This document shows positions 1 to 64,000 of a stretch of 64,000 nt of DNA, piece after piece. Every line of letters begins with the position of its first letter. Positions within the stretch are counted from its first letter, which is position 1. Below the pieces are notes generated by a model, which saw only the letters and a program-made list of their open reading frames with translations, searched no databases and was not told the DNA's origin. This DNA is from a candidate division NC10 bacterium CSP1-5 (lineage in GTDB: Bacteria; Methylomirabilota; Methylomirabilia; Methylomirabilales; CSP1-5). Position numbers and translations under genes: made by a program. The DNA lies in the NCBI GenBank assembly GCA_001443495.1, contig LDXR01000003.1, positions 63,129 to 127,128 on the forward strand, read 5' to 3'.

Positions 1-1431
1 CTCATTCAGGGTAAGGGTCCCCGTCTTATCAGTACAGATCACGGTGGCACAGCCGAGCGTCTCAACCGCCGAAAGCCGCTTGATCAGCGCGTTTCGTTTC
101 GCCATGCGCTGCACCCCCATTGCGAGCGCAAGCGAGAGCGTCGGCAACAGCCCCTCCGGGATGTTGGCCACGATGATGCCGATGGCAAAGAGGAAACTCT
201 CCAGGGGGGTCAGCCGGGCCACCAAGTTTCCCACGACGAAGAACGCGAGACCCATGGCGACCGCCAACAGGGCGACAACTCGTGTGACATGGCGCATCTC
301 GTGCTGGATCGGGCTCACTTCCGGCTGAAGCACCTGCGTCAGCTGTGCGATCCTGCCGATCTCCGTTTCCATCCCGGTGGCGATGACGACGGCCTTCCCC
401 CTGCCAGCCACCACCGTCGTCCCCGCGAACACCACGTTGGGGATCTCGACCCACAGAAACCGTCGCCAGACGGGGACCGGCTCGGCCATTTTATGGACAG
501 GTTTCGACTCACCCGTGAGCGGGCTATTGTCGATCCGGAGGTTGGACGCCTCGATCAACCGCGCGTCGGCCGAAATCCGATCTCCCGCCTCGATCAGGAT
601 GAGATCCCCCGGAACGAGGAGCGAGGCCAGGAGTCTCTGCTCCTGTCCCTCCCGGATGACGCGCGCGGAGGACGGGATGAGTTGCCTGAGGGCTTCAACG
701 GCCCGCTCTGCTTTGTATTCCTGCCAAAAACTGAATACGGCATTGACCAGGATCACGCCGAAGATGGCGATGCCGAGCTCGGGCATCCGAGCGACGAACG
801 CCAAGGCCCCGCCGATCCAGAGGAGGATTGCGAAGAGATTGACGAGATTTTTCAAGAACAGACTGACAACAGGCGTCCTCCCGATCTTCTTCAGGTCATT
901 GGAGCCACACTCTGTGAGGCGCTTTCTGGCCTCCTCCTCCGAGAGTCCATGCGCGCTCGTCCTCAGCTCCTGGAGAACCTCGCGCTCATCGAGGACCACG
1001 TAGCTCTCCTCCTCCCCTGCCTCTTCTCGTTCAAAGACCTGGATTACCGCCTCCGGGGTGCAAGCGCTTCGGAGCGCCTCACGAAAGGCTCGCTCTTGCA
1101 GCATCCCTTCTAGCTTGGACACTACCTGGAAGTGGGTCCCGCTCTCCTTGAGGGGGGAGAGGACCAGGATGGTGATGGCCTGGAAGGACGTTCCCGAGAT
1201 GGCGATGGCGATCGCCATCCGGTCGAACTCATCCAAGAGCGCATGCCCGAGCGAGACGTCCTCGATCCGATTCTCGACGAGGTCCTTCGACACTTCCGCC
1301 AGGAAGTCGTCCCTCTGCGGCACTTCCCTCGCCGCCACAATCCGCTCGGCCAGGGGGTGAAGGAACTCCCCCGAACCCTGCTCCGCGTCCAGGAGGATCA
1401 AGTCCGCTTCGAGGTGGGGGGCAAGTTTCAC
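1..1431 (-). CDS. PTS EIIA-Ntr-like domain fused to P-type cation ATPase (partial, 3' end outside window)
   Basis: Reading leftward from a GTG at 1431, the first about 150 residues resemble an EIIA(Ntr)/fructose-type PTS domain. The N-terminus begins KLAPHLEADLILLDAEQ, a conserved-position histidine sits in LGHALLDEFDRMAIA, and the domain ends with FREALRSACTPEAVIQVF. The same frame runs on into a cation-ATPase N-domain, membrane helices, the TGES actuator motif (PLTGESKPV) and, at about residue 468, the phosphorylated Asp of DKTGT. The window ends six residues later, so the nucleotide-binding and C-terminal membrane parts are missing. The GTG overlaps the TGA of the upstream gene (GTGA), suggesting translational coupling. 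The PEGLL motif in the helix before DKTGT suggests a type II pump, with the ion unknown. The fusion is seen directly; regulation of the pump by the PTS-like domain is inference. Confidence 0.85.
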   Translation of the reverse strand, partial: MKLAPHLEADLILLDAEQGSGEFLHPLAERIVAAREVPQRDDFLAEVSKDLVENRIEDVSLGHALLDEFDRMAIAIAISGTSFQAITILVLSPLKESGTHFQVVSKLEGMLQERAFREALRSACTPEAVIQVFEREEAGEEESYVVLDEREVLQELRTSAHGLSEEEARKRLTECGSNDLKKIGRTPVVSLFLKNLVNLFAILLWIGGALAFVARMPELGIAIFGVILVNAVFSFWQEYKAERAVEALRQLIPSSARVIREGQEQRLLASLLVPGDLILIEAGDRISADARLIEASNLRIDNSPLTGESKPVHKMAEPVPVWRRFLWVEIPNVVFAGTTVVAGRGKAVVIATGMETEIGRIAQLTQVLQPEVSPIQHEMRHVTRVVALLAVAMGLAFFVVGNLVARLTPLESFLFAIGIIVANIPEGLLPTLSLALAMGVQRMAKRNALIKRLSAVETLGCATVICTDKTGTLTLNE

Positions 1432-3185
1432 GATGCCGACCCGTAGTAGTGGGTCACCAGATGCTGCATCGCCTCCCGAAGGTTCGGGATCTCCCCACGC
1501 ATCCATCGGCTCTCGAGTTTCCGGACCGCCCTGCCCAGGTCTTGGTCATTGAAAACACCCATGATCCAGCGGGAGAAATCCTTCCGCGTGGCGTGATGGG
1601 CCAGCACGCGCTCCTCAGTGGTGGCCAGCGCCTGCACGAACTCGTTGAGGCTCCCCGCCACCGCCACGACCTTCCCTTCAGGAGCGAGGAGATAGAAACG
1701 TTGGTCCGGCGGGAGGAGCGCGTCGGCATACTTCTTCCGATGGCGGACGTGGGCCGTCTCGCGCGGCATCGGGACGAAGGTCACGGCTCTCGACGGCTCC
1801 GTCTCCTCCGCGTGAAGCAGGAGGAATTCCCCCGCCGGCAGATGGGGGAGCACCGAGATCACGTCCGCGTCCTCCCCGAAGGCCTCGGTCAGGAAGGCGC
1901 GGAGGGACGCCACCTCCTCCGGGAACGTGGTGCGCGCTGCGATCAGAACGTCGATCGCCTTCCGCACCGATGCACGGAGCCAGCTCAGCCGGTAGGTGAT
2001 CAGGCAGAAGCCCCGATCTTCAATCCCGATGGCCTCCCCAGCGACCCCTTCCCGGTGGAGCAAATACTGGGCCTCGTCGAGGACAACCCAGTGGGGCAGA
2101 CCCAGGCGGCGCCGGAGTTCGCGGATCGCACTGAGGCCCCTCTCAACCAGCTCCACCTTCCTCCCGTGCGGCAGGCGCGAGAAGTCGACCACGACGCACG
2201 CGGAGGGATCGGCCACGAAGCTGTTCAGCGCGTTGTCCAGGGACGCCCCATCCCGGACCTCCGCCCAGAGTACTCCAGGAAGGCGGGCCAGGATGTGGAA
2301 ATCCCCCTCCGGATCCAGGACACACACCGCGTACTGGTGACTGACCAGCCGCTCGACCAGCGCGCCCGCCAGCCACGACTTTCCCGAGAGCGGATCCCCC
2401 TGGATCAGCAGGTTGATCCCTCGCGCAGGCACCGTGACCGGCTCGGAGGTCTTCACCGCCCAGCCGACCGCAATACGGTGGCGGCGGGAGTAGCGGAGAG
2501 GAAGCAACCCGCCCAGCATCGGCCCCAGGATGGCGCGGGCGATCGCCTGGCCGTTCACTCCATCGAAGACCCAGTCGGCGTGTTCCTTCAGCTCGGCTAC
2601 CGCATTGGCCGGACACGCGGCCCAGCCACAGGCCTCGAATAGCTCGAGGTCATTCTCGGCATCCCCGAGGGCCAGCACATCGTGGAACGACAGGCCGAGG
2701 TGACGGATCACGTGGCGGACGCCCGACCCCTTGGAGATGCCCGCAGGGAGCAGCATGAGGGCGTCCCGGTTATAGAAGATCGCGAGGGTCGCCCCGACGG
2801 CGGCCAGTGCCTCGCGCACCTGCGCTTCCGCCGCCCGCGTCGTGGCCACGACGACGCGGCCCACATGGAAAGCGATCTCCCGCCGGTCCAGCTCGGCGAG
2901 AAGCCCAAGCGGGGGCGTCGGTGCGAGATCCCTGATCCTCCCCTCCGCCGGGAAGTAGAGGACCCCGCCGTTTTCCGCGACGACGGCGTCAAAGAGATCG
3001 AGCCGTTCGCAGACCCGGACCAGTTCGAAGAACGTCCGCCCGGTCACCAGGATCAGCCGGAGACCGACCTCCCGGGCCCGCTCGAGGGCGCCCAGGACCT
3101 CCGCGCCCATGTGGTCCTCCGAGGCCAGCGTGCCGTCGTAGTCACATGCGAGCGCTGTGAATGGCGTGATACGCGCGAGGCTCAA
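1428..3185 (-). CDS. HAD-family (Cof-like) phosphatase fused to HerA-like P-loop ATPase
   Basis: The 585-residue protein has two parts. Residues 1 to about 225 are a HAD-IIB hydrolase with the nucleophile motif DYDGT (Asp15, Asp17) and the late acidic motif GDAENDLELFE near 174. Residues about 240-585 hold an ATPase with Walker A GDPLSGKSWL near 263, a following CVLDPEGDF strand as in HerA/DUF87 or TraG-like NTPases, and a Walker B-like VVLDEAQYLL near 371. No membrane segment is evident. The gene precedes and overlaps the EIIA-ATPase gene, so the two are probably co-translated. The combination of sugar- or metabolite-phosphatase and motor-type ATPase is unusual and its substrate is unknown. 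Both domain assignments rest on motifs only. Confidence 0.8.
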   Translation of the reverse strand: MSLARITPFTALACDYDGTLASEDHMGAEVLGALERAREVGLRLILVTGRTFFELVRVCERLDLFDAVVAENGGVLYFPAEGRIRDLAPTPPLGLLAELDRREIAFHVGRVVVATTRAAEAQVREALAAVGATLAIFYNRDALMLLPAGISKGSGVRHVIRHLGLSFHDVLALGDAENDLELFEACGWAACPANAVAELKEHADWVFDGVNGQAIARAILGPMLGGLLPLRYSRRHRIAVGWAVKTSEPVTVPARGINLLIQGDPLSGKSWLAGALVERLVSHQYAVCVLDPEGDFHILARLPGVLWAEVRDGASLDNALNSFVADPSACVVVDFSRLPHGRKVELVERGLSAIRELRRRLGLPHWVVLDEAQYLLHREGVAGEAIGIEDRGFCLITYRLSWLRASVRKAIDVLIAARTTFPEEVASLRAFLTEAFGEDADVISVLPHLPAGEFLLLHAEETEPSRAVTFVPMPRETAHVRHRKKYADALLPPDQRFYLLAPEGKVVAVAGSLNEFVQALATTEERVLAHHATRKDFSRWIMGVFNDQDLGRAVRKLESRWMRGEIPNLREAMQHLVTHYYGSAS

Positions 3186-3231
3186 TCCGTCTCTCTCCAG
3201 GCATCAACTGCTTCTGTGCACCATCCTCCGC

Positions 3232-3263
3232 GTCTTGGCGTCTTGGCCTCTTGACCTGCTGAT
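3232..3263. repeat. short octamer tandem array
   Basis: Four consecutive 8-nt units lie here: GTCTTGGC, GTCTTGGC, CTCTTGAC and CTGCTGAT. The first two are identical and the others degenerate. They sit in the 90-bp gap between the HAD-ATPase gene and the CBS-BON gene. Similar phased arrays occur in other gaps of this window. Confidence 0.6.
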
Positions 3264-3275
3264 TTCTTCTCTGGG

Positions 3276-3965
3276 TTACAGGGTGGCCGGTAGCGTGCGC
3301 GAGAGGCTCAGGTGGTCCTCGACGCCCAGGACCCCGGGGATCGTCTCGGCGGCCACGCGCAAGGCCTGCCGCTCGGCCTCGGAGCGCACCAGACCCCAGA
3401 GATGGACGATCCCCTGGTCCACCAGGATGTTCATCAGATGCGTGTCCGCCCAAGGCTCGCGCTTCAAGAGCGCCAGAAGCTGGTCCCGGATGGCCCGGTC
3501 GTCCTGGCTCTCGGGAACCATCGGCTTGACGCCCCGGACGGCGAGCGCGCGCAGCAGATCCGCGCGGCTCACGATCCCGACGATCCGGCCATCCCGGACC
3601 ACAGGGACGCGCTTGATCCGCCTCTTCTCAAGCAGCTCCGCGATCGCCGCGACGGGGGTCTCTTCGGTGACGGTCAGCACCTCGCGCGTCATGACATCCT
3701 TTGCGCGCTGGCCGCGGGCCTTGGTGAAGTCGCGCGCCAGCTCCTCGGTATTGCTGAACGCCGCCAACCACCAAGACGGACGCCGCTCGGTCTCGCCCCG
3801 TCGCATCAGATCTCCTTCGCTGACGATCCCGAGAATGCGGCGGTCATCGTCGATGACGGGCACCGCGCTGATATGTCGTTCCAGGAACAATGCCGCGATG
3901 GCATTGACCGGCATGTCCGGGCCTACCGTCACCACCTTCGTCGTCATGACGTCCTTTGCCTTCAT
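3276..3965 (-). CDS. CBS-pair plus BON domain protein
   Basis: This is a 229-residue cytoplasmic protein. Two CBS motifs begin at DVMTTKVVTVGPDMPV (near residue 4) and DVMTREVLTVTEETPV (near 90), separated by a linker. A C-terminal BON domain from about 150 includes GIVHLWGLVRSEAERQALRVA. CBS pairs usually bind adenine nucleotides or S-adenosylmethionine and act as energy sensors; BON domains bind membranes or other proteins. It lies between two P-type ATPase genes and close to universal stress genes, fitting a stress or energy-status regulator. The partner is unknown. Confidence 0.88.
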   Translation of the reverse strand: MKAKDVMTTKVVTVGPDMPVNAIAALFLERHISAVPVIDDDRRILGIVSEGDLMRRGETERRPSWWLAAFSNTEELARDFTKARGQRAKDVMTREVLTVTEETPVAAIAELLEKRRIKRVPVVRDGRIVGIVSRADLLRALAVRGVKPMVPESQDDRAIRDQLLALLKREPWADTHLMNILVDQGIVHLWGLVRSEAERQALRVAAETIPGVLGVEDHLSLSRTLPATL

Positions 3966-4025
3966 GGGCCTCCTCCGCTTCGGCTCACGGCCTGGGCAGC
4001 CGTGCGTCTCTGTGCCGTTATCATT

Positions 4026-6800
4026 TCACGCCGCGCTGCGCCGCATCAGCAACTTCTCCAGCTCCACCGCCCAGAAGGCCACCGTACTCAGGGCCAGGCT
4101 CAGAGCCAGGTCCCCTACGGATAGGGCTATGGTCGTGAACACCCCTTGCAAGAAGGGAACGTACACCACGGCCAATTGCAATACAACAGTGAGGGCCACC
4201 GCTCCCAAGAGCGGCGTGTTTGATAGCAGCCCGATGCGAAAGAGGGAGTCTTGCCCGGAGCGTATGCCCAGGACGTGTCCCATCTGCGAGAAGGTCAGGG
4301 TGGTAAATATCATCGTATGCCAGTTGAGGTGGGCCGTGTACCAGTACCAGTAGCCCACCCCGAGCGAGACCAGCCCCATCAACAGCCCCACCCAGATGAC
4401 GTGCCGGCCCATCCCCCAGCTCAAGATGTGTTTGTTGGGGTGGTAGGGTGAGCGACGCATCGTGTCGCGCTCGGCGGGTTCCACGCCTAGGGCCAATGCC
4501 GGCGGACCATCGCTCACCAGGTTGATCCACAGAATCTGGAGCGGCAGCAGTGGCAATGGCATCCCCAGGAAGGGGGCCAGCAGCATCACCCAGATCTCAC
4601 TGGAATTGGTGGTCATGAGGAACCTGATGAACTTGCGGATGTTATCGTAGATGACTCGCCCCTCTTCTACGGCGGCAACGATGGTGGCAAAGTTGTCGTC
4701 CAGCAGGACCATATCGGCTGCCTCTTTCGACACATCGGTACCGGTAATGCCCATGGACACGCCGATGTCGGCCTTCTTCAACGCAGGCGCGTCGTTCACG
4801 CCGTCGCCCGTCACGGCGACGATATGGCCCCGATTTTGTAGCGCCTGAACTATGTTGAGCTTGTGTTCCGGCGAAACCCGGGCGTAGACCGACACCTCTT
4901 CGACGACACCTTCCAATTCTGCGATAGACAACCGGGCCAGATCCTGGCCCGTCAGGATACGACCGTCGCCGGCGATCCCCAACTCACGCGCGATGTGCCG
5001 CGCCGTCAGGGGATGATCGCCGGTGATCATCACGGGACGGATCCCGGCGGCCTTGCAGGTCAGCACGGCCTCCTTTACTTCAGGCCGCGGCAGGTCGACC
5101 ATACCCACTAGCCCGACGAAGATCAGACCTCGCTCCGGAGTGTCACCGTCCCCATCGAGCGAGAGGGACTCCATGGCTCGGAATCCCAGGCCCAGGATGC
5201 GCATACCGCTTTGCGCTAACTGATCATTGGCGACCAAAATCCGTCGGCGCCAATCATCGTTCAACAGCTCTGTCCGATCACCCACCCAAACGTGAGTGGA
5301 GACGTCGAGCAGACTGTCCACCGCACCTTTGGTGAAGGCGACATAGGAGAACGCTCCGACCCAATCCCAAGCCTTCCCAAGCGTGCCTGCGACCTGGGAG
5401 AGGAAAGCCGGAACCTTGTGGACGGTCGTCATCCGCTTGCGTTCGGACTCAAATGGCACCTCGGCCACCCGGGGGAAGGTTTGTTCCAGGTCGGCTTTCC
5501 ACAGTCCCAGCTGGGCGGCTGCCACGACCAAGGCGCCCTCGGTGGGGTCTCCCACGGTGTGAAAAGAGACCGGGCCATTACCATTGGACTTCAGCGCGGC
5601 ATCGTTACACAGGGCACCGCCGGCCAACAGCAACGCCAGCGCGGGCTGATCGCTCAGCATGGACGGTTGTTCGCCGCCGGGGCCCATCACTGGCGCGGCC
5701 CGGCGCAGGTGCTCGGTCAGGTCCACCCGCTGGCCAGCCACGTCGAGCACGCTGACGGTCATCCGGTTCTCGGTCAGGGTGCCGGTCTTATCGGAGCAGA
5801 TCACCGTGACCGAGCCCAGGGTCTCGACAGCCGCAAGCTTGCGGATGAGGGCCCGCCGTTTGAGCATCCGCTGTGCGCCCAAAGCCAGAGCGATGGTCAC
5901 CACGGCTGGCAATCCTTCGGGCACAGCCGCCACCGTCATGCTCACGGCTGTTAGGAACATCAACTTCACATCCTCGCCGCGCAGCAAGCCCAGGACAAAG
6001 ATCACGCCGACGACAGCCAGGGCGACAACAGCCAGTTTCCGTCCCAGTTGGTTCAGGCGCCGCTGAAGTGGGGTCGTTTCTTGGCCCACCGCCTGCATCA
6101 TCGTCGCGATGCGGCCCAGCTCAGTATCCATCCCGGTCTCAGTGACCACAGCGTGACCGCGTCCGTATGTGACAACCGTGCCCATGTAAACCATATTGCG
6201 CCGGTCGCCCAGTGGCAAATCTGCTCCAGAAAGCGCGCGTGGGTCTTTTTCGACCGGCTCCGATTCGCCAGTGAGGGCTGCTTCTTGACTCCGCAGGGTA
6301 GCGCTCTCCAGCAAACGGCCGTCGGCTGGCACTAGGTTTCCTGTCTCCAACAGCACGATATCGCCTGGCACCAGTTCGCGAGAAGAGATCTCCTGGAGCT
6401 GACCGCCACGGCGAACCTTGACGGTGGGCACGGCTAGCCTTTTCAGAGCAGCCATCGCTTTCTCCGCCCGGTACTCCTGAATGAATGCGACCACCGCATT
6501 CAGGATCACAATGGCCATGATTGCAATGGCATCTTTGAAGTCACCGATAAGCCCGGAGATGATGGCGGCACCCAGCAGGACGACAATCATGAAGTCCTTG
6601 AACTGCTCAAAGAACATCCCCAGGCTGGTCCGTCGCTTCCCCTCCGAGAGCACGTTGGGACCGCGCTCAGCAAGACGACGCTGAGCCTCTGCCGCACTAA
6701 GGCCCTGCATCGAGGTCTCGAGCGTCGCGAGCACCGCTTCACGCGACATCTCGTGCCAGTGCATGGAGCCTTTCTCTTCCAGAGTATGGACTGCCGTCAC
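4026..6800 (-). CDS. Ca2+-type (P2A-like) cation-transporting P-type ATPase
   Basis: This complete 924-residue pump has the N-terminal cation-ATPase domain (about 15-85), TGES in the actuator domain (about 177), the M4 ion-site sequence [10 protein letters not shown] (near 293), the phosphorylation motif [10 protein letters not shown] with Asp337, the hinge [11 protein letters not shown], and a C-terminal block of membrane helices ending in [16 protein letters not shown] in M4 is typical of Ca2+/Mn2+ P2A pumps (SERCA, PMR1, LMCA1 families). Its ATG overlaps the stop of the universal stress gene by four bases (ATGA), so the two are co-translated. A second P-type ATPase lies about 2.6 kb downstream. 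The transported ion is inferred, not shown. Confidence 0.93.
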
Positions 6801-7282
6801 CGCTTTCGCCCCTTTCGACTCCCCACGATGAGGACGGGGCAGGGCGCAAGTCCGCTCACTCGCTCGGCCACACTTCCCAGCAATAACTTCGAAAGGCCTG
6901 TCCGCCCGTGGCTGCCCATCACGATCAGACCGGCGCGCATCGACTCTGCCACCTGCACGATCTGATCGTAGGTCACGCCGCTCAGCAGGAGTGTTCTTGC
7001 TCGGACCTTGGCCCTTCGGGCTCTGGCGAGCAACGCCGAGAGCCGAGTCTCAGCGACTCGACGCTCCTGGGCATCGATCCTGTCGTAGACCCCACGCCAC
7101 AAGGAAGGCGGCGGCAAGGCGCGGAGCAGTACGTGAACCAGGAGCAGCTCCGCGCGGTTCTGCTTGGCGAACTCTACGGCCTTCCGAAAGGCCCGGTCGG
7201 CTGTTTTGGAAAAATCGGTCGGGTGAACAATCCGCTGAATCGTCCGACGAACGTCCGAGGTCTTCTTCCTCTTGCTAGGCAT
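6797..7282 (-). CDS. universal stress protein (UspA family), single domain
   Basis: A 161-residue UspA fold. It starts with a basic tail, then IVHPTDFSKTADRAFRKAVE, and carries the ATP-binding signature GSHGRTGLSKLLLGSVAERV near residue 120 (G-2x-G-9x-G-S). It is the middle gene of a tightly overlapping trio: it overlaps the preceding Cys-rich gene at the TGATG junction (7282) and the following Ca2+-type ATPase by ATGA. This suggests a role tied to ion pumping under stress, which is inference from coupling. Confidence 0.92.
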   Translation of the reverse strand: MPSKRKKTSDVRRTIQRIVHPTDFSKTADRAFRKAVEFAKQNRAELLLVHVLLRALPPPSLWRGVYDRIDAQERRVAETRLSALLARARRAKVRARTLLLSGVTYDQIVQVAESMRAGLIVMGSHGRTGLSKLLLGSVAERVSGLAPCPVLIVGSRKGRKR

Positions 7283-7509
7283 CAGCTGAGCTCCCCTTTC
7301 TTGGCCTCGTATTCTTCCTTGGCGATCTCGCCTCGACCCCCCTCACCAGCATTGAAACGATCAGCCTGAAGCCGTCCACAGAGACAGGGACTTCCCAGGG
7401 CACAATTCTGACAACAATACACTTCCCCATCTTCTTCCACCGGCGCCCAGGTAATAAGTACACCGCATCGAGTGCATCGTTTGGAGCCATTGCCCTTCGC
7501 CTCAGTCAT
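7282..7509 (-). CDS. small Cys-rich (zinc-ribbon-like) protein
   Basis: A 75-residue protein with two CxxC-like pairs, CTRCGVLITW near residue 12 and YCCQNCALGSPCLCG near 31, and a charged C-terminal helix rich in Glu and Lys. The cysteine spacing suggests a treble-clef or ribbon metal site. It is the first gene of the overlapping run with the universal stress protein and Ca2+-type ATPase (TGATG overlap), which supports it being real despite its size. I do not recognise the family. Confidence 0.75.
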   Translation of the reverse strand: MTEAKGNGSKRCTRCGVLITWAPVEEDGEVYCCQNCALGSPCLCGRLQADRFNAGEGGRGEIAKEEYEAKKGELS

Positions 7510-7518
7510 CAGTTGCTC

Positions 7519-8898
7519 CTACCAGGCGCCGCCCGGAAACGTGGAGACGCCCTGATCCTGCCCTACCCGCTTGTACATCCGCGGAGCCCACCACGCCGCT
7601 CCGTAGATCCCATCGTGGATCGCCCAGCTCCGCCCCCGCACGCTCCGTTCCGCCCCAGGCCGGCGGAACGGGGTGGAGCCGTCCAGGCGGCCGTACAGTT
7701 CACCTCCGGGCTGGAATTCGCGGTGGATCCTCTCCATCTCCTCCTGGCCGACGGCGTAGCCGAAGCCGTGTCGTTCGTAGAGGATGGCGTTGTGATAGAA
7801 CATCGCCTCGAGCAGGAAGAGCTCGTGTCCCATCCAGCCGACGAAGGATTCCAGCAACTGCAGGGATTCCTTCCCGAGGCGCAGTCCCCGACGAACTTGA
7901 CCCGGGGCCAATCCCGCCTCCATCGCCCGGATCTCCTCGGGGATGTTCCGGCCCGCCGTCCCGAGGCGCGTGTCCCGTCCCTCCGGATCACGGTCAATGT
8001 GGAAACGCTCAGACCGGGGATCGCTGATGATGATGAAGTCCAACTCGATCTCGTTGTACCCCGTGGTCTGGAGTTTGATGAGATAACATACGTCTGGGTC
8101 GTCCGGGCGGCCTCGAACCGCGATCCGCACCATCCCTTGTTCCTGGGGACAGGTAAACTCCACCAGGCGATTCCCCGTCGGATCCGTGAGGCCCTGTGGA
8201 TCTATATTAAAGGTTGCGAAGAGGGTTTCCGGGATGAGCCGCCGATAGATCGCCTCCCGCTCTTCGGGGGCACGCTGATTAATCTCGAGGAGAGAGCGCG
8301 GTCCGGCTGTGCCCAGCAAGGCCTCAAATTGGCGGAGGCGGTCTCGCTCGACCTGGGCGCCGACCCGCACCAAGAAGAGACTGGATGAGTCATGACTGAG
8401 ACCGGGGTCGAGCAGAAGGGGGTATTCAGCGAACCCCGCACCCAGAAACAGGGTGAGGAGCATGATCCGGTACTTTCCCTTGGGCAGTCCCGTGCCCAGG
8501 ATGTCCCACTCCTCGGGATCGAGCGAGGCCAGGAGGATCCGCTTTTCCCAACCAGGCGTGAGGGCGGTCCTGAGGAGTCCGGTGCCAACCCCCTTTCCCC
8601 GCCAGTGACGCGCCACCTCGAACGCTGCGACCTCGTACAGCCCCTTAAACTCCTCGCGGCCCCACCGGTTCTGTGGATGCGGGAGGCTGAGGAGGAGATA
8701 GCCCATGATCTGACCCTCAACGACGGCGACGCTCAGCTCTGACCCTGCCATCCGGGCCATGCCGATCAGCGTGTCGCGGACCGCATCCGGTCGATAGGCA
8801 AAATCCCTCCCCAAGTCTTCCGCAATGCGGAGACGCTGCAAGGTGTCCGGGGAGGGCTGGTTGTGATACTGGATCGTTTCCACTGGAGTAACCGCCAT
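7519..8898 (-). CDS. GNAT N-acetyltransferase with long uncharacterised C-terminal region
   Basis: A 459-residue protein. The N-terminal about 190 residues form a GNAT domain with the acetyl-CoA loop motif RHWRGKGVGTGLLRTAL near residue 96. The remaining about 260 residues are soluble, rich in aromatic and acidic residues, and match no domain I recognise. The closest idea is an AcuA-like enzyme, but the length is about twice that family's. It stands only nine bases upstream of the small Cys-rich gene and shares its direction, so it probably heads the operon ending in the Ca2+-type ATPase. The acceptor substrate is unknown. Confidence 0.78.
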   Translation of the reverse strand: MAVTPVETIQYHNQPSPDTLQRLRIAEDLGRDFAYRPDAVRDTLIGMARMAGSELSVAVVEGQIMGYLLLSLPHPQNRWGREEFKGLYEVAAFEVARHWRGKGVGTGLLRTALTPGWEKRILLASLDPEEWDILGTGLPKGKYRIMLLTLFLGAGFAEYPLLLDPGLSHDSSSLFLVRVGAQVERDRLRQFEALLGTAGPRSLLEINQRAPEEREAIYRRLIPETLFATFNIDPQGLTDPTGNRLVEFTCPQEQGMVRIAVRGRPDDPDVCYLIKLQTTGYNEIELDFIIISDPRSERFHIDRDPEGRDTRLGTAGRNIPEEIRAMEAGLAPGQVRRGLRLGKESLQLLESFVGWMGHELFLLEAMFYHNAILYERHGFGYAVGQEEMERIHREFQPGGELYGRLDGSTPFRRPGAERSVRGRSWAIHDGIYGAAWWAPRMYKRVGQDQGVSTFPGGAW

Positions 8899-8965
8899 CT
8901 TATCTCCAAAACCCCTCCACAGGGAAGCACTAGTCTCTGGTGCTCAATCATCTACACGCTCTAGA

Positions 8966-9892
8966 TCAATCCGACCGCGGAGGCGGACCGGGAATCCGGA
9001 TGAGCAGGATGGGCCGGGTACTGTACCGCAAGATCCGAGAGGTCACACTACCCGCCCAAACCGCACCGATCCCCGAGCGACCGTGCGTGGCAATCACGAT
9101 GAGATCTATCTCCTGTTTTGCCACCGTATCGAGCAGGACCCGTATGGGCTCCCCACGGCCCACCTCCATCGATATCTTCACCCCCTCTTCCCGGAGCCTG
9201 GCCCCCACCCTTTCTAGATACGTAGCAGCCTGGGCCGCCTCCGCATCGAGGAGGGCGGCGGCAGCTGACGGCATCAGCTTCATCGCCGCACCGCGCTCGC
9301 CGGATACGGTCGCCACCGTGGGCACCACCCACGTGAGGAGTACCTCCGCCTCAAAGGCATGGGCGACCGCCGACGCTGCTGGAAGAGCGGTTTCCGCCAT
9401 CCCGCTGCCGTCAAGCGGGACGACGAGGCGGCGGCACGAAAAGGGCTCCTTCCGACCCTCCGTGGACGGCTGAATCAGTAAGACGGGAATCGTCCCCCAC
9501 CGCAACACCTGCTGCGCCACACGCCCGAAGAGGAACCCACGGAGGCCGCTCCATCCATGGGTACACAGGACAACAAGATCCGCCCCGATCTCAGCCGCGC
9601 CATCGGCGATACTCTTGGCGACATCTGCGCCATCACGGTGGACAAGGAAATCAGCCCCCACCCCCTCAGAGTCAAACCACTCCGCCACCCCCCTGAGGTA
9701 GGACTCCGCCTCTGCCGGTTGCGTGAGATGGCGCTCGCCGTGAACAGTCTTCGGAGCGCCGCGCTCGAGAACGTGAAGCAACGTCACGTGGGCAGAGAGA
9801 CGCCGGACCAGGTCGGCGGTCGCCGACAACACCGATTCAGCCATGGGAGACCCGTCGAGCGGCACGAGCAGATGGCGAAACATCCCTCTCAC
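8966..9892 (-). CDS. tandem universal stress protein (two UspA domains)
   Basis: This 308-residue protein is made of two UspA repeats. The first begins FRHLLVPLDGSPMAESVL with the signature CTHGWSGLRGFLFGRVAQQV near residue 130. The second begins RRLVVPLDGSGMAETALP (near 153) with ATHGRSGIGAVWAGSVTSRI near 268. Both keep the G-2x-G-9x-G phosphate-loop pattern, so both may bind ATP. It lies three bases before the NRAMP stop and is probably transcribed after it. Confidence 0.93.
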   Translation of the reverse strand: MRGMFRHLLVPLDGSPMAESVLSATADLVRRLSAHVTLLHVLERGAPKTVHGERHLTQPAEAESYLRGVAEWFDSEGVGADFLVHRDGADVAKSIADGAAEIGADLVVLCTHGWSGLRGFLFGRVAQQVLRWGTIPVLLIQPSTEGRKEPFSCRRLVVPLDGSGMAETALPAASAVAHAFEAEVLLTWVVPTVATVSGERGAAMKLMPSAAAALLDAEAAQAATYLERVGARLREEGVKISMEVGRGEPIRVLLDTVAKQEIDLIVIATHGRSGIGAVWAGSVTSRILRYSTRPILLIRIPGPPPRSD

Positions 9893-9895
9893 CTC

Positions 9896-11209
9896 TCACC
9901 CCCCAGTGGTGATCCGGTACAGCAGAATGATGTTCAACACAAGGATGATGGCCGTTATTGTCGCCGCCAGAATCGTGGTTCCCCAGCGGTTGACCAGCAC
10001 CCCCATCAGGTCACGCCGGCTGGTGAAGAGAACGAGGGGGACCAGCGCGAACGGGAGACCGAAGCTCAACATGACCTGGCTGATCACCAGCGTGCGGGTC
10101 GGGTCGAGGCCCGCGCCGATCACCACGATCGCCGGAGCCATCGTCACCAGCCGGCGGAGCCAGATCGGGATCTGTCGATGGAGGAATCCCTGCATGATGA
10201 CCTGCCCGGCCATCGTCCCCACCACGGAAGACGAGAGGCCCGAGGCCAGCAGGGAGATGGCAAAGACCGTGCTGGACATCGGTCCGAGCAACGGGGCGAG
10301 CGTCCGGTGGGCCTCCTCAATGCTGGCGATGTGGGTCAGGCCCGTGGCGTAGAACGTCGATGCCGCCATAATCAGCATTGCAGCGTTCACCGCCCCTGCC
10401 AGACCCATAGCGATGATCACATCCATCATCTGAAAGCGGAACAGCCGCCTCGCCTGAGCGTCATCCTTGGGCACGATGCGATGTTGGGTCAGGGCGGAGT
10501 GGAGAAAGACCACGTGGGGCATCACGGTCGCACCCAGGATGCCTGTAGCCAGCAGGATGCTCTCGGTCCCGGCAAAACGCGGAATCACGGCGTTGACGCC
10601 GACCTCCAGCCAGTCCGGCCGGTCAAGGATCGTCTCGATCACATACGAGACTGCGATGACGCCCACGAACCCGGTGATCACCGCTTCAACGGGGCGGAAG
10701 CCGTGGCGCTCCAGTGTCAGAATGACGAGGGTCACGATGCCGGTGAGGACCGCAGCCAGCAACAGCGGGATGTGCAGGAGCAGGTAGAACCCCAGCGCCG
10801 CTCCAAGAAACTCGGCGAGGTCGGTGGCCATCGCCACCACCTCATTGATCACCCACATCGCCCACACCACCGGCCGAGGGAACTGGTCGCGGCACATCTC
10901 CGCCAGGTTGCGCCCGGTGGCGATGCCGAGCTTTGCGGACAGGGCCTGAACGAGCATCGCCGTGAGGTTGCTGGCGACAATCACCCAGAGGAGCATGTAG
11001 CCAAACTGCGCGCCGCCTTGGATGTTTGTGGCGAAATTGCCGGGATCTATGTAGGCGACGCTGGCCACAAAGGCTGGACCGAGGAAGGGCAGGACCCGAG
11101 AAATGCCGCGCTTGGCGCTCCGCCCCTCCAGGACCTCGACGGCCGCAGAAACTGTGCTGGAGTCTCCCGGTCGCACTTCCGATCTGATCGGCCGTTCTCT
11201 ACGAGACAT
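9896..11209 (-). CDS. mntH: NRAMP-family Mn2+/Fe2+ transporter
   Basis: About eleven membrane helices with both metal-site motifs: DPGNF in the first helix (AYIDPGNFATNIQGG) and MPH in the sixth (GATVMPHVVFLHSAL). These define proton-coupled NRAMP divalent metal transporters of the inner membrane. The frame is open to a GTG at 11275, and an ATG at 11236 is also possible. I chose the ATG at 11209 because it leaves a normal-length cytoplasmic N-terminus. The tandem universal stress gene follows three bases later, so they form one unit. Confidence 0.93.
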   Translation of the reverse strand: MSRRERPIRSEVRPGDSSTVSAAVEVLEGRSAKRGISRVLPFLGPAFVASVAYIDPGNFATNIQGGAQFGYMLLWVIVASNLTAMLVQALSAKLGIATGRNLAEMCRDQFPRPVVWAMWVINEVVAMATDLAEFLGAALGFYLLLHIPLLLAAVLTGIVTLVILTLERHGFRPVEAVITGFVGVIAVSYVIETILDRPDWLEVGVNAVIPRFAGTESILLATGILGATVMPHVVFLHSALTQHRIVPKDDAQARRLFRFQMMDVIIAMGLAGAVNAAMLIMAASTFYATGLTHIASIEEAHRTLAPLLGPMSSTVFAISLLASGLSSSVVGTMAGQVIMQGFLHRQIPIWLRRLVTMAPAIVVIGAGLDPTRTLVISQVMLSFGLPFALVPLVLFTSRRDLMGVLVNRWGTTILAATITAIILVLNIILLYRITTGG

Positions 11210-11403
11210 AAGTGCTGAAGCTGTCCGCGCCAGCATGCGGCTCCGGCGCCGGCTGGCCTGCCCAGGGAGATACACTGAAGCTGCCTATACAGATCGTGCT
11301 CCTTCATGCCGATGGGAAGTCCCGCAGGCCACACGCAGTCATACCCTGGGTGTTGCCGTCCCGTTTCGTCACCGAGGGCTGATCCCCTCGTCGGATCGCC
11401 TCA

Positions 11404-11871
11404 TCACCCGCCTCCCCCAATGGCCCCCTGGTTCTCCTCCGCTGGCCTGACCTGCTCGGCCAGGCGCGCGAGGATGGATTCCTCGCGCTCGATGTGCCGG
11501 TGGAGCAGCTGGGCAACGCGCAAACCGCGCAGCGCCACATCCCCCAGGGCACGCACGAACGCCTCTATCTGCTCCCGCAGCGCCCGATGCTCCGACAGGA
11601 GATCTGGAAGAGGTTGTCCGGTGCCCTCGTACGGCTGGAGCAGTGGAAAGAGCACGAGGTCTTCATCCCGGGAATGGGTCAGGAACTCGCCCTGGAAGAA
11701 GGCAGCCGTTTCCCCGAGGGCTCTGCCGGTTTCCGCCGAGGCCTCTCCACGCGCCTCCGCGACCCGGGTCAAGACCTGCTCCAGACCCTCTACCTTGCGC
11801 AGCAGCTCGGCGTGGTCCTTGCGAAAGTCACCGATCAAGTCGCGGATCCTGTCCTCGTCCAGGGAGGCCAT
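11404..11871 (-). CDS. hemerythrin HHE-domain protein
   Basis: The start at 11871 (MASLDEDRIRD) is preceded by a good ribosome site (GAGGT, about 7 bases away); the frame is open about 150 bases further upstream without support. The 155-residue four-helix bundle has the His/Glu pattern of HHE proteins: FRKDHAELL, FLTHSRDEDLVLFP, LLSEHRALREQ and LLHRHIEREESIL. Such proteins bind a di-iron centre and sense or store O2, or handle NO and iron. The glycine-rich tail is unstructured. Its neighbours, the Mn transporter and stress genes, suggest an oxidative-stress setting. Confidence 0.88.
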   Translation of the reverse strand: MASLDEDRIRDLIGDFRKDHAELLRKVEGLEQVLTRVAEARGEASAETGRALGETAAFFQGEFLTHSRDEDLVLFPLLQPYEGTGQPLPDLLSEHRALREQIEAFVRALGDVALRGLRVAQLLHRHIEREESILARLAEQVRPAEENQGAIGGGG

Positions 11872-12075
11872 AGCATTTACCTCGCGTCCATTCCGTTTGA
11901 GGACTCCAATGTGCCACCGTGAGCCGCGCCGCTTTCTCCGCCCGGGTGTCCAGTGCCACCGTGCACGGGCCGGGTCGCGGTCCGTGATGAGGGCAGCGCA
12001 AGTTGTCGGGGGGTGAGACATAGAGATCCCACCCCCCGCTCCCTCGCCTGCCTCACGTCGTCCCTGCGGCCGGCG

Positions 12076-12561
12076 TCAGCCCTTGATCGCCCAGACTTCC
12101 TGCTCAGTCAGAACCCGCGGGACCGTGCGGAAGGCCCGAACCAGGAGCACCGGCCGCGGAGACGTCTTGACGACCTTTTCCGCCACGCTCCCCATATCGA
12201 AGTGGCTGAGGCCGGTGACGCCGTGGCTCATGATGGCGATGAGATCCGCTTTTTCCTTCTCGGCCGCCATCACGATCTCTACGGCCGGCTCACCCATGGA
12301 GACCTCGATCTTGGTTGCCAGGCCAGCATCCTTCAGGCGCTTGGCCACGCCCTCGAGATACTTGGCGGCCCGGGCCTGCTCGACCTCGAGCAACTTGCGG
12401 GCCTCGGCGGGGGCCTCCGCAGTTATCGCGGCCGGAGCGCTCGACGCGACACGGAAGAGCAGGACCTTGGCTCCGGTCCCCTTGGCGATGGCCTGAACAT
12501 GGGGCAGGATTCGCTCGGCGAGCGCCGAACCGTCGAGAGGGACAAAAATCTGCTTATACAT
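12076..12561 (-). CDS. universal stress protein (UspA family)
   Basis: A single UspA domain of 161 residues starting MYKQIFVPLDGSALAERILP, chosen because a purine-rich GGAGGAGGAG ribosome site stands just ahead of the ATG at 12561. The ATP-loop motif is less orthodox than in the neighbours: MSHGVTGLSHFDMGSVAEKV near residue 125. It is followed closely upstream by a CBS-domain gene in the same direction. This makes the third UspA gene of the 6.8-12.6 kb region. Confidence 0.92.
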   Translation of the reverse strand: MYKQIFVPLDGSALAERILPHVQAIAKGTGAKVLLFRVASSAPAAITAEAPAEARKLLEVEQARAAKYLEGVAKRLKDAGLATKIEVSMGEPAVEIVMAAEKEKADLIAIMSHGVTGLSHFDMGSVAEKVVKTSPRPVLLVRAFRTVPRVLTEQEVWAIKG

Positions 12562-12613
12562 CGCTCCTCCTCCTTCCTCTCGTGGGGGTCCTCCTTTCGG
12601 ATCGGACCCTGGG

Positions 12614-13105
12614 TTACCTGGGCCGCGCAGTGGCAATTCGTTCCGACCGCAGACGGCTCGCCCGCCCGCGGGCGGCCACGCGAGCCTCCCTGCCCATCCC
12701 TGTCACCACCGCTCGACCTAGATTTGCGATCTCCTCGCCGAGGACGACGAGCATATCGTCCATGGTCAGGATATTGACGAGGCGCCCTTTTCCGTCGACG
12801 ATCGGGACCCGCCGAATGCCGCGGGCCCGCATCTGCTCGGTCAGTTTCGCGAGCTGAGTCCCTTCGCGGGCGATGACCAGGTCCGAGGTCATGATGTCCC
12901 GAGCCCGGATCGTCAGCGGGTCGTCGTACCGTGCCACGACGCGCGACACGAGATCCCGATCAGTGACGATACCCACCGGCCGGTCTTTCTCGGTGATGAC
13001 GACGGCCCCCACATGACGGTCCCGCATGAGGATCGCGAGCGTCTGCGCGCTTGTGTCGGGAGCCGCCGTCACCAAGGTCTTCCGAATTTTGCGCTTGTTG
13101 TCCAT
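12614..13105 (-). CDS. CBS-pair protein
   Basis: A 163-residue protein starting MDNKRKIRKTLVTAAPDTS, with GGAGGAATGAGGGG just upstream of the ATG at 13105. Two CBS motifs are visible: the first with VGAVVITEKDRPVGIVTDRD, the second starting ARDIMTSDLVIAREGTQLAK and followed by RGIRRVPIVDGKGRLVNILT. A basic tail (RVAARGRASRLRSERIATARPR, shown only in part by its RxxR repeats) follows. It resembles stand-alone CBS proteins such as mycobacterial hypoxic response protein 1. Ligand unknown. Confidence 0.87.
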   Translation of the reverse strand: MDNKRKIRKTLVTAAPDTSAQTLAILMRDRHVGAVVITEKDRPVGIVTDRDLVSRVVARYDDPLTIRARDIMTSDLVIAREGTQLAKLTEQMRARGIRRVPIVDGKGRLVNILTMDDMLVVLGEEIANLGRAVVTGMGREARVAARGRASRLRSERIATARPR

Positions 13106-13176
13106 CCCCTCATTCCTCCAATCCATTCGCCGAGCCATGTCCGTCGCCGTGGAGAGATCATCCGCGAGGCCCCAAC

Positions 13177-13644
13177 CTACGCTGGCATGGAGAGTTTCAG
13201 CACCGTCGGCTCGACCAGCCGCTCAAAGGCGGCGAAATCCAATTTCATCACCTCGGTATGGGTGCCGGCATTGAAGGCGATCTCCTTGTTCTCCTTCAGG
13301 CGGTCGGTCACGAAAACGGGGAGCCCGTACAGGTTGCCGAACGGCGGCATCGCGCCGATCTCACAATCGGGGAATGATTCCTTAAATTCTGCCTCGGTGG
13401 CGAGTTCCGCCTTCGAAGCGCCCAGCATTTTCTTCAGCAGGCGCAGATCGATCTTGTCGGCAGCGGGGAGAACCACCATGGTCATGCGCCCGTCTACCTT
13501 GACCATGACCGTCTTGGCCAGCGCTCTGCCCGGGATATGCGTTGCCGCGGCGATCTCCTGTGCCGTGTAGGCCGGAGAATGACCCATAGTGACATACCGC
13601 ACGTGATGCTCGTCCAAGAACGCCCTGAGTCTGTTGACTGGCAT
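13177..13644 (-). CDS. YbaK/EbsC-type aminoacyl-tRNA deacylase
   Basis: A full-length 155-residue YbaK/ProX-like domain with FLDEHHVRYVTMGHSPAYT at the start, AQEIAAATHIPGRALAKTVM and the conserved Lys in LAKTVMVKVDG, then GAMPPFGNLYGLPVFVTDRL and FNAGTHTEVMKLD. This family removes wrongly attached amino acids from tRNA (Cys-tRNA-Pro, Ala-tRNA-Pro and similar) in the cytoplasm. It is the last minus-strand gene before the divergent nifJ operon. Confidence 0.92.
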   Translation of the reverse strand: MPVNRLRAFLDEHHVRYVTMGHSPAYTAQEIAAATHIPGRALAKTVMVKVDGRMTMVVLPAADKIDLRLLKKMLGASKAELATEAEFKESFPDCEIGAMPPFGNLYGLPVFVTDRLKENKEIAFNAGTHTEVMKLDFAAFERLVEPTVLKLSMPA

Positions 13645-14568
13645 GGCGCACCTCCTCTTCCCGCGCCCCTCTGCTCATTGACCGCTCCACCACGCCCCCG
13701 GTGGTCGATCACCCCTCTTCAAGCTTCGAGGGGGAGGGGGCTTGGGCGACCTTCGGGACACGCCGACGCTCAGCGACAGCGCCAATCACGAACTCACCTC
13801 CCTTCACCCGTCTGGGCCGCCGTTACCCTGCGATGCCATTCGCAGGTCCTCGCCGCTAGGCTAAGGGCTTGATCGGGGTAGCGAGGTAGACCTATTTCTA
13901 GTGTTAGGAATGAGCAAGAGACGTACCGCCCGACGCTTCTCGCGCGGCGGCCAGAGCAGATGAACCCGTGCCCAAGAATAAAGGAGTTAGCTTGTCGAGC
14001 CCGTGGTCCGGAAACGCCCGCGTGGGGATCGGGGCCAGAGAATGGGGCAGGGGTGCCTCAGCCAGAAGGGAGAAATTGACGTAACTTTCCGTGCGGTCTG
14101 GTGATTCGATGCTGAGACCTGAGTGTCCCAAGGGCAGCCCATGCCTCATCTGGCAAGAGGAGATGAGGAAAAAAGAGCTCGCGAGTCAGGGAGAGCGGAC
14201 GATCGCAGGACGTGAGACAAAGATGGTACCTGGGACAGGGGGGTCACAAGCCGTAGCCTCCACGTTCTCGCGAGGTTATGGCACCCGTCGGAACTTCCCT
14301 GCGGCATCGCTGCCCCGCCATCGCGCTCCTCCATTTCGCCGACTCGGCTTAACCGGATTCCTCGCCTAGAAATCTCGCTTCTCTTTCAAAGACTTATCTG
14401 TTATGCCCGCCAACCCAGACCAAGGCGAGCGGAGCGGCACCCCTCTTGCTCCGACTCCTCAGCATGTGCCGTCATGATCTCATGCGCGATCGAAACAATT
14501 CCCCCCGTCTCGCGACGATCAATACGTTAAGGAGACTGTGAGATTCCGTGAGGACGATGGAGGATGCG
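13645..14568. other. long divergent intergenic region
   Basis: About 920 bases separate the minus-strand deacylase gene from plus-strand nifJ. Short open frames on both strands look like no known protein and lack good ribosome sites. A hairpin with arms CCCCTC and GAGGGG lies at about 13711-13733. The region should contain the nifJ promoter and its regulation, but I cannot identify a convincing promoter or operator by eye. Confidence 0.5.
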
Positions 14569-17500
14569 ATGGCCAGACCCAAGGTGACGATTGACGGCAA
14601 CGAGGCCGTCGCCGACGTAGCCTACCAGGTCAACGAAGTCATCGCCATCTACCCGATCACCCCCTCCTCGGCGATGGGCGAGTGGGCAGACCAGTGGGCC
14701 GCCGAGGGCAGGACGAACATCTGGGGTACGGTCCCGCGCGTGGTGGAAATGCAGAGCGAGGGGGGTGCCGCTGGCGCCGTCCACGGGGCACTTCAGGCAG
14801 GCTCCCCGACCACCACCTTCACCGCCTCGCAGGGCCTGCTCCTCATGATTCCCAACATGTACAAGATCGCCGGGGAGCTCACCGCGACCGTGTTTCACGT
14901 CGCCGCCCGCTCGGTGGCCGCCCAGGCCCTCTCTATCTTCGGCGATCAGAGCGACGTCATGGCCACGCGGGCCACCGGCTTCGCCCTGCTGGCCTCCAAC
15001 TCGGTCCAGGAGGCGATGGATTTTGCCCTGATCGCGCAGGCCGCCGCCCTGGAAGCCCGGATCCCGTTCCTCCATTTCTTCGACGGCTTCCGTACCTCCC
15101 ACGAGGTGATGAAGGTCGAGCCCCTCGCCCCTGAAGAGATCCGAGCAATGATAGACGAGGACCTGGTGCGGGCCCACCGGCGCCGCGCCCTCTCTCCGGA
15201 CCGCCCCTTCATCCGCGGCACGGCCCAGAACCCTGACGTCTACTTCCAGGCCCGCGAGGCAGTCAATTCCTACTACCTGGCCTGCCCGACCATCGTCCAG
15301 AACGCCATGGACAAGTTTGCCCGCCTCGTTGGCCGGTCATACCATCTCTGCGATTACGTCGGCGCCCCGGATGCGGATCGCGTGCTGGTTCTCATGGGCT
15401 CCGGCGCCGAGGCGGCGCAGGAAACGGTCGAGTATCTGGCGGATCGCGGGGAGAAGGTGGGCCTGCTGAAGGTGCGTCTCTACCGCCCCTTCTCGGTCGA
15501 GCACTTCGTGGCCGCCTTGCCCCCCACCGTCAAGACCCTCGCCGTCCTCGACCGCACCAAGGAGCCGGGGAGCGTCGGTGAGCCGCTCTACCTCGATGTG
15601 ATTACGGCCGTCATCGAAGCGATGGCCGCCGGCCGGGCTCCGTTGCGCGCCGCCCCCCGCATCATCGGGGGCCGCTACGGGCTCTCCTCAAAGGAGTTCA
15701 GCCCGGCCATGATCAAGGGGATCTTCGATGAAATGACCAAGGCGCAGCCCAAGAACCATTTCACGATCGGCATCCACGACGACGTGACGCAGACGAGTCT
15801 CGAGTACGACCCCGCCTTCTCCACCGAGCGCCCCGAGACCATCCGGGCGGTCTTCTACGGCCTCGGGGCCGACGGGACGGTAGGCGCCAACAAGAACTCC
15901 ATCAAGATCATCGGTGAGGAGACCGACAACTACGCCCAGGGCTACTTCGTCTACGACTCCAAGAAGTCTGGGTCGGTCACCATCTCACACCTGCGCTTCG
16001 GCCCCCAGCCGATTCGCTCGACCTATCTCATCGATCGGGCCAATTTCGTCGCGTGCCACCAGTTTCCGCTCCTGGAGCGCCTCCACGTCTTGAAGACCGC
16101 CGAGCCCGGTGCCGCCTTCCTCCTCAACAGCCCCTACGGGCCCGCAGAGGTGTGGAGCTGCTTGCCCCGCGCGGTCCAGGAGCAGATCATCGGCAAGAAG
16201 CTGCGCTTCTTCGTGATTGACGGACACAAGGTCGCCCGCGAGGCCGGAATGGGGGGCCGCATCAACACGGTTATGCAGCCCTGCTTTTTCGTCCTGAGCG
16301 GCGTCCTGCCCCGGGACGAGGCCATCGCAGCCATTAAGGCCGCGATCGTCAAGACCTACGGGAAGCTCGGCGAGGCGGTGGTCCAGAAGAACATCGAGGC
16401 AGTGGATCGTGCGCTGGACCACCTGCACGAGGTCCGGGTCCCGGCAGAGGTCACCAGCGCCTTCGATCTTCGGCCGCCGGTCCCGGCGGAGGCCCCCGAC
16501 TTCGTCCGGAACGTCACCGCCAAGATGATCGCCCGGCAGGGGGACGACCTGCCGGTCAGCGCGCTGCCCATCGACGGCACCTACCCGAGCGGGACGACGA
16601 AATGGGAGAAGGCCAACATCGCGCTCGAGATCCCGGTCTGGGACCCCGACATCTGCATCCAGTGCGGCAAGTGCGTGCTCGTCTGCCCCCACTCGGTGAT
16701 TCGGGCCAAGGTGTACGAGCCAGCGGTCCTGGACAACGCACCCGCCACCTTCAAGTCCACGGCGGCCCGCTGGCGCGAATTTGCCAATCTCCACTACACG
16801 CTGCAGGTCTCGCCGGAGGACTGCACCGGGTGTACGCTGTGCGTCGAGGTCTGCCCGGTCAAGAACAAGAGCGAGGTGCGCCTCAAGGCCATCAACATGA
16901 TGCCGCAACCCCCGATCCGCGACCAGGAGGCGCAGAACTGGGACTTCTTCCTCGGACTCCCCGAGACGGACCGCCGGGTGCTGAACGTCGGGCAGGTGAA
17001 GGACGCCCAGTTGCTCGAGCCGCTGTTCGAATTCTCCGGCGCCTGCGCCGGATGCGGTGAGACCCCCTACCTCAAGCTGATGAGCCAGCTCTTCGGTGAC
17101 CGCACCATCATCGCCAACGCGACCGGCTGCTCGTCGATCTACGGCGGCAACCTGCCGACCACCCCCTGGACCGTCAACCGCGAGGGCCGCGGCCCCGCGT
17201 GGTCCAACTCCCTGTTCGAAGACAACGCCGAGTTCGGGCTGGGCATCCGTCTGGCTCTGGACAAGCAGGGAGAATATGCGCGCGAGCTGCTCACGCGCTT
17301 GGCACCGACCGTCGGGGACGAACTGGTCCGGGATCTCCTCAACGCCCGCCAGTCGACCGAGGCGGGGATCCGGGAACAGCGCGAGCGCGTCCGGATTCTG
17401 AAAGCGCGGCTCGAGGGCGTCGACACGGCGGACGCCCGTGACCTTCTCGCGGTCGCCGACGCGTTGGTCAAGAAGAGCGTCTGGATCGTCGGTGGAGACG

Positions 17501-18150
17501 GTTGGGCCTACGACATCGGATACGGCGGCCTGGATCACGTCCTGGCGTCCGGCCACAACGTGAACCTCCTCGTGCTCGACACCGAGGTCTACTCCAACAC
17601 CGGCGGGCAGGCCTCCAAGGCCACGCCCCGCGGCGCGGTGGCCAAGTTCGCCGCCGCGGGCAAGGCGACGCCCAAGAAGGACCTGGCGATGATGGCCATG
17701 ACCTACGGCTACGTCTACGTCGCCCGGATAGCCATGGGGGGGAGCGACACCCAGACGATAAAAGCCTTCCTGGAGGCGGAGGCCTACGAGGGGCCCTCCC
17801 TCATCATCGCCTACAGCCACTGCATCGCCCATGGCTACGACCTCGCCCACGGGATGGAGCAGCAGAAGGCCGCCGTCCTCTCGGGGTACTGGCCCCTGTT
17901 CCGGTACAACCCGGACCTGGTCAAGGAGGGGAAGAACCCGCTCCAGCTCGACTCCAAGCCACCGACCCTCCCCCTGGAGAAGTACATCTACAACGAGACC
18001 CGCTACACCATGCTGGCCCAGAGCAAACCGGACCAGGCGCGGTGGCTGCTGCAACTGGCCCAGGAGGACGTCCGGGCCCGCTGGAAGCTGTACGAGCATT
18101 GGGCCGCCATGCCGGTGGATGGCACGTCCAAGGAGGGCCACCATGGTTGA
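14569..18150 (+). CDS. nifJ: pyruvate:ferredoxin (flavodoxin) oxidoreductase, single-chain
   Basis: A 1,193-residue enzyme starting [20 protein letters not shown]. The ATG at 14569 has GGAGG five bases upstream; the frame is open to a GTG at 14548. The order is the pyruvate-binding domain with [12 protein letters not shown] near residue 30, domain II, the gamma domain with [17 protein letters not shown], a 2x[4Fe-4S] ferredoxin domain ([12 protein letters not shown] near 695 and [12 protein letters not shown] near 757), and the C-terminal TPP domain with [32 protein letters not shown] and the Mg-binding [11 protein letters not shown]. It converts pyruvate, CoA and oxidised ferredoxin to acetyl-CoA, CO2 and reduced ferredoxin, reversibly. 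The stop overlaps the next gene by eight bases. Confidence 0.97.
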
Positions 18151-19201
18151 TCTCACGACGCGCTACCTGGGGCTTACCTTGAAGAATCCCCTGGTGGCCT
18201 CAGCCTCGCCCCTGTGCGAGGACATCGGCAACATCCGCCGGATGGAGGACGCGGGCGCCGCGGCGGTCGTGCTGCACTCCCTGTTCGAAGAGCAGATCAC
18301 CCTGGAGAGCCACGACCTCGACCGCTATCTCACCCATGGCGCCGAATCCTTCGCGGAGGCGCTCACCTATTTCCCCGACATGACCGAGTACAACCTGGGC
18401 CCGGAGGGGTACCTGGACCACTTGCGCCGCGCGAAGGCCGCCGTGGATATCCCCATCATCGGCAGCCTGAACGGGGTCTCGACCGGTGGCTGGATTCGTT
18501 ACGCCCGCAAGATCGAGGAGGCGGGCGCCGATGCCCTGGAGCTCAACGTCTACTTCATCCCGACCGACGCGGAGATGACTGGCGCCGAGGTGGAGCAGAT
18601 GTACGTGGATCTCATCCGCGACGTCAAGGCCAGCATCCGCATCCCCGTCGCCGTCAAACTCGGCCACGCCTTTAGCGCGATCGCCAATATGGGTCGGCGC
18701 CTGGATGAGGCCGGGGCGGACGCCCTGGTCCTCTTCAACCGCTTCTACCAACCCGACTTCGACTTGGAGCACCTCGAGGTAACCCCAACCTTGACCTTGA
18801 GCAGTTCGTACGAGCTCCTCCTCCGGATCCACTGGGTGGCAATCCTTTTCGGCCACATCCGGCCGGATTTGGCGGTCACCGGCGGGATCCATACGGCCCA
18901 GGACGTCCTCAAGGCGATGATGGCCGGGGCGCGGGTGGCGATGATGACCTCCGCCCTGCTGAAACATGGGATCGACCATCTGGCCGCCGTACAGAAGGAG
19001 CTCGTGACCTGGATGGAAGAGCACGAGTATGAATCCATCCGCCAGATGCAGGGGAGCATGAGCTACCGGTCGGTGGCCGAGCCCGCAGCGTTCGAGCGGG
19101 CCAACTACATGCGCGTGCTCCGCTCCTACGCCCTGCGGACATCCCCTAAGGATCCCCGAAGGGAGGCAAACCGCAGCGCCACGCGCGCAGAACCCTGTTG
19201 A
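18143..19201 (+). CDS. dihydroorotate dehydrogenase-like flavoprotein
   Basis: A 352-residue TIM-barrel protein starting [20 protein letters not shown], with GGAGG just upstream of the ATG at 18143. It has the DHOD/dihydropyrimidine dehydrogenase pattern: NPLVASASP near the N-terminus, IIGSLNG, ALELNVY, PVAVKLG and the FMN phosphate strand [20 protein letters not shown]. No FeS motif is present. Proteins of this DHOD-like group are often encoded directly after nifJ in anaerobes, and here the overlap is eight bases, so a shared function with PFOR is more likely than pyrimidine synthesis. The true substrate is not known. Confidence 0.85.
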
Positions 19202-19219
19202 TCCCCTGAGGAGGTCGCG

Positions 19220-19765
19220 ATGCAACTGCCCCTGAAGATTACGCTCCGGGACATTACCCGCTCCGAGGCCCTGGAGGGCCTTATTCGGGAAAAGGCCTCC
19301 TGGTTGGAACTCTTCTACGACCAGATCATCGGCTGCCGGGTCGTTGTCGAGGGGCCGGTGCGCCACCACCGCAAGGGGGGGCCCTATACCGTGCGGATCG
19401 ACCTCGGCGTCCCCGGCGAGGACATTGTGGTGAATCGCCAGGCGGCCGAGGACCCCTATGTGGCGGTCCACGACGCCTTCGACGCCGCCCGGCGGCAGCT
19501 GCAGGATCACGTGCGCCGGCGGCGGGGTGTCGTGAAGGTCCATGAAGAGATCCCCCACGGACGCGTGAGCAAGCTCTTTCTGGACGAAGGCTATGGCTTC
19601 CTCGAGACGCCCGATGGGCGTGAGGTCTATTTCCATCGCAACAGTGTCCTCGGTGCCGACTTCGATCGCCTTTCTATCGGGACGGAGGTGCGGTTTGCGG
19701 AAGAGGAGGGCGAGAAGGGGCTTCAGGCCAGCACGGTGACCGTCGTCGGCAAACACCACCCGTGA
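19220..19765 (+). CDS. ribosome hibernation factor (HPF/RaiA) fused to cold-shock domain
   Basis: Residues 1 to about 105 are an HPF/YfiA domain (ITLRDITRSEALEGLIREKA, then YTVRIDLGVPGEDIVVNRQA and HDAFDAARRQLQDHVRRRR). Residues about 112-178 are a cold-shock/S1-like domain with RNP-type motifs GYGFLE and VYFHRN in GRVSKLFLDEGYGFLETPDG. HPF proteins silence ribosomes in starvation; CSD binds single-stranded RNA. It lies 18 bases after the DHOD-like gene in the nifJ operon, linking translation shutdown with fermentative or anaerobic pyruvate metabolism. The domain calls are secure; the coupling is inference. Confidence 0.9.
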   Translation: MQLPLKITLRDITRSEALEGLIREKASWLELFYDQIIGCRVVVEGPVRHHRKGGPYTVRIDLGVPGEDIVVNRQAAEDPYVAVHDAFDAARRQLQDHVRRRRGVVKVHEEIPHGRVSKLFLDEGYGFLETPDGREVYFHRNSVLGADFDRLSIGTEVRFAEEEGEKGLQASTVTVVGKHHP

Positions 19766-19885
19766 GCCTCACTGAGGCTCGCCGCATCCAGTCCCCATCA
19801 GGGAGGGTGCCCGGCACTAGTCGGGCCGTCGCAACGGGGGACCATCGACTGTGGTCAGGTTGGGCCTCAACCGGAGGTGGGAAGA

Positions 19886-20569
19886 ATGGAACTTCGATAC
19901 CCCAAGATGGAGGACGGGCAAAGAATAGAGATCTTTCAGGATCGTACGGAGGCGGGACGGGCACTGGCGGTGGAGCTGGGACCCCTCATTTCGCGTCCGG
20001 CGGTAGTGGCCGCCATTCCCCGAGGCGGTGTCGCCGTCGCTCTGCCGATCGCCACGGCGCTCGAGCTCCCCCTTACCGTCGTCTACGCCCGCAAGCTGAT
20101 CTCTCCGGTGGCGCCAGAGCTCGCCTTCGGCGCCCTCGACGAGGACGGGGAGATGCTCGTGGAGGAGGGCATCGTCCGCCTACTCGGGCTCCGCCCCCAG
20201 GATGTCGAGGAGGCGAGGACGAAGACAGCCGCTGAAATTCGCCGCCGGATGGCACGGTACGGGGTCCCGCCTCTGGCCCACTATCTCCCCGCGTGCGAGG
20301 TCGTCCTCGTCGATGATGGCCTGGCCACCGGCCTGACGATGCGCGCCGCGCTCGCCTACGCGCGCCGGCACGGTGCCCGCACGATCGTCGTGGCCACGCC
20401 GTGCGCCTCGGCCACGGCCGCCCAGCGCTTCCGGCGCGAAGCCGATCATTTTGTGAGCCTGATCGTGGACGAGTCCTTTGCCGCCGTGGGCGAATACTAC
20501 GTGGACTTCTCCCCGGTCTCAGACGAGGAGGTCCTCGGCATGCTGGCAGTGGCTCGGCCGAAAGACTGA
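19886..20569 (+). CDS. phosphoribosyltransferase-domain protein
   Basis: A 227-residue protein starting MELRYPKMEDGQRIEIFQDR; GGAGG lies eight bases before the ATG at 19886. It has a type I PRTase fold: IPRGGVAVALPIATAL (early strand), VYARKLISP and the PRPP loop VVLVDDGLATGLTMRAAL near residue 150. This group of stand-alone PRTases, similar to those near stress genes in mycobacteria, has no proven substrate. It is the last gene of the plus-strand operon and converges with the next minus-strand gene 11 bases away. Confidence 0.88.
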   Translation: MELRYPKMEDGQRIEIFQDRTEAGRALAVELGPLISRPAVVAAIPRGGVAVALPIATALELPLTVVYARKLISPVAPELAFGALDEDGEMLVEEGIVRLLGLRPQDVEEARTKTAAEIRRRMARYGVPPLAHYLPACEVVLVDDGLATGLTMRAALAYARRHGARTIVVATPCASATAAQRFRREADHFVSLIVDESFAAVGEYYVDFSPVSDEEVLGMLAVARPKD

Positions 20570-20579
20570 CGCCACACCC

Positions 20580-20783
20580 CTACCGCCCTCTCAATGAGAC
20601 CTTGAGGCCCTTCTTGTCCTGGACGACGTCCACCTTCTCTTCCCTGGCCAACCAGCCGAGCCCCATGAGCAGGAGCTGCTCCGAAAGCTTCGTCGCCTGC
20701 TTCAGCTCGCTGAGCGTCGACTCGGTATGCTGATCAAGGTACTTCCAGGTAATGCCCGCTGCGTCCCCAATCTGCTTTTGCAT
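20580..20783 (-). CDS. small winged-helix protein (DUF2582-like)
   Basis: A 67-residue protein starting MQKQIGDAAGITWKYLDQHT, with GGAGGGTACC ahead of the ATG at 20783. The predicted helix-turn-helix STLSELKQATKLSEQLLLMG followed by GWLAREEKVDVVQDKKGLK matches the winged-helix DUF2582 pattern known from several small bacterial proteins. It may bind DNA or a protein partner. It converges with the PRTase gene. Confidence 0.78.
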   Translation of the reverse strand: MQKQIGDAAGITWKYLDQHTESTLSELKQATKLSEQLLLMGLGWLAREEKVDVVQDKKGLKVSLRGR

Positions 20784-20966
20784 GGTACCCTCCCCATCCG
20801 GTTCCATTCGGACCCGGCATGACGTCAGGGTTTCTCACCCCGCCGAATCCCACTGCTGGGTTGTCACGAAAACCACGGCGGGCAGGGGTCGTTCCCTTTT
20901 CTCGTCCCGTCTGAATCCGCACGTGCACGTGTTCGGGCACACGAGCCGCGGCCCCCGCGGAACGGC

Positions 20967-21308
20967 TCATCTCGCCGCCCGCTCGACCACGACGATTCGG
21001 TGCGCGACGTCCCCGTGCTCGCCTCGACTCCACTCGATACGCACCCGATCCCCGACTCGGATATCGGACAGCTGAATGGTTTGGTCTCCCGCTTTGATGA
21101 CCGCGTTCGGCAACACCTCGGCTCCAACGGTCAAGCTATCCTTTCCCCTGGGGATTTGGACCACAACGGTTCGGCTCGCCAGGGTGACCGCCGCCACCTT
21201 CCCGGTATCCGCCCACTTCTGACCCCCTGCCCACGCCGGTCCGAGGTGAATGATGCCGGCCAGGAGCAGGGCAAGCCCAGTGGAAACCACGCCTGATCTA
21301 TTCCTCAT
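20967..21308 (-). CDS. secreted small beta-rich protein of unknown function
   Basis: A 113-residue protein with a signal peptide (MRNRSGVVSTGLALLLAGII, cleavage after AWAGG or nearby). The ATG at 21308 has AGGAGGAACGACA just upstream. The mature part has alternating beta strands (VAAVTLASRTVVVQIP, AVIKAGDQTIQLSDIRVGDR) resembling small OB-like periplasmic domains with a repeated VxVGDxV pattern. No catalytic motif is visible. I do not recognise the family. Confidence 0.65.
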   Translation of the reverse strand: MRNRSGVVSTGLALLLAGIIHLGPAWAGGQKWADTGKVAAVTLASRTVVVQIPRGKDSLTVGAEVLPNAVIKAGDQTIQLSDIRVGDRVRIEWSRGEHGDVAHRIVVVERAAR

Positions 21309-21371
21309 TGTCGTTCCTCCTCTGTGTTCGAAATCTGAATCGCGGACGACCACGAGACTGGACGTCCCTTT

Positions 21372-21590
21372 TCAGACCGCCTCTCGCGCCCGCGAATAGA
21401 TCGCCGCAAGGCACGCCGCCGCCTCCTCGGCAGTGAAGATCCCGAGCTCCTCGGCGGCGCGGACGATCTCTTCCCAGGATGGCCTGGGCGCGTCCCCCGC
21501 TCGCCGCGCCCGATCGCTGATGCAAATGGCGGCGAACAGGTCGGGCGGGGCGCGGACAATGAGCTTGCGCAGGAGCTGCTCAGGGTTCAT
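21372..21590 (-). CDS. small hypothetical protein
   Basis: A 72-residue, mostly helical soluble protein (PEQLLRKLIVRAPPDLFAAI, then WEEIVRAAEELGIFTAEEAA). Its ATG overlaps the stop of the nucleotidyltransferase gene by four bases (ATGA), which supports expression. No family recognised. Confidence 0.6.
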   Translation of the reverse strand: MNPEQLLRKLIVRAPPDLFAAICISDRARRAGDAPRPSWEEIVRAAEELGIFTAEEAAACLAAIYSRAREAV

Positions 21591-22672
21591 GCCGCTTCCT
21601 CCTCGGGACAGGCCCCGGACCGCCCAAGCCGACCCCGGAACTCGTCCGCCTTACCGATCCGCGCCAGCGTCTCTACGATCCGGGCCTCGTCCCCCCAGTC
21701 GGACCAGTGGACCCCCATCACCGGCATAACCCCGAGGCGATGAGGGATCCTTTCTAGCAGGTCCCGGGAGAGGTTCACGGCCGGCAGGCTGTGGTACACG
21801 TCTTCCAGGGCTGCCGCCTCGCCGGACGCCCCCAGGGCCCCCCCGACGGATTGAAAGCGCGCCCAGAGCATGGGCAGTCCTTGCCGGAAACATTCAAGGA
21901 AGGTCGCGAGGCGACCCACCAGGACCAGGGAGTTCCACAGACATCCCTGTTCAAAGAGTTGCTCAGCGACGGAAGTCGCCGGTTTCTCCCAGAACTGCCG
22001 CACACCGAAGAAACCGTATCCCGCGTGCTGTGCAAGCTTGGCCCCCGGCTCAATCCAGCCATACGCGGGCTCCGGGCGATCGGGCCCAATGCCCAGAAGG
22101 AGCAAGCGATCACCATGATCCCTGAGAAAGTGGACGGCTTGTCGGATGTATCCCATGAAGACTGCTTCCTCAAGGATGAAGTGATCCGATGGAAAAATGG
22201 CCACCGTGGCCGCCGGATCGCGGGCACGAATGTAGAGGAGCGGTAGAAGGAGACCCGGAGCCGTGTCCCGGTTGCAGGGCTGGATCAGAAGCTGCTCAGG
22301 GGCGAGAGTCCGGAGTTGCTTTAGCGCCAGCTCCGTGTGGCCCCGAGTGATCACGGTGAGAATCCGATCCCTGGGGATCAGTGTCGCCACCCGGTCCAGC
22401 GTATGTTGGAGCATGCTCCGTCGGCCGATCACTGCGCAGTACTGCTTCGGCAGGTCGGCCCCCATCAGGCGGCGCACCAGTCCGCGAAGCCGACGGCCTT
22501 CGCCTCCCGCGAGGATGATGGCCCACGGGTGGCCTGGGGTGGGCCCAAGCCCCTCGGCCTCGACTGCTGAAGCGGGCTCGCTCCGACCCTGCACCAGGGA
22601 TGGCGTCGCGGTCGATTCAGAGTGCATGACGCCCTCTGGGATCGAACAGGAGAGTGTAAGGAGAATGCTCAC
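21587..22672 (-). CDS. mannose-1-phosphate guanylyltransferase-like nucleotidyltransferase
   Basis: Up to 361 residues. The nucleotide-binding motif IILAGGEGRRLRGLVRRLMG is followed by LPKQYCAVIGRRSMLQHTLD, matching GDP-mannose pyrophosphorylases; the metal-site strand VAIFPSDHFI is close to the usual PADH. A start at 22672 overlaps the GNAT stop by four bases; an inner ATG at 22627 (MHSESTATPS) is the alternative. There is no C-terminal isomerase domain, so it is the transferase-only form. It may supply GDP-sugars for polysaccharide, but other sugar-1-phosphates cannot be excluded. Confidence 0.85.
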   Translation of the reverse strand: MSILLTLSCSIPEGVMHSESTATPSLVQGRSEPASAVEAEGLGPTPGHPWAIILAGGEGRRLRGLVRRLMGADLPKQYCAVIGRRSMLQHTLDRVATLIPRDRILTVITRGHTELALKQLRTLAPEQLLIQPCNRDTAPGLLLPLLYIRARDPAATVAIFPSDHFILEEAVFMGYIRQAVHFLRDHGDRLLLLGIGPDRPEPAYGWIEPGAKLAQHAGYGFFGVRQFWEKPATSVAEQLFEQGCLWNSLVLVGRLATFLECFRQGLPMLWARFQSVGGALGASGEAAALEDVYHSLPAVNLSRDLLERIPHRLGVMPVMGVHWSDWGDEARIVETLARIGKADEFRGRLGRSGACPEEEAA

Positions 22673-23250
22673 TCGCGGTAGATCAAGTCCAGGTGCAATA
22701 CCACCAGATCGTGATACTTCCCCTTCCGATCGAGGATGTAATCCCCGAACCGCGCGACTTCCTTGAAACCCCTGGCCCGGAACAGCTCGATGGCTGGCTT
22801 GTCGTCGGCCGGCAGCTCGACGTAGAGCCGCATCAGGCCCTCTCTTGTCGCCACGTCTGCCAGCTCGGCAAGGAGCCGCGACGCGAGTCCTCTGTGCCGG
22901 AACTCAGGGTCCACGACCACGCGCACGCCCCCAAGATGCCGCCGCCAGCCCTGCCTGCGGCGGTGGAGCGTCGCATCGGCGATGATGCGACCACCGATCT
23001 CCACGACGAGAGGCAAGACGCGGTCGTAGTCGAGGCTCTGGGCCCACTGATCGATGACCGTGCCACCGGTCACGTCATCCTTGAGGACGCGCAGCTCCTG
23101 GTCGGGAATCCGCTTGAAGAACTCCGCTAGTTTGTCCCGGTCCTCCTTGACCATGGGCCGCACGGTGACCTCGGTCCCGTCCTCCAGCTCCCAGAGCTGG
23201 GGATAGTCGATCAACAACCGCTCCGGCACCGCCATCGGCCGCACCTCCAT
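22669..23250 (-). CDS. GNAT N-acetyltransferase
   Basis: A 193-residue protein with a GNAT core: TEVTVRPMVKEDRDKLAEFF at the start, the acetyl-CoA loop VVVDPEFRHRGLASRLLAEL near 115-135, and YVELPADDKPAIELFRARGF near the end. Two starts (23250 and 23235) both have purine-rich ribosome sites. It overlaps the nucleotidyltransferase gene by ATGA. Acceptor unknown. Confidence 0.87.
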   Translation of the reverse strand: MEVRPMAVPERLLIDYPQLWELEDGTEVTVRPMVKEDRDKLAEFFKRIPDQELRVLKDDVTGGTVIDQWAQSLDYDRVLPLVVEIGGRIIADATLHRRRQGWRRHLGGVRVVVDPEFRHRGLASRLLAELADVATREGLMRLYVELPADDKPAIELFRARGFKEVARFGDYILDRKGKYHDLVVLHLDLIYRE

Positions 23251-23349
23251 TCACCTCTCGCCCGTATCCGTCTCGCAGACCCCACCCCCGGAACTGCACA
23301 CTTCCCGTGCGGTCATCACACATCCTCGCGGGCTGAGGGCCCCCGTCGC

Positions 23350-23598
23350 CTAGGTCTCGATCTGCGCAGGCTCCACGATGAACGCGACCTTCAGGTTCAC
23401 GTGGTACTCGATGATCCTCCCGTCGCGCACGACCGCCCGGCTGTGCAGGACATCGACGCCCGTAATATGGCGCAGCGTCTTCGCCGCCCGAGCGATCGCT
23501 TGCTGCGCAGCATCGCTCCAGCTCTTGTCAGACACGCCAACGAGTTCGATAACCCGGATCACTCCAGGGGCCTTCGCGTGCTCCGCCTTCGGACTCAT
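23350..23598 (-). CDS. dodecin-family protein
   Basis: An 82-residue protein with the dodecin pattern VIELVGVSDKSWSDAAQQAI, AKTLRHITGVDVLHSRAVV and REIEYHV-like IIEYHVNLKVAFIV. Dodecins form dodecameric shells that bind flavin or CoA and act as buffers in the cytoplasm. The Trp in KSW, which stacks with flavin, is present. Confidence 0.92.
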   Translation of the reverse strand: MSPKAEHAKAPGVIRVIELVGVSDKSWSDAAQQAIARAAKTLRHITGVDVLHSRAVVRDGRIIEYHVNLKVAFIVEPAQIET

Positions 23599-23911
23599 AT
23601 CTGCCTCCCTCCTCTTTCAGGCTCCGCTCTCCGAGGCCGATCATATGCTGAGGTGAGCAACGGCCATTCCAAAGTCCCAAACGAAGGTAAATTCTGGTTT
23701 CTAAAGGAACTCCGCTGCGATCCGGAAGCAGGAGGAGGGACACCGTTGTCCTGCTGGAACACTCTCTTGCCTCTAACTATCTGTTTTCCCCGTAGCGAGA
23801 CCTCTGGGGCTTTTCTTCCCCATTGGGACAGGATAGCCTCAACTCCTCAGACACCGCTCGGTGGTCTGCCGGTCGTTTCCGAAATTTTGTTCTCCGCGTT
23901 CTCGGTCGCCC
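23599..23911. other. intergenic region with weak hairpin
   Basis: About 310 bases between the methionine adenosyltransferase stop and the dodecin start. A bulged hairpin at about 23730-23753 (arms containing GGACA and TGTCC) could end the upstream operon. No gene or clear promoter was seen. Confidence 0.4.
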
Positions 23912-25123
23912 TCAGCAAATCGGATAGCGCCCCTGCGCCAGCTCTTGGCAGAAGACCGGCAGCCGCCCGAGCTCCTCCTTCACCAGCATGCGGATCGGCG
24001 TATCCACATCGGCGAGGGTAATCCCCGGAGTCAGATGCACCTGCAGCGAAACGAGCTGCGGCCGATCGACCGGCTCGCCAATCCTATTGCAGAGCCAGAC
24101 CACCACCTCGCGCAATCCAGGGATCTCCGCGTGGATCCGGGCTGCCAGTAGGTGGGTGAGGACGTTATAAATCTTGCCGATGTGGCCGACCGGATTCTTT
24201 CCGGCCGCCGCCTCCGAGGCCCGGGGACGGTTCAGCGCAATCAGCCCGTTGACCTGATTGCCTCGCCCTACCTCCCCGGAGTCTGCATCTTCCGCCGAGG
24301 TGCCGAGCACGGAGAGGTACATCCCGGCCATGCCCGCGCCGGGATGGTCCAGATGGTTCAAGGTCAACTCTCCGAGATCCAGGCGGTCCAGATTGCCGCG
24401 GATATGGCCCACCAGCGCTTCCTGTATCGCCTTCTTGCGGCGGAAGTACTCGGCCTCGCTCGCCACATAGGCATCGAGCAGGGGCATGGCCACGGTCAGA
24501 TCGATCCGCCGGCCCATACGGACACCCATCGCTTTGACATCCTCTCCGGTTTCGGGGAAGCGCTGCTTGAAGACCGGCGAGTTGAGATACCGTTCAGTTT
24601 CCAGCACCAGCCGCTCCGTCTCGGTGAGCGGGGCAAAGCCCACCGCCGCCGAGGTGTCATTGGCCCCGAGGACTCCCTTGCGTTCTAAAAAAGACCTCGC
24701 CAGCTCCTCTGATCCGGGCTTCAGCTCCACCTGGTACCTGACATGCCGGTCTGGATCCACATGGCGAAGATGCTGCCGCAACCAAGTCTTCGCCGCCTCC
24801 ACGGCGATTTCAGTGACGTTGAGCCGTTCTTCGCCCACGGCGACCGTCGCCCGATCCCCTATGACCAGCCGCATCGCTTCAAGCACATGACCGCCGCCGA
24901 ATCGTCGCTCGACCTGTCCCGCAACCAGCAGTCCCTTGTCGCAGTTGTGGTGCAGGATGGCGCCGAACCGCTTCAGGTATTCCCGCGAAAGGGCGTGCGA
25001 TATGCGCTCCATGACCGCGTCGCAGATGCTATCCGGGTGGCCCAGTCCCTTCCGCTCAACGATCTCGACGTCAAGCTCCGCAACAGTCGGACCGCTCAAT
25101 GCCTGGACATGGATGGCGTCCAT
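23912..25123 (-). CDS. archaeal-type S-adenosylmethionine synthetase
   Basis: A 403-residue protein of the archaeal MAT family (distinct from bacterial MetK), with VEIVERKGLGHPDSICDAVM near residue 21, LHHNCDKGLLVAGQVERRFG, GDRATVAVG, NGLIALNRPRASEAAAGKNP and GKIYNVLTHLLAARIH. It makes S-adenosylmethionine from methionine and ATP. The archaeal form occurs patchily in bacteria and usually signals past transfer. It lies five bases after the APS-kinase-like gene and is the end of a four-gene minus-strand run. Confidence 0.93.
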   Translation of the reverse strand: MDAIHVQALSGPTVAELDVEIVERKGLGHPDSICDAVMERISHALSREYLKRFGAILHHNCDKGLLVAGQVERRFGGGHVLEAMRLVIGDRATVAVGEERLNVTEIAVEAAKTWLRQHLRHVDPDRHVRYQVELKPGSEELARSFLERKGVLGANDTSAAVGFAPLTETERLVLETERYLNSPVFKQRFPETGEDVKAMGVRMGRRIDLTVAMPLLDAYVASEAEYFRRKKAIQEALVGHIRGNLDRLDLGELTLNHLDHPGAGMAGMYLSVLGTSAEDADSGEVGRGNQVNGLIALNRPRASEAAAGKNPVGHIGKIYNVLTHLLAARIHAEIPGLREVVVWLCNRIGEPVDRPQLVSLQVHLTPGITLADVDTPIRMLVKEELGRLPVFCQELAQGRYPIC

Positions 25124-25128
25124 CGGTT

Positions 25129-25659
25129 CTACCCAGGCAGGTAGCCTTTCTCTACGAGAACGGCCGCCACCCGGCGGGCGGCCACCTCCGGTGCCTCCTC
25201 GTCCCCCCGGACGACGATCTCCGGGTTTTCGGGGGGCTCATACATCGCCTGAAATCCGGGGACGGTCGCCGCCGCCCCCTCTCGGGCTCTGCGATAGATC
25301 CCCTTGGGGTCGCGGGCCACGCACACGTCCAGGGGGCAATCCACGTAGACCTCGACGAATCGTGGGATCTGCTGCCGGGCGCGCTCCCGATACTTTCGCC
25401 GATTGCCGGTGGCATCGAAGATCACCGGAACCTCGTGCTCGGTCAGGAGTCGTCCCACGTAGACCATGGCCCCGTAAAAGACGTCGCGCTCTTCCTCGGT
25501 GTAGAGAGGATGAGGCGTGAAGACTTGCCGCAGGGAATCGGACTCCAAGATCGCGACCGTCACACCCCGGGCTTCAATCTCCCGCTTGAGCGCCGCAGCC
25601 ACCGTGGACTTGCCGGAAGCCGGCAGTCCCGTGATCCATACGGCAAAGCCGGATGGCAC
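25129..25659 (-). CDS. cysC: adenylylsulfate kinase-like protein
   Basis: A 176-residue P-loop kinase: ITGLPASGKSTVAAALKREI at residue 9, then LESDSLRQVF, FDATGNRRKYRERARQQIP and the typical C-terminal RDPKGIYRRAREGAAATVPG plus YEPPENPEIVV. The APS-contact segment, usually F(S/T)xxDRxENIRR, is altered to FTPHPLYTEEERDVFYG, so the acceptor may not be adenosine-5'-phosphosulfate. It sits one base after the phosphotransferase gene and five before the S-adenosylmethionine synthetase gene. Confidence 0.8.
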   Translation of the reverse strand: MPSGFAVWITGLPASGKSTVAAALKREIEARGVTVAILESDSLRQVFTPHPLYTEEERDVFYGAMVYVGRLLTEHEVPVIFDATGNRRKYRERARQQIPRFVEVYVDCPLDVCVARDPKGIYRRAREGAAATVPGFQAMYEPPENPEIVVRGDEEAPEVAARRVAAVLVEKGYLPG

Positions 25660-25660
25660 C

Positions 25661-26749
25661 TCAAACCCCGCAGTAGTCGTTCACCCGATTCGGATCAAAG
25701 GCCTTTGCGTCTAGGACCCTCAACATGAAGCTAAAGAGCGTGCGGCGGACTGCCTCGGGCAGGGTCGGGTACCAGAGGGGACTGGCCATGACCAGGCCCC
25801 GGAAGGCAAAGAAGGGGGCCACGACCTCGAGCATCTCTTCGTCTTTGGTCTTCTCCAAGTACCGCGTCCAGAAGCGGCGAAACAGGGTCTCGAAAGGCTT
25901 CTCCAACCGCTCGCTTCGCTGCAGCGAGAAGAACAGGTAGTTCATGGTGAGGCACGCCACATCGTCCGCCGGGTCTCCCCATTCCCCCCGGGCACGGTCG
26001 AGCACCCGAAACTGTGTCCCCTCCTGGAACAGGATGTTCCACGGGTGAAAATCGCCATGGACCTGTCGAAGTCGGTGAGACCATCCCTTGAGACGCCACC
26101 GCCACGCAATGCAGCGGTGTTCGATCTCCTCCAAGACTTGCGGCGTGATGAACCCCGATTGGGAAGGGTAGCTGTCCGTCAGCCCCATGATGCACTCGCC
26201 ATGGCCCACCAGCTCACGCAGGCGGCGGACGTGAAGGCCGGGATCGGTTCCCGGGACCTTGTGGATCTCCACGAGGTAATCACAGAGGGCGTCCGCTCGG
26301 GCGACATCCAGATCGGTCAGCGTACCGTCGTTCCGGAGGCGGGTGAGGTCCTCGAAGTATCCACGCCCCTCGACGAATTCCATGAGGACCAAGAGCTCCT
26401 CCACCTTGCCCAGGGAGAGGATCCCACCACCTTGAAGAAACCCCGCCACGTCCATCGACCGCGCGTGACGCGGGAGGCGATTGAAGGCTTGGTGGTCCCA
26501 CAGGAGAGCCTGGGCGCGATCCGCCATGTGCTCGTGCCCGAACGGGCCAGGACTTATGGTCTCGACGACCGCTCGATGGCGCTCCCCGGAGGCCTCATAT
26601 TCAACCTGGATCGGCACTCCATACCCGTAGCCTTTGATGGCGCCGGCTTGCAGGGGTTCCCCCAGGAGACTGAGACCATGGACCTTTACGGGTCCCCACA
26701 GGAGGGACGCGAGGTACGCCTCAAGGACTGTGACATTGAGTTCGGTCAT
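25661..26749 (-). CDS. aminoglycoside phosphotransferase (APH/ChoK)-fold kinase
   Basis: A 362-residue protein of the APH fold. The catalytic loop RQVHGDFHPWNILFQEGTQF near residue 230 has the Brenner motif HGDxHxxN, and the metal-binding Asp is in FRVLDRARGEWGDPADDVAC (DFD/IDW position altered to LDR). The N-lobe is divergent. APH-fold proteins phosphorylate small molecules; no antibiotic link is implied. Paired with the APS-kinase-like gene, it may phosphorylate the same or a related metabolite, which is inference. Confidence 0.85.
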   Translation of the reverse strand: MTELNVTVLEAYLASLLWGPVKVHGLSLLGEPLQAGAIKGYGYGVPIQVEYEASGERHRAVVETISPGPFGHEHMADRAQALLWDHQAFNRLPRHARSMDVAGFLQGGGILSLGKVEELLVLMEFVEGRGYFEDLTRLRNDGTLTDLDVARADALCDYLVEIHKVPGTDPGLHVRRLRELVGHGECIMGLTDSYPSQSGFITPQVLEEIEHRCIAWRWRLKGWSHRLRQVHGDFHPWNILFQEGTQFRVLDRARGEWGDPADDVACLTMNYLFFSLQRSERLEKPFETLFRRFWTRYLEKTKDEEMLEVVAPFFAFRGLVMASPLWYPTLPEAVRRTLFSFMLRVLDAKAFDPNRVNDYCGV

Positions 26750-26832
26750 ACCGATTGCTTCCGCGCAGGCAACGAGAACGATGGCACGCCCCCTCGCTTT
26801 CCAGCGCCCTATCGCTTTGGCGTTGTCGCCTG

Positions 26833-27948
26833 CTACAGACCGAAGCGTCCGGGGCTGAAGGCATCGAGAGGGAACGAGACGGGCTCGCCCACGATCATCT
26901 CCGCGACCAGCCGGCCGGTGAGAGGACCAAGGAGAATGCCGTTCCGAAAATGACCCGTGGCGATGTAGAGGCGGTCCAGCCCCTGAAGCGGACCGATGAG
27001 GGGGAGTCCGTCCTTGGCGTGGGGCCGAAGACCGGCCCAGGCCCGCGTGAACGGCTGCTCCGCCAGTCCGGGGAGCAGGGCCAATGTGAGCTCGCTCAGA
27101 CGGCGGATCCCGTCAAGGGTCACGGACTTGTCGAAACCCACGTACTCCACCGTGCTGCCGACGATCAGTCCCCCGTTCAGCCGGGGCACCACGTATCCCC
27201 CCTTGCCCCAGACGGGATGCCGCACCGGCAGCTCCGGCAGTTCGGCGTAGAGAATCTGGCCCCGCGCAGGCTCCACCGGGATCCGCCGTCCGAGCAGGAC
27301 TCCGAGTTGCCAAGACCATGCGCCGGTGCAGAGGACGATATAGCCTGCCGTGAAGATCTCGTCGGGCGTCCGAATGCCGGCAACCTTGTCCCCATCGTAA
27401 ATAAAGCCCGAAACGGTGCAGCCCTCCACGATCCGGACTCCGTGGGAGCGGGCCGCCTGGGCGAGGGCACAGATGAGTTCGGCGTTGTTCACATGATGAT
27501 CATCCGGAAAGAAGAGGGCCCCTCCGACCTCCTTGGTCAGCCCTGGCTCCAGTTTAAAGACCTCCTCCGGTGTCAGCCGCTCCACGGTGAGGCCCAGCTC
27601 TCTCTGCCAGCGGTATCGTCCCTCCGCCGCCTCGTCCCCCTCCTCGTCGAGGAGGTGGAGGATTCCCCAATCGAGATACTCGATATCGGTCCGGGCGATC
27701 TCCTTGAGTTCCGGCGCCAGCCGCTCGTAGTACCGGCGCGCGGCCAGGCAGAAATCGAGGAAGGGGCCAGGTCCGGGTGCCTCGCACTGCGGGGCGAGCA
27801 TCCCGGCCGCCGCTGTCGAGGCCTCACCGCCGATCTGACCCCGATCCAGGACGAGGATTCCCTTCACGCCCATCCGGGCCAAATGGTACGCCACGGAGCA
27901 GCCCACAACTCCCGCACCGACAATGATGATGTCGGCGGTCTTGGCCAT
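26833..27948 (-). CDS. thiO: FAD-dependent glycine oxidase (ThiO-like)
   Basis: A 371-residue DadA/ThiO-type oxidase. The FAD motif IIIVGAGVVGCSVAYHLARM lies at residue 8 and the FAD-binding second loop in GGEASTAAAGMLAPQCEAPG. The C-terminal LRPHAKDGLPLIGPLQGLDR and IATGHFRNGILLGPLTGRL match ThiO, which makes the imine of glycine for thiazole synthesis in thiamine biosynthesis. No other thi gene is nearby. It is separated from the APH gene by 83 bases. Confidence 0.88.
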   Translation of the reverse strand: MAKTADIIIVGAGVVGCSVAYHLARMGVKGILVLDRGQIGGEASTAAAGMLAPQCEAPGPGPFLDFCLAARRYYERLAPELKEIARTDIEYLDWGILHLLDEEGDEAAEGRYRWQRELGLTVERLTPEEVFKLEPGLTKEVGGALFFPDDHHVNNAELICALAQAARSHGVRIVEGCTVSGFIYDGDKVAGIRTPDEIFTAGYIVLCTGAWSWQLGVLLGRRIPVEPARGQILYAELPELPVRHPVWGKGGYVVPRLNGGLIVGSTVEYVGFDKSVTLDGIRRLSELTLALLPGLAEQPFTRAWAGLRPHAKDGLPLIGPLQGLDRLYIATGHFRNGILLGPLTGRLVAEMIVGEPVSFPLDAFSPGRFGL

Positions 27949-28030
27949 GCCTCAACTCCCCCGAGCTCGGCCCGTGCCGCCTAGCTCCCAGCCTGCCACC
28001 ACGATCCGCCTCCAGATATTGCCCACCTCT

Positions 28031-28417
28031 TCATCGTTGGTCGAGAATCGCCTGGATCAGCCGCAAGAGGGAGTTGGCTCGAAAGGGCTTCGTGACGAAA
28101 CCGGCGGCCCCGAGATCCATAGCCTTCGCAAAGGCGGCCTGCTTGCCAAAGGCGCTAAGAAACACCACCGGCAGGCTCGGTCCAAGCCGCCGGATCTCGC
28201 CCAACAGCTCCAGGCCTCCCATTCGCGGCATGAGCAAGTCGGTGAGGACCAGGTGGAACGGTTGAGTTTGAAGGACGGTGATGGCCTCGGCGCCGTCTCG
28301 GGCCAAGTGGACCTGGTATCCGGCCAGCGTGAGGATCCGCTGGAGATTCTCGCCCATATCCTCGTCATCCTCGACCACCAGGATCCGGAGCTTGGCTAGA
28401 CCGTCTGTGGAAATCAT
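28031..28417 (-). CDS. single-domain response regulator (CheY-like)
   Basis: A 128-residue receiver domain: acid pocket VVEDDEDMGENLQRIL, the phospho-acceptor Asp in VLTDLLMPRMGGLELL, the conserved Ser in VVFLSAFGKQAAFAK and Lys in FVTKPFRANSLLRLI. There is no output domain, so it acts through a partner protein. No sensor kinase gene is adjacent. Confidence 0.93.
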   Translation of the reverse strand: MISTDGLAKLRILVVEDDEDMGENLQRILTLAGYQVHLARDGAEAITVLQTQPFHLVLTDLLMPRMGGLELLGEIRRLGPSLPVVFLSAFGKQAAFAKAMDLGAAGFVTKPFRANSLLRLIQAILDQR

Positions 28418-28508
28418 GCGAGCCCCTGACTAGTAGAATTCGTGCTCCGCCCCGGGCACGGCAATGGAGAATTCGTTCTATCGTCGCTTCGGGACGCTCC
28501 CTGTCGCC

Positions 28509-29048
28509 TCATTGGGATGAGGCACCAGCGAGCTCGAAGCCTGCCGCAAGCGCCATCAGATTCAGTTCCTCGGTCCCTGTGGGGACCCGGGCCAGGACCG
28601 CCTTCTCGATGGCCTCTCGAGAGACGGCGCTCGAGAGCGCGGCGATCGTCCCCAGGGCGACGATGTTCGCCACGACCCCTTTGCCGAGCTTCTCCTTCGC
28701 CGTCTCGATGATAGGGAGAGCAAAGAGCGTGAAGCCCCCTGGAGGAAGAGCGGTAACCTGCGAGGAGTCCACGATCATTGCTCCCCGGTCTTTCAAGTCT
28801 CCCGAGTACTTGTCACACGCCTCCTGGGTCAGGGCGAGGAGGAGGTCGATCCGGCCGGCCTTGGGATAATCGATCTCTTCGTCGCTGATGATGACCTCTG
28901 CCTTGGTCGCCCCCCCGCGAGACTCGGGCCCGTACACCTGGGTCTGGACCACGTTTCTGCCATCCCGGATGGCCGCCTCGGCCAGGATGATCCCGGCCAG
29001 GATGACCCCCTGGCCCCCTTCGCCGCTTATCCGCACCTCGTACCTCAT
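28509..29048 (-). CDS. korC: 2-oxoacid:ferredoxin oxidoreductase gamma subunit
   Basis: Starts MRYEVRISGEGGQGVILAGI at 29048 (the frame is open slightly further). The 179-residue gamma domain has GEGGQGVILAGIILAEAA near the N-terminus, TQVYGPESRGGATKAEVII and NIVALGTIAALSSAVSREAI near the end. This is the last gene of korDABC and belongs to the 2-oxoglutarate (or 2-oxoacid) ferredoxin oxidoreductase complex. Specificity for 2-oxoglutarate is inferred from the gene order and the neighbouring TCA-cycle genes. Confidence 0.92.
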   Translation of the reverse strand: MRYEVRISGEGGQGVILAGIILAEAAIRDGRNVVQTQVYGPESRGGATKAEVIISDEEIDYPKAGRIDLLLALTQEACDKYSGDLKDRGAMIVDSSQVTALPPGGFTLFALPIIETAKEKLGKGVVANIVALGTIAALSSAVSREAIEKAVLARVPTGTEELNLMALAAGFELAGASSQ

Positions 29049-29096
29049 TGGCGTCTCCGACGCGCTAGCAAGCACATTCCCTTCCCGGCCTTCTCG

Positions 29097-29128
29097 CGTC
29101 CCAGCATCCCAGCGTCCTAGCTTTCAAG
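29097..29128. repeat. short octamer tandem array
   Basis: Units CGTCCCAG, CATCCCAG, CGTCCTAG and CTTTCAAG follow one another between korC and korB. The phase and degeneracy resemble the array at 3232-3263. Confidence 0.5.
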
Positions 29129-29130
29129 CG

Positions 29131-29895
29131 CTACGTCCGTCCCTGCGCTTTCGCAATGATCCCATCATAGGCTTCGGTGTACTCTGGGCCCGACGCCTGG
29201 TGGATCACCCCGGTCGGCAGCGTCGTCTTTGCCAACGCCTGGAGCATTTCGGCCGGCGTCCCCAGCTTGTTCCGCCGACCGTGAATCTCCGGACAGGTGG
29301 TCAGGACCTCGATGAACGAGAACCCCTTGTGCTGGATCCCCTCGGCGATGAGCTTCTCCAGGGGAATCGCCCGGTACACCGTCCCCCGGGCGACAAAGGT
29401 TCCGCCCGCGGCCTGCACCAGGCGGCAGGCATCGAAGTTCGGCTCGATGTTGCCGTACGGCGTCGTGGTGGAAAAGAGGGCCTCCGGCGTGGTCGGGGCC
29501 AGTTGCCCCCCCGTCATCCCGTAGATCTGGTTGTTGAAGAGGAGGCAGGTGAGATCGATATTCCGCCGCGCCGTATGGATCAGGTGGTTGCCGCCGATTG
29601 CGAGGCCGTCTCCATCCCCGGTGATGACGATGACGGTCAGCTCCGGCCGGGCCAGCTTCAAGCCGGTGGCAAAGGCCAGGGGCCGCCCGTGGGTCGTGTG
29701 GAGCGTGTTGCAGTCCACATACCCCGTGAGCCGGCTGGAACAGCCGATCCCGGAGACCATCGCGATCCGGTCCTTGGAAAGGCCCAGCCGATGGATGGCG
29801 CGAAGGAGCGCCTTCAGGACGATGCCGTTCCCGCACCCCTTGCACCACATGTGGGGCATCATTTCGCTTCGAAAATACTCGTGGTAATCAAACAT
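29131..29895 (-). CDS. korB: 2-oxoacid:ferredoxin oxidoreductase beta (TPP) subunit
   Basis: A 254-residue TPP subunit with WCKGCGNGIVLKALLRAIHR near residue 18, then GIGCSSRLTGYVDCNTLHTT, HGRPLAFATGLKLARPELTV, the Mg/TPP motif VITGDGDGLAIGGNHLIHTA and NNQIYGMTGGQLAPTTPE. It forms the TPP active site of the complex with KorA. Its first base overlaps the korA stop by one base. Confidence 0.94.
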   Translation of the reverse strand: MFDYHEYFRSEMMPHMWCKGCGNGIVLKALLRAIHRLGLSKDRIAMVSGIGCSSRLTGYVDCNTLHTTHGRPLAFATGLKLARPELTVIVITGDGDGLAIGGNHLIHTARRNIDLTCLLFNNQIYGMTGGQLAPTTPEALFSTTTPYGNIEPNFDACRLVQAAGGTFVARGTVYRAIPLEKLIAEGIQHKGFSFIEVLTTCPEIHGRRNKLGTPAEMLQALAKTTLPTGVIHQASGPEYTEAYDGIIAKAQGRT

Positions 29896-31028
29896 CAGCG
29901 TACCTCCTGCAAGGCGGCGAGGATCTCTTCGGGGTGAATCGGCTCCCCGCTCGCCTTCTGATACGCCGCGACCCTCGCCCGGCCCTGGGCCGCCCGCTCC
30001 ACCTCGTAGATCATCTGTCCAAGATTCATCTCGGCGACGACGATGGCCTTCACCTGCTGGGCCAGCTTCCCTACCTCGAGATCCAGGAAGGGCCAGAGCG
30101 AGATGGGACGGAGGAGGCCCGCCCGAAGGCCCTCGCTCCGCGCGGTGCGGACCGCCGCCCTGGCCGAGCGGGCCGTGATGCCGTAGGCAAAGACCGCCAC
30201 CTCCGCATCCTCCAGCATGAAGGTCTCGTACGCCGCGATCTCATCCCGATGCCGCTCCACCTTTCGATGGAGGCGCCGCTGATGCGCCTCGACGACCCGG
30301 GGGTTCTGGGTGGGGAATCCCCGCTCGTCGTGGGCCAGCCCGGTGACGTGGTAGCGATACCCCTCGCCGAAGCGGACGAAGGGGGGGACGTCGTCCTCGC
30401 CGGCCTTGTACGGGAGGTACACTTCGGGGGGGCACGTGGGTTTCGGACGCTCGACAATGGCGACCTGCGACGGGTCCGTCAGCTCGACCTTCTCCCGCAT
30501 GTGCCCGATGACCTCATCGTAGAGGAGGATGACCGGGGTGCGGAGGCGCTCTGCCAGGTTGAAGGCCCGAATCGTGCAATCGTGGACCTCTCGCACGGAG
30601 GCGGGGGCCAGGGCGATCATCGGGTGATCGCCGTGGGTCCCCCACCGGGCCTGCATGACATCGCTCTGGGCGGGGGACGTCGGCAGCCCGGTGCTCGGCC
30701 CTCCCCGCATGACGTTGACCACCACGCACGGGACTTCGGTATAGATGGCGTAACCCAGATTCTCCTGCTTGAGGGAGAACCCTGGCCCGCTCGTCGCGGT
30801 CATCGACTTTACCCCGCCGAGGGAGGCCCCGATACACGCGCCCATGGCGCCGATCTCGTCCTCCATCTGGATGAACTTGCCGCCAACCTGCGGCAGCAGC
30901 CTCGCCAACTCCTCGGCGATCTCGGAGGACGGAGTGATCGGGTAGCCGGCGTAGAATCGACACCCCGCGACGATGGCGCCACGGGCGCACGCCTCATTGC
31001 CTTGCATCAAGCCCACAGATGCTCGCAC
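29895..31028 (-). CDS. korA: 2-oxoacid:ferredoxin oxidoreductase alpha subunit
   Basis: A 377-residue alpha subunit: GNEACARGAIVAGCRFYAGY, then PITPSSEIAEELARLLPQVG, QMEDEIGAMGACIGASLGGV, KSMTATSGPGFSLKQENLGY and GLPTSPAQSDVMQARWGTHG. The gamma domain is separate (korC), as in four-gene Kor complexes. I chose the GTG at 31028, which has GAGGG upstream, over the ATG at 31007. It stands 15 bases after korD. Confidence 0.94.
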   Translation of the reverse strand: MRASVGLMQGNEACARGAIVAGCRFYAGYPITPSSEIAEELARLLPQVGGKFIQMEDEIGAMGACIGASLGGVKSMTATSGPGFSLKQENLGYAIYTEVPCVVVNVMRGGPSTGLPTSPAQSDVMQARWGTHGDHPMIALAPASVREVHDCTIRAFNLAERLRTPVILLYDEVIGHMREKVELTDPSQVAIVERPKPTCPPEVYLPYKAGEDDVPPFVRFGEGYRYHVTGLAHDERGFPTQNPRVVEAHQRRLHRKVERHRDEIAAYETFMLEDAEVAVFAYGITARSARAAVRTARSEGLRAGLLRPISLWPFLDLEVGKLAQQVKAIVVAEMNLGQMIYEVERAAQGRARVAAYQKASGEPIHPEEILAALQEVR

Positions 31029-31043
31029 GCGCTTCCCTCGACG

Positions 31044-31271
31044 TTATTCGATGGCGATCGCAAAATCGGGGCAGAGGACGTCGCACAAGAGGCACTTGTT
31101 ACACGCTTCCACGTTCACGACCTTCACCTTCCCCAAGATGTCCATGGCCAGGCAGTGCTTCTTACAGACGTCGACACAGATCTCGCAGCCCTTGCACCAC
31201 TCCTCCAGGATCCTGATGGTCACCTTCTCGGTGGTGTAGACCCTGCACCTCTGGTGCACTAAACTGTTCAT
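31044..31271 (-). CDS. korD: 4Fe-4S ferredoxin delta subunit of 2-oxoacid oxidoreductase
   Basis: A 75-residue ferredoxin starting MNSLVHQRCRVYTTEKVTIR at 31271, with two cluster motifs CKGCEICVDVCKKHCLAM and CNKCLLCDVLCPDFAIAIE. The second Cys quartet is complete. It is the first gene of korDABC and likely carries electrons to a free ferredoxin. Confidence 0.93.
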   Translation of the reverse strand: MNSLVHQRCRVYTTEKVTIRILEEWCKGCEICVDVCKKHCLAMDILGKVKVVNVEACNKCLLCDVLCPDFAIAIE

Positions 31272-31329
31272 GTCGTCGCCTTTTCCTCCTCGCGCCCCCA
31301 CCGGACACCGCCGCTGCCCGACGACGGCG

Positions 31330-32640
31330 CTAGCGTCTCAGCTCGATCGGGACATAGTCGCGATGGTCCGAGCCGGTGTAGACCTGCCGCGGCCGGGCGA
31401 TCTTCTGGTCGGGATCCGTCAGCATCTCCTGCCACTGGGCGAGCCACCCCGGGGTCCGGCCGATGGCGAAGAGGACCGGGTAGATGTCCACGGGGAAACC
31501 CATGGCCTCGTAGATGATCCCCGAGTAGAAATCGACGTTCGGGTAGAGCCGGCGCGTCACAAAGAACTCGTCCTCCAGGGCGATGCGCTCGAGCTCGATG
31601 GCGATGTCCAGGAGCGGATTCGGCCCGGTGACCGTGAAGACCTGCCTGGCGATCTCCCGGATGATCCGCGCCCGGGGATCGTAGTTCTTGTAGATCCGAT
31701 GACCGAAGCCCATGAGGAGCGCCTCGCGCGTCTTGACCTTCTTGATGAACTCGGGGATCTTCTCCTTGGACCCGATCTCGCGGAGCATGCGCAGCACCGC
31801 CTCGTTTGCCCCGCCGTGGAGGGGCCCATAGAGGGCCGCGGTGGCCGCCGCCACGGCCGAGTAGGGATCGACATGGGAGCTGCCGACGCTGCGCATGGCA
31901 TTGGCACTGCAGTTCTGCTCGTGGTCCACGTGGAGGACGAACAGGACATCGAGGGCCTTCTCCAACACGGGATCGGGCTTGTACTTCAATTCGGTCTTCT
32001 TGAAGAGCATGTTGAGGAAATTGCCGGCATACGACAAGTCGTTGTCGGGGTACGCATAGGGCATCCCCAGGCTGTGCCGGTAGGCGAAGGCGGCCAAGGT
32101 CGGCATCTTGGCGATGAGGCGGAAGATCTGCTGCTTCCGGTCCGCCGGGTCCCGGATGTCCTTGGCATCGGGGTAAAAAGTAGAGAGGGCCCCCACCGTC
32201 CCGACCAAGATCCCCATCGGATGCGCGTCGTAGTGGAAGCCATCCATGAACTTCTTGATGTTCTCGTGGATCATCGTGTGGTGGGTGATGTGGTACGTCC
32301 ACTCGTCGAGCTGCTTCCGGGTGGGGAGTTCGCCGTGGAGGATGAGATAGGCGGTCTCCAGAAACGTGCTCCGCTCGGCTAACTGCTCGATGGGGTAGCC
32401 CCGGTAGCGGAGGATCCCCCGTTCCCCGTCGATGAAGGTGATCGTGCTCTTGCAGGACGCCGTGTTCATGAAGGCGGGGTCATAACCCATCAGGCCGAAG
32501 TCCCCCTCTGACACCTTGATCTGCCGGAGGTCCGCCGTCCGGATGGATGCCCCGTAGGTTGGATACGTCCCGTACTGGATCGGGATCTCGTAGGTCTTGC
32601 CGGTCCGATTATCGGTAATCGTCAATGTGTCCTTTCCCAT
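31330..32640 (-). CDS. gltA: citrate synthase
   Basis: A 436-residue type II-length citrate synthase. Active-site residues are visible in VLHVDHEQNCSANAMRSVGS, YGPLHGGANEAVLRMLREIG (His of GPLHGGAN), GFGHRIYKNYDPRARIIREI and YPNVDFYSGIIYEAMGFPVD (catalytic Asp). The N-terminal extension with the FMNTASCKSTITFIDGERGI segment is normal for Gram-negative GltA. It condenses acetyl-CoA and oxaloacetate and lies between the Kor operon and icd, forming a TCA block. Confidence 0.96.
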   Translation of the reverse strand: MGKDTLTITDNRTGKTYEIPIQYGTYPTYGASIRTADLRQIKVSEGDFGLMGYDPAFMNTASCKSTITFIDGERGILRYRGYPIEQLAERSTFLETAYLILHGELPTRKQLDEWTYHITHHTMIHENIKKFMDGFHYDAHPMGILVGTVGALSTFYPDAKDIRDPADRKQQIFRLIAKMPTLAAFAYRHSLGMPYAYPDNDLSYAGNFLNMLFKKTELKYKPDPVLEKALDVLFVLHVDHEQNCSANAMRSVGSSHVDPYSAVAAATAALYGPLHGGANEAVLRMLREIGSKEKIPEFIKKVKTREALLMGFGHRIYKNYDPRARIIREIARQVFTVTGPNPLLDIAIELERIALEDEFFVTRRLYPNVDFYSGIIYEAMGFPVDIYPVLFAIGRTPGWLAQWQEMLTDPDQKIARPRQVYTGSDHRDYVPIELRR

Positions 32641-32661
32641 GGTCCGTCCCCCCCATTCGTG

Positions 32662-32689
32662 GTTCAGGGTTCATCGTTCATAGTTCAGG
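32662..32689. repeat. heptamer tandem array, GTTCANN type
   Basis: Four 7-nt units (GTTCAGG, GTTCATC, GTTCATA, GTTCAGG) just upstream of gltA. The same unit type recurs at 61708-61742. Confidence 0.7.
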
Positions 32690-32710
32690 GCAGTGCAAAG
32701 TTCGCACTGC
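32690..32710. other. hairpin (arms GCAGTGC / GCACTGC)
   Basis: A perfect 7-bp inverted repeat with a 7-nt loop between the two heptamer arrays. No T tract follows on either strand, so it is not a clear intrinsic terminator. Confidence 0.5.
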
Positions 32711-32712
32711 GT

Positions 32713-32776
32713 AGTCAATAGTCAATCGTCAATGGTCAATAGCTCACTATCGACTAATAACAAATGACTATTGACT
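32713..32776. repeat. heptamer array (NGTCAAT) with 12-bp inverted repeat
   Basis: Units AGTCAAT, AGTCAAT, CGTCAAT and GGTCAAT occupy 32713-32740. Their first 12 bases, AGTCAATAGTCA, are repeated inverted at 32765-32776, making a possible 64-nt stem-loop between icd and gltA. Confidence 0.6.
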
Positions 32777-32805
32777 GGATCTGCCGTCATCGGTCATCGC
32801 CCCGG

Positions 32806-34032
32806 TTAGCTCATGTTCCCGATAATAGCGTCCCCGAACTGGGAGCACTTCAGCTCGGTGGCACCCTCCATCAGCCGAGCAAAATCATAGGTCACCCGTT
32901 TCTGTTCGATGGACTTTTCGAGCCCATGGTAGATGCGGTCGGCCGCCGGCTGCCAGCCCAGGTGCTCGAGCATCATGGCCCCGGCGAGGATGACCGCGCC
33001 GGGGTTCACCTTGTCCTGGCCCGCGTATTTCGGGGCGGTGCCGTGGGTCGCCTCAAACAGCGCCGTCGGGATCCCGATGTTGGCCCCCGGCGCGATCCCG
33101 AGCCCCCCCACCTGCGCCGCGGTGGCGTCCGAGAGGTAATCCCCGTTCAGGTTGGGGGTCGCGAGGATGTCGTACTCGTCGGTCCGGGTGAGGATCTGCT
33201 GGAACATGCTGTCCGCGATCCGATCCTTGATCACCACCACCCCCTCGGGGGCCTGGCCCTTGTATTTGGCCCAGAGGTCGTCTTCCGAGACCGTAACGTG
33301 GGGGAATTCCTCGCGCGCCAGCTCATAGCCCCAGTCCCGAAACGCCCCCTCCGTGTACTTCATGATGTTGCCCTTGTGCACAAGCGTCACGCTCTTCCGC
33401 TTCCGGGCCAGGGCATACTGCATCGCCATCCGGACGAGCCGCTTGGTGCCGGTCACACTGATCGGCTTGATGCCGATGCCCGAATCGGGGCGAATCGTGG
33501 CCCCCATCTCCTGGGTCAGGAAGGCAATGAGCTTCTTCGCCTCCGGCGTCCCCTGTTGCCACTCGATCCCGGCGTAGACATCCTCGGTATTCTCCCGGAA
33601 AATCACCACGTCCATCTTCTCCGGGTGCTTCACCGGGCTCGGCGTCCCTTTGAAGTAGCGGACCGGCCGGACACAGGCGAACAGATCCAGGATCTGCCGG
33701 AGCGCCACGTTGAGGCTCCGGATGCCGCCCCCCACCGGCGTGGTCAGCGGCCCCTTGATGGCGACCACGTGCTCCCGAATGGCGTCCACGGTGGCCTGCG
33801 GGAGCCACTCCCCCGTCGCCTTGTGGGCCTTCTCGCCGGCCAAAATCTCCTTCCACACGATCCGTTTACGGCCGCCGAAGGCTTTCTCAACGGCGGCGTC
33901 GATCACCCGCACGCTCGCCCGCCAGATGTCGGGGCCGGTCCCGTCCCCCTCGATGAAGGGGATGGTGGGATCGTCGGGCACGACGAGTTGGCCGTTTTTG
34001 AACTGAATTTTGGTGCCAGTCCCTTTTGCCAT
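32806..34032 (-). CDS. icd: isocitrate dehydrogenase (NADP-type, IcdA family)
   Basis: A 408-residue protein starting [20 protein letters not shown] at 34032; the frame is open 13 codons further. Family motifs: [19 protein letters not shown], the isocitrate site [40 protein letters not shown] then [13 protein letters not shown], and the C-terminal nucleotide/metal site [20 protein letters not shown] and [24 protein letters not shown] dependence is expected for this E. coli-like group but not proved here. It may run oxidatively or, with Kor, reductively. Confidence 0.95.
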
Positions 34033-34106
34033 ATTGAAGTCCTCCGTATCCGAGTGCGGGTTAAACCTCACCTAGGATCGAGGTCAGTGCCTTCATTGCG
34101 CGACCT

Positions 34107-35468
34107 TCACGGCCTCCTGACTATGCTTTCCTCGATGCGCTGGAGCATCTCGTCGTTGGTGCCGTACTTGAACTCTTCGAGGCCCCGCTTGCTCGCCTCC
34201 TCCCGTTCGACCCGCTCCAAGATCCGCCAGAGTCCCTTATGGACGACCGGGACTGTCCGCTTCCGGAGATGATGATAGATGGTGCCGATCCGCCGATAGA
34301 TCTCCCGACGGCTGAATCCAGGACGCTGGGCGAGGTAGCGGTTCACCACAGCCGCCCCCTTCTCCCCATCAAGCCGCGCAATGCCGACCACCCCCTCGCT
34401 GGCGTTCCGCGACCAGCCGATGACAAAGACGCCATCGAGAAGCTGCTCGGCCTTGGGATCATAGGCTTGATACGCGGCCGTTTCAGGATCGCCAGGATCC
34501 GGTTTTGGATTGGTCGAGTAGCCCCAGGCGCCTTTTGCCGGGGCAAGACCGAGGTCGAGGTCCACGACGTCCCCGATGGCAAAGATCACCGTGTCCACGG
34601 GGAGAATCGTGGTCTCCCCTAACCCCTTGGCGGAGAGCTGGCCCCTGCGTTCCTCCAACGTGTTCTCCTCGACCTCCATGCCGACCATCCGCCCGGTCTC
34701 GTCCCGGATGATCGCTTTCGGTGAGGCCAGAAAGCGGAACTTGATCCGGGTGGGACCTCTGCCTGCCTTCGGCTCGACGTGACAGTCCTTGGTTAGCTCC
34801 TTGAACTGGACATCCATGTCCTGGCCGAGCGGCCCCAGCCGGGGTCGAATCCGCTCGAGCTCTTGCTTGAGCGCCTCTTTGTCGATATGCCACGCGATGG
34901 GTCGCATCTCGCGATCATCGTATTTCCGCTCCACAGGCCCCCGCCGCGCCACGGCGATGACCTCAGGAACTTTGCGAATCGTCACCAGATAGTTGGCGAT
35001 ATCCGCCATGACGTTGCCGATGCCGATGATGGCCACGCGGTTACCCATGGGAAACTCTCTCTGGCTGAAGGGTGGAAGGAGGTTGTAGTGATAGACCAGG
35101 TCCTTGGCGTGATAGACATTCGGCCCGTCGTCCCCGGGAACACCCAACGACTTCGTCCCCTGTGCGCCCGCCCCGACCACGATCGCGTTCGGCTTGAGAT
35201 CTTGTAGTTCGCTGAGGCGGATGGCCCCCGCATCTCCCACGGTGACACCGCCGAAGTAAATGATCCGGGGATCGGCCAGGATCTGCCGAAACTGCTTCCG
35301 CAAGCCCTCTTTCATTTTGTGCTTAGACAGGTAGATGCCGTACTCCGCCAGGCCACCGGGTTTGATGTCCCGGTTGAGGATCACGACGGTATGCCCTTTC
35401 GCGGCAATTTTGCCTGTGGCATACAGGGCTGCGGGCCCCGCGCCCACCACGATGACAAGATGTCTCAT
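34107..35468 (-). CDS. ferredoxin-NADP reductase-like FAD flavoprotein (adrenodoxin-reductase type)
   Basis: Starts MRHLVIVVGAGPAALYATGK at 35468, with AAGGAG just upstream. This 453-residue flavoprotein has the FAD motif GAGPAALYATG, the following RDIKPGGLAEYGIYLSKHKM, an NAD(P)-binding motif in RVAIIGIGNVMADIANYLVT, the double-Arg ARRGPVERKY and a C-terminal VFVIGWSRNASEGVVGIARL with the FAD-closing Asp replaced in part. It resembles adrenodoxin reductase/FprA, which exchange electrons between ferredoxin and NADP. Next to Kor, PFOR and icd it would connect reduced ferredoxin with NADPH. A sigma-54-like site lies about 80 bases upstream. Confidence 0.85.
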   Translation of the reverse strand: MRHLVIVVGAGPAALYATGKIAAKGHTVVILNRDIKPGGLAEYGIYLSKHKMKEGLRKQFRQILADPRIIYFGGVTVGDAGAIRLSELQDLKPNAIVVGAGAQGTKSLGVPGDDGPNVYHAKDLVYHYNLLPPFSQREFPMGNRVAIIGIGNVMADIANYLVTIRKVPEVIAVARRGPVERKYDDREMRPIAWHIDKEALKQELERIRPRLGPLGQDMDVQFKELTKDCHVEPKAGRGPTRIKFRFLASPKAIIRDETGRMVGMEVEENTLEERRGQLSAKGLGETTILPVDTVIFAIGDVVDLDLGLAPAKGAWGYSTNPKPDPGDPETAAYQAYDPKAEQLLDGVFVIGWSRNASEGVVGIARLDGEKGAAVVNRYLAQRPGFSRREIYRRIGTIYHHLRKRTVPVVHKGLWRILERVEREEASKRGLEEFKYGTNDEMLQRIEESIVRRP

Positions 35469-35811
35469 ATGGTCTCCTTGCGATACCATCATCTGCCATC
35501 CCCTGCTTATCGATCGCCGGGCCCATGGCAATACGACGTGCTTTTCTGGCAAGGTGCATGCCAGACCCGCCCAAAGCGCGGTGGATCACTATGGGCGAAG
35601 ATTTTCATTGAATTCAAGAGGTTAGAATGGACGGGCTAGACGAGGTTTGGATTGGGCACCCGAGCGGAGGGGAGACTAGGACATCGCTGCCCCAGCCTGC
35701 GCGCCGCCAACTTCTTAACGCCTTGGATTATAAGGAGGAGATACATAGGACATCTGTGTCCCAGGCTAACGAGGATGCCCGGTTCCATTTGCCCTTTCTC
35801 ATCGGACGCCT
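35469..35811. other. intergenic region with sigma-54-like site and imperfect direct repeat
   Basis: About 340 bases between the flavoprotein start and the first CMD gene stop. It holds the sigma-54-like promoter at 35548-35563 and two similar 22-nt blocks starting TAGGACATC at 35677 and 35749, about 72 bases apart. No gene is recognisable. Confidence 0.5.
35548..35563 (-). promoter_or_regulatory. candidate sigma-54 promoter (-24/-12)
   Basis: On minus, TGGCATGCACCTTGCC has the GG-N10-GC core and matches the RpoN consensus except one base in the -24 box (T for C) and the last -12 base. It lies about 80 bases before the flavoprotein ATG. Sigma-54 promoters need an enhancer-binding activator; none is seen nearby. 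Confidence 0.55.
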
Positions 35812-36150
35812 TCAACCTTTCCGCTTCCGAGCCTTCCGCCGTTTCGCCAGGGTGTCCTCGATCGCGGTGAGGGCCGCCATGCCCGTGGGGAAGCCTGACG
35901 TGGTGATCGCCAGCAGGGCGACCTGGCGGATCTCGGCTGGTGAGGCCCCTTTTTCCAGACCGAGACGCACATGGGCCCGTATCGCTCCATCCAACCGGCC
36001 ACCGATCGCAATCCCCAGCTTGATCAACTCGCGGGTCTTGGGGTCGAGGGGGCCTTCCTGATGAACGGCACTCCCCAGGCTATCGTACGCCTTCCACACT
36101 CGGCGGAAGGTCCGCTGAAAGCGCTCATAGGGTACTGGTAGCTTCCCCAT
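35812..36150 (-). CDS. carboxymuconolactone-decarboxylase-like protein, copy A
   Basis: A 112-residue protein starting MGKLPVPYERFQRTFRRVWK, with a GGAGGAGCG ribosome site. It has the CMD helix pattern (PKTRELIKLGIAIGGRLDGA, IRAHVRLGLEKGASPAEIRQ) but lacks the CxxC of AhpD peroxidases and so is not a thiol-redox AhpD. It is about 90% identical at nucleotide level to copy B at 44575-44910. Its place directly after a tetrahaem cytochrome gene suggests a role beside respiratory complexes, but no activity is known. Confidence 0.8.
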   Translation of the reverse strand: MGKLPVPYERFQRTFRRVWKAYDSLGSAVHQEGPLDPKTRELIKLGIAIGGRLDGAIRAHVRLGLEKGASPAEIRQVALLAITTSGFPTGMAALTAIEDTLAKRRKARKRKG

Positions 36151-36305
36151 CGCTCCTCCGTTGTTAGCGCCTGTTTGAAAGTCCATCATCAATACGCGTG
36201 GCCCGTGCGATCTCTGGTCGTAGGGGGTGGACCGCATGACAGAGAGACTCCCCCGGTTCAATCACCCGCCGATGGAGAACGGAATAGTGCCGGTAGCGCG
36301 CCGGC
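35830..36305. repeat. duplicated block copy A (CMD gene plus 3' end of membrane gene)
   Basis: This block is repeated at about 44590-45070 in the same orientation, 8.7 kb away. The CMD part is about 90% identical; the upstream part is more diverged but still alignable (ATAGTGCCGGTAGCGCGCCGG region). Confidence 0.8.
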
Positions 36306-36306
36306 T
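36164..36306 (-). pseudogene. remnant of membrane-protein gene 3' end
   Basis: The residues PARYRHYSVLHRRVIEPGES and a tail ending IDDGLSNRR stop match the end of the membrane protein beside copy B (MPARYRHYSLFHRGVIEPGQ, then IIDDGRKG in another frame). The remaining N-terminal membrane part is absent; the tetrahaem cytochrome gene ends seven bases away. It looks like a leftover of a duplicated gene pair whose first gene was lost. Confidence 0.7.
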
Positions 36307-36312
36307 GGCCCA

Positions 36313-37557
36313 TCATCGCCGGTCGCCCTGGGGCGCCGAGCTCCTCGGCCCGGCCGATCGGCCCGGGCCTGCCCGGGCAGAGAGAAGATAGGCAATCAGG
36401 TCGGCCATTTCTCCCCCTTTGAGGATCGGCCAGGCAATGTCCTGCTCCAGCATCACGGCTTCCATCTTGGACGCGTGATTCCACATCGCGGTGATCACCT
36501 CCACGGGGGTGCCAAGTTCCTCCACCTTCGCGAGATCCGGCCCGACCGTTTGGCCAATTCCCGGGGCGGCGTGGCACGTGCCACACCGTTTTTCCGTGTA
36601 TACCGCCCTCCCCCTGGCCGCGTCGGCCGGCGGGTCGATGAACTGAAAGAAATAGAGGTAGCTAATGAGATCCGACATCTGCCCTGCGTTGAGAGAGGGG
36701 ACCTCGATCCCGCGCTGGGCCATCTCCGCCCACATCTTGGGCCCGTGGTTCCACATTGCGCCAGCGATTCGCATCAGGCTTCCCTTGACCGTGATGCCGA
36801 GGTCGGGTCCAACCTTCCCCCCGTGACCCCGGATTGAGTGGCAATCGACGCAATACTTCGTTCTGTACAGCTTCTCACCGCGCCCAGGGTTTCCCACCGG
36901 GGCGTAGACCCGTTCGAGTCCCCCCCTCCCGGCAGCCCGAATATAGGCCAAGAGGTCAGGAACGTCGTTCCCCTCGACGGTGGGGCGCGGCACGGCCATC
37001 TCCCGCATCTTCTCCGCCATCGCCTTCCCGTTTTCCCACAGGGCAGTCGTCAGGAAGAGGGGAGAGGCATACCGGCTGTACTCGTCCAGCGCGGGGCCGA
37101 TCCTGCCACCTTTCCCTCCCAGGGAGTGGCAGGTCTGGCAACCTTTTTGGCGGTACAGGCGCGCTCCGGTCGCCGCGTCTCCGGGAGGGTCCAGGGAGCT
37201 CAGGTAGTAGAGGAAGGCGATGAGGCTCGCCATCTCTGAGGGTTTGAATGTGGGTCGGACGACTCGTTTTTCTTGGAAGACGTGTTCCATGCCGGGGAGA
37301 TGGTTCCACATGACCCCGGCGATCTCCAACAGGGGACGGTTCAGGATCCCCCGACCTAGGTCGGGGCCCGTGACTCCTCCCACTTCTTGGACCGCGTGAC
37401 AGCGGAGGCATCCTTTCTCGATAAAGAACCGGCTGCCCTCGAGGGGATTGCCGGGAAGGAGGGCCGAGAGGGCCTCATGGCCACCAAGGGCTGGCGGGAC
37501 CTTGAGTCCCACTCCCGAGAGGAGTACCAGGCCGACCACCAGGAATCGGGCATTCAT
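36313..37557 (-). CDS. tetrahaem cytochrome c (four fused class I-like domains)
   Basis: A 414-residue exported protein starting MNARFLVVGLVLLSGVGLKV (signal peptide); its ATG overlaps the preceding small gene by ATGA. Four CXXCH motifs (CLRCH, CQTCH, CVDCH, CGTCH) each begin a domain of about 95 residues with GPDL, then (M/L)W(N/E)xxxxM and a DLLAYIR-like closing helix. The conserved Met in MWNHxxxM is a likely distal haem ligand. It ends the NrfD operon and may take electrons from the complex. Its domains are paralogous to those at 42894-44129 and 63070-64000. Confidence 0.9.
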   Translation of the reverse strand: MNARFLVVGLVLLSGVGLKVPPALGGHEALSALLPGNPLEGSRFFIEKGCLRCHAVQEVGGVTGPDLGRGILNRPLLEIAGVMWNHLPGMEHVFQEKRVVRPTFKPSEMASLIAFLYYLSSLDPPGDAATGARLYRQKGCQTCHSLGGKGGRIGPALDEYSRYASPLFLTTALWENGKAMAEKMREMAVPRPTVEGNDVPDLLAYIRAAGRGGLERVYAPVGNPGRGEKLYRTKYCVDCHSIRGHGGKVGPDLGITVKGSLMRIAGAMWNHGPKMWAEMAQRGIEVPSLNAGQMSDLISYLYFFQFIDPPADAARGRAVYTEKRCGTCHAAPGIGQTVGPDLAKVEELGTPVEVITAMWNHASKMEAVMLEQDIAWPILKGGEMADLIAYLLSARAGPGRSAGPRSSAPQGDRR

Positions 37558-37805
37558 CGTTCGCTCCGATCGGTGAGGAGCCCCCAGAAGACGTAGAGGA
37601 CCACGCCGAGGAGGACGAGAAAGACCGGGATCGCCACCAGGGAGATGCCGATAGAGGCAGAAGGGACGTCCCTGAGCCACCAAGCGGTCCGGATCAGGTG
37701 GATGATCCAGGTCACGATGGCTCCCACGAAGAGAATGAAGCCTCCCGCCATGGCCCACTGCAAGATTTTCACCGTTCGATCCGGCAATGGATGCGGGCGA
37801 TCCAT
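37554..37805 (-). CDS. small two-helix membrane protein (possible complex subunit)
   Basis: An 83-residue protein starting MDRPHPLPDRTVKILQWAMA with two membrane helices (WAMAGGFILFVGAIVTWIIH and ISLVAIPVFLVLLGVVLYVF). It lies between NrfD and the tetrahaem cytochrome, with start directly after the NrfD stop and an ATGA overlap downstream. The position resembles small membrane subunits of alternative complex III, but sequence similarity cannot be judged by eye. Confidence 0.7.
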   Translation of the reverse strand: MDRPHPLPDRTVKILQWAMAGGFILFVGAIVTWIIHLIRTAWWLRDVPSASIGISLVAIPVFLVLLGVVLYVFWGLLTDRSER

Positions 37806-37806
37806 C

Positions 37807-39171
37807 TCATCCTCCTCTGTCGACCGGCGTGAATTCCGGCTCAACCGTATCCGGGAGATAGGTCAAGAGCCGTTCCTCCACCTCCTTGAGGCCCACCTCC
37901 CGCCCCTCCTGGATCTCCCAGATAGAAATGATGGGGAAAACCTTGGTGAAGAGAAGGTAGAAGAGGGCAAACAACGCAAAGCTCGCCGCGGTCTCCCCCC
38001 ACTCGACCCAGGTCGGCCAATAGATCCCCTCGGGGAATGGGAGCCGGGGGTACGACAGGGTGGGAACGACGATGATGAAACGTTCAAGCCACATCCCAAC
38101 GATGACCGACAGAGAAGCGGTCAGGACCTTGCCGATCGTGCGACGTTCGAGTCTCACCAGGCAGAAAAGCGGGATAACGAAGTTGGCGAGGACCATACCC
38201 CAGAAGAACAGCGAGAAAGGCCCCCAGAACTTCCCCCAGAAGACCTTCATCTCCTCCACCTCACCGCCGTAATAGCCCGTGAGGTACTCGGTGAAGGTGA
38301 AGTAAAACCAAAGAAGCGCCATGACTAGGAGGAGCTGTCCCAGGTAGCGGAAGTGAATCGGCCTGAGGTAGCCCTGAAGCCCGTATGCCTTCCGAAAGAT
38401 GAGCATGGCCACAATGAGGGCGGCGATGCCGGAGAAGATGGCCCCCACCACGAAGTACGGCCCGAAAATCGTCGAGTGCCACATCGGCTGGAGTGTCATG
38501 GAGAAGACGAAGGAGACCACGGTGTGGACCGAAACGGCGATGGGGATCACCAGGACCGCCATGACGGCGATGGCGCGGTTGAGCACCTTGTGTTGCCGCT
38601 CCGTCCCCTGCCATCCCAGGGCTAACACGGTATAGAAGAACTTCCGCTTGCCGAGGCGGTCTCTGAGAATGGCGATGTCCGGGATCATGGGGAGCCAGAG
38701 GTAGACGAGGCTGGCCGTCAGGTAGGCGCTGATGCTGGTGGCATCCCAGAGGAGGGGGGACTGGTAGCGGCCGTGACGGATGACGTTCATGACCCGGTCC
38801 GGCCGGCCTAAGTCCACCAGGATTTGGCCAGCGCCGATGAAGAGGACCATCACGGTGATCACCTCGGCCATCCGGGTAATGGGGCGCCGCCACTCGGCCC
38901 GGGAGAGGCGGAGGATGGCCGAGATGAGGGTCCCCGCGTGACTGATTCCAATAAAGAAGACAAAATTGGTGACGTAGAAGCCCCAGGAAACCGGCTGGTG
39001 GAGCCCGGTGACCCCGAGGCCTCCGTCGAGCTGGACCGCGTAGGCGACGGCACCCCAGAGGACCCCGAGAGAGAGGATGGCCACAGCCCAGTAGAATCCC
39101 CGCCCCGTCCGCTCGATCGGGGCGAGGAGGATGGCGTCGCGCGTGTCGGCCGGGTCAGCCACGGGCTTCAC
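37807..39171 (-). CDS. NrfD/PsrC/ActC-family membrane quinone subunit
   Basis: A 454-residue integral protein with about ten helices, NrfD-like: FYVTNFVFFIGISHAGTLIS, the HAGT segment and RMAEVITVMVLFIGAGQILV, then SYPRLPFPEGIYWPTWVEWG near the end as in ActC/QrcD-type proteins. No cofactor is bound; it provides the quinone site and membrane anchor. The gene overlaps the FeS subunit gene by 17 bases, confirming one complex. Confidence 0.92.
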   Translation of the reverse strand: MKPVADPADTRDAILLAPIERTGRGFYWAVAILSLGVLWGAVAYAVQLDGGLGVTGLHQPVSWGFYVTNFVFFIGISHAGTLISAILRLSRAEWRRPITRMAEVITVMVLFIGAGQILVDLGRPDRVMNVIRHGRYQSPLLWDATSISAYLTASLVYLWLPMIPDIAILRDRLGKRKFFYTVLALGWQGTERQHKVLNRAIAVMAVLVIPIAVSVHTVVSFVFSMTLQPMWHSTIFGPYFVVGAIFSGIAALIVAMLIFRKAYGLQGYLRPIHFRYLGQLLLVMALLWFYFTFTEYLTGYYGGEVEEMKVFWGKFWGPFSLFFWGMVLANFVIPLFCLVRLERRTIGKVLTASLSVIVGMWLERFIIVVPTLSYPRLPFPEGIYWPTWVEWGETAASFALFALFYLLFTKVFPIISIWEIQEGREVGLKEVEERLLTYLPDTVEPEFTPVDRGG

Positions 39172-39838
39172 CCTCTGTCAAATAGATCACCTTGGGCTTT
39201 GTTCCGAGCTCTTCCTGGAGTCTGAAGGCCCGCGGGCTCCGGGCGAGCTTGGACACCTCGCTGCTGGGGTCGGAGAGATCGCCGAAGACGATGGCCCGGG
39301 CCGGGCACGCCTCCGCGCAGGCGGGGACGTATTCCCCTGGCTCGATCTCGCGATGTTCAGCCAGGGCCCGTTCGCGCGCCTTTTGGAGGCGATGGTGGCA
39401 GAAGGTGCATTTCTCCACGATACCCTTTTGGCGCACCGAAACATCCGGGTTCTGACCCGGGCCCTCTTTTTGGTAGGTGTGCCAGTTAAAGTACTTGGCG
39501 TTATACGGGCAGGCGGCCATGCAGAACCGACAGCCGATACACCGGGCGTAAATCTGGGCCACGATCCCCTCCGGGTCCCGATAGGTGGCGTAGACGGGGC
39601 AGACCTTGGTGCAGGGCGGATCGTCGCAGTGGAGGCATGGCCTGGGCAGGAATCGGAGCTTCCCGTCGGGGTGCTCTTTGTCCTCTTCGGTGAGGACCTG
39701 CATCCAGCTGATGATCCGCTCCCTGCTGGCCTCCTTGGGTCCAACGGCCGGGACGTTGTTTTCCGCCTTGCAGGCCATGACGCAGGCCTGGCACCCGGTG
39801 CAGCGGTCCAGATCGATCACCATCCCCCAAAGCGCCAT
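39155..39838 (-). CDS. four-cluster FeS subunit (DmsB/PsrB/ActB2-type)
   Basis: A 227-residue ferredoxin-like subunit with all sixteen cysteines of four cubanes: CTGCQACVMACKAENN near residue 13, CLHCDDPPCTKVCP near 68, CIGCRFCMAACPYNA near 100 and CTFCHHRLQKA with a following CAEACP. It transfers electrons between the Mo subunit and NrfD or cytochromes. It starts one base after the Mo gene stop. Confidence 0.94.
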   Translation of the reverse strand: MALWGMVIDLDRCTGCQACVMACKAENNVPAVGPKEASRERIISWMQVLTEEDKEHPDGKLRFLPRPCLHCDDPPCTKVCPVYATYRDPEGIVAQIYARCIGCRFCMAACPYNAKYFNWHTYQKEGPGQNPDVSVRQKGIVEKCTFCHHRLQKARERALAEHREIEPGEYVPACAEACPARAIVFGDLSDPSSEVSKLARSPRAFRLQEELGTKPKVIYLTEGEARG

Positions 39839-39839
39839 A

Positions 39840-42254
39840 TCAGGCTTTCCCTATGCGCACCCTCGTGGTGTTGAGGAGCCCGAATCCTCGGAAGAGATCG
39901 GCCTCGTTAGCGATGAGGTCGTTCGGGTTGGGTCCCTTCCCCCCAAAGAGGGGGATCTGCACCACATCGCGACGGGTACCGGAATAGAGTTTGGCCCTCA
40001 GGCGGATCCGCCCCTTGGCGGATTCCACCCAGACCCAGTCGCCGTCGCTGATCCCCAACTTGGCCCCCGTCTCCGGATGAACCTCGACCCAGTTCTCCCA
40101 AGATGTCTTGACATGGACGGCCGGCTGCTCCAGAAGCCAGGGCTGGTTTTTTCCGCCTCCGAGTGGCCGGGTTACGAGGCGGTACGTAATGAGGCGAAGG
40201 GGGAACGCTTCCGCCTCCTGGGCAGGAGAGATTGCGACGGCGGGAAGGAAGAGCAGATCCCCACGGTCCTGCCCCCCAAGGGCGGTTACGAACGGACCCG
40301 TCTTTCCCTCGCGTTTTGTGGCCTCGTCCACCCACCGCTTGAGGCTGGTGGAGTAGAACTCGAACTTCCCGGAGGGGGTCCGAAGAAGGGCATTCCGCCC
40401 CACCGGAAGGCTTGTGGGGTCCCACCACGCCCCGCGCTTGAGCAGGGCCTGCCAGAATTCATCGTAAGTCTTGAACTCGGGCGCCCAGTACCCTTGGCGC
40501 TCGAGGATTTTTCTGAGCGACTCTTCGGCATGCACGGAAACCACGTATCCCCGGCCCGCCTCGTAGAGTCCTTGGGCTCCTTCGTGCAGGAGCGCCTCGA
40601 AGGTCTTCCATGGAAGGCTCTTGGCAATGGATCCGCCCAGCGTCTTTGCAATCTGGAGCACGACGTCAGCCGTGTTCCGGGTGTCGTGGCGAGGCGTCGC
40701 AGCCGCCTGGGCCAGGCTGAAGCAGGTGAAGCCGGCCAGGTGCGTGACCTGGTCGTCCTGCCACCGCTCCAGATAGGTATGATCTGGCAGGATGAGATCG
40801 GCCAAGGCGCTGGATTCATCCAGGAATGGGGAGAAGCTGACGACGAGCGGGACCTGTTCCATCGCCTTGGCAAAGGCTTCTTTTGCCGGATGGTTGGCCA
40901 GGGGATTCGAGGCGAAGAGGAAGAGGGCGTTGACCGGATACGGATCCCTGCTCAGCATTCTTTCAGGCAGAGCCTGGGGGGCATCCGAGACGAGGAGATA
41001 TTCCCCTAGGCCCGCTCCATCGATTCTCGGGCGGGCTCCCCCTCGCTTTGCCGCGAGATCCTGCGCCACCGGAGGGAGCGGGGTGAGTGGGAGATCGCCC
41101 TGGATCATCAGGCCACCGGGGACGCCAATATTTCCGACCAAGGCATTGAGGCTGTGGATTGCCATCCGGGTGTGAAGATCGTCGGGGCCGTAGGACGGTC
41201 CCCGCTCGCCGATCACGACGGCGGGCTTTATCGTGGCCAGATCCCGGGCGACTTCCAGGATGGTTTTTACCGGGACGCCGGTGGCCCGTGAAACGGTAAT
41301 CAGCCCGTACTCCCTGAGGACCAGATTCTTGAACCCCGTGTGTCGCTGGCCGGTTTCGTCCACCCAGTCTTCAAAGCCGAACGTGTGCGTCTCCACGAAC
41401 TCGTGATCATAGAGCCGTTCCCTGATGAGTGCATTGGCAAGCCCTAGGGCCAGGATCCCGTCCGTGCCGGGGATGATCGGGACCCACCGGTCCGCTTTCG
41501 CTGCCGTCTGCGAGCGTCTGGGATCGACGTGAATCAGCCTCCCCCTCGGGCGGTCCCCCGCGCTCCGCAGGTTCGCAAACGCCAGGGAGCCATGGACCGG
41601 ACCGAGCCAGGATTCCAGGAGACCGGCTCCGAATGAAAGGATCAAGCGGGCCTGAGCGAGGTCATACCCTAAGGGGGCCTCGACGCCCTGCATGAGTCGA
41701 TGGGTGAGGGCAGGGTGCTCCGGGGCCAGGCAGCGTACCCGGATGTAATTCGGAGTTCCGTAAGCTTCAGCGAAGCGCTTCCAGAGTGTGTCCCGATAGC
41801 CGCGGTATTGTCCCCCGAGAATCGCCACCGTGTGAGAAAGCCCCTGCTGGCGGAGCTCGGCAAGACGCTGTGTTGCCAACCGCAGCGCCTCCTCCCACGC
41901 GATCGGACGCAAAGCTCCGTGCTTTCCGTCTCGTGCCATCGGACCCTTCAGACGGTGGGGGTCATACAGGAGCTGGAGCCCCCCGAAGGCCTTGGGGCAC
42001 AATGCGCCGCGATTGATGGGATGCAGGGCATTTCCGGAGATCCCTGCGACTTCTCCGTCCAGCGTCCGGACGAGGATCCCGCAGCCCCCCGGACACTGCT
42101 GACACAGAGAGGGAACCCCGACCTCCTCCGGGGTGGCCCATCGTTCCAGGTTCTGGCCTGCCTGTTCGGTCGTGGTCAGTTGGCCTCTGGCCAGCGCAGC
42201 CGCCCCGGCCGTTCCGCCGAGTACCTGCAAGAATGTTCGTCGCGTGACTCGCAT
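39840..42254 (-). CDS. molybdopterin oxidoreductase catalytic subunit (PhsA/PsrA/QrcB-like), Tat-exported
   Basis: Starts MRVTRRTFLQVLGGTAGAAA at 42254; RRTFLQ is a twin-arginine signal. The N-terminal cluster motif is CQQCPGGCGI with the fourth Cys in RGALCPKAF. After TPNYIRVRC, Cys175 (from this start) stands at the position of the molybdenum ligand in the PhsA/PsrA group, so the enzyme may still be catalytic, unlike QrcB and ActB which lost the cofactor. MGD motifs include LIHVDPRRSQTAAKADRWVP and the C-terminal KTSWENWVEVHPETGAKLGI. The substrate is unknown. Confidence 0.9.
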   Translation of the reverse strand: MRVTRRTFLQVLGGTAGAAALARGQLTTTEQAGQNLERWATPEEVGVPSLCQQCPGGCGILVRTLDGEVAGISGNALHPINRGALCPKAFGGLQLLYDPHRLKGPMARDGKHGALRPIAWEEALRLATQRLAELRQQGLSHTVAILGGQYRGYRDTLWKRFAEAYGTPNYIRVRCLAPEHPALTHRLMQGVEAPLGYDLAQARLILSFGAGLLESWLGPVHGSLAFANLRSAGDRPRGRLIHVDPRRSQTAAKADRWVPIIPGTDGILALGLANALIRERLYDHEFVETHTFGFEDWVDETGQRHTGFKNLVLREYGLITVSRATGVPVKTILEVARDLATIKPAVVIGERGPSYGPDDLHTRMAIHSLNALVGNIGVPGGLMIQGDLPLTPLPPVAQDLAAKRGGARPRIDGAGLGEYLLVSDAPQALPERMLSRDPYPVNALFLFASNPLANHPAKEAFAKAMEQVPLVVSFSPFLDESSALADLILPDHTYLERWQDDQVTHLAGFTCFSLAQAAATPRHDTRNTADVVLQIAKTLGGSIAKSLPWKTFEALLHEGAQGLYEAGRGYVVSVHAEESLRKILERQGYWAPEFKTYDEFWQALLKRGAWWDPTSLPVGRNALLRTPSGKFEFYSTSLKRWVDEATKREGKTGPFVTALGGQDRGDLLFLPAVAISPAQEAEAFPLRLITYRLVTRPLGGGKNQPWLLEQPAVHVKTSWENWVEVHPETGAKLGISDGDWVWVESAKGRIRLRAKLYSGTRRDVVQIPLFGGKGPNPNDLIANEADLFRGFGLLNTTRVRIGKA

Positions 42255-42262
42255 GGCTTCAC

Positions 42263-42820
42263 TCACCGATGGCAAACGTTGCAATCAGTAGAGATCCGGC
42301 GCCTGGCCACCGCCTCCACCGGCTTTGCTCCCTTTTGCTCATCTTCTTCGCTGGGCCCCACACCCTTCTCGTGACAGGCGATGCAGTCATTCATCGAGAG
42401 CGTCTTCAGCGGGCGTGCGGGGGGGCGGTCGAGGGTCTCCATCGGTCCGTGGCAGGATTGGCACTTTACCTTTGCCACCACCACGTGCGTCCGGTGAGAG
42501 AAGAAGACGTGGGAGGGAAGCCGCCAGACCCGTTTCCAAGGGACTTCCAGTCCTCGCTCGGCGAAGGCCAGGAGTTTTTTCTCCTCCACGCTGTTCCCCT
42601 CCCCACTGGAGTGGCAGGAGAGGCACGTCTCCATCGAAGGGCGACCCGCCACCGGGCCTTTCGTCGCACGTGTATGGCAATCGGTGCACTCCAGGAGCTC
42701 CACATGCTTTTTGTGGGGGAACTGGATCGGCTGGCTTATAGCCGGCTCCGCCAACAGATACCATGCTCCCCAGGCAAGGAGGCCGAGCGCGATGAGGGCC
42801 ACGACACCTGGCCCCCTCAT
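42263..42820 (-). CDS. membrane-anchored pentahaem cytochrome c (ActA/Qrc-like)
   Basis: A 185-residue protein with an N-terminal membrane helix (VVALIALGLLAWGAWYLLAE) and five haem motifs (CTDCH, CLSCH, CQSCH, CIACH, CNVCH), the last at the very C-terminus. The SQPIQFPHKKHV segment with a distal His fits class III/c7-type multihaem proteins such as ActA of alternative complex III. It stands eight bases before the Mo subunit gene, so it belongs to the same complex. Confidence 0.9.
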   Translation of the reverse strand: MRGPGVVALIALGLLAWGAWYLLAEPAISQPIQFPHKKHVELLECTDCHTRATKGPVAGRPSMETCLSCHSSGEGNSVEEKKLLAFAERGLEVPWKRVWRLPSHVFFSHRTHVVVAKVKCQSCHGPMETLDRPPARPLKTLSMNDCIACHEKGVGPSEEDEQKGAKPVEAVARRRISTDCNVCHR

Positions 42821-42893
42821 GATGCTCCCCTCAGGACGCCCCCTTCAAGAAAATGGGCGATCCGCTCATAGCCCCAAGGTCCCCCCCGGCCCT

Positions 42894-44129
42894 TCACCGG
42901 CGATCCCCCAGTGCCTGGAGATAGGCGACGAGGTCGGCCATCTCTTGTGGGCGGAACTGAGGCCAGGCGATCCCTCGGGCCTTGGCCAACTTTTCCATGA
43001 ACAAGGCGTGGTTCCACAATGCCGAGATCACTGCGGCAGGCGAGCCAAGGTCCTGGACCCGGGCGAGGTCCGGCGCGGCCTTTCCCCCCTTTCCGGCAAC
43101 CGAATGGCAATTCAGACACCCCTTACCTGCCACCACCTTCTCCCCCTGGCGGGAATCGCCCGGCTCGGCGAAGTAGCCCACGGAGTAGAGGTAGGCGACA
43201 ATATCGGCCATCTCCTCCGGGCGGAGTTGGGGGACAGAGATTCCTCTGGCCTCCATGGCCTGAATCATCGCTGGCGTCTTATTCCACATTGCCGCCGCAA
43301 ATTCCGTCAAGCTCCGGCGAAGTCCTCGCTCGGCCAGGTCCGGCCCCACCGTACCCCCCTTTCCTCCGACGCTGTGACACACACGGCAACGCTTCACTTC
43401 GAAGAGTCGGCGTCCCTCCTCGGCTTGGCCAGGTAGCAGGTGGAGAGGCTCGTCCGCTGGGTGCGGTGAGGCTGATTTGAGGTAGGCGATCAGGTCGATG
43501 AGCTCCGAGCCCTTGAAGGTCGGGCGTGTGATCCCTCTGACCCGCATGGCCTCGGCCATGGCAGGCCCGTGGTTCCACATGGCCGCGGCGACGAAGATCG
43601 GCGAACCATATTGCTTGAGAAAATCCAGGTTCGGGCCCATCACCCCTCCCGTCCCGCCGAGCTGGTGACAGACGATACACTTCTTCTTAGCGAAGAGCCG
43701 TTGTCCGATCTCGAGGTTGCCAGGAGGATCGAAGTAGTTGAGGGTGTGGAGAAAGGCGATCAGGTCGCCGGTTTCTCGCGGATTGAGGTACGGGTGGAAG
43801 ATTCCAAGTTCACTCATCTTCGCAGCCATGCGGGGAAAGTGGTTCCACATGGCTGCGGCGAGCGCATAAAACGACCGCGGACCCGGGATGCGGCCAAGAT
43901 CGGGCCCCACCTGGCCGCCCACCCCGTTCACTGCGTGACACCTGGTGCATCCCTTCAACCCGAAGACGCGCGAACCGGCGACCGGGTTCTGTGTCGGGCT
44001 GAAAACCGACTGTGCGAAGGCCGATTCGAGGGGCCAGAGGAGCAGGAGAGTAAGGGATATGCAGAGGAAAACCACAGGTGAGGCCAAAGTGAGAGTGGTG
44101 ACGCCAAGCTTACCGAGGAAGGAGTCCAT
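42894..44129 (-). CDS. tetrahaem cytochrome c (four fused class I-like domains)
   Basis: A 411-residue protein with a hydrophobic export segment (VVFLCISLTLLLLWPLESAF) and four motifs: CTRCH, CIVCH, CRVCH, CLNCH. Each domain has GPDL/GPNL, MWNHxPxM and DL(I/V)AYL(Y/K). It is closely related to the partial gene at 63070-64000; long stretches such as NYFDPPGN and GSPIFVAAAMWNHGPAMAEA are nearly the same. It heads the pentahaem-Mo-FeS-NrfD operon and has a sigma-54-like site upstream. Confidence 0.9.
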   Translation of the reverse strand: MDSFLGKLGVTTLTLASPVVFLCISLTLLLLWPLESAFAQSVFSPTQNPVAGSRVFGLKGCTRCHAVNGVGGQVGPDLGRIPGPRSFYALAAAMWNHFPRMAAKMSELGIFHPYLNPRETGDLIAFLHTLNYFDPPGNLEIGQRLFAKKKCIVCHQLGGTGGVMGPNLDFLKQYGSPIFVAAAMWNHGPAMAEAMRVRGITRPTFKGSELIDLIAYLKSASPHPADEPLHLLPGQAEEGRRLFEVKRCRVCHSVGGKGGTVGPDLAERGLRRSLTEFAAAMWNKTPAMIQAMEARGISVPQLRPEEMADIVAYLYSVGYFAEPGDSRQGEKVVAGKGCLNCHSVAGKGGKAAPDLARVQDLGSPAAVISALWNHALFMEKLAKARGIAWPQFRPQEMADLVAYLQALGDRR

Positions 44130-44185
44130 CTCCCCCGTCTCCCCTTCGGCTGCAATGAGCTGGCGAGGGGTGTGACAGCGCGGGG

Positions 44186-44201
44186 TGCGAGAAAAGTGCC
44201 A
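44186..44201 (-). promoter_or_regulatory. candidate sigma-54 promoter (-24/-12)
   Basis: On minus, TGGCACTTTTCTCGCA has a perfect TGGCAC -24 box, GG-N10-GC spacing and one -12 mismatch (TCGC for TTGC). It lies about 57 bases before the tetrahaem start, giving a leader of about 45 bases. Confidence 0.6.
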
Positions 44202-44261
44202 AGCCCGGTTTTGAGGTTAAGTATTGGAATTTGCATGGAAAGATCCGCTAGGCCTTGGTCG

Positions 44262-44305
44262 GTGACTGTCCCTGCCGTGGGACAAGCTCCACCTGGCACA
44301 GTCAC
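44262..44305. other. nested inverted repeat
   Basis: Outer arms GTGACTGT and ACAGTCAC (8 bp) enclose an inner hairpin TGTCCC-TGCCGT-GGGACA sharing the same side. On minus it overlaps the TGA of the small exported-protein ORF and precedes the sigma-54-like site. It could end upstream transcription, but there is no T tract. Confidence 0.5.
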
Positions 44306-44523
44306 GAATCTCTTGTAAGTACAGTCTTTTTTCGGTGTGGCATCAATGTCTCAGCGGGGACGTATTGCCCCGCGCGGAGGACTTCAGAAAAGAGCCCAAA
44401 TGCGGAGGAGGCGAAAACCGGAGGCTCAAGCGGAGGCAGCGCCTGCGGGGTCTGCGCCCACGCCGCTGGGACTGCGCCGAGGAGCATCGAGATTGTAATG
44501 CAACTCATGAACAGTGGTCGCAT
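44302..44523 (-). CDS. short exported peptide of unknown function, possibly truncated
   Basis: A 73-residue ORF starting MRPLFMSCITISMLLGAVPA with a clear signal peptide (AWA cleavage) and a GAGGAGAGATCC ribosome site. The mature part is only about 50 residues (LPPLEPPVFASSAFGLFSEV and a basic end). It may be a decayed or very small secreted protein; the TGA stop lies inside an inverted repeat, and the frame stays open for a further 18 codons after it. No family recognised. Confidence 0.45.
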   Translation of the reverse strand: MRPLFMSCITISMLLGAVPAAWAQTPQALPPLEPPVFASSAFGLFSEVLRAGQYVPAETLMPHRKKTVLTRDS

Positions 44524-44574
44524 GGATCTCTCCTCGCTCATCCGGTCCCTTGTTTGCACCAAGGCCTTGCGCAA

Positions 44575-44910
44575 TCAACTTCTTTTCCGAGTCTTCCGCC
44601 GATCCTTGAGGGTGTCCTCGATCGCGGTCAGGGCCGCCATGCCCGTGGGGAAGCCCGACGTGGTGATGGCCAGCAGGGCGACCTGGCGGATCTCGACTGG
44701 TGAGGCCCCTTTGTCCAGCCCGAGACGCACATGGGCCCGTATCGCCCCATCCAAGCGCCCCCCGATGGCGATCCCCAGCTTGATCAACTCGCGGGTCTTG
44801 GGGTCGAGGGGGCCTTCCTGATGAACGGCACTCCCCAGGCTATCGTACGCCTTCCACACTCGGCGGAAGATCCGTTGAAACCGTTCGTAGGGTGGTGGTA
44901 GCTTCCCCAT
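44575..44910 (-). CDS. carboxymuconolactone-decarboxylase-like protein, copy B
   Basis: A 111-residue paralogue of copy A with the same start (MGKLPPPYERFQRIFRRVWK) and nearly the same core (HVRLGLDKGASPVEIRQVAL). A ribosome site (AAGGAGGATCT) stands before the ATG. The residues that differ are conservative, suggesting both copies are under selection. It follows the membrane-protein gene of the TtrAB operon. Confidence 0.8.
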   Translation of the reverse strand: MGKLPPPYERFQRIFRRVWKAYDSLGSAVHQEGPLDPKTRELIKLGIAIGGRLDGAIRAHVRLGLDKGASPVEIRQVALLAITTSGFPTGMAALTAIEDTLKDRRKTRKRS

Positions 44911-45070
44911 AGATCCTCCTTGCTTACGTTACCCTTTGCGGCCATCATCAATAATAACTGCAACTGCAACGCCCTGAGGTGGCGAGGAGAGGACCGAGTA
45001 GCCAAGGACTGCCCTGGCTCGATCACACCACGATGAAAGAGGGAATAGTGCCGGTAGCGCGCCGGCATGT
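44590..45070. repeat. duplicated block copy B
   Basis: Counterpart of 35830-36305. Here the block joins a complete membrane-protein gene and the CMD gene, so it is likely the original arrangement. Confidence 0.8.
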
Positions 45071-45428
45071 GGGAACCGACCGAGGCGATCCCAACGACTA
45101 GCAGGAGGAGGGCGACCCGCGCCTCCCAGAAGAAGGGGATCAGGAGCAGGAGGCCGAGCTTGACCAGCACCATGATCCCCTTCCCCAGGACCAGCCAGTA
45201 CAGCCCGACGGCATAGACCTCCAGCGCGATCAGCCCCACGCCGCTCAGGATGGTAAGCCACAAGTACAGCAGGAGTCTGTCCGTGTGCAGTTCGAACGCA
45301 TGTCCGCCGATCAGAATCCCGAACGCCGCCAGGTGCAGGGTGCGGAAGGCGATGGACATCGCCCGTGTCCCAGGCAGAAATCGCATCCGCTCGGGAAAAA
45401 ACCAGCAACGTAGCGTTTCAACCATCAC
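44784..45428 (-). CDS. four-helix membrane protein of TtrAB operon, probable 3' frameshift
   Basis: The start at 45428 (or the ATG three bases later) follows the TtrA stop directly. About four membrane helices are seen: TLHLAAFGILIGGHAFELH, LLLYLWLTILSGVGLIALEV, LVLGKGIMVLVKLGLLLLIP and ARVALLLLVVGIASVGSHM. As written the frame runs about 125 bases into the CMD gene. Comparison with the copy A remnant shows one base fewer here near 45000; in the alternative frame the protein would end ...AVIIDDGRKG at a TAA (44929-44931) just before the CMD ribosome site. So the native length is probably about 165 residues. It could anchor TtrAB in place of NrfD. Function unknown. Confidence 0.7.
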   Translation of the reverse strand: MMVETLRCWFFPERMRFLPGTRAMSIAFRTLHLAAFGILIGGHAFELHTDRLLLYLWLTILSGVGLIALEVYAVGLYWLVLGKGIMVLVKLGLLLLIPFFWEARVALLLLVVGIASVGSHMPARYRHYSLFHRGVIEPGQSLATRSSPRHLRALQLQLLLMMAAKGNVSKEDLWGSYHHPTNGFNGSSAECGRRTIAWGVPFIRKAPSTPRPAS

Positions 45429-48400
45429 CTAAGCCTTGACCAGCTTCACCTGCGTGTCGTAGAAGACGGCGCTCCCACCCGTGAGGTCCGACAGACACGT
45501 GTTCTTGAGTACCGGATCCACCCGCATGGCGGCGTTGGCATGAATCCCCTTGCTCCGGCGGGGATCCCCCTTGATGACCTTTCCGTCCACGACGACGTCA
45601 GAAGCCCCGTACGCCCAGTGGCCGTGGCCGAGGGAGAAGGCCACCACCCCCGGCCGGATCCCCTGGATTACCCGGAGCTTGCCGACCATGGGGCGCTTCC
45701 GGCCATTACCGAGGTCCCAGAGTCCCTCGGGGTTCGTGGCCGAAACAACCTTTACGGCTTCGCCGTCCTTGAGTCCCAGCCGCTTGGCGTCGCTCTCGTT
45801 GATGATCACCGAGTTCTCCGGGAGCAGGTGCAAGAGCCAGTAGTCGGCGACGGTCCGGGACTTGGTGTGGCTGATCTCCCGGAAGGTGATGAGGCGAAGG
45901 TCGTAGCCCGAATCTTCGATCGGCCGCCCCAGGCTGTCGAGCGGCGCCGGGATATACCTGGCGAGGCCCGGAAACGGCTTACCGGTCATCGCGTTCTTGG
46001 TCTTAGCGGTCTTCTCCTGGTAGAGATTGATGAGGGTGCCGTACTTGTTGGCGACTTTCTCGCTGTCGTAGGACTTCTCGTGATCCTGAAAGCGCCCGCC
46101 GCGATTCAGGACATAGATCGCCTTGCGCCACAGGGCGCTGCCGACGGTCCGCTCCCACCGGCCAGCATCGAAGACCGTCTTCGGGAGATGCCGCCGAGAG
46201 TTGAGGAAGAGCTTCACCTCCTCGTCGCTGGCATCCGGGACCTCGTCGCCGGACTTATCACCGAAGGCCACGTTCGCCACCATCCTGAGGTAGAGGTCCT
46301 CGGGACGCGTGAAGGGCTGACCTGGGCCAAAGCCGTCCGGCCCAAAGCCGGGCAGGCCGAGGCGCTCGGCGACGGCCAGCAGCAAGGCCTCGAGGGAGAT
46401 CGGCATCTTCTCGCCGAAGACCGTGACGGTCTCGGGGATGGGCGCGATGACGGGCTGCCGGACCGGCTGGATCTTCGGCGCCACCGAGGGGTGGCTGCCG
46501 TGAAACTCCCAACGCTCGAGGTAGGAAAGGTCCGGGAAGATGTAGTCGGCGTACATGGAGGTCTCGCCGATCAGGATGTCGTTGGCGACGACCAGCGGGA
46601 TCTTTTCGACGTCGGCGAGGATCGGGATATTGGTGTGCCCCGCTGGCAGGGCGTACACCGGCGAGCCCATGTAAAGAAAGAGGGCCTTGACCGGGTACGG
46701 GTAGGCATCGCCGATGGACGGGACGATCTCCTGATAGATGTCCGACGACAGCGGGAACCACGGGCGCTTCGCGGGATAACCGGCGAACAGCGTCGTCTCC
46801 TCATACTTCATGTCGTGACGGATTACGCTGATCCCGAAGGGGGCCATCTTTCCCGGCATCAGCGTGCCGATGGGGAAAGGCTGGCCTTCCCTGGCGCCGG
46901 CTGCGTTGTATGTAGTAGCCTTGATCATCCCCCCCTTCCAGTCATAGTTCCCGATGAGGAGGTTCAGCGAATACCAGGAGACAACATTGTAGTATCCGTT
47001 GGTGTGCTGGGAGACACCGCGGTGGATGTCGGCCGCGGCTTTCTTGCCGTGGCTCGTGAACTCCTGGGCCAGGTCTACCACGTCCCGCGGGCTGACCCCG
47101 GCGATCTCGGCCCATCCCTCGATCGTGTGGGCGTTGGCCGATTCGCGGAGGAGTTGCAGCCCGCTCTTCACCTTGATCCCCGCGAGCTCGGTGGTGACGA
47201 ACAGGTCCCCCTCGACGGCGCTCGCCTCGTCGTACGGATCCACGGCGAGCGGCTTCCCGTCTTTCAGGACGACGAAGAGGTCTTTTTCGGAGAGCCCGAG
47301 GTCTTTGGCGCGCAGAAAGGCCCCCGGTGTACCATCCTTCTCCAGCTTGACGAGCCAGGTGGCGTTGGTCCAGGTCGGTTCCCCGTCCGCCTTGGCGGCC
47401 GCCTTGTTGGCATTGGCAAGGAACCTGGCGTCATAGCGCTGCTGGTCGAGCACCCAGCGGATCAGGCCGAGGGCCAGGGCGCCCTCGGTGCCAGGCTTAT
47501 TGGGCAGCCAGCGCCAGGCTTTAGAGGCCGTCTTGGAAAAGCGGGGATCCACCACCGCAATCCGGAGGCGCCCGGAGGTCAGACCTTCCGTGATCTTCGG
47601 GATCCTGAGCGGCGGGCCGTAGTTGCCCTCGAGGGGCGAGGCCCCCACGAAGATGATGAACTCGGAATTGCCGGTGTCGGCCTGCCAGTAGAACTTGGCC
47701 CCGCCCGTCCACTTCCCCTCCTTGTACTGCTCGCTCATGGCCTTGCCGGAGAAGTAGAGGGAGCCCTGACAAACGGTAGTATGGCCATGGGCATTCACCG
47801 AGCCGAAGGCCTCCCGGGTGAAGCGGCTGATGAGGTCTCCGCGCCCCGCCTTGAGCCGCCCCCAGGCAAAGACGAACTGGTTGTTCCTCGGTCCCAGGTC
47901 GGGGTGCTCGGGATCGATAAGGAGGCCGAGGTGCTCGGCGTGCTTGGCCTTGAACTCGGCCACGGTCACCTTCTTCGACTGGACCGCCTTGGCATCCTCG
48001 GCGAGCGCCTTGGCGAGCTTGGGGTCGCGGAGGGCCCAGAGGTCCTTCAGGCCCTCGACCTTGCGCGTTTCCTCTCCAGGGACGTTCTTGAAGAGAACTC
48101 CGCCCTCCACGATCTCCTTGACTGCCTGGTCGAACGGGATCGACACCCACTTGTTCTCGCCCCGCTTGCCGGCCCGCTTCAGCACCTTGACGATTCGGTA
48201 GGGGTCATACGCGGTCTGGAGGCCCGCCTGGCCCTTCGGGCAGAGGATAGCATCGTAGGTGGCGGTGTCGAAGGGCGAGGTCTTGTACGGAAGATGCGGG
48301 GTCAGGTTCATCGGGTCGAAGGGATTGCCGTCGATCTTGACGACCACCCCGTCAACGATCTTGGCCTTGATGCCACATCCCGTGTTGCACTGGAGGCAGA

Positions 48401-48611
48401 CGGAGTACAGGATGTTTTCCGGCCTGGCCAGGGGGTAGGCAAAGTCGGCGGCGAGGGCCTGGCTCTCGGCCGTACCCATCATTTCCATCACCCGCTGGAG
48501 CTGACCGGCGAAGAGGGCTGATCCTCCCAGGAACGCCCCGGTCTTCAGAAAGCTCCGGCGGTCCAGCCACCAGGCCTGGCCGCCGTTTGAGGTCTCGCGC
48601 TCGCTCTTCAT
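45429..48611 (-). CDS. tetrathionate-reductase-type molybdoenzyme (TtrA-like), Tat-exported
   Basis: A 1,060-residue Mo-bisPGD enzyme with twin-arginine signal [20 protein letters not shown]. FeS ligands are Cys72, 75, 79 in [14 protein letters not shown] and Cys124 in [20 protein letters not shown]. The molybdenum ligand is probably Cys281 in [37 protein letters not shown], the size and the gene pairing fit the TtrA/ArrA/SrdA branch of the DMSO reductase family. Tetrathionate, arsenate/arsenite or selenate are possible substrates; I cannot choose. It is followed by the four-helix membrane protein rather than an NrfD anchor. Confidence 0.85.
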
Positions 48612-48626
48612 TGCTGCATCCTCCCC

Positions 48627-49415
48627 TTATCGGTGGCAGGCCAGACAGGCCTTGAGACTGTCCGCCGCCTGGGTGTCGTCCACGAGATAGTAGACGCGCG
48701 GGCCGGTCTTGAGCGCGGCCTGCATCGTTATGCTCTGGTGCGTGCGCAGCAGCTTCGAGACCAGGCTCTCGGGATCGTTGAGGTCGCCGAAGAACATGAC
48801 GCCCCCGTCGCACGTCGTGACGCAGGCCGGGAGCATTCCCGCGTTGAGGCGGTGCAGGCAGAAGTGACACTTGCGTGCTGTTCCGATGGGCAGAGCGCCC
48901 GTTGTCCTTACCCAGGCCTTCTCGTACTCGAACGTCGGCGCCTTTTCGTAGAGCTGGGGCGCCGGCGTCCCCTGGCTGTAGAAGCGGCCGTCGTCGAAGG
49001 AAAAGGCGTTGTACGGACACGCCTTCGAGACCCGTTCGAAGATCTCCTTTCCCTTGAGCTTGCCGTAATGCAGGGCCACGATGCCGTCGGGGCGCCTCGT
49101 GATGGCCCCCAACGGCGCAGCCTTCATGCACGGGGGGTTCTCACAGTGCATGCAGTTGGTCGGCATAAAGGTACGCGCCACCTGGGGGTATTCCCCCGAT
49201 TCCACCTCGCCCACCCGCCGGTAGGCGACGCCAGGCGGCGAGCCGTTCTCGGCCATACAGGCCACGACGCAGGCATAACAGCCTGTGCACCGCTTGGTGT
49301 TGATGACCATGACCCAGCGGCGTTGCTCCACCGGTTTCTTAAGCGCCCGGCGGAGATCCTCGCGCATGCGGGTCAGCTCCTCTCCTCGCGTGGACATCGG
49401 GGTCGGCACAATCAT
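48627..49415 (-). CDS. TtrB-like FeS subunit with degenerate cluster motifs and C-terminal CXXCH
   Basis: Starts MIVPTPMSTRGEELTRMRED at 49415 behind GGAGGGAGGACG. Of the usual four cysteine motifs, I (CTGCYACVVAC) and IV (CHFCLHRLNAGMLPACVTTC) are complete. Motif II is CMHCENPPCMKAA with the fourth Cys replaced by Ala. Motif III keeps only the last Cys (ERVSKACPYNAF). One or two clusters are therefore lost or altered. The protein ends LKACLACHR, a CXXCH-type haem motif three residues from the end. It precedes TtrA by 15 bases. Whether haem is attached is unknown. Confidence 0.85.
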   Translation of the reverse strand: MIVPTPMSTRGEELTRMREDLRRALKKPVEQRRWVMVINTKRCTGCYACVVACMAENGSPPGVAYRRVGEVESGEYPQVARTFMPTNCMHCENPPCMKAAPLGAITRRPDGIVALHYGKLKGKEIFERVSKACPYNAFSFDDGRFYSQGTPAPQLYEKAPTFEYEKAWVRTTGALPIGTARKCHFCLHRLNAGMLPACVTTCDGGVMFFGDLNDPESLVSKLLRTHQSITMQAALKTGPRVYYLVDDTQAADSLKACLACHR

Positions 49416-49682
49416 CGTCCTCCCTCCACTCGGCTGGGCGTTTCCTGCTCCCACCACACGGCATTCCCGAACATGGAGCTGGCCCGGTTCCCTGGGGCGC
49501 CCGAGCCATCGGGCTGGCTAGAGGATCACTCCCCTAACCGTCGCGTCCATCCCGCCCACAGGGGATCGGGATGGCTCGGAGATTTCCCTTTGCTGTCAAC
49601 CCCAGTGCTGCTCTTCCCGCGCGAGTCCTCACCCCAGAGATCAGAGCCTATCTCGATCCCGATCCCTTACCACGAGCGAAGC

Positions 49683-49702
49683 AATATGATCCCTGTCATA
49701 TT
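49683..49702. promoter_or_regulatory. CRP/FNR-family-like palindrome
   Basis: AATATGA-N6-TCATATT is a perfect 7-bp inverted repeat with six central bases, and its TGA-N6-TCA core resembles the CRP-type TGTGA-N6-TCACA. It lies about 270 bases before the ttrB start. The regulator is not identified. Confidence 0.5.
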
Positions 49703-49749
49703 TCTTCCTGTTGTGGTCCTGATTTTCATCACAACCTGCTGGATTTCGA

Positions 49750-49765
49750 AGCAAGGCAAATACCA
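49750..49765 (-). promoter_or_regulatory. possible sigma-54 promoter
   Basis: On minus, TGGTATTTGCCTTGCT has GG-N10-GC spacing and a perfect TTGCT -12 box but only a partial -24 box. It would give a leader of about 320 bases to ttrB, so support is moderate. Confidence 0.35.
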
Positions 49766-49935
49766 CACGGAGGCCACCGGACTCTTGATCCGCTAATTGA
49801 CCAATTCTTCAGACAAATCGGACCATGGGGGTACAGGATCCGGGAAAGGCTCGTGAGACAGCGATGCCTCACCGGGGTCGGGAACGCCTACGTCGCAAGG
49901 TGAAGAAAGCCGCACTAGAAGAGCACACGAGCGGG

Positions 49936-49955
49936 ATGGGGCAACTCTGCCCCAT
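49936..49955 (-). terminator. hairpin after mtrB (possible terminator)
   Basis: A perfect 8-bp stem ATGGGGCA/TGCCCCAT with a 4-nt loop lies about 135 bases past the mtrB stop. There is no T run after it, so it may act as an mRNA-stabilising or factor-dependent end. Confidence 0.45.
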
Positions 49956-50088
49956 ATGGCGAGGATGTCTCAAGCGTGGGGAAGAGTGTTGGGCAGAAGC
50001 TCGGGGGAGTGATCAGCCTAGAGCGAAAATCATCCCGCCGGCGAGAGGCAAGCGTCAACCAAGCCAGGGGACGCGGAGGATCCCGGGA

Positions 50089-52362
50089 CTAGAACCGGTA
50101 AATGAGGCTCAGGGCAAAGATGTGCGCATGAAAATCCTGCTGCCGATCTCCCAGGAAAACGTCGTTGGATGGAGAAATCACCCCAGAGCCGTTGATGTTC
50201 GAGAAGGGCATGAAGGGGTCCAGCCCGTCCGTCTTGAAATTGTCCTGCAGGAAGACCTCGAACCGATACTCGAACTTGGCGGTAAGGTTTTTCAGGACGT
50301 GGTATCGGAGGGCCGCGGCGACGGTATGCAGGGTGTCTTTGATGTCCGGGTAGTCCACCGCGTTGCCGCCGTCACTGGCTGGGCTCGTCGCCCCGGGGCT
50401 GCCGCTCGCACTGGTCTGCCCCCTGGCCGCCTGCACGACGTAGGAGAGGCTCAGGTCCAAGAGATTCTTGATGAGGGCGATGTCCGCCCCGGCCCCCGCA
50501 GTATGGATCAAATCCTGGGAGGTGCTCACCCAGTCGTTCACCGGATCGTCCACGGCGACGCCACCGACCACGGACCGAAAGCGCTGGCTCTGGTTGAACT
50601 CGATCAACTCGAAGGTGTACCAGGTCGAGAGGGTGAGCCATTCCAGAGGAGTGTAGCTCACATCGAAGCCCGCACTCCACCGCTCGTCGTCGGTCAGTCC
50701 CAGGGTGGTATCGTGGTAATCACTCCGACCGTAGCCAGCGTTAAACGCCAGCGTAAGATCCTCGCGGGGGGTGAGCTGGGCAAGGAGGCTCACCTGGTGG
50801 CGGATGCGGTTCGCCTGATCGTACTTCCGGAGGAGGATGGATTGGGACGTCAACTCCGCAGCCGCGAGTTCCTCCTCTAGGACGGCGTGCGCCAGATGGG
50901 CAAAGGTGTTGTAGGAGCTGCCCTGCTTGAAGCCAACATTATAGCCCGCCCGCAACAGCGCCCAGTTGGCCGGACGATAATCCACCCCGAATTTTGCGAT
51001 GTGCTCATTCGTGTGCTCCACCTCACGGTGGCTGCTCCGGTCCCAGCGCTCAAATTCGTAGCCGGCTTTCACCGTGGTCGGTCGAGCCACCCGGTACGAG
51101 ACGTCCACTCCCGCGTTGTGAACTGTGTGATCGCTCGGGGTCGTAAAGCGCGTATCCACGACGAGCGACTGGTCGTTGAGGACGTGGGCCGGGAAGGCGA
51201 CGATACCAGTCTTGTCGGTATAGTCGTACATCCGGTAGCGGGTCGTCACGTTCCAGTCGGGGTGCGGCCGACCCGTAAGGAGCAGATTCGCCAAGATGGT
51301 ATGCACCTCGCCGTCGAGGTCGTTCTGGGGAAGAGCCAAAAGGGGGCTGACGATGGCCGAATTGATGGTATGAGGCAGGAACCCGTCGTCCTGGAACCGC
51401 AAGCCGTACGAGAACGTCCCCGCGAAGCGGGCCGGGAAACCAACCGGAAGCGTCGTCGCGCCGGAGAGCCGGAAGGTGTGGGCCGAGCTATCCGGGGCCG
51501 TGGATGTCCGACCGCGACTCGTAGCGGTGGCAATATCCGTCGCCCGCAAGGGGTTGTCGACCGTGATTGACTCGAGCTCATCGTTATAGAAAGACCCGAT
51601 GTAGTCCAGTCGGATATTCCAGGTGTCTCGGGCCAGCTCGACCCCCGCCGTGACCTCGTGCGTCTGGTCATCAATCGGCGCAGCTACGTTGACGAACGTG
51701 CCTCCGGGACTGCCAAAAACCATGCCGAACGGTCGCGTCCCGTCCTTGTCCTGGATCCGGTAGCCGGCGTTCAACTCGACGTCGGCGAGCGGCCGGTAAA
51801 AGAATTCCGCCCGGCCCGACTTCTGCTCGAACTCAAGGGGGACCGTCTGCGCCCCGGAGAGCGCCCCCCCGAGGATAGCAGCTCGGGCCGCCGCAGTCGC
51901 GGCCCCTTGAAGCGCCGCCTGTGTGGCGTCGGGGAAATCCAGGACGCTTCCTGTCCGCGTGTAGAGCGACCTCGCCGTGTTGCTGAACTGGTGAGGCATT
52001 TCGTCGTACTCCAGCTCCAGACGATACCGGCCGTAGCGACCGATCCGAGCCTCGTAGTGCTGGTCTCCCTCGGCGATGTCGGTCGCCGAACCCGAGAAGA
52101 AGTACTTCCCCTCCTTCCCCTCGATGAGGAAGTTGACGCTTCCGAAGAACCCCGTGTCGAGGTCCCGGTACGTTTCGAATTTTGAGGAACTGGTGTCCCC
52201 GGTGACCAGCCGCCCCCCGAATTCAGCCTCCCCGCTCAGCGTCGCAGTGCCCAGGTCCATCTCTGCCTGCGCCACGAGGGGGCCTGCGAGCAGCAGGCCC
52301 GAAACCGCAGCCAAGTGAAGGCCCGCAAGAAATCCTCTCAGCACCCTCTGAGATGCTTTCAT
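50089..52362 (-). CDS. mtrB: MtrB/PioB-family outer-membrane beta-barrel
   Basis: Starts MKASQRVLRGFLAGLHLAAV at 52362 with a signal peptide ending AQAEMDLG. The 757-residue protein consists of alternating amphipathic beta strands with many aromatic girdle residues and ends in ALSLIYRF, a typical barrel-closing Phe. Large periplasmic-turn and extracellular-loop segments fit a 26-28-strand barrel like MtrB/PioB. It sheathes the decahaem MtrA, whose gene is ten bases upstream. No CxxC near the N-terminus, seen in some Shewanella MtrB proteins, is present here. Confidence 0.88.
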   Translation of the reverse strand: MKASQRVLRGFLAGLHLAAVSGLLLAGPLVAQAEMDLGTATLSGEAEFGGRLVTGDTSSSKFETYRDLDTGFFGSVNFLIEGKEGKYFFSGSATDIAEGDQHYEARIGRYGRYRLELEYDEMPHQFSNTARSLYTRTGSVLDFPDATQAALQGAATAAARAAILGGALSGAQTVPLEFEQKSGRAEFFYRPLADVELNAGYRIQDKDGTRPFGMVFGSPGGTFVNVAAPIDDQTHEVTAGVELARDTWNIRLDYIGSFYNDELESITVDNPLRATDIATATSRGRTSTAPDSSAHTFRLSGATTLPVGFPARFAGTFSYGLRFQDDGFLPHTINSAIVSPLLALPQNDLDGEVHTILANLLLTGRPHPDWNVTTRYRMYDYTDKTGIVAFPAHVLNDQSLVVDTRFTTPSDHTVHNAGVDVSYRVARPTTVKAGYEFERWDRSSHREVEHTNEHIAKFGVDYRPANWALLRAGYNVGFKQGSSYNTFAHLAHAVLEEELAAAELTSQSILLRKYDQANRIRHQVSLLAQLTPREDLTLAFNAGYGRSDYHDTTLGLTDDERWSAGFDVSYTPLEWLTLSTWYTFELIEFNQSQRFRSVVGGVAVDDPVNDWVSTSQDLIHTAGAGADIALIKNLLDLSLSYVVQAARGQTSASGSPGATSPASDGGNAVDYPDIKDTLHTVAAALRYHVLKNLTAKFEYRFEVFLQDNFKTDGLDPFMPFSNINGSGVISPSNDVFLGDRQQDFHAHIFALSLIYRF

Positions 52363-52372
52363 GGCAGCCTCC

Positions 52373-53332
52373 TTACCGGGTGAAGGCGAATCCGGACGGG
52401 TGGTTGGAGCCGTGGATGTTCGCGTGACACTGGACACAGGCCCGGCCGATGACAAGCTTGTTGGTCGGCAGCCGGGCCTCGGTCGGGTGGCGACTTTCGA
52501 TGTGGCACTGCTGGCAGAGGCGCGGCAGCGAGAGCTTCAGCATCTTTTCCCGGACTCCGCCGTGCGGGTCATGGCAGTTCGCGCAGCTCTCGAGGACCGG
52601 CGGGTGCTCCCACAAGAATGGGCCCCGCTTGTCGGCGTGGCACTTATAACAGTTGTCGTTGATGGAATTCTCCGGCAGGAGCGATTTCGTGATAGTCCCG
52701 TGTGGGTTGTGGCACGAGGTGCAGGTCATCTTCCCCTCGCGCAGAGGCATATGGGCGTTACGGTAGATCTGCGAGCGCCGGACCAAGTGACACTGGGCAC
52801 ACACCTCTACCACTTCGGCCTTGGCCAGCTGGAAGCGGTCCGAGACCTTTTCCATCACCTTGTGGCAGTTCGTGCAGGCCACGTCCCGGCCTTCGTGGGG
52901 ACTGCCCTGCCAGTAGGTACGCTTGCCCTTCTCATGACAGGTGAGGCAGACGGCGTTCTCCCTTTCAATGGCCTCGGGGGTCTCCCGCCGGAAGGCGACC
53001 AGATCGCCGACCCCCTTCCCCCCGCCGGCATCGGCGTGGACCTTGCCCGGACCATGGCAGGCCTCGCAGCCACGTAACATCAGGGGGGTCCGGGCGTTCG
53101 CCTCGGTGAAGACTTTCGCGTGAATGGTCTTATTGAATTTGTCCTTGACGTCGTGGCACTGCAGGCAGGTCTCGGAGCCGACGTAGGCGTTGCCGGTCTC
53201 GGGCGGCGACGCCTTGGCGGGGGGTTCGGCGGCGATGGAAACGGAAGGAGGGAGAGCAAGAGACGAAGGCCAGACTAAGAGAGCCAACGCAATCAGGGGA
53301 CCTGCGGCGATCACCACGCGCGTCACTCTCAC
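52373..53332 (-). CDS. mtrA: decahaem cytochrome c, MtrA/PioA/DmsE family
   Basis: A 319-residue periplasmic protein with a signal peptide and ten CXXCH motifs (CLQCH, CEACH, CLTCH, CTNCH, CAQCH, CTSCH, CYKCH, CANCH, CQQCH, CVQCH). It has the family segments SCHNPHGTITKSLL and the C-terminal CHANIHGSNHPSGFAF. MtrA-type proteins form a haem wire inside the MtrB barrel and carry electrons across the outer membrane. A GTG start at 53332 is used. No outer-surface MtrC-like cytochrome is in the window. The pair sits next to a quinol-oxidising cytochrome cluster. Confidence 0.94.
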   Translation of the reverse strand: MRVTRVVIAAGPLIALALLVWPSSLALPPSVSIAAEPPAKASPPETGNAYVGSETCLQCHDVKDKFNKTIHAKVFTEANARTPLMLRGCEACHGPGKVHADAGGGKGVGDLVAFRRETPEAIERENAVCLTCHEKGKRTYWQGSPHEGRDVACTNCHKVMEKVSDRFQLAKAEVVEVCAQCHLVRRSQIYRNAHMPLREGKMTCTSCHNPHGTITKSLLPENSINDNCYKCHADKRGPFLWEHPPVLESCANCHDPHGGVREKMLKLSLPRLCQQCHIESRHPTEARLPTNKLVIGRACVQCHANIHGSNHPSGFAFTR

Positions 53333-53638
53333 GGCGCCCCCGTTCGACGATGGGAGGTCATTTTAGTCTGGGCGACAATCCCCCCAGATGGGAGCGAACA
53401 CAGCTCTGGCCTGATCTTGCACAGCAACCTATTCACGGATCGATGCGCGGTCAATGACGGCGATCATAGTAATTGCATGATCTTCGTCGCCTTCCTAGGC
53501 CGGTTGTCGGAAATAAGCCGTAAAATCAATAGATAACATGGGGTTCATGATGACTAACACAGTTCTATTTTTCGTGTCAAGCAATAGTATTCCGGCTACC
53601 CCGGCGGTTTTCCCATTAATTGCTATCGGAAGCTACGC
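53333..53638. other. intergenic region before mtrA
   Basis: About 300 bases, more AT-rich than the surroundings. It contains a TTGACA box and an inverted repeat CTGGG/CCCAG at 53368-53387, near the mtrA start. No gene is visible; it is the likely promoter of mtrAB. Confidence 0.5.
53552..53580 (-). promoter_or_regulatory. candidate sigma-70-type promoter
   Basis: On minus, a perfect TTGACA (53575-53580) is followed after 17 bases by TTAGTC, a poor -10 match. It points toward mtrA about 220 bases away. The -35 box is convincing, the whole site less so. Confidence 0.35.
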
Positions 53639-54475
53639 TTAGAAGTCTTGCGGAAACTCCGACAGTTCGCCAATCCGCTTCAAGGAAAGGACCCCTTCGT
53701 AGCGCGCCCCTTTGATGAACCAGGTGGGGTAGACCTTGATGGCGAGTTGTTGGCAGCGGGCGGGGTCCGCACCCGGGATCTTGGGATCGCACTCGACATA
53801 GGGGATGAGATCCGCCGCGGGCCCGAACCGGGCCTTCTGTTCGCCGCAGGCGGGTCACCAATAGGCGCCGTACATGACGGCACCGCTTTTGGCCAGATGG
53901 CGAGCCAGCGCTTCCTGATACGCGGCGCTCCCCCCCGGGCCAGCGGCATAGTACCCGGCCCCCACGAGGACGGTGGCCACGGCCGCCACGGTCCCGAGCG
54001 TGGCGACCCGGGACGGACGGACGGCGGACCTCCGCCCCGGCACCGACCGTCGCCGGGAGAGGAGGACCGCGAGGAGGACCAAGATGATCAGCGCGGACAT
54101 GACGCAGTACCCGCAGATGGCGCGGATCTCGAACAGCTCGAGATACGTGAGATAGGCGGAGAAGGACACCCCCACGACCGACAGGAGGAAGGCGGCCAGC
54201 CATCGCCCCGTATCAAGTCCCAAGAGGGCCAGCGCGCCGATGCCTGCATACACGAGGGCGCCCCAGAGAGCTGTCGGCACCCCGAAGAAGACGCCATACC
54301 GGCTGGCCTGGACGATGTCGCAGCCGCTTCCGGCCTCACAGAAGAGGGGACTCTCGGCGCCGAGCTTTGTCACCGTGAGATAGCCGGCGAGGAGGAATCC
54401 GAGAGCGGCCAGCCCCGCGACCACCCAGTCGCGCTGCACCGCCTCGGATGTCTTTTGTCGTTGAGACCGCGCCAC
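53639..54475 (-). CDS. VKOR-thioredoxin fusion with in-frame UGA (candidate selenocysteine)
   Basis: Reading through one UGA gives a 278-residue protein. Residues 1-150 are a VKOR domain: helices, FCEAGSGCDIVQASRY (paired Cys) and the active-site ICGYCVMSA. After a helix and linker, a thioredoxin-like domain reads GAVMYGAYW-UGA-PACGEQKARFG, then LIPYVECDPKIPGADPARCQ and LAIKVYPTWFIKGARYEGVL, ending at TAA 53639. Known VKOR-Trx proteins have YWCPHC at this place, so codon 207 (53857-53855) replaces the first Cys and the second Cys remains (UPAC). A SECIS-like hairpin follows. VKOR oxidises periplasmic dithiols using quinone; the gene sits among c-type cytochromes that need disulfide management. 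UGA is the normal stop elsewhere here, so no code change. A nonsense mutation cannot be excluded. Confidence 0.75.
53820..53834 (-). promoter_or_regulatory. candidate bacterial SECIS hairpin
   Basis: On minus, GGCCCG-GTT-CGGGCC forms a perfect 6-bp stem with a 3-nt loop beginning with G. The loop begins 26 bases after the UGA. Bacterial SECIS rules (stem within the reading frame, G among the first loop bases, loop about 16-37 bases from UGA) are met. The stem also encodes the conserved ARFGP, so function is not certain. Confidence 0.6.
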
Positions 54476-54493
54476 GTCCTCCGCTCCTTTCCT

Positions 54494-55954
54494 TCAAGGC
54501 GCCGCAGCCCGGGCCATGGCCTCCTCGGCCTTCCGGCGAGCGACCTCGAGGAGCGCCTCCGCCGCGGTCGGGTTGTGGGCGCCCCGTGCGCCTTTGACCA
54601 GGTCGAGCGCGGCACGCGCCTCTTTCACCAGGCCTTCTGCCGCCGGCTTCTTGGCTCCGGCACCACGGGCTTTCCCCAGGGCGGCCTCGGCCCGCTGAAG
54701 CACCTTGGCCGCCTCAGCGACGGCTGCATCAAGCCCGCTGGTCCACTCGTCCATGAACGCCAGGTAACCCGGGTCGTGGCACGCCAGGCACTTCTGGCCA
54801 ACCACCTTCCGAGAGTGCTTCTTGGTGAAATCGTGACAGCCCGTGCAACTGACCGCCGCGGCCATGACGTTCGGCTCGACGGCCACGAGGTCCGTTTTCG
54901 TCTCGCCCCGATAGAAGGCCGCCTGGGCCCGGTGACAGGACTCGCACCGTTCGTTCTGCGGGCTGTGATGGCAGGACGTACACGTCGCCGGCGTCGCCGT
55001 GACCGCTTTGTGAACCTCGGCCGAGTGACAGTTCGTGCACACCGCACCGAACTCGGCCACATGCCGGCCGTGCGGGACTTTCTGTTTGGCGAAGCTGACC
55101 GTCTCCGGCAGCTTCACCCCAGCCTGCTCGTGGCACAGGACACCGCAGTAGCCTCCGCGGACGAGCGTATCATCGCCCGTGACCGGCGCCCCGCCGAGGA
55201 GGCGGACGGCGTCATCGAGCCAACCGTTTGCCACCTTGAGGAGGTCCGCCGCGTAGAAGACATTGTGCACGCCTTTCGCGAGGGCGACAAACTGGAGATT
55301 GTGCTCGGCGTCGTCGACGAGCTGTTGCGCCCGCGCCAACTGCGGGTGCTTCGGGTCGGCCTTCACCAGCGCCGCCCGCGCCCCTGCCAGTTTTGGGGCA
55401 AGGAGGTCCCGCATCTTGCTCAGGGTCTCCACCCATCGCGTGAGCATCCCGCGGTACTTCTCGCCGTGGCAGTTGAGGCACGCCTGCTCGGTCGGCCGGA
55501 ACGTCTGACCCACGATCCCTGCCGCCGGTTCGGCTTCCTTCGGCACGATGTGGCAGGCGACGCACTCCACGCGGACCTGGAACATGTGGCTTGGGATCAT
55601 CGGAGTCCCACGCCCCCCCGTGCCGAGATACATCTGGAGGACCCCGTGGTGTTTCCCCACGTGGCAGTTGCTGCAGTCCAGTTCCCCAGGGCGGTGTCGC
55701 TTCTCCGGCGGGGTCACCTCGCCTCGATCCGCCGGGGTGATGGGCTTGAGCCCAGGATGCTGGGATGCAAGCACGGGCCGTCCGAGGACTGGGGACGGCT
55801 CGACTGAGGCCTCGACGGTGAGCTCGGCCGAACCGCCCGCCGAAGCCTGAGGACTAAGGATGGATGAAATGGGGCGTGATTCCTCCGCGTAAACGGCTGG
55901 AACGGTAGCGCCGAACAGAAGCCCCAGCGCGGCGATGCGGATCCCCAGGGTCAT
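54494..55954 (-). CDS. multihaem cytochrome c (8 CXXCH plus CX3CH)
   Basis: Starts MTLGIRIAALGLLFGATVPA (signal peptide) at 55954, overlapping the NapC-like gene by ATGA. Motifs: CSNCH, CVACH, CLNCH, then CGVLCH (three residues between), CTNCH, CTSCH, CESCH, CTGCH, CLACH. Between the third and fourth sites lies a helical segment with AEHNLQFVALAKGVHNVFYA, like the helix-bundle region of some octahaem and nitrite-reductase-like cytochromes. After the last haem a long Ala/Lys-rich coiled coil runs to the end. It may dock with the NapC-like quinol dehydrogenase. Catalytic activity unknown. Confidence 0.88.
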   Translation of the reverse strand: MTLGIRIAALGLLFGATVPAVYAEESRPISSILSPQASAGGSAELTVEASVEPSPVLGRPVLASQHPGLKPITPADRGEVTPPEKRHRPGELDCSNCHVGKHHGVLQMYLGTGGRGTPMIPSHMFQVRVECVACHIVPKEAEPAAGIVGQTFRPTEQACLNCHGEKYRGMLTRWVETLSKMRDLLAPKLAGARAALVKADPKHPQLARAQQLVDDAEHNLQFVALAKGVHNVFYAADLLKVANGWLDDAVRLLGGAPVTGDDTLVRGGYCGVLCHEQAGVKLPETVSFAKQKVPHGRHVAEFGAVCTNCHSAEVHKAVTATPATCTSCHHSPQNERCESCHRAQAAFYRGETKTDLVAVEPNVMAAAVSCTGCHDFTKKHSRKVVGQKCLACHDPGYLAFMDEWTSGLDAAVAEAAKVLQRAEAALGKARGAGAKKPAAEGLVKEARAALDLVKGARGAHNPTAAEALLEVARRKAEEAMARAAAP

Positions 55955-56877
55955 CGGGCACCCTCCGTGGCCCGCACGACCAGGGAAGGCCGGTCCACGT
56001 CGCGGACCGCCCTCGGGATGCCGATCAGCGGCGGCAGCCGGTGCTTGATCTCGCTGTGGCAGCGGGCACACTCAATATTGTGCCCGGCGACGTGAAAGTC
56101 GTGGATGAATTCCGTGTCCCCGTAGCGCTCGAGCTTCTCCGGTTGATTATGGCACGTGAAGCAGCGGTCGCGCGGCGCCTCGCCGTCGCCCTCGATGACG
56201 TTCAGGTGGCACTTCGTACAGGCGACGCCTCGGCGCACCATCTCCTCATGGTTGAACCGTATCGAGCCGACCACGATGTCGCCCTGCGGCGCCCCATGAC
56301 ACCCGGTGCAGCCGGCGATGGGCTTCAGCTCCCGTCCGATCTTCATCCCCTTGAAGTGGCAGAGGAAGCAGGTGGATTCCGTCACCTCGATGTGGGTCCC
56401 CACGACGATCTGGGAGTGACAGCTCGTGCACCGGAGCTGCCGCCCGCGGCGGATCTCCTCGAGGTGGGGGCGGTGATCAAAGATGATCCCCCGTTTGAAC
56501 ACCACCTTGCCCTCTAAGAGTCGCCGCTCATGACAACCCGAGCGCAGGCAACTCGCATCCTCGATCTCGGCGAACGGCTTGGAGCTATACGTCTGCGTGG
56601 CCCACTTCGCCACCTGGGCCAGTGCCTGGTACTTGACCCAGAGCGAGTCCCGGAAACCCGGCGGGTAATGACACTCAACACACGACACCATGTTGTGCTT
56701 GGAGGTCCTCCACGCCTCCACGTACGGCGTCATGATGTGACAGGAGCTACAGAGCAGCGGGCTCGAGCTCACCTTGTAGAGGCCGACGAGGACGGCAAAG
56801 CCGACCACGAACAAGGTGGTGAGGCCGATCAGGAGGGCGCGCCGCCGCCCGGGACGCTTCGCTGGTTGTTCATTCAC
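55951..56877 (-). CDS. NapC/NirT-like multihaem quinol dehydrogenase (8 CXXCH plus CX4CH)
   Basis: A 308-residue protein with an N-terminal membrane helix (ALLIGLTTLFVVGFAVLVGL) and the NapC-type start SSSPLLCSSCHIMTPYVEAW, SKHNMVSCVECHYPPG. Nine sites: CSSCH, CVECH, CLRSGCH (four between), CTSCH, CFLCH, CTGCH, CTKCH, CFTCH, CARCH. The first four sites are the usual NapC/CymA domain; the rest extend it. Such proteins oxidise menaquinol and pass electrons to periplasmic cytochromes. It starts 22 bases after the cytochrome b gene and overlaps the following multihaem gene. Confidence 0.9.
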   Translation of the reverse strand: MNEQPAKRPGRRRALLIGLTTLFVVGFAVLVGLYKVSSSPLLCSSCHIMTPYVEAWRTSKHNMVSCVECHYPPGFRDSLWVKYQALAQVAKWATQTYSSKPFAEIEDASCLRSGCHERRLLEGKVVFKRGIIFDHRPHLEEIRRGRQLRCTSCHSQIVVGTHIEVTESTCFLCHFKGMKIGRELKPIAGCTGCHGAPQGDIVVGSIRFNHEEMVRRGVACTKCHLNVIEGDGEAPRDRCFTCHNQPEKLERYGDTEFIHDFHVAGHNIECARCHSEIKHRLPPLIGIPRAVRDVDRPSLVVRATEGAR

Positions 56878-56898
56878 GTCGTCTCCTCCGCCCGTGCG

Positions 56899-57726
56899 TC
56901 ACTCGCTCAAGAAGGCGAGAAGGGTCAGGCCGAGCAACAGGAAGCCGATCCCAATGGCGCTGAACCCGAGGATCCGCCCGAAGTTCCGGAGCCAGAGGGG
57001 CGGGGGATCGGCCCGGACCGCGTCGAGGCGCCCGGCTCCCGCGAGACGCTCGTACTCCGCCGGGCGCGATTCCTTGAGCTCGTCCAGACTCTCTCGCCCG
57101 GTAAAGATGACGAGGTCAATGGGAAATCGATCAGGCCGCAGATGGCTGTTGAAGAAATGGATGGCAAAGATGAACCAAACGGCCAGCAGCGCTTCGTCGG
57201 CGTGGATCAGGAGGGCGAAGTTGAAGAGCCACCCGGGCAGGATCTGTCCGAAGAAGCCCGAGAACCACATCACGTATCCCGTGGTCCCGATGATCGCCAT
57301 CCCCCAGAAGACGGCCCAGTAGTCGAACTTCTCCCAGTAGCTGAAGCGTCCGAAGCGAGGCTTGGCGCCAGTGCCGAAGAACCATTTGAAGTGCTGGGTG
57401 AGGTCCAGGAAGTCCTTAGGCTGCGGCACCATCGAGGTCGGCCCCCAGAAGACCCCGATCTCTCCCCTGACAAAGGCCAGGTGAAAGACATGCCCGAGAT
57501 GAACCAGGAAGCAGAGAGTCAGCAGAATGGCGAAGGTTTTGTGGAAAAAGAGGATCGCCCCAAACCCCCCGATGGCGTGCGCAAAGCCGATGGCCCAGGC
57601 CGCCTGGTTGAACCGGAGCGGCATCCCCGTGGCCGCGAGCCCCAAAAAGCTCGTCATCAGGACGCCGTGCAGAATCCGGTGGAAGAGGTGCAGGCGAAAA
57701 TAGTACTGCCGAGATTGATCAATCAT
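56899..57726 (-). CDS. membrane cytochrome b (b561/FdhI-like)
   Basis: A 275-residue membrane protein with about five helices. Histidines in LHLFHRILHGVLM, GFAHAIGG, FFHKTFAILLTLCFLVHLGH and LIHADEALLAVWFIFAIHFF fit two haem b groups. Proteins of this type oxidise or reduce quinone together with multihaem partners. It overlaps the tridecahaem gene by eight bases, so a b/c pair similar to the Cbc quinone oxidoreductases of Geobacter is likely. Confidence 0.88.
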   Translation of the reverse strand: MIDQSRQYYFRLHLFHRILHGVLMTSFLGLAATGMPLRFNQAAWAIGFAHAIGGFGAILFFHKTFAILLTLCFLVHLGHVFHLAFVRGEIGVFWGPTSMVPQPKDFLDLTQHFKWFFGTGAKPRFGRFSYWEKFDYWAVFWGMAIIGTTGYVMWFSGFFGQILPGWLFNFALLIHADEALLAVWFIFAIHFFNSHLRPDRFPIDLVIFTGRESLDELKESRPAEYERLAGAGRLDAVRADPPPLWLRNFGRILGFSAIGIGFLLLGLTLLAFLSE

Positions 57727-59176
57727 CGCGCGGTCCCTCGGGCGGCCTCCTCGCCTTGCCCATCTCGATCACCGAACGGGTCAGCCACAGGGATGTGTGC
57801 AGGCCGAAAAAGGTAAAGACCCCGATCATGAGGAAATTCATGAAGCGAGCGGTGTAGTAGAGGCCCGGATTCCGGCTCCTGTCCTTCGGGTCGGCATGAG
57901 GGGAGTATTGGACGAAATTCTCGTTCGCCTTGGGATGACACTTTTGGCACGTGGTGACGCGGTTCCCCGGTGCGATGGAGGACTTGGGATCCGAGGCGGG
58001 GAGAATCTGGTGCGAGCCATGGCAATCCGAGCAACGGGCCACCCGCGCGAACCCCAATCCCGACACCTGCCCGTGGAAGGTATCGCGGTAGGTCCGGAGC
58101 GATTCGCCATGACAGGTGCCACACTCCTGGATGATTTCCAATTTCCACGCTACCGTCTCGACGCGGGTGATCTGATGGGCCGTGTGACAGTCGACGCAGA
58201 CAGGGGCCGCCCCCTTCCCTGCCCGGACCGCCTTCCCGTGGACGCTTTCGGCGTAGTCCTTCAGCGCCCCCGCGTGACAGGCCCCGCAGGTGGATGGGAC
58301 GTTCGTCCGGTGCACCCTCGAGGCGGGATCTTCCTTGGACCTGACACCATGAAAGCCGTGACAGCTCGAGCAGTTGGCCGCCACCAAGAGCCCGCTCCGA
58401 GCGAGGGCCCGGCCGTGGATCGAGTCCATGTAGAGCTGATAGGCGTTCGCCACCGGAATCCCGTGCCGTTTGGCCAGTTCGGGATCGCCGTGACAGGCCC
58501 CACAGGTCCGCGGGAGGTTCAGGGGATACACCGGTGATCCCGGATCGCGGACCTTTTTCAACTCGTGGGCCGAGCCGTGACAGGTGTGGCACTGGGCCAC
58601 CTCCCGTTCTCCCCTGGCCAGGGCCCGGCCGTGGACGCTCTGGTCGTATTCATGAACGACGGCCCGGTGGCAGGCCTTGCAGATCGCGGTCTCCGTCTCC
58701 TTCGCCCGGTGGATCGCATGCGAGCCGTGACAGGTGGCGCATGCCAGCCCCTTTTTCCGGTCGAGGGTATGAGCCCCAGAGACGGCGACGTCGTGGCAAC
58801 TCTGGCATCGGACCTTTTTCAGGCTCTCGGGGTGGGGGACTTCGGTGGCATCGGCGTGACACTGAACACACTCCAGGGCACCGTGCGCCGATCCCTGGAG
58901 GAGGGCCTGATCGACGAAGAGAGCAATCGACCGTCCTGCCGGCCCCTCCTTGGTCAGCGTTCGATCGCTGTGGCAGGCGAGGCAGTCCTCGGAGGAAGGC
59001 AGGGACTGCGCCGCAACGGCCGGCAGGATCCCCGCCAGGACGACCAGGGCAAATACAAGGACGCCGCCGAGGGGATTCCCTCCTCGTGATACGGCCGCAG
59101 GGCTGAAGCCGGAAGGGACGTTGGGCTGCTCCTGAAGACGGCTACCCCTCACTTCTTGACATGGCACTTGCTGCAA
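57719..59176 (-). CDS. tridecahaem cytochrome c with C-terminal membrane anchor
   Basis: A 485-residue protein with export signal (VLVFALVVLAGILPAVAAQ) and thirteen CXXCH motifs, from CLACH near residue 65 to CQKCH near 420. Repeats of SVHGRALARG-type spacing with CxACHxD/G are visible; this is a mosaic of doubled class III units. A helix near the end (FLMIGVFTFFGLHTSLWL) anchors it to the inner membrane. The start at 59176 gives a long leader; a shorter start inside is possible. It overlaps the triheme gene by 28 bases and the cytochrome b gene by eight. Confidence 0.9.
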   Translation of the reverse strand: MQQVPCQEVRGSRLQEQPNVPSGFSPAAVSRGGNPLGGVLVFALVVLAGILPAVAAQSLPSSEDCLACHSDRTLTKEGPAGRSIALFVDQALLQGSAHGALECVQCHADATEVPHPESLKKVRCQSCHDVAVSGAHTLDRKKGLACATCHGSHAIHRAKETETAICKACHRAVVHEYDQSVHGRALARGEREVAQCHTCHGSAHELKKVRDPGSPVYPLNLPRTCGACHGDPELAKRHGIPVANAYQLYMDSIHGRALARSGLLVAANCSSCHGFHGVRSKEDPASRVHRTNVPSTCGACHAGALKDYAESVHGKAVRAGKGAAPVCVDCHTAHQITRVETVAWKLEIIQECGTCHGESLRTYRDTFHGQVSGLGFARVARCSDCHGSHQILPASDPKSSIAPGNRVTTCQKCHPKANENFVQYSPHADPKDRSRNPGLYYTARFMNFLMIGVFTFFGLHTSLWLTRSVIEMGKARRPPEGPRDD

Positions 59177-59496
59177 TTCGCCTGGTCTTTCACGGTGAAG
59201 GCCGTCTTGCCGTCATGACAGGCGCCGCACAACTTCCCCTCGCCCATGGCCGCCATGGTGAATGGTCCGGTCTTCCCTTTCTTCATCTGGAAGACCTTGG
59301 TGTGGCAGACGGTGCATTTCTCCGCCTTTTCCTTGTGCTTCTCGTGGCTGAAGGTGACCGGTCCAGGACTGTCCTTGCCCTGCTCAAAGGTGAAGTCCGC
59401 GGGAGGCTTGACCTGCGCAGCCGCAGGGACCATGACGGCCAGCGCGATCCCGAGCCCGATGGCCAACGCGACACTCCCAACGCCGGCGCTTCGCAT
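59149..59496 (-). CDS. small trihaem cytochrome c (c7/c3-like)
   Basis: Starts MRSAGVGSVALAIGLGIALA at 59496 with a signal peptide. The 115-residue protein has CTVCH, CGACH and CSKCH with PVTFSHEKHKEKAEKCTVCH, typical of PpcA/c7-like periplasmic shuttles. A soluble carrier between inner-membrane complexes and MtrA is a sensible role. Its last codons overlap the tridecahaem gene. Confidence 0.9.
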   Translation of the reverse strand: MRSAGVGSVALAIGLGIALAVMVPAAAQVKPPADFTFEQGKDSPGPVTFSHEKHKEKAEKCTVCHTKVFQMKKGKTGPFTMAAMGEGKLCGACHDGKTAFTVKDQANCSKCHVKK

Positions 59497-59520
59497 CGTT
59501 CCCTCCTCCAACGTCCGTGG

Positions 59521-60144
59521 TTACGGGGATGGTGCAGCAACGCTCTTCAGAAAACCGAACAGGTTCGCCATCTCCTCGCCCGTGAAGCGAGGGTAGAGTA
59601 CACCGATCTGGGCCGCCTGTCTAGCCATCCGCGGGGAATGATTCCAGATGCCGGTCGCCCAAACCACAGGAGAATCGTAGCCGCCGGTGTACGTCGTCAG
59701 CTCGATTCCATGCGTCCCCCCTTCCCCCCGAAGCCGGTGGCACTTGAGACACCCTTTCCGGACCAGGGTCGCCTGCCCCGCAGAGAGATTTGGGGCAGGA
59801 TCTCTGGTCGGATCGGCCTGAAGATACACCATCAGATCGTCCATCTCGGGTGCGCTGATCGCCGGCCACTCAAGCTTCTGCCATTCGAGGACCCCGAGCA
59901 TCGCCGGGGCGTGGTTCCACAGGCGGCCGGCCAGCTCGAGCATCCCCTGGCGACGACGCAGCTCCTCCAGCGGCGGCCCAAGAGCACGCTCTCCCCGGGG
60001 CTTGTGGCAGCGCGCGCACTCCTTGCTCGTAAACAGCACCCGTCCCCGCTCGTCATCGCCCCGGCGTTCGGCAGCCGTCGGTCCCGCAACGGCCAGGGCA
60101 CCACCCACGAGGAGAATCGCGGCGAGAAGCTGCCTCGCGCTCAT
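59521..60144 (-). CDS. dihaem cytochrome c subunit of the b6/Rieske complex
   Basis: A 207-residue exported protein ([20 protein letters not shown]) with CARCH and CLKCH, each followed by a WNHxPxM sequence ([16 protein letters not shown]) and a closing helix. It belongs to the same domain family as the tetrahaem proteins. Its ATG overlaps the cytochrome b stop (ATGA), so it is probably the c1/f-like subunit. Confidence 0.88.
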
Positions 60145-61238
60145 TGCGTCGCCACCTCGGTGTAGCCAAGGTAGGTTAGCACGATCATGTAGACAATGAC
60201 CATGATCCCGATCATGGTGAAGAGGTGGCTCGGCTCACCCCGGGCCGTCCGCCGATCGAGGAACGGGACGAGGAGCAGGAAGAGGCCACCGAGGCCGAAG
60301 CCGATGACGCCGACGATCTCACCCTCGATGCCAAGGATCGAGGCCGGGAGGTATTTGAGCGTCTTGAACATGAACATGAAGTACCACTCTGGCTTGATGC
60401 CGACCGGCGCCGACGCGAACGGATCGGCTTTCTGGCCGAGCTCCGCCGGGTAGTAGGCGGCCAGGGCGGCCAGGATCGCCAACGCGGAGAGCCACCCCAC
60501 CAGATCGCGCAGCAGGAAATTCGGCACGAACGGCATGACGCGCCTCGCGGCCTGGTGCCCCTCGACATTCGGGGGGACGCTCATGCCGTGCCGCTGCACC
60601 AGAAAGAGGTGCAGACCCAGGAGGAAGACGGTCAGGGCCGGCAGGATGGCGACGTGAATCCCGTAGAATCGCGTGAGAGTCGCCCCCGTCACCTCGTCGC
60701 CACCCCGGAGGAGGCGGCCAAGAAACGAGCCGACCACGGGAACGGCCCCCGTAATTTCGGTCCCGACTTTCGTGGCGAAGTATGCCAGCTCATTCCACGG
60801 CAAGAGATACCCGGTAAAGCCGAAGCCCAGGGCTAGCCCCAGCAGCCCCATGCCAGACAGCCAGGTGAGTTCTCGCGGCGGGCGGTACGCCTTGAGGAGC
60901 CACACGCTGAAGAGGTGGACGAAGAGGGTGAAGATCATCAGGTTCGCCGCCCAGGAGTGGATCGAGCGGATGAGCCAGCCGAACTGGACCTCGGCCATCA
61001 GGAACTGGACCGATTCGTAGGCCTCCTCGGCGCTGGGGCGGTAGTAGAGGAGCAGGAGAATGCCCGTGGTCACCTGGACCATCAAGAGGAAAAGGGTCAT
61101 CCCGCCCAGGTAGTACCAGATCGAATGCCGGTGGACCGGGACCTCCTTCTTCCGGGCGAGCTTCGCCAGGTCGGCGAGGCCAATCCGCTCATCGAGCCAC
61201 TGCCACACTCCCCACTGTCGTCGGTCAGGCGTTGCCAT
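60141..61238 (-). CDS. cytochrome b6-type cytochrome b
   Basis: A 365-residue protein with about eight helices. Haem ligands are in the [15 protein letters not shown] helix (13 residues between His) and the [16 protein letters not shown] helix (14 between), a b6-like spacing. The Qo motif PEWY is in [14 protein letters not shown]. The cytochrome b6-like N-part and subunit-IV-like C-part are one chain. It oxidises quinol and is encoded with the Rieske protein three bases upstream. Confidence 0.94.
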
Positions 61239-61240
61239 GT

Positions 61241-61699
61241 TCAGGCACCTTTGCTAATCACAATCTGCTCCCCCCGCACGTTAACGACGTACTGGTCCAG
61301 CGGCCTCGGGGGCGGGCCGGCGATGTTCTGGCCATTGAGGTCGAAGTGCCCGTTATGGCAGGCGCACCAGATATGGGTCAGGTCGGAGCGGTACTGCACC
61401 GTGCAATTGAGGTGGGTGCAGACCGCCGAGAAAGCCCGCAGTTCCCCCGCCGGCGTCCGAATCAGGATGGCCGGACGATTGCCAAACTTGAAGATCTGCC
61501 CCGAGTTCGGTTTCACGTCGGCCAACTTGATCGGGAGTGTGACCGATGCCGCCGTGGACTCTCCGGCCTGCGGGGGGATCAGGTACCGCGCGATCGGGTA
61601 CAGGACCGAGAGGAAAAAGGCGCCTGCACTCGTTGCGAGGAACCAGTTGATGAACTTCCGGCGGCTCGCGTCTCGGGCCAACACCTGTTCAGTCATCAT
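61241..61699 (-). CDS. Rieske iron-sulfur protein
   Basis: A 152-residue protein with an N-terminal anchor ([20 protein letters not shown], probably a Tat-type or uncleaved signal), then the 2Fe-2S ligands CTHLNC and CACHNGHFD. The proline loop [10 protein letters not shown] is intact. It is the high-potential subunit of the quinol:cytochrome c complex. Confidence 0.95.
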
Positions 61700-61707
61700 T
61701 CCCTCCG

Positions 61708-61742
61708 GTTCAGGGTTCAGAGTTCGTAGTTCACAGTTCGTA
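61708..61742. repeat. heptamer tandem array, GTTCNNN type
   Basis: Five 7-nt units (GTTCAGG, GTTCAGA, GTTCGTA, GTTCACA, GTTCGTA) between the nonahaem and Rieske genes. The first unit equals that at 32662. Confidence 0.7.
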
Positions 61743-61768
61743 GATGTCCGAAGTCCAGCTTATGGGTA

Positions 61769-61783
61769 TTGGGTGACACCCAA
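61769..61783. other. hairpin between nonahaem and Rieske genes
   Basis: TTGGGT-GAC-ACCCAA is a perfect 6-bp stem, extended imperfectly on both sides. It may stabilise or attenuate the mRNA between the two genes; no T tract follows. Confidence 0.45.
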
Positions 61784-61810
61784 GACCTAATACGCGACAG
61801 CGGTCGTCGG

Positions 61811-63070
61811 TCATCGGCGCTCGAGCTGGCGGATCTTGAATACGAGGCCGCCGATCAAGGCCAGGATAATCACCACCGAGACCGCCAGACCCTTTCGACG
61901 GAACTGCAGTTCCTCCAAGGCCCGCACCCCGCGCTCGTACGCCTTGGCGCTGATCTGGAGCCCCGGCTCGATCTCCCGCTTGACCGCCTCGATGGTGAAG
62001 GCGTGCATCGTCGCCCGGGCCTTCACCAGCGCGTTCTTGGCCTCGTTCAGCTCGAACTGCGCCTGGCTCACCTCCATCCCGGCGTGCTCCGCCTTCTGGA
62101 GGATCGTGTGCGCCTTGTCGTATTCGGCTCGAAGGGTGTCGATCTGCTCACGCATCGCCGCGGCCGTCTTCCCCCCTCGGTCCTCCGAAGAGTGACAACG
62201 GGTGCAGACCGCCGCCGCCCCAAGCCCCAGCATCTCGTCGCCCGCCTCGGTGACCTCGTGGTTCTCGTGGCATGTCGCGCACCCGGGGCTGCCCATCTGG
62301 GCAAAGACCTTGGCATGCCTACTCTTGGCAAAGGACTCGGCCATCACAGTGTGACACTGGCCACAGACGTTCCCCACCCAGGAGACGCCGGGCGGCGCCG
62401 CCCCGTGATTGCCGTGACAGTCGTTACACGTGGGGGCCGAGAGGTCACCCTTCACCGACATCATCTTCCAGTGGACGCTCCGCCGGTACTTCTCGAGCTG
62501 GTCGGTCGGGACGGGATATCCCTTCATATACTTCGCGTCGCCGTGACAGGCACCACACGTCTCCGCCACCTTGAGAGGGTGGACGCTCGATCGGGGATCC
62601 GACGGCGGCCTGATCGTGTGGGCCCGATGGCAACTGGTGCAGGTCGCCACCTTGGTGTCCCCCGCCTCCAGGAGGCGCCGCCCGTGCCCCGACGTGCGAT
62701 ACTCGACCACCTGGTCGACCCGCAACGCCGGATTGTACTGTCTCATGAAGCGCGCGTCGGAGTGACAGCGGCCGCAGACCTGCACTACCTGCTGGCGGCC
62801 CGGCTTGCCGATGTATCCCTTGGCAGGATCCATCGCCTCCATCCCGGCTGCCTTCGGGTCTCCTCCGTGGCACGCCGTGCAGCCGAATCCCTTGGCGGCG
62901 TGTATGTCCTCCTGGAACTCCTTGGCCGGCGTCACCAGTCGATCGTCGCCGATTTCCAGGTGACAGGCAACGCAGCCCTCGGGCGGCGCCTGAGCCTCGG
63001 CAGGCATCGGCCAGGCCACCACCGCCAGGAAGCCGAGCGTGAGCAGCGAGCCCGTACCCCCCACCCCCAT
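61811..63070 (-). CDS. nonahaem cytochrome c with C-terminal coiled coil and membrane anchor
   Basis: A 419-residue protein with signal peptide (LLTLGFLAVVAWPMPAEAQA) and nine motifs: CVACH, CTACH, CGRCH, CTSCH, CGACH, CNDCH, CGQCH, CATCH, CTRCH. After the last haem a charged coiled coil (about 290-385) leads to a membrane helix (GLAVSVVIILALIGGLVFKI). It lies between a tetrahaem gene and the Rieske gene, with a one-base overlap at 63070, so it is probably a subunit of the b6/Rieske complex. No bc complex of mitochondria or E. coli-type bacteria has such a subunit. Confidence 0.9.
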   Translation of the reverse strand: MGVGGTGSLLTLGFLAVVAWPMPAEAQAPPEGCVACHLEIGDDRLVTPAKEFQEDIHAAKGFGCTACHGGDPKAAGMEAMDPAKGYIGKPGRQQVVQVCGRCHSDARFMRQYNPALRVDQVVEYRTSGHGRRLLEAGDTKVATCTSCHRAHTIRPPSDPRSSVHPLKVAETCGACHGDAKYMKGYPVPTDQLEKYRRSVHWKMMSVKGDLSAPTCNDCHGNHGAAPPGVSWVGNVCGQCHTVMAESFAKSRHAKVFAQMGSPGCATCHENHEVTEAGDEMLGLGAAAVCTRCHSSEDRGGKTAAAMREQIDTLRAEYDKAHTILQKAEHAGMEVSQAQFELNEAKNALVKARATMHAFTIEAVKREIEPGLQISAKAYERGVRALEELQFRRKGLAVSVVIILALIGGLVFKIRQLERR

Positions 63071-64000
63071 CAGCGGCTCCTTCTCAGCTCTTGCAGATAG
63101 GCGACCAGGTCGGCCATCTCGTCAGGGCGGAACTGGGGCCAGGCCATCTTCTGGGGCTGGGCCACCTCTTCCATGATCAAGGCGTGGTTCCACATCGCCG
63201 CGATGGCGGCAGCCGGCGACGGAAAACGCGCGGCTCGGGCCAGGTCCCCCGCCCCTTTTCCCCCCTTCCCACGGACCGGATGACAACCGAGACATCCCTT
63301 GGCGGTTACCAACTGCTCTCCCCGTCGGGCATCACCCGGTTCCGCGAAATACTGGACGGAGTAGAGATACGCCACAATGTCCGCCATCTCCTGGGGCTGA
63401 AGCTGCGGCACCGCGATCCCCTTGGCCTTCATCGTCGCAATCATCGCCGGGATCTTGTTCCACATCGCCGCGGCAAACTCGGTCAAGCTCTTGTGCAAAC
63501 CCCGCTCGGCCAGGTCCGGTCCTACCGTACCGCCCTCCGCACGGACGGTGTGGCATCCCTGACACCCCCTCTCCACGAAAAGCCTGTGCCCCTCACTCGC
63601 GCGGCCCGGCAGGACGTAGAGCGGCTCCTCGACGGGTGCCGGTGAGGCCGCCTTAAGATAGGCGATGAGGTCGATCAGCTCCGTCGCGGTGAAGGTGGGG
63701 CGGGTGATCCCCCGGGCGCGCATCGCCTCGGCCATGGCCGGCCCGTGGTTCCACATCGCCGCCGCGACGAAGATCGGCGAGCCGTACTGTTTGAGGAAAT
63801 CGAGGTTCGGGCCGACGACGCCCCCGGCCCCACCCACCTGGTGGCAGACGACGCACCGCTTTTCAGTGAAGAGCTTCTCACCGGCCTGAGGATTGCCCGG
63901 CGGATCGAAGTAGTTGAGGGTATACAGGAATGCGATGAGGTGGCCGGTGTCGCGCGTATCGAGGTGCGGGCGGGTGACCCCGAGTTTCTTCATCCGCGCC
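63070..64000 (-). CDS. tetrahaem-type cytochrome c (partial, 5' end outside window)
   Basis: The frame is open to the window edge and continues beyond it; 310 residues are visible with CVVCH, CQGCH and CLGCH. It aligns with residues about 106-411 of the protein at 42894-44129, which implies a fourth haem domain upstream. Repeats of AAMWNHGPAMAEAMRARGI type are present. It starts the b6/Rieske operon as seen here and overlaps the nonahaem start by one base. Confidence 0.9.
   Translation of the reverse strand, partial: ARMKKLGVTRPHLDTRDTGHLIAFLYTLNYFDPPGNPQAGEKLFTEKRCVVCHQVGGAGGVVGPNLDFLKQYGSPIFVAAAMWNHGPAMAEAMRARGITRPTFTATELIDLIAYLKAASPAPVEEPLYVLPGRASEGHRLFVERGCQGCHTVRAEGGTVGPDLAERGLHKSLTEFAAAMWNKIPAMIATMKAKGIAVPQLQPQEMADIVAYLYSVQYFAEPGDARRGEQLVTAKGCLGCHPVRGKGGKGAGDLARAARFPSPAAAIAAMWNHALIMEEVAQPQKMAWPQFRPDEMADLVAYLQELRRSR

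Follow-up and report, generated by a model that had tools for sequence, protein, structure and literature searches.

The gene and its surroundings

The window, the whole stretch of DNA analysed here, comprises 64,000 nucleotides from the candidate division NC10 bacterium CSP1-5 (Methylomirabilota). On its minus strand lies a gene for a VKOR-thioredoxin fusion (53639..54475) that, translated with TGA as U, has a GTG start, 278 residues, a predicted selenocysteine (Sec) at position 207 and a TAA stop codon (53639-53641). A Shine-Dalgarno-like GGAGGA (54477..54482), read directly on the same strand, stands 1 nt upstream of the GTG. The frame that opens at 54475 meets TGA at codon 207 (53855..53857) and then runs on through 71 open codons, and this TGA occupies the exact place of the first Cys in the thioredoxin CxxC motif (UPAC). 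Translation confirmed these features, which had been given in a preliminary description made from the sequence alone, and the in-frame UGA within the VKOR-thioredoxin gene is real. From the comparison of homologues at this codon, we take the UGA to be read as Sec within WUPAC.

Two multiheme cytochrome genes flank the fusion gene on the minus strand. The one directly upstream encodes an octaheme cytochrome (54494..56071, 8 CXXCH motifs), the one downstream encodes a decaheme cytochrome (52373..53332, 10 CXXCH motifs), and both are also neighbours of the gene in several relatives. The surrounding redox locus (45429-63070, minus strand) includes a molybdopterin oxidoreductase, an Fe-S protein, an MtrB/PioB porin, a cytochrome b/b6, a Rieske-like protein and several multiheme cytochromes (8, 8, 10, 13 and 9 CXXCH motifs), among them one of NapC/NirT type. 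The gene adjoins a large cytochrome c locus, as first described, and by its predicted gene content this locus resembles an extracellular electron-transfer conduit.

Domain architecture and predicted structure

The N-terminal part of the read-through product is a VKOR membrane domain (residues 17-137, 54065..54427 on the minus strand; Pfam PF07884, E=1.7e-26) with a loop Cys pair, Cys46 and Cys52, and a membrane CxxC, Cys121 and Cys124. The C-terminal part is a thioredoxin-like domain (residues 189-276, 53648..53911 on the minus strand; alignment to 3kp8, E=5e-24), in which U replaces the first C of the CxxC and which also carries Cys229 and Cys241. The resolving Cys210 of the UPAC motif (53846..53848, minus strand) is encoded by TGC in 50/50 Sec sequences. 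An alignment with the VKOR-thioredoxin fusion of Synechococcus (PDB 4nv2/3kp9) covers residues 17-276 of the product (E=3e-45) and pairs UGA 207 with the first Cys in the CPHC of that protein. Eight redox positions, namely Cys46, 52, 121 and 124, Sec207, and Cys210, 229 and 241, are invariant among the homologues. An AlphaFold model built from 36 Sec homologues had a mean pLDDT of 89 and matched the Synechococcus VKOR structures 3kp9/4nv5/4nv6 in Foldseek (E about 1e-15), and its thioredoxin domain matched the isolated domain 3kp8.

Capacity of the genome to decode selenocysteine

We searched the source genome for the genes of Sec decoding, as the preliminary description had proposed, and all of them are present: a tRNA-Sec with anticodon UCA (74.3 bits), selA (600 bits), selB (379 bits) and selD (404 bits). 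The selD gene (contig C13:29194-30120) itself has one in-frame TGA, in the classical motif HGAGUACK, and is predicted to encode a Sec-containing SelD. This gene serves as an internal positive control for Sec decoding. Judged from these genes, the machinery is complete and the source genome is able to decode Sec. Across the phylum Methylomirabilota, tRNA-Sec was detected in 79/95 genomes and selB in 83/95, over curated cut-offs. TGA also terminates 8 of the 13 genes neighbouring the fusion gene, so UGA does function as a stop, as had been stated for this region.

A hairpin downstream of the UGA

A candidate bacterial SECIS upper stem-loop, GGCCCG-GTT-CGGGCC (53820..53834, minus strand), follows the UGA, with a 6-bp stem, the loop GTT, a spacing of 26 nt from UGA to loop and a folding energy of -10.3 kcal/mol. 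Its geometry and energy fall within the published bSECIS model, for which the energy cut-off is -7.5 kcal/mol (PMC13188914). This part of the preliminary description, which had reported a 6-bp hairpin with a G-first 3-nt loop 26 bases after the UGA, stood up, but as a single sequence the hairpin is weak evidence. In a synonymous-codon null, 7.6% of the reshuffles were as good (p = 0.076), and in dinucleotide shuffles 14/200 folded as well (z = -1.5), so that it is only mildly unusual and not significant. One-sequence statistics were therefore dropped as proof of a SECIS (p about 0.08), and synonymous constraint at the level of the family was used as evidence instead. A search of the region against Rfam gave no match to a SECIS family.

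At the family level, all six pairs of GGCCCG-GTT-CGGGCC are kept in 21/21 Methylomirabilota Sec genes (gapless count). The codons GCC CGG TTC GGG are fixed in all 21, even though Ala, Arg and Gly have four or six codons each. Sec genes of other phyla have a different hairpin, of the type GAACAGA-AGNN-TCTGTTC, with the loop after 19 nt and all seven pairs present in 29/29 sequences; one of them, L062, shows a compensatory change from G-C to A-U on both sides of the stem. This second type has bSECIS geometry, and its isolated stem mostly folds at -6.8 to -7.0 kcal/mol, just short of the -7.5 cut-off. Fixed codons were concentrated in the hairpin relative to the rest of the gene in both Sec groups (6/9 vs 5/84, p=0.002, in one; 4/6 vs 2/98, p=1e-4, in the other), whereas Cys genes showed no codon fixation at the hairpin position (0/6, p=0.5). 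The joint conservation of the UGA and of a hairpin over 50 homologues is far beyond chance.

Distribution of the UGA and Cys forms

Of the 95 Methylomirabilota genomes, 21 have the gene in a form that shares the single TGA at this codon and is 49-70% identical. Outside this phylum we found 27 further distinct UGA genes, in Nitrospirota, Desulfobacterota, SAR324 and others, so that the same UGA, followed by an intact frame, is shared by about 48 distinct genes of several phyla; counted as sequences, TGA stands at the codon 207 position in the 21 from Methylomirabilota and in 29 others. Cysteine codons (TGC/TGT) occupy the position in 22 homologues, and the Synechococcus VKOR likewise has Cys. 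By organism name, the Sec loci belong with confidence to Methylomirabilota, Nitrospirota and Desulfobacterota, to which SAR324 and two records assigned to Myxococcota by taxonomy are added. On these assignments, the Sec form appears to be present in at least three phyla, and probably in five.

The motif YGAxWUPxC was scanned across 84,980 species genomes, a pattern search that is biased to this one motif, and it returned 68 loci. Among them were 25 full-length VKOR-thioredoxin genes outside Methylomirabilota/Rokubacteria, including one in Malonomonas rubra DSM 5091 (Desulfobacterota). A selB gene was found in 23 of the 24 non-Methylomirabilota genomes with a UGA gene that were checked vs 2 of 14 control genomes. 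In a survey of 396 Nitrospirota genomes, 11 genes had the UGA and 25 had no stop at all; 19 of these 25 were checked, and all 19 have Cys. The gene is rare in the phylum of Malonomonas, with three UGA genes and one without a stop among 395 genomes.

Selection and phylogeny

Beyond codon +16 after the UGA, dN/dS was 0.40, vs 0.43 before it, which indicates that purifying selection downstream of the UGA equals that upstream. Both the UGA/Cys exchange at codon 207 and the continued conservation after it, which the preliminary description had proposed to look for, are seen in the alignment of homologues.

A maximum-likelihood tree of the family resolved two deep, well-supported clades, on which no fewer than two changes between Sec and Cys are required. 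One Methylomirabilota gene (G069) was placed within the Sec clade of that phylum, has TGT at the Sec codon (CPHC) and lacks the hairpin of the clade; it is a probable reversion from Sec to Cys. Two genomes of the source genus (G010 and G012) have a more distant Cys VKOR-thioredoxin gene that groups with the Nitrospirota-type clade. Since these genes sit in the other clade, they do not represent an in-place conversion of the Sec gene, and their position suggests gene replacement or horizontal transfer. The two unrelated hairpins would fit two origins of Sec and a replacement of the SECIS alike, and the tree favours neither.

Decoding of the UGA and putative function

We consider it very probable, at roughly 0.93, that the gene encodes a selenoprotein in which UGA 207 is read as Sec. 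The UPAC motif proposed at the outset is supported by the conserved UGA, the exchange with Cys, the sel genes and the hairpin. Were the UGA an ordinary stop, the product would be a VKOR-only protein and the thioredoxin part a decaying or separate remnant. The use of UGA as the terminator of 8/13 neighbouring genes agrees with such a stop, but the intact frame behind the UGA in about 48 genes of several phyla, the equal dN/dS on its two sides and the fact that Cys, and no other residue, replaces it in homologues make this highly improbable. Reading of the UGA as another amino acid, through a code change (Trp, for example) or leaky suppression, accounts for the open frame and for nothing beyond it. 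It is contradicted by the neighbours that use UGA as a real stop, by Cys as the aligned residue, by the presence of tRNA-Sec, selA, selB and a UGA-containing selD in the genome, and by a hairpin maintained by selection, and its probability is close to negligible. A third possibility accepts Sec and makes UGA 207 a selenium-dependent switch, with the full VKOR-thioredoxin protein formed when selenium is available and a VKOR-only form, needing another thioredoxin partner, when it is not. The VKOR domain ends well ahead of the UGA, so termination there would leave a complete membrane enzyme, and VKOR proteins without a thioredoxin domain are common and functional (PMC12453122). Truncation is, however, a general possibility for any selenoprotein, and a stable or used short form is purely hypothetical; we regard such a switch as rather improbable.

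With UGA 207 read as Sec, SelB with Sec-tRNA would decode the codon under the direction of the hairpin just downstream. The predicted selenoprotein would then combine a quinone-linked VKOR membrane domain with a thioredoxin-like domain in the periplasm that has Sec-Pro-Ala-Cys as its active site. By homology with the Synechococcus VKOR, Sec207-Cys210, oxidised to a selenenylsulfide, would oxidise the thiols of exported proteins and be re-oxidised through the Cys46/Cys52 loop and Cys121/Cys124, from which electrons would pass to quinone. As the nucleophile, Sec may allow faster exchange and easier recovery of the site after over-oxidation. The preliminary description had instead proposed that Sec raises the rate of reduction of the periplasmic partner. 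Characterised bacterial VKOR homologues normally oxidise their thioredoxin-fold partner and donate the electrons to quinone (PMC4555120, PMC12453122), so the predicted effect is better described as an acceleration of thiol/selenol-disulfide exchange within an oxidative pathway. The same property of these homologues leads us to favour a quinone-coupled route to disulfide formation in which Sec is the nucleophile of the exchange, and by this analogy the protein is likely to act as an oxidase in quinone-linked periplasmic disulfide formation.

The protein could, alternatively, have as its main task the reduction or isomerisation of the haem-binding CXXCH thiols in multiheme cytochromes, and not the general oxidative formation of disulfides. 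Its gene is placed directly between those for the octaheme and the decaheme cytochrome, with the MtrB/PioB porin nearby, and a multiheme cytochrome occurs within about 2 kb in 11 of the 21 Methylomirabilota Sec loci. A selenenylsulfide is, moreover, harder to reduce than a disulfide, a property by which Sec would favour a more reducing site. Against this stand the direction of electron flow in the characterised homologues, from the thioredoxin domain to quinone with oxidation of substrates (PMC4555120, PMC12453122), and the intactness of every VKOR cysteine needed for the electron relay. A DsbA-like gene also adjoins the gene in Malonomonas, and other phyla lack cytochromes near it. We judge a mainly reducing or isomerising role unlikely and return to the oxidase as the preferred reading.

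In Methylomirabilota, where the gene often has an octaheme cytochrome on one side and a decaheme one on the other, the genomic context suggests that the oxidase would probably handle thiols while multiheme c-type cytochromes, or the proteins that partner them, are made. Outside this phylum, a multiheme cytochrome was found at one Sec locus only, some 4-6 kb off. With 11/21 loci in Methylomirabilota and none adjoining the gene elsewhere, this functional reading is limited to the clade and is inferred, and the idea that the Methylomirabilota copy is tied to cytochrome biogenesis is tentative, at a little under even odds. A cytochrome association as a trait of the whole family was rejected, as it is confined to Methylomirabilota. 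Somewhat more doubtful is a wider scenario in which Sec was gained at least twice (or two unrelated SECIS were kept) at the catalytic nucleophile of VKOR-thioredoxin proteins, giving selenium-dependent oxidative protein folding across several environmental phyla that, in one clade, is dedicated to multiheme cytochromes and the machinery of extracellular electron transfer. A DsbA-like gene lies directly upstream of the Sec gene in Malonomonas rubra (L091:1-507) and in a Desulfuromonadales MAG (L112); as a general feature this neighbour was rejected, for it is confined to these two related Desulfuromonadales loci.

Relation to known proteins

The closest described system, the Synechococcus sp. 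VKOR-thioredoxin fusion (PDB 3kp9, 4nv2, 4nv5, 4nv6; 3kp8), shares the two-domain architecture and all redox cysteines; it has CPHC, whereas the protein of the window has UPAC, with Sec for Cys, and a SECIS hairpin inside the coding sequence. The Cys VKOR-thioredoxin genes of Nitrospirota and some Methylomirabilota (L138-L156, L057, L020, L021) are homologous over their full length and have the same cysteines, but they carry TGC/TGT at the Sec position, lack a conserved hairpin and are free in their synonymous codons. When public gene calls take UGA as a stop, proteins of the Sec form would be cut just ahead of the catalytic motif.

VKOR is absent from a 2026 inventory of 119 prokaryotic selenoprotein families/subfamilies (PMC13188914), in agreement with the earlier remark that no Sec-containing VKOR had been described. 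NCBIfam has general VKOR models only and none for the Sec form. A full-text literature search did not find the Sec form either, although the groundwater selenoproteome or other earlier surveys may already list the family; the groundwater study is cited as predicting 63 selenoprotein genes in one Methylomirabilota MAG (PMC13188914). The DsbA-like (PF01323) and DsbG-like Sec families of the inventory have in common with the present protein a UxxC in a thioredoxin fold, thiol-disulfide chemistry and a probable location in the cell envelope, but the inventory describes no member of them as a fusion with a VKOR quinone-reductase domain. SaoT and other thioredoxin-like selenoproteins likewise have Sec at the first CxxC position and belong to other families, without a VKOR domain (PMC13188914 Table 1). 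On this comparison we regard the gene as defining a new selenoprotein family, the predicted Sec variant of a known enzyme, which would add to the 119 of the inventory. Sec would here belong to the very enzyme that couples disulfide formation to quinone, for which the literature searched offered no earlier case.

The pattern scan also returned four other thioredoxin-like proteins with an in-frame TGA in WUPxC, from Verrucomicrobia and Bacillota (L076, L106, L108, L126), which are possible further selenoproteins.
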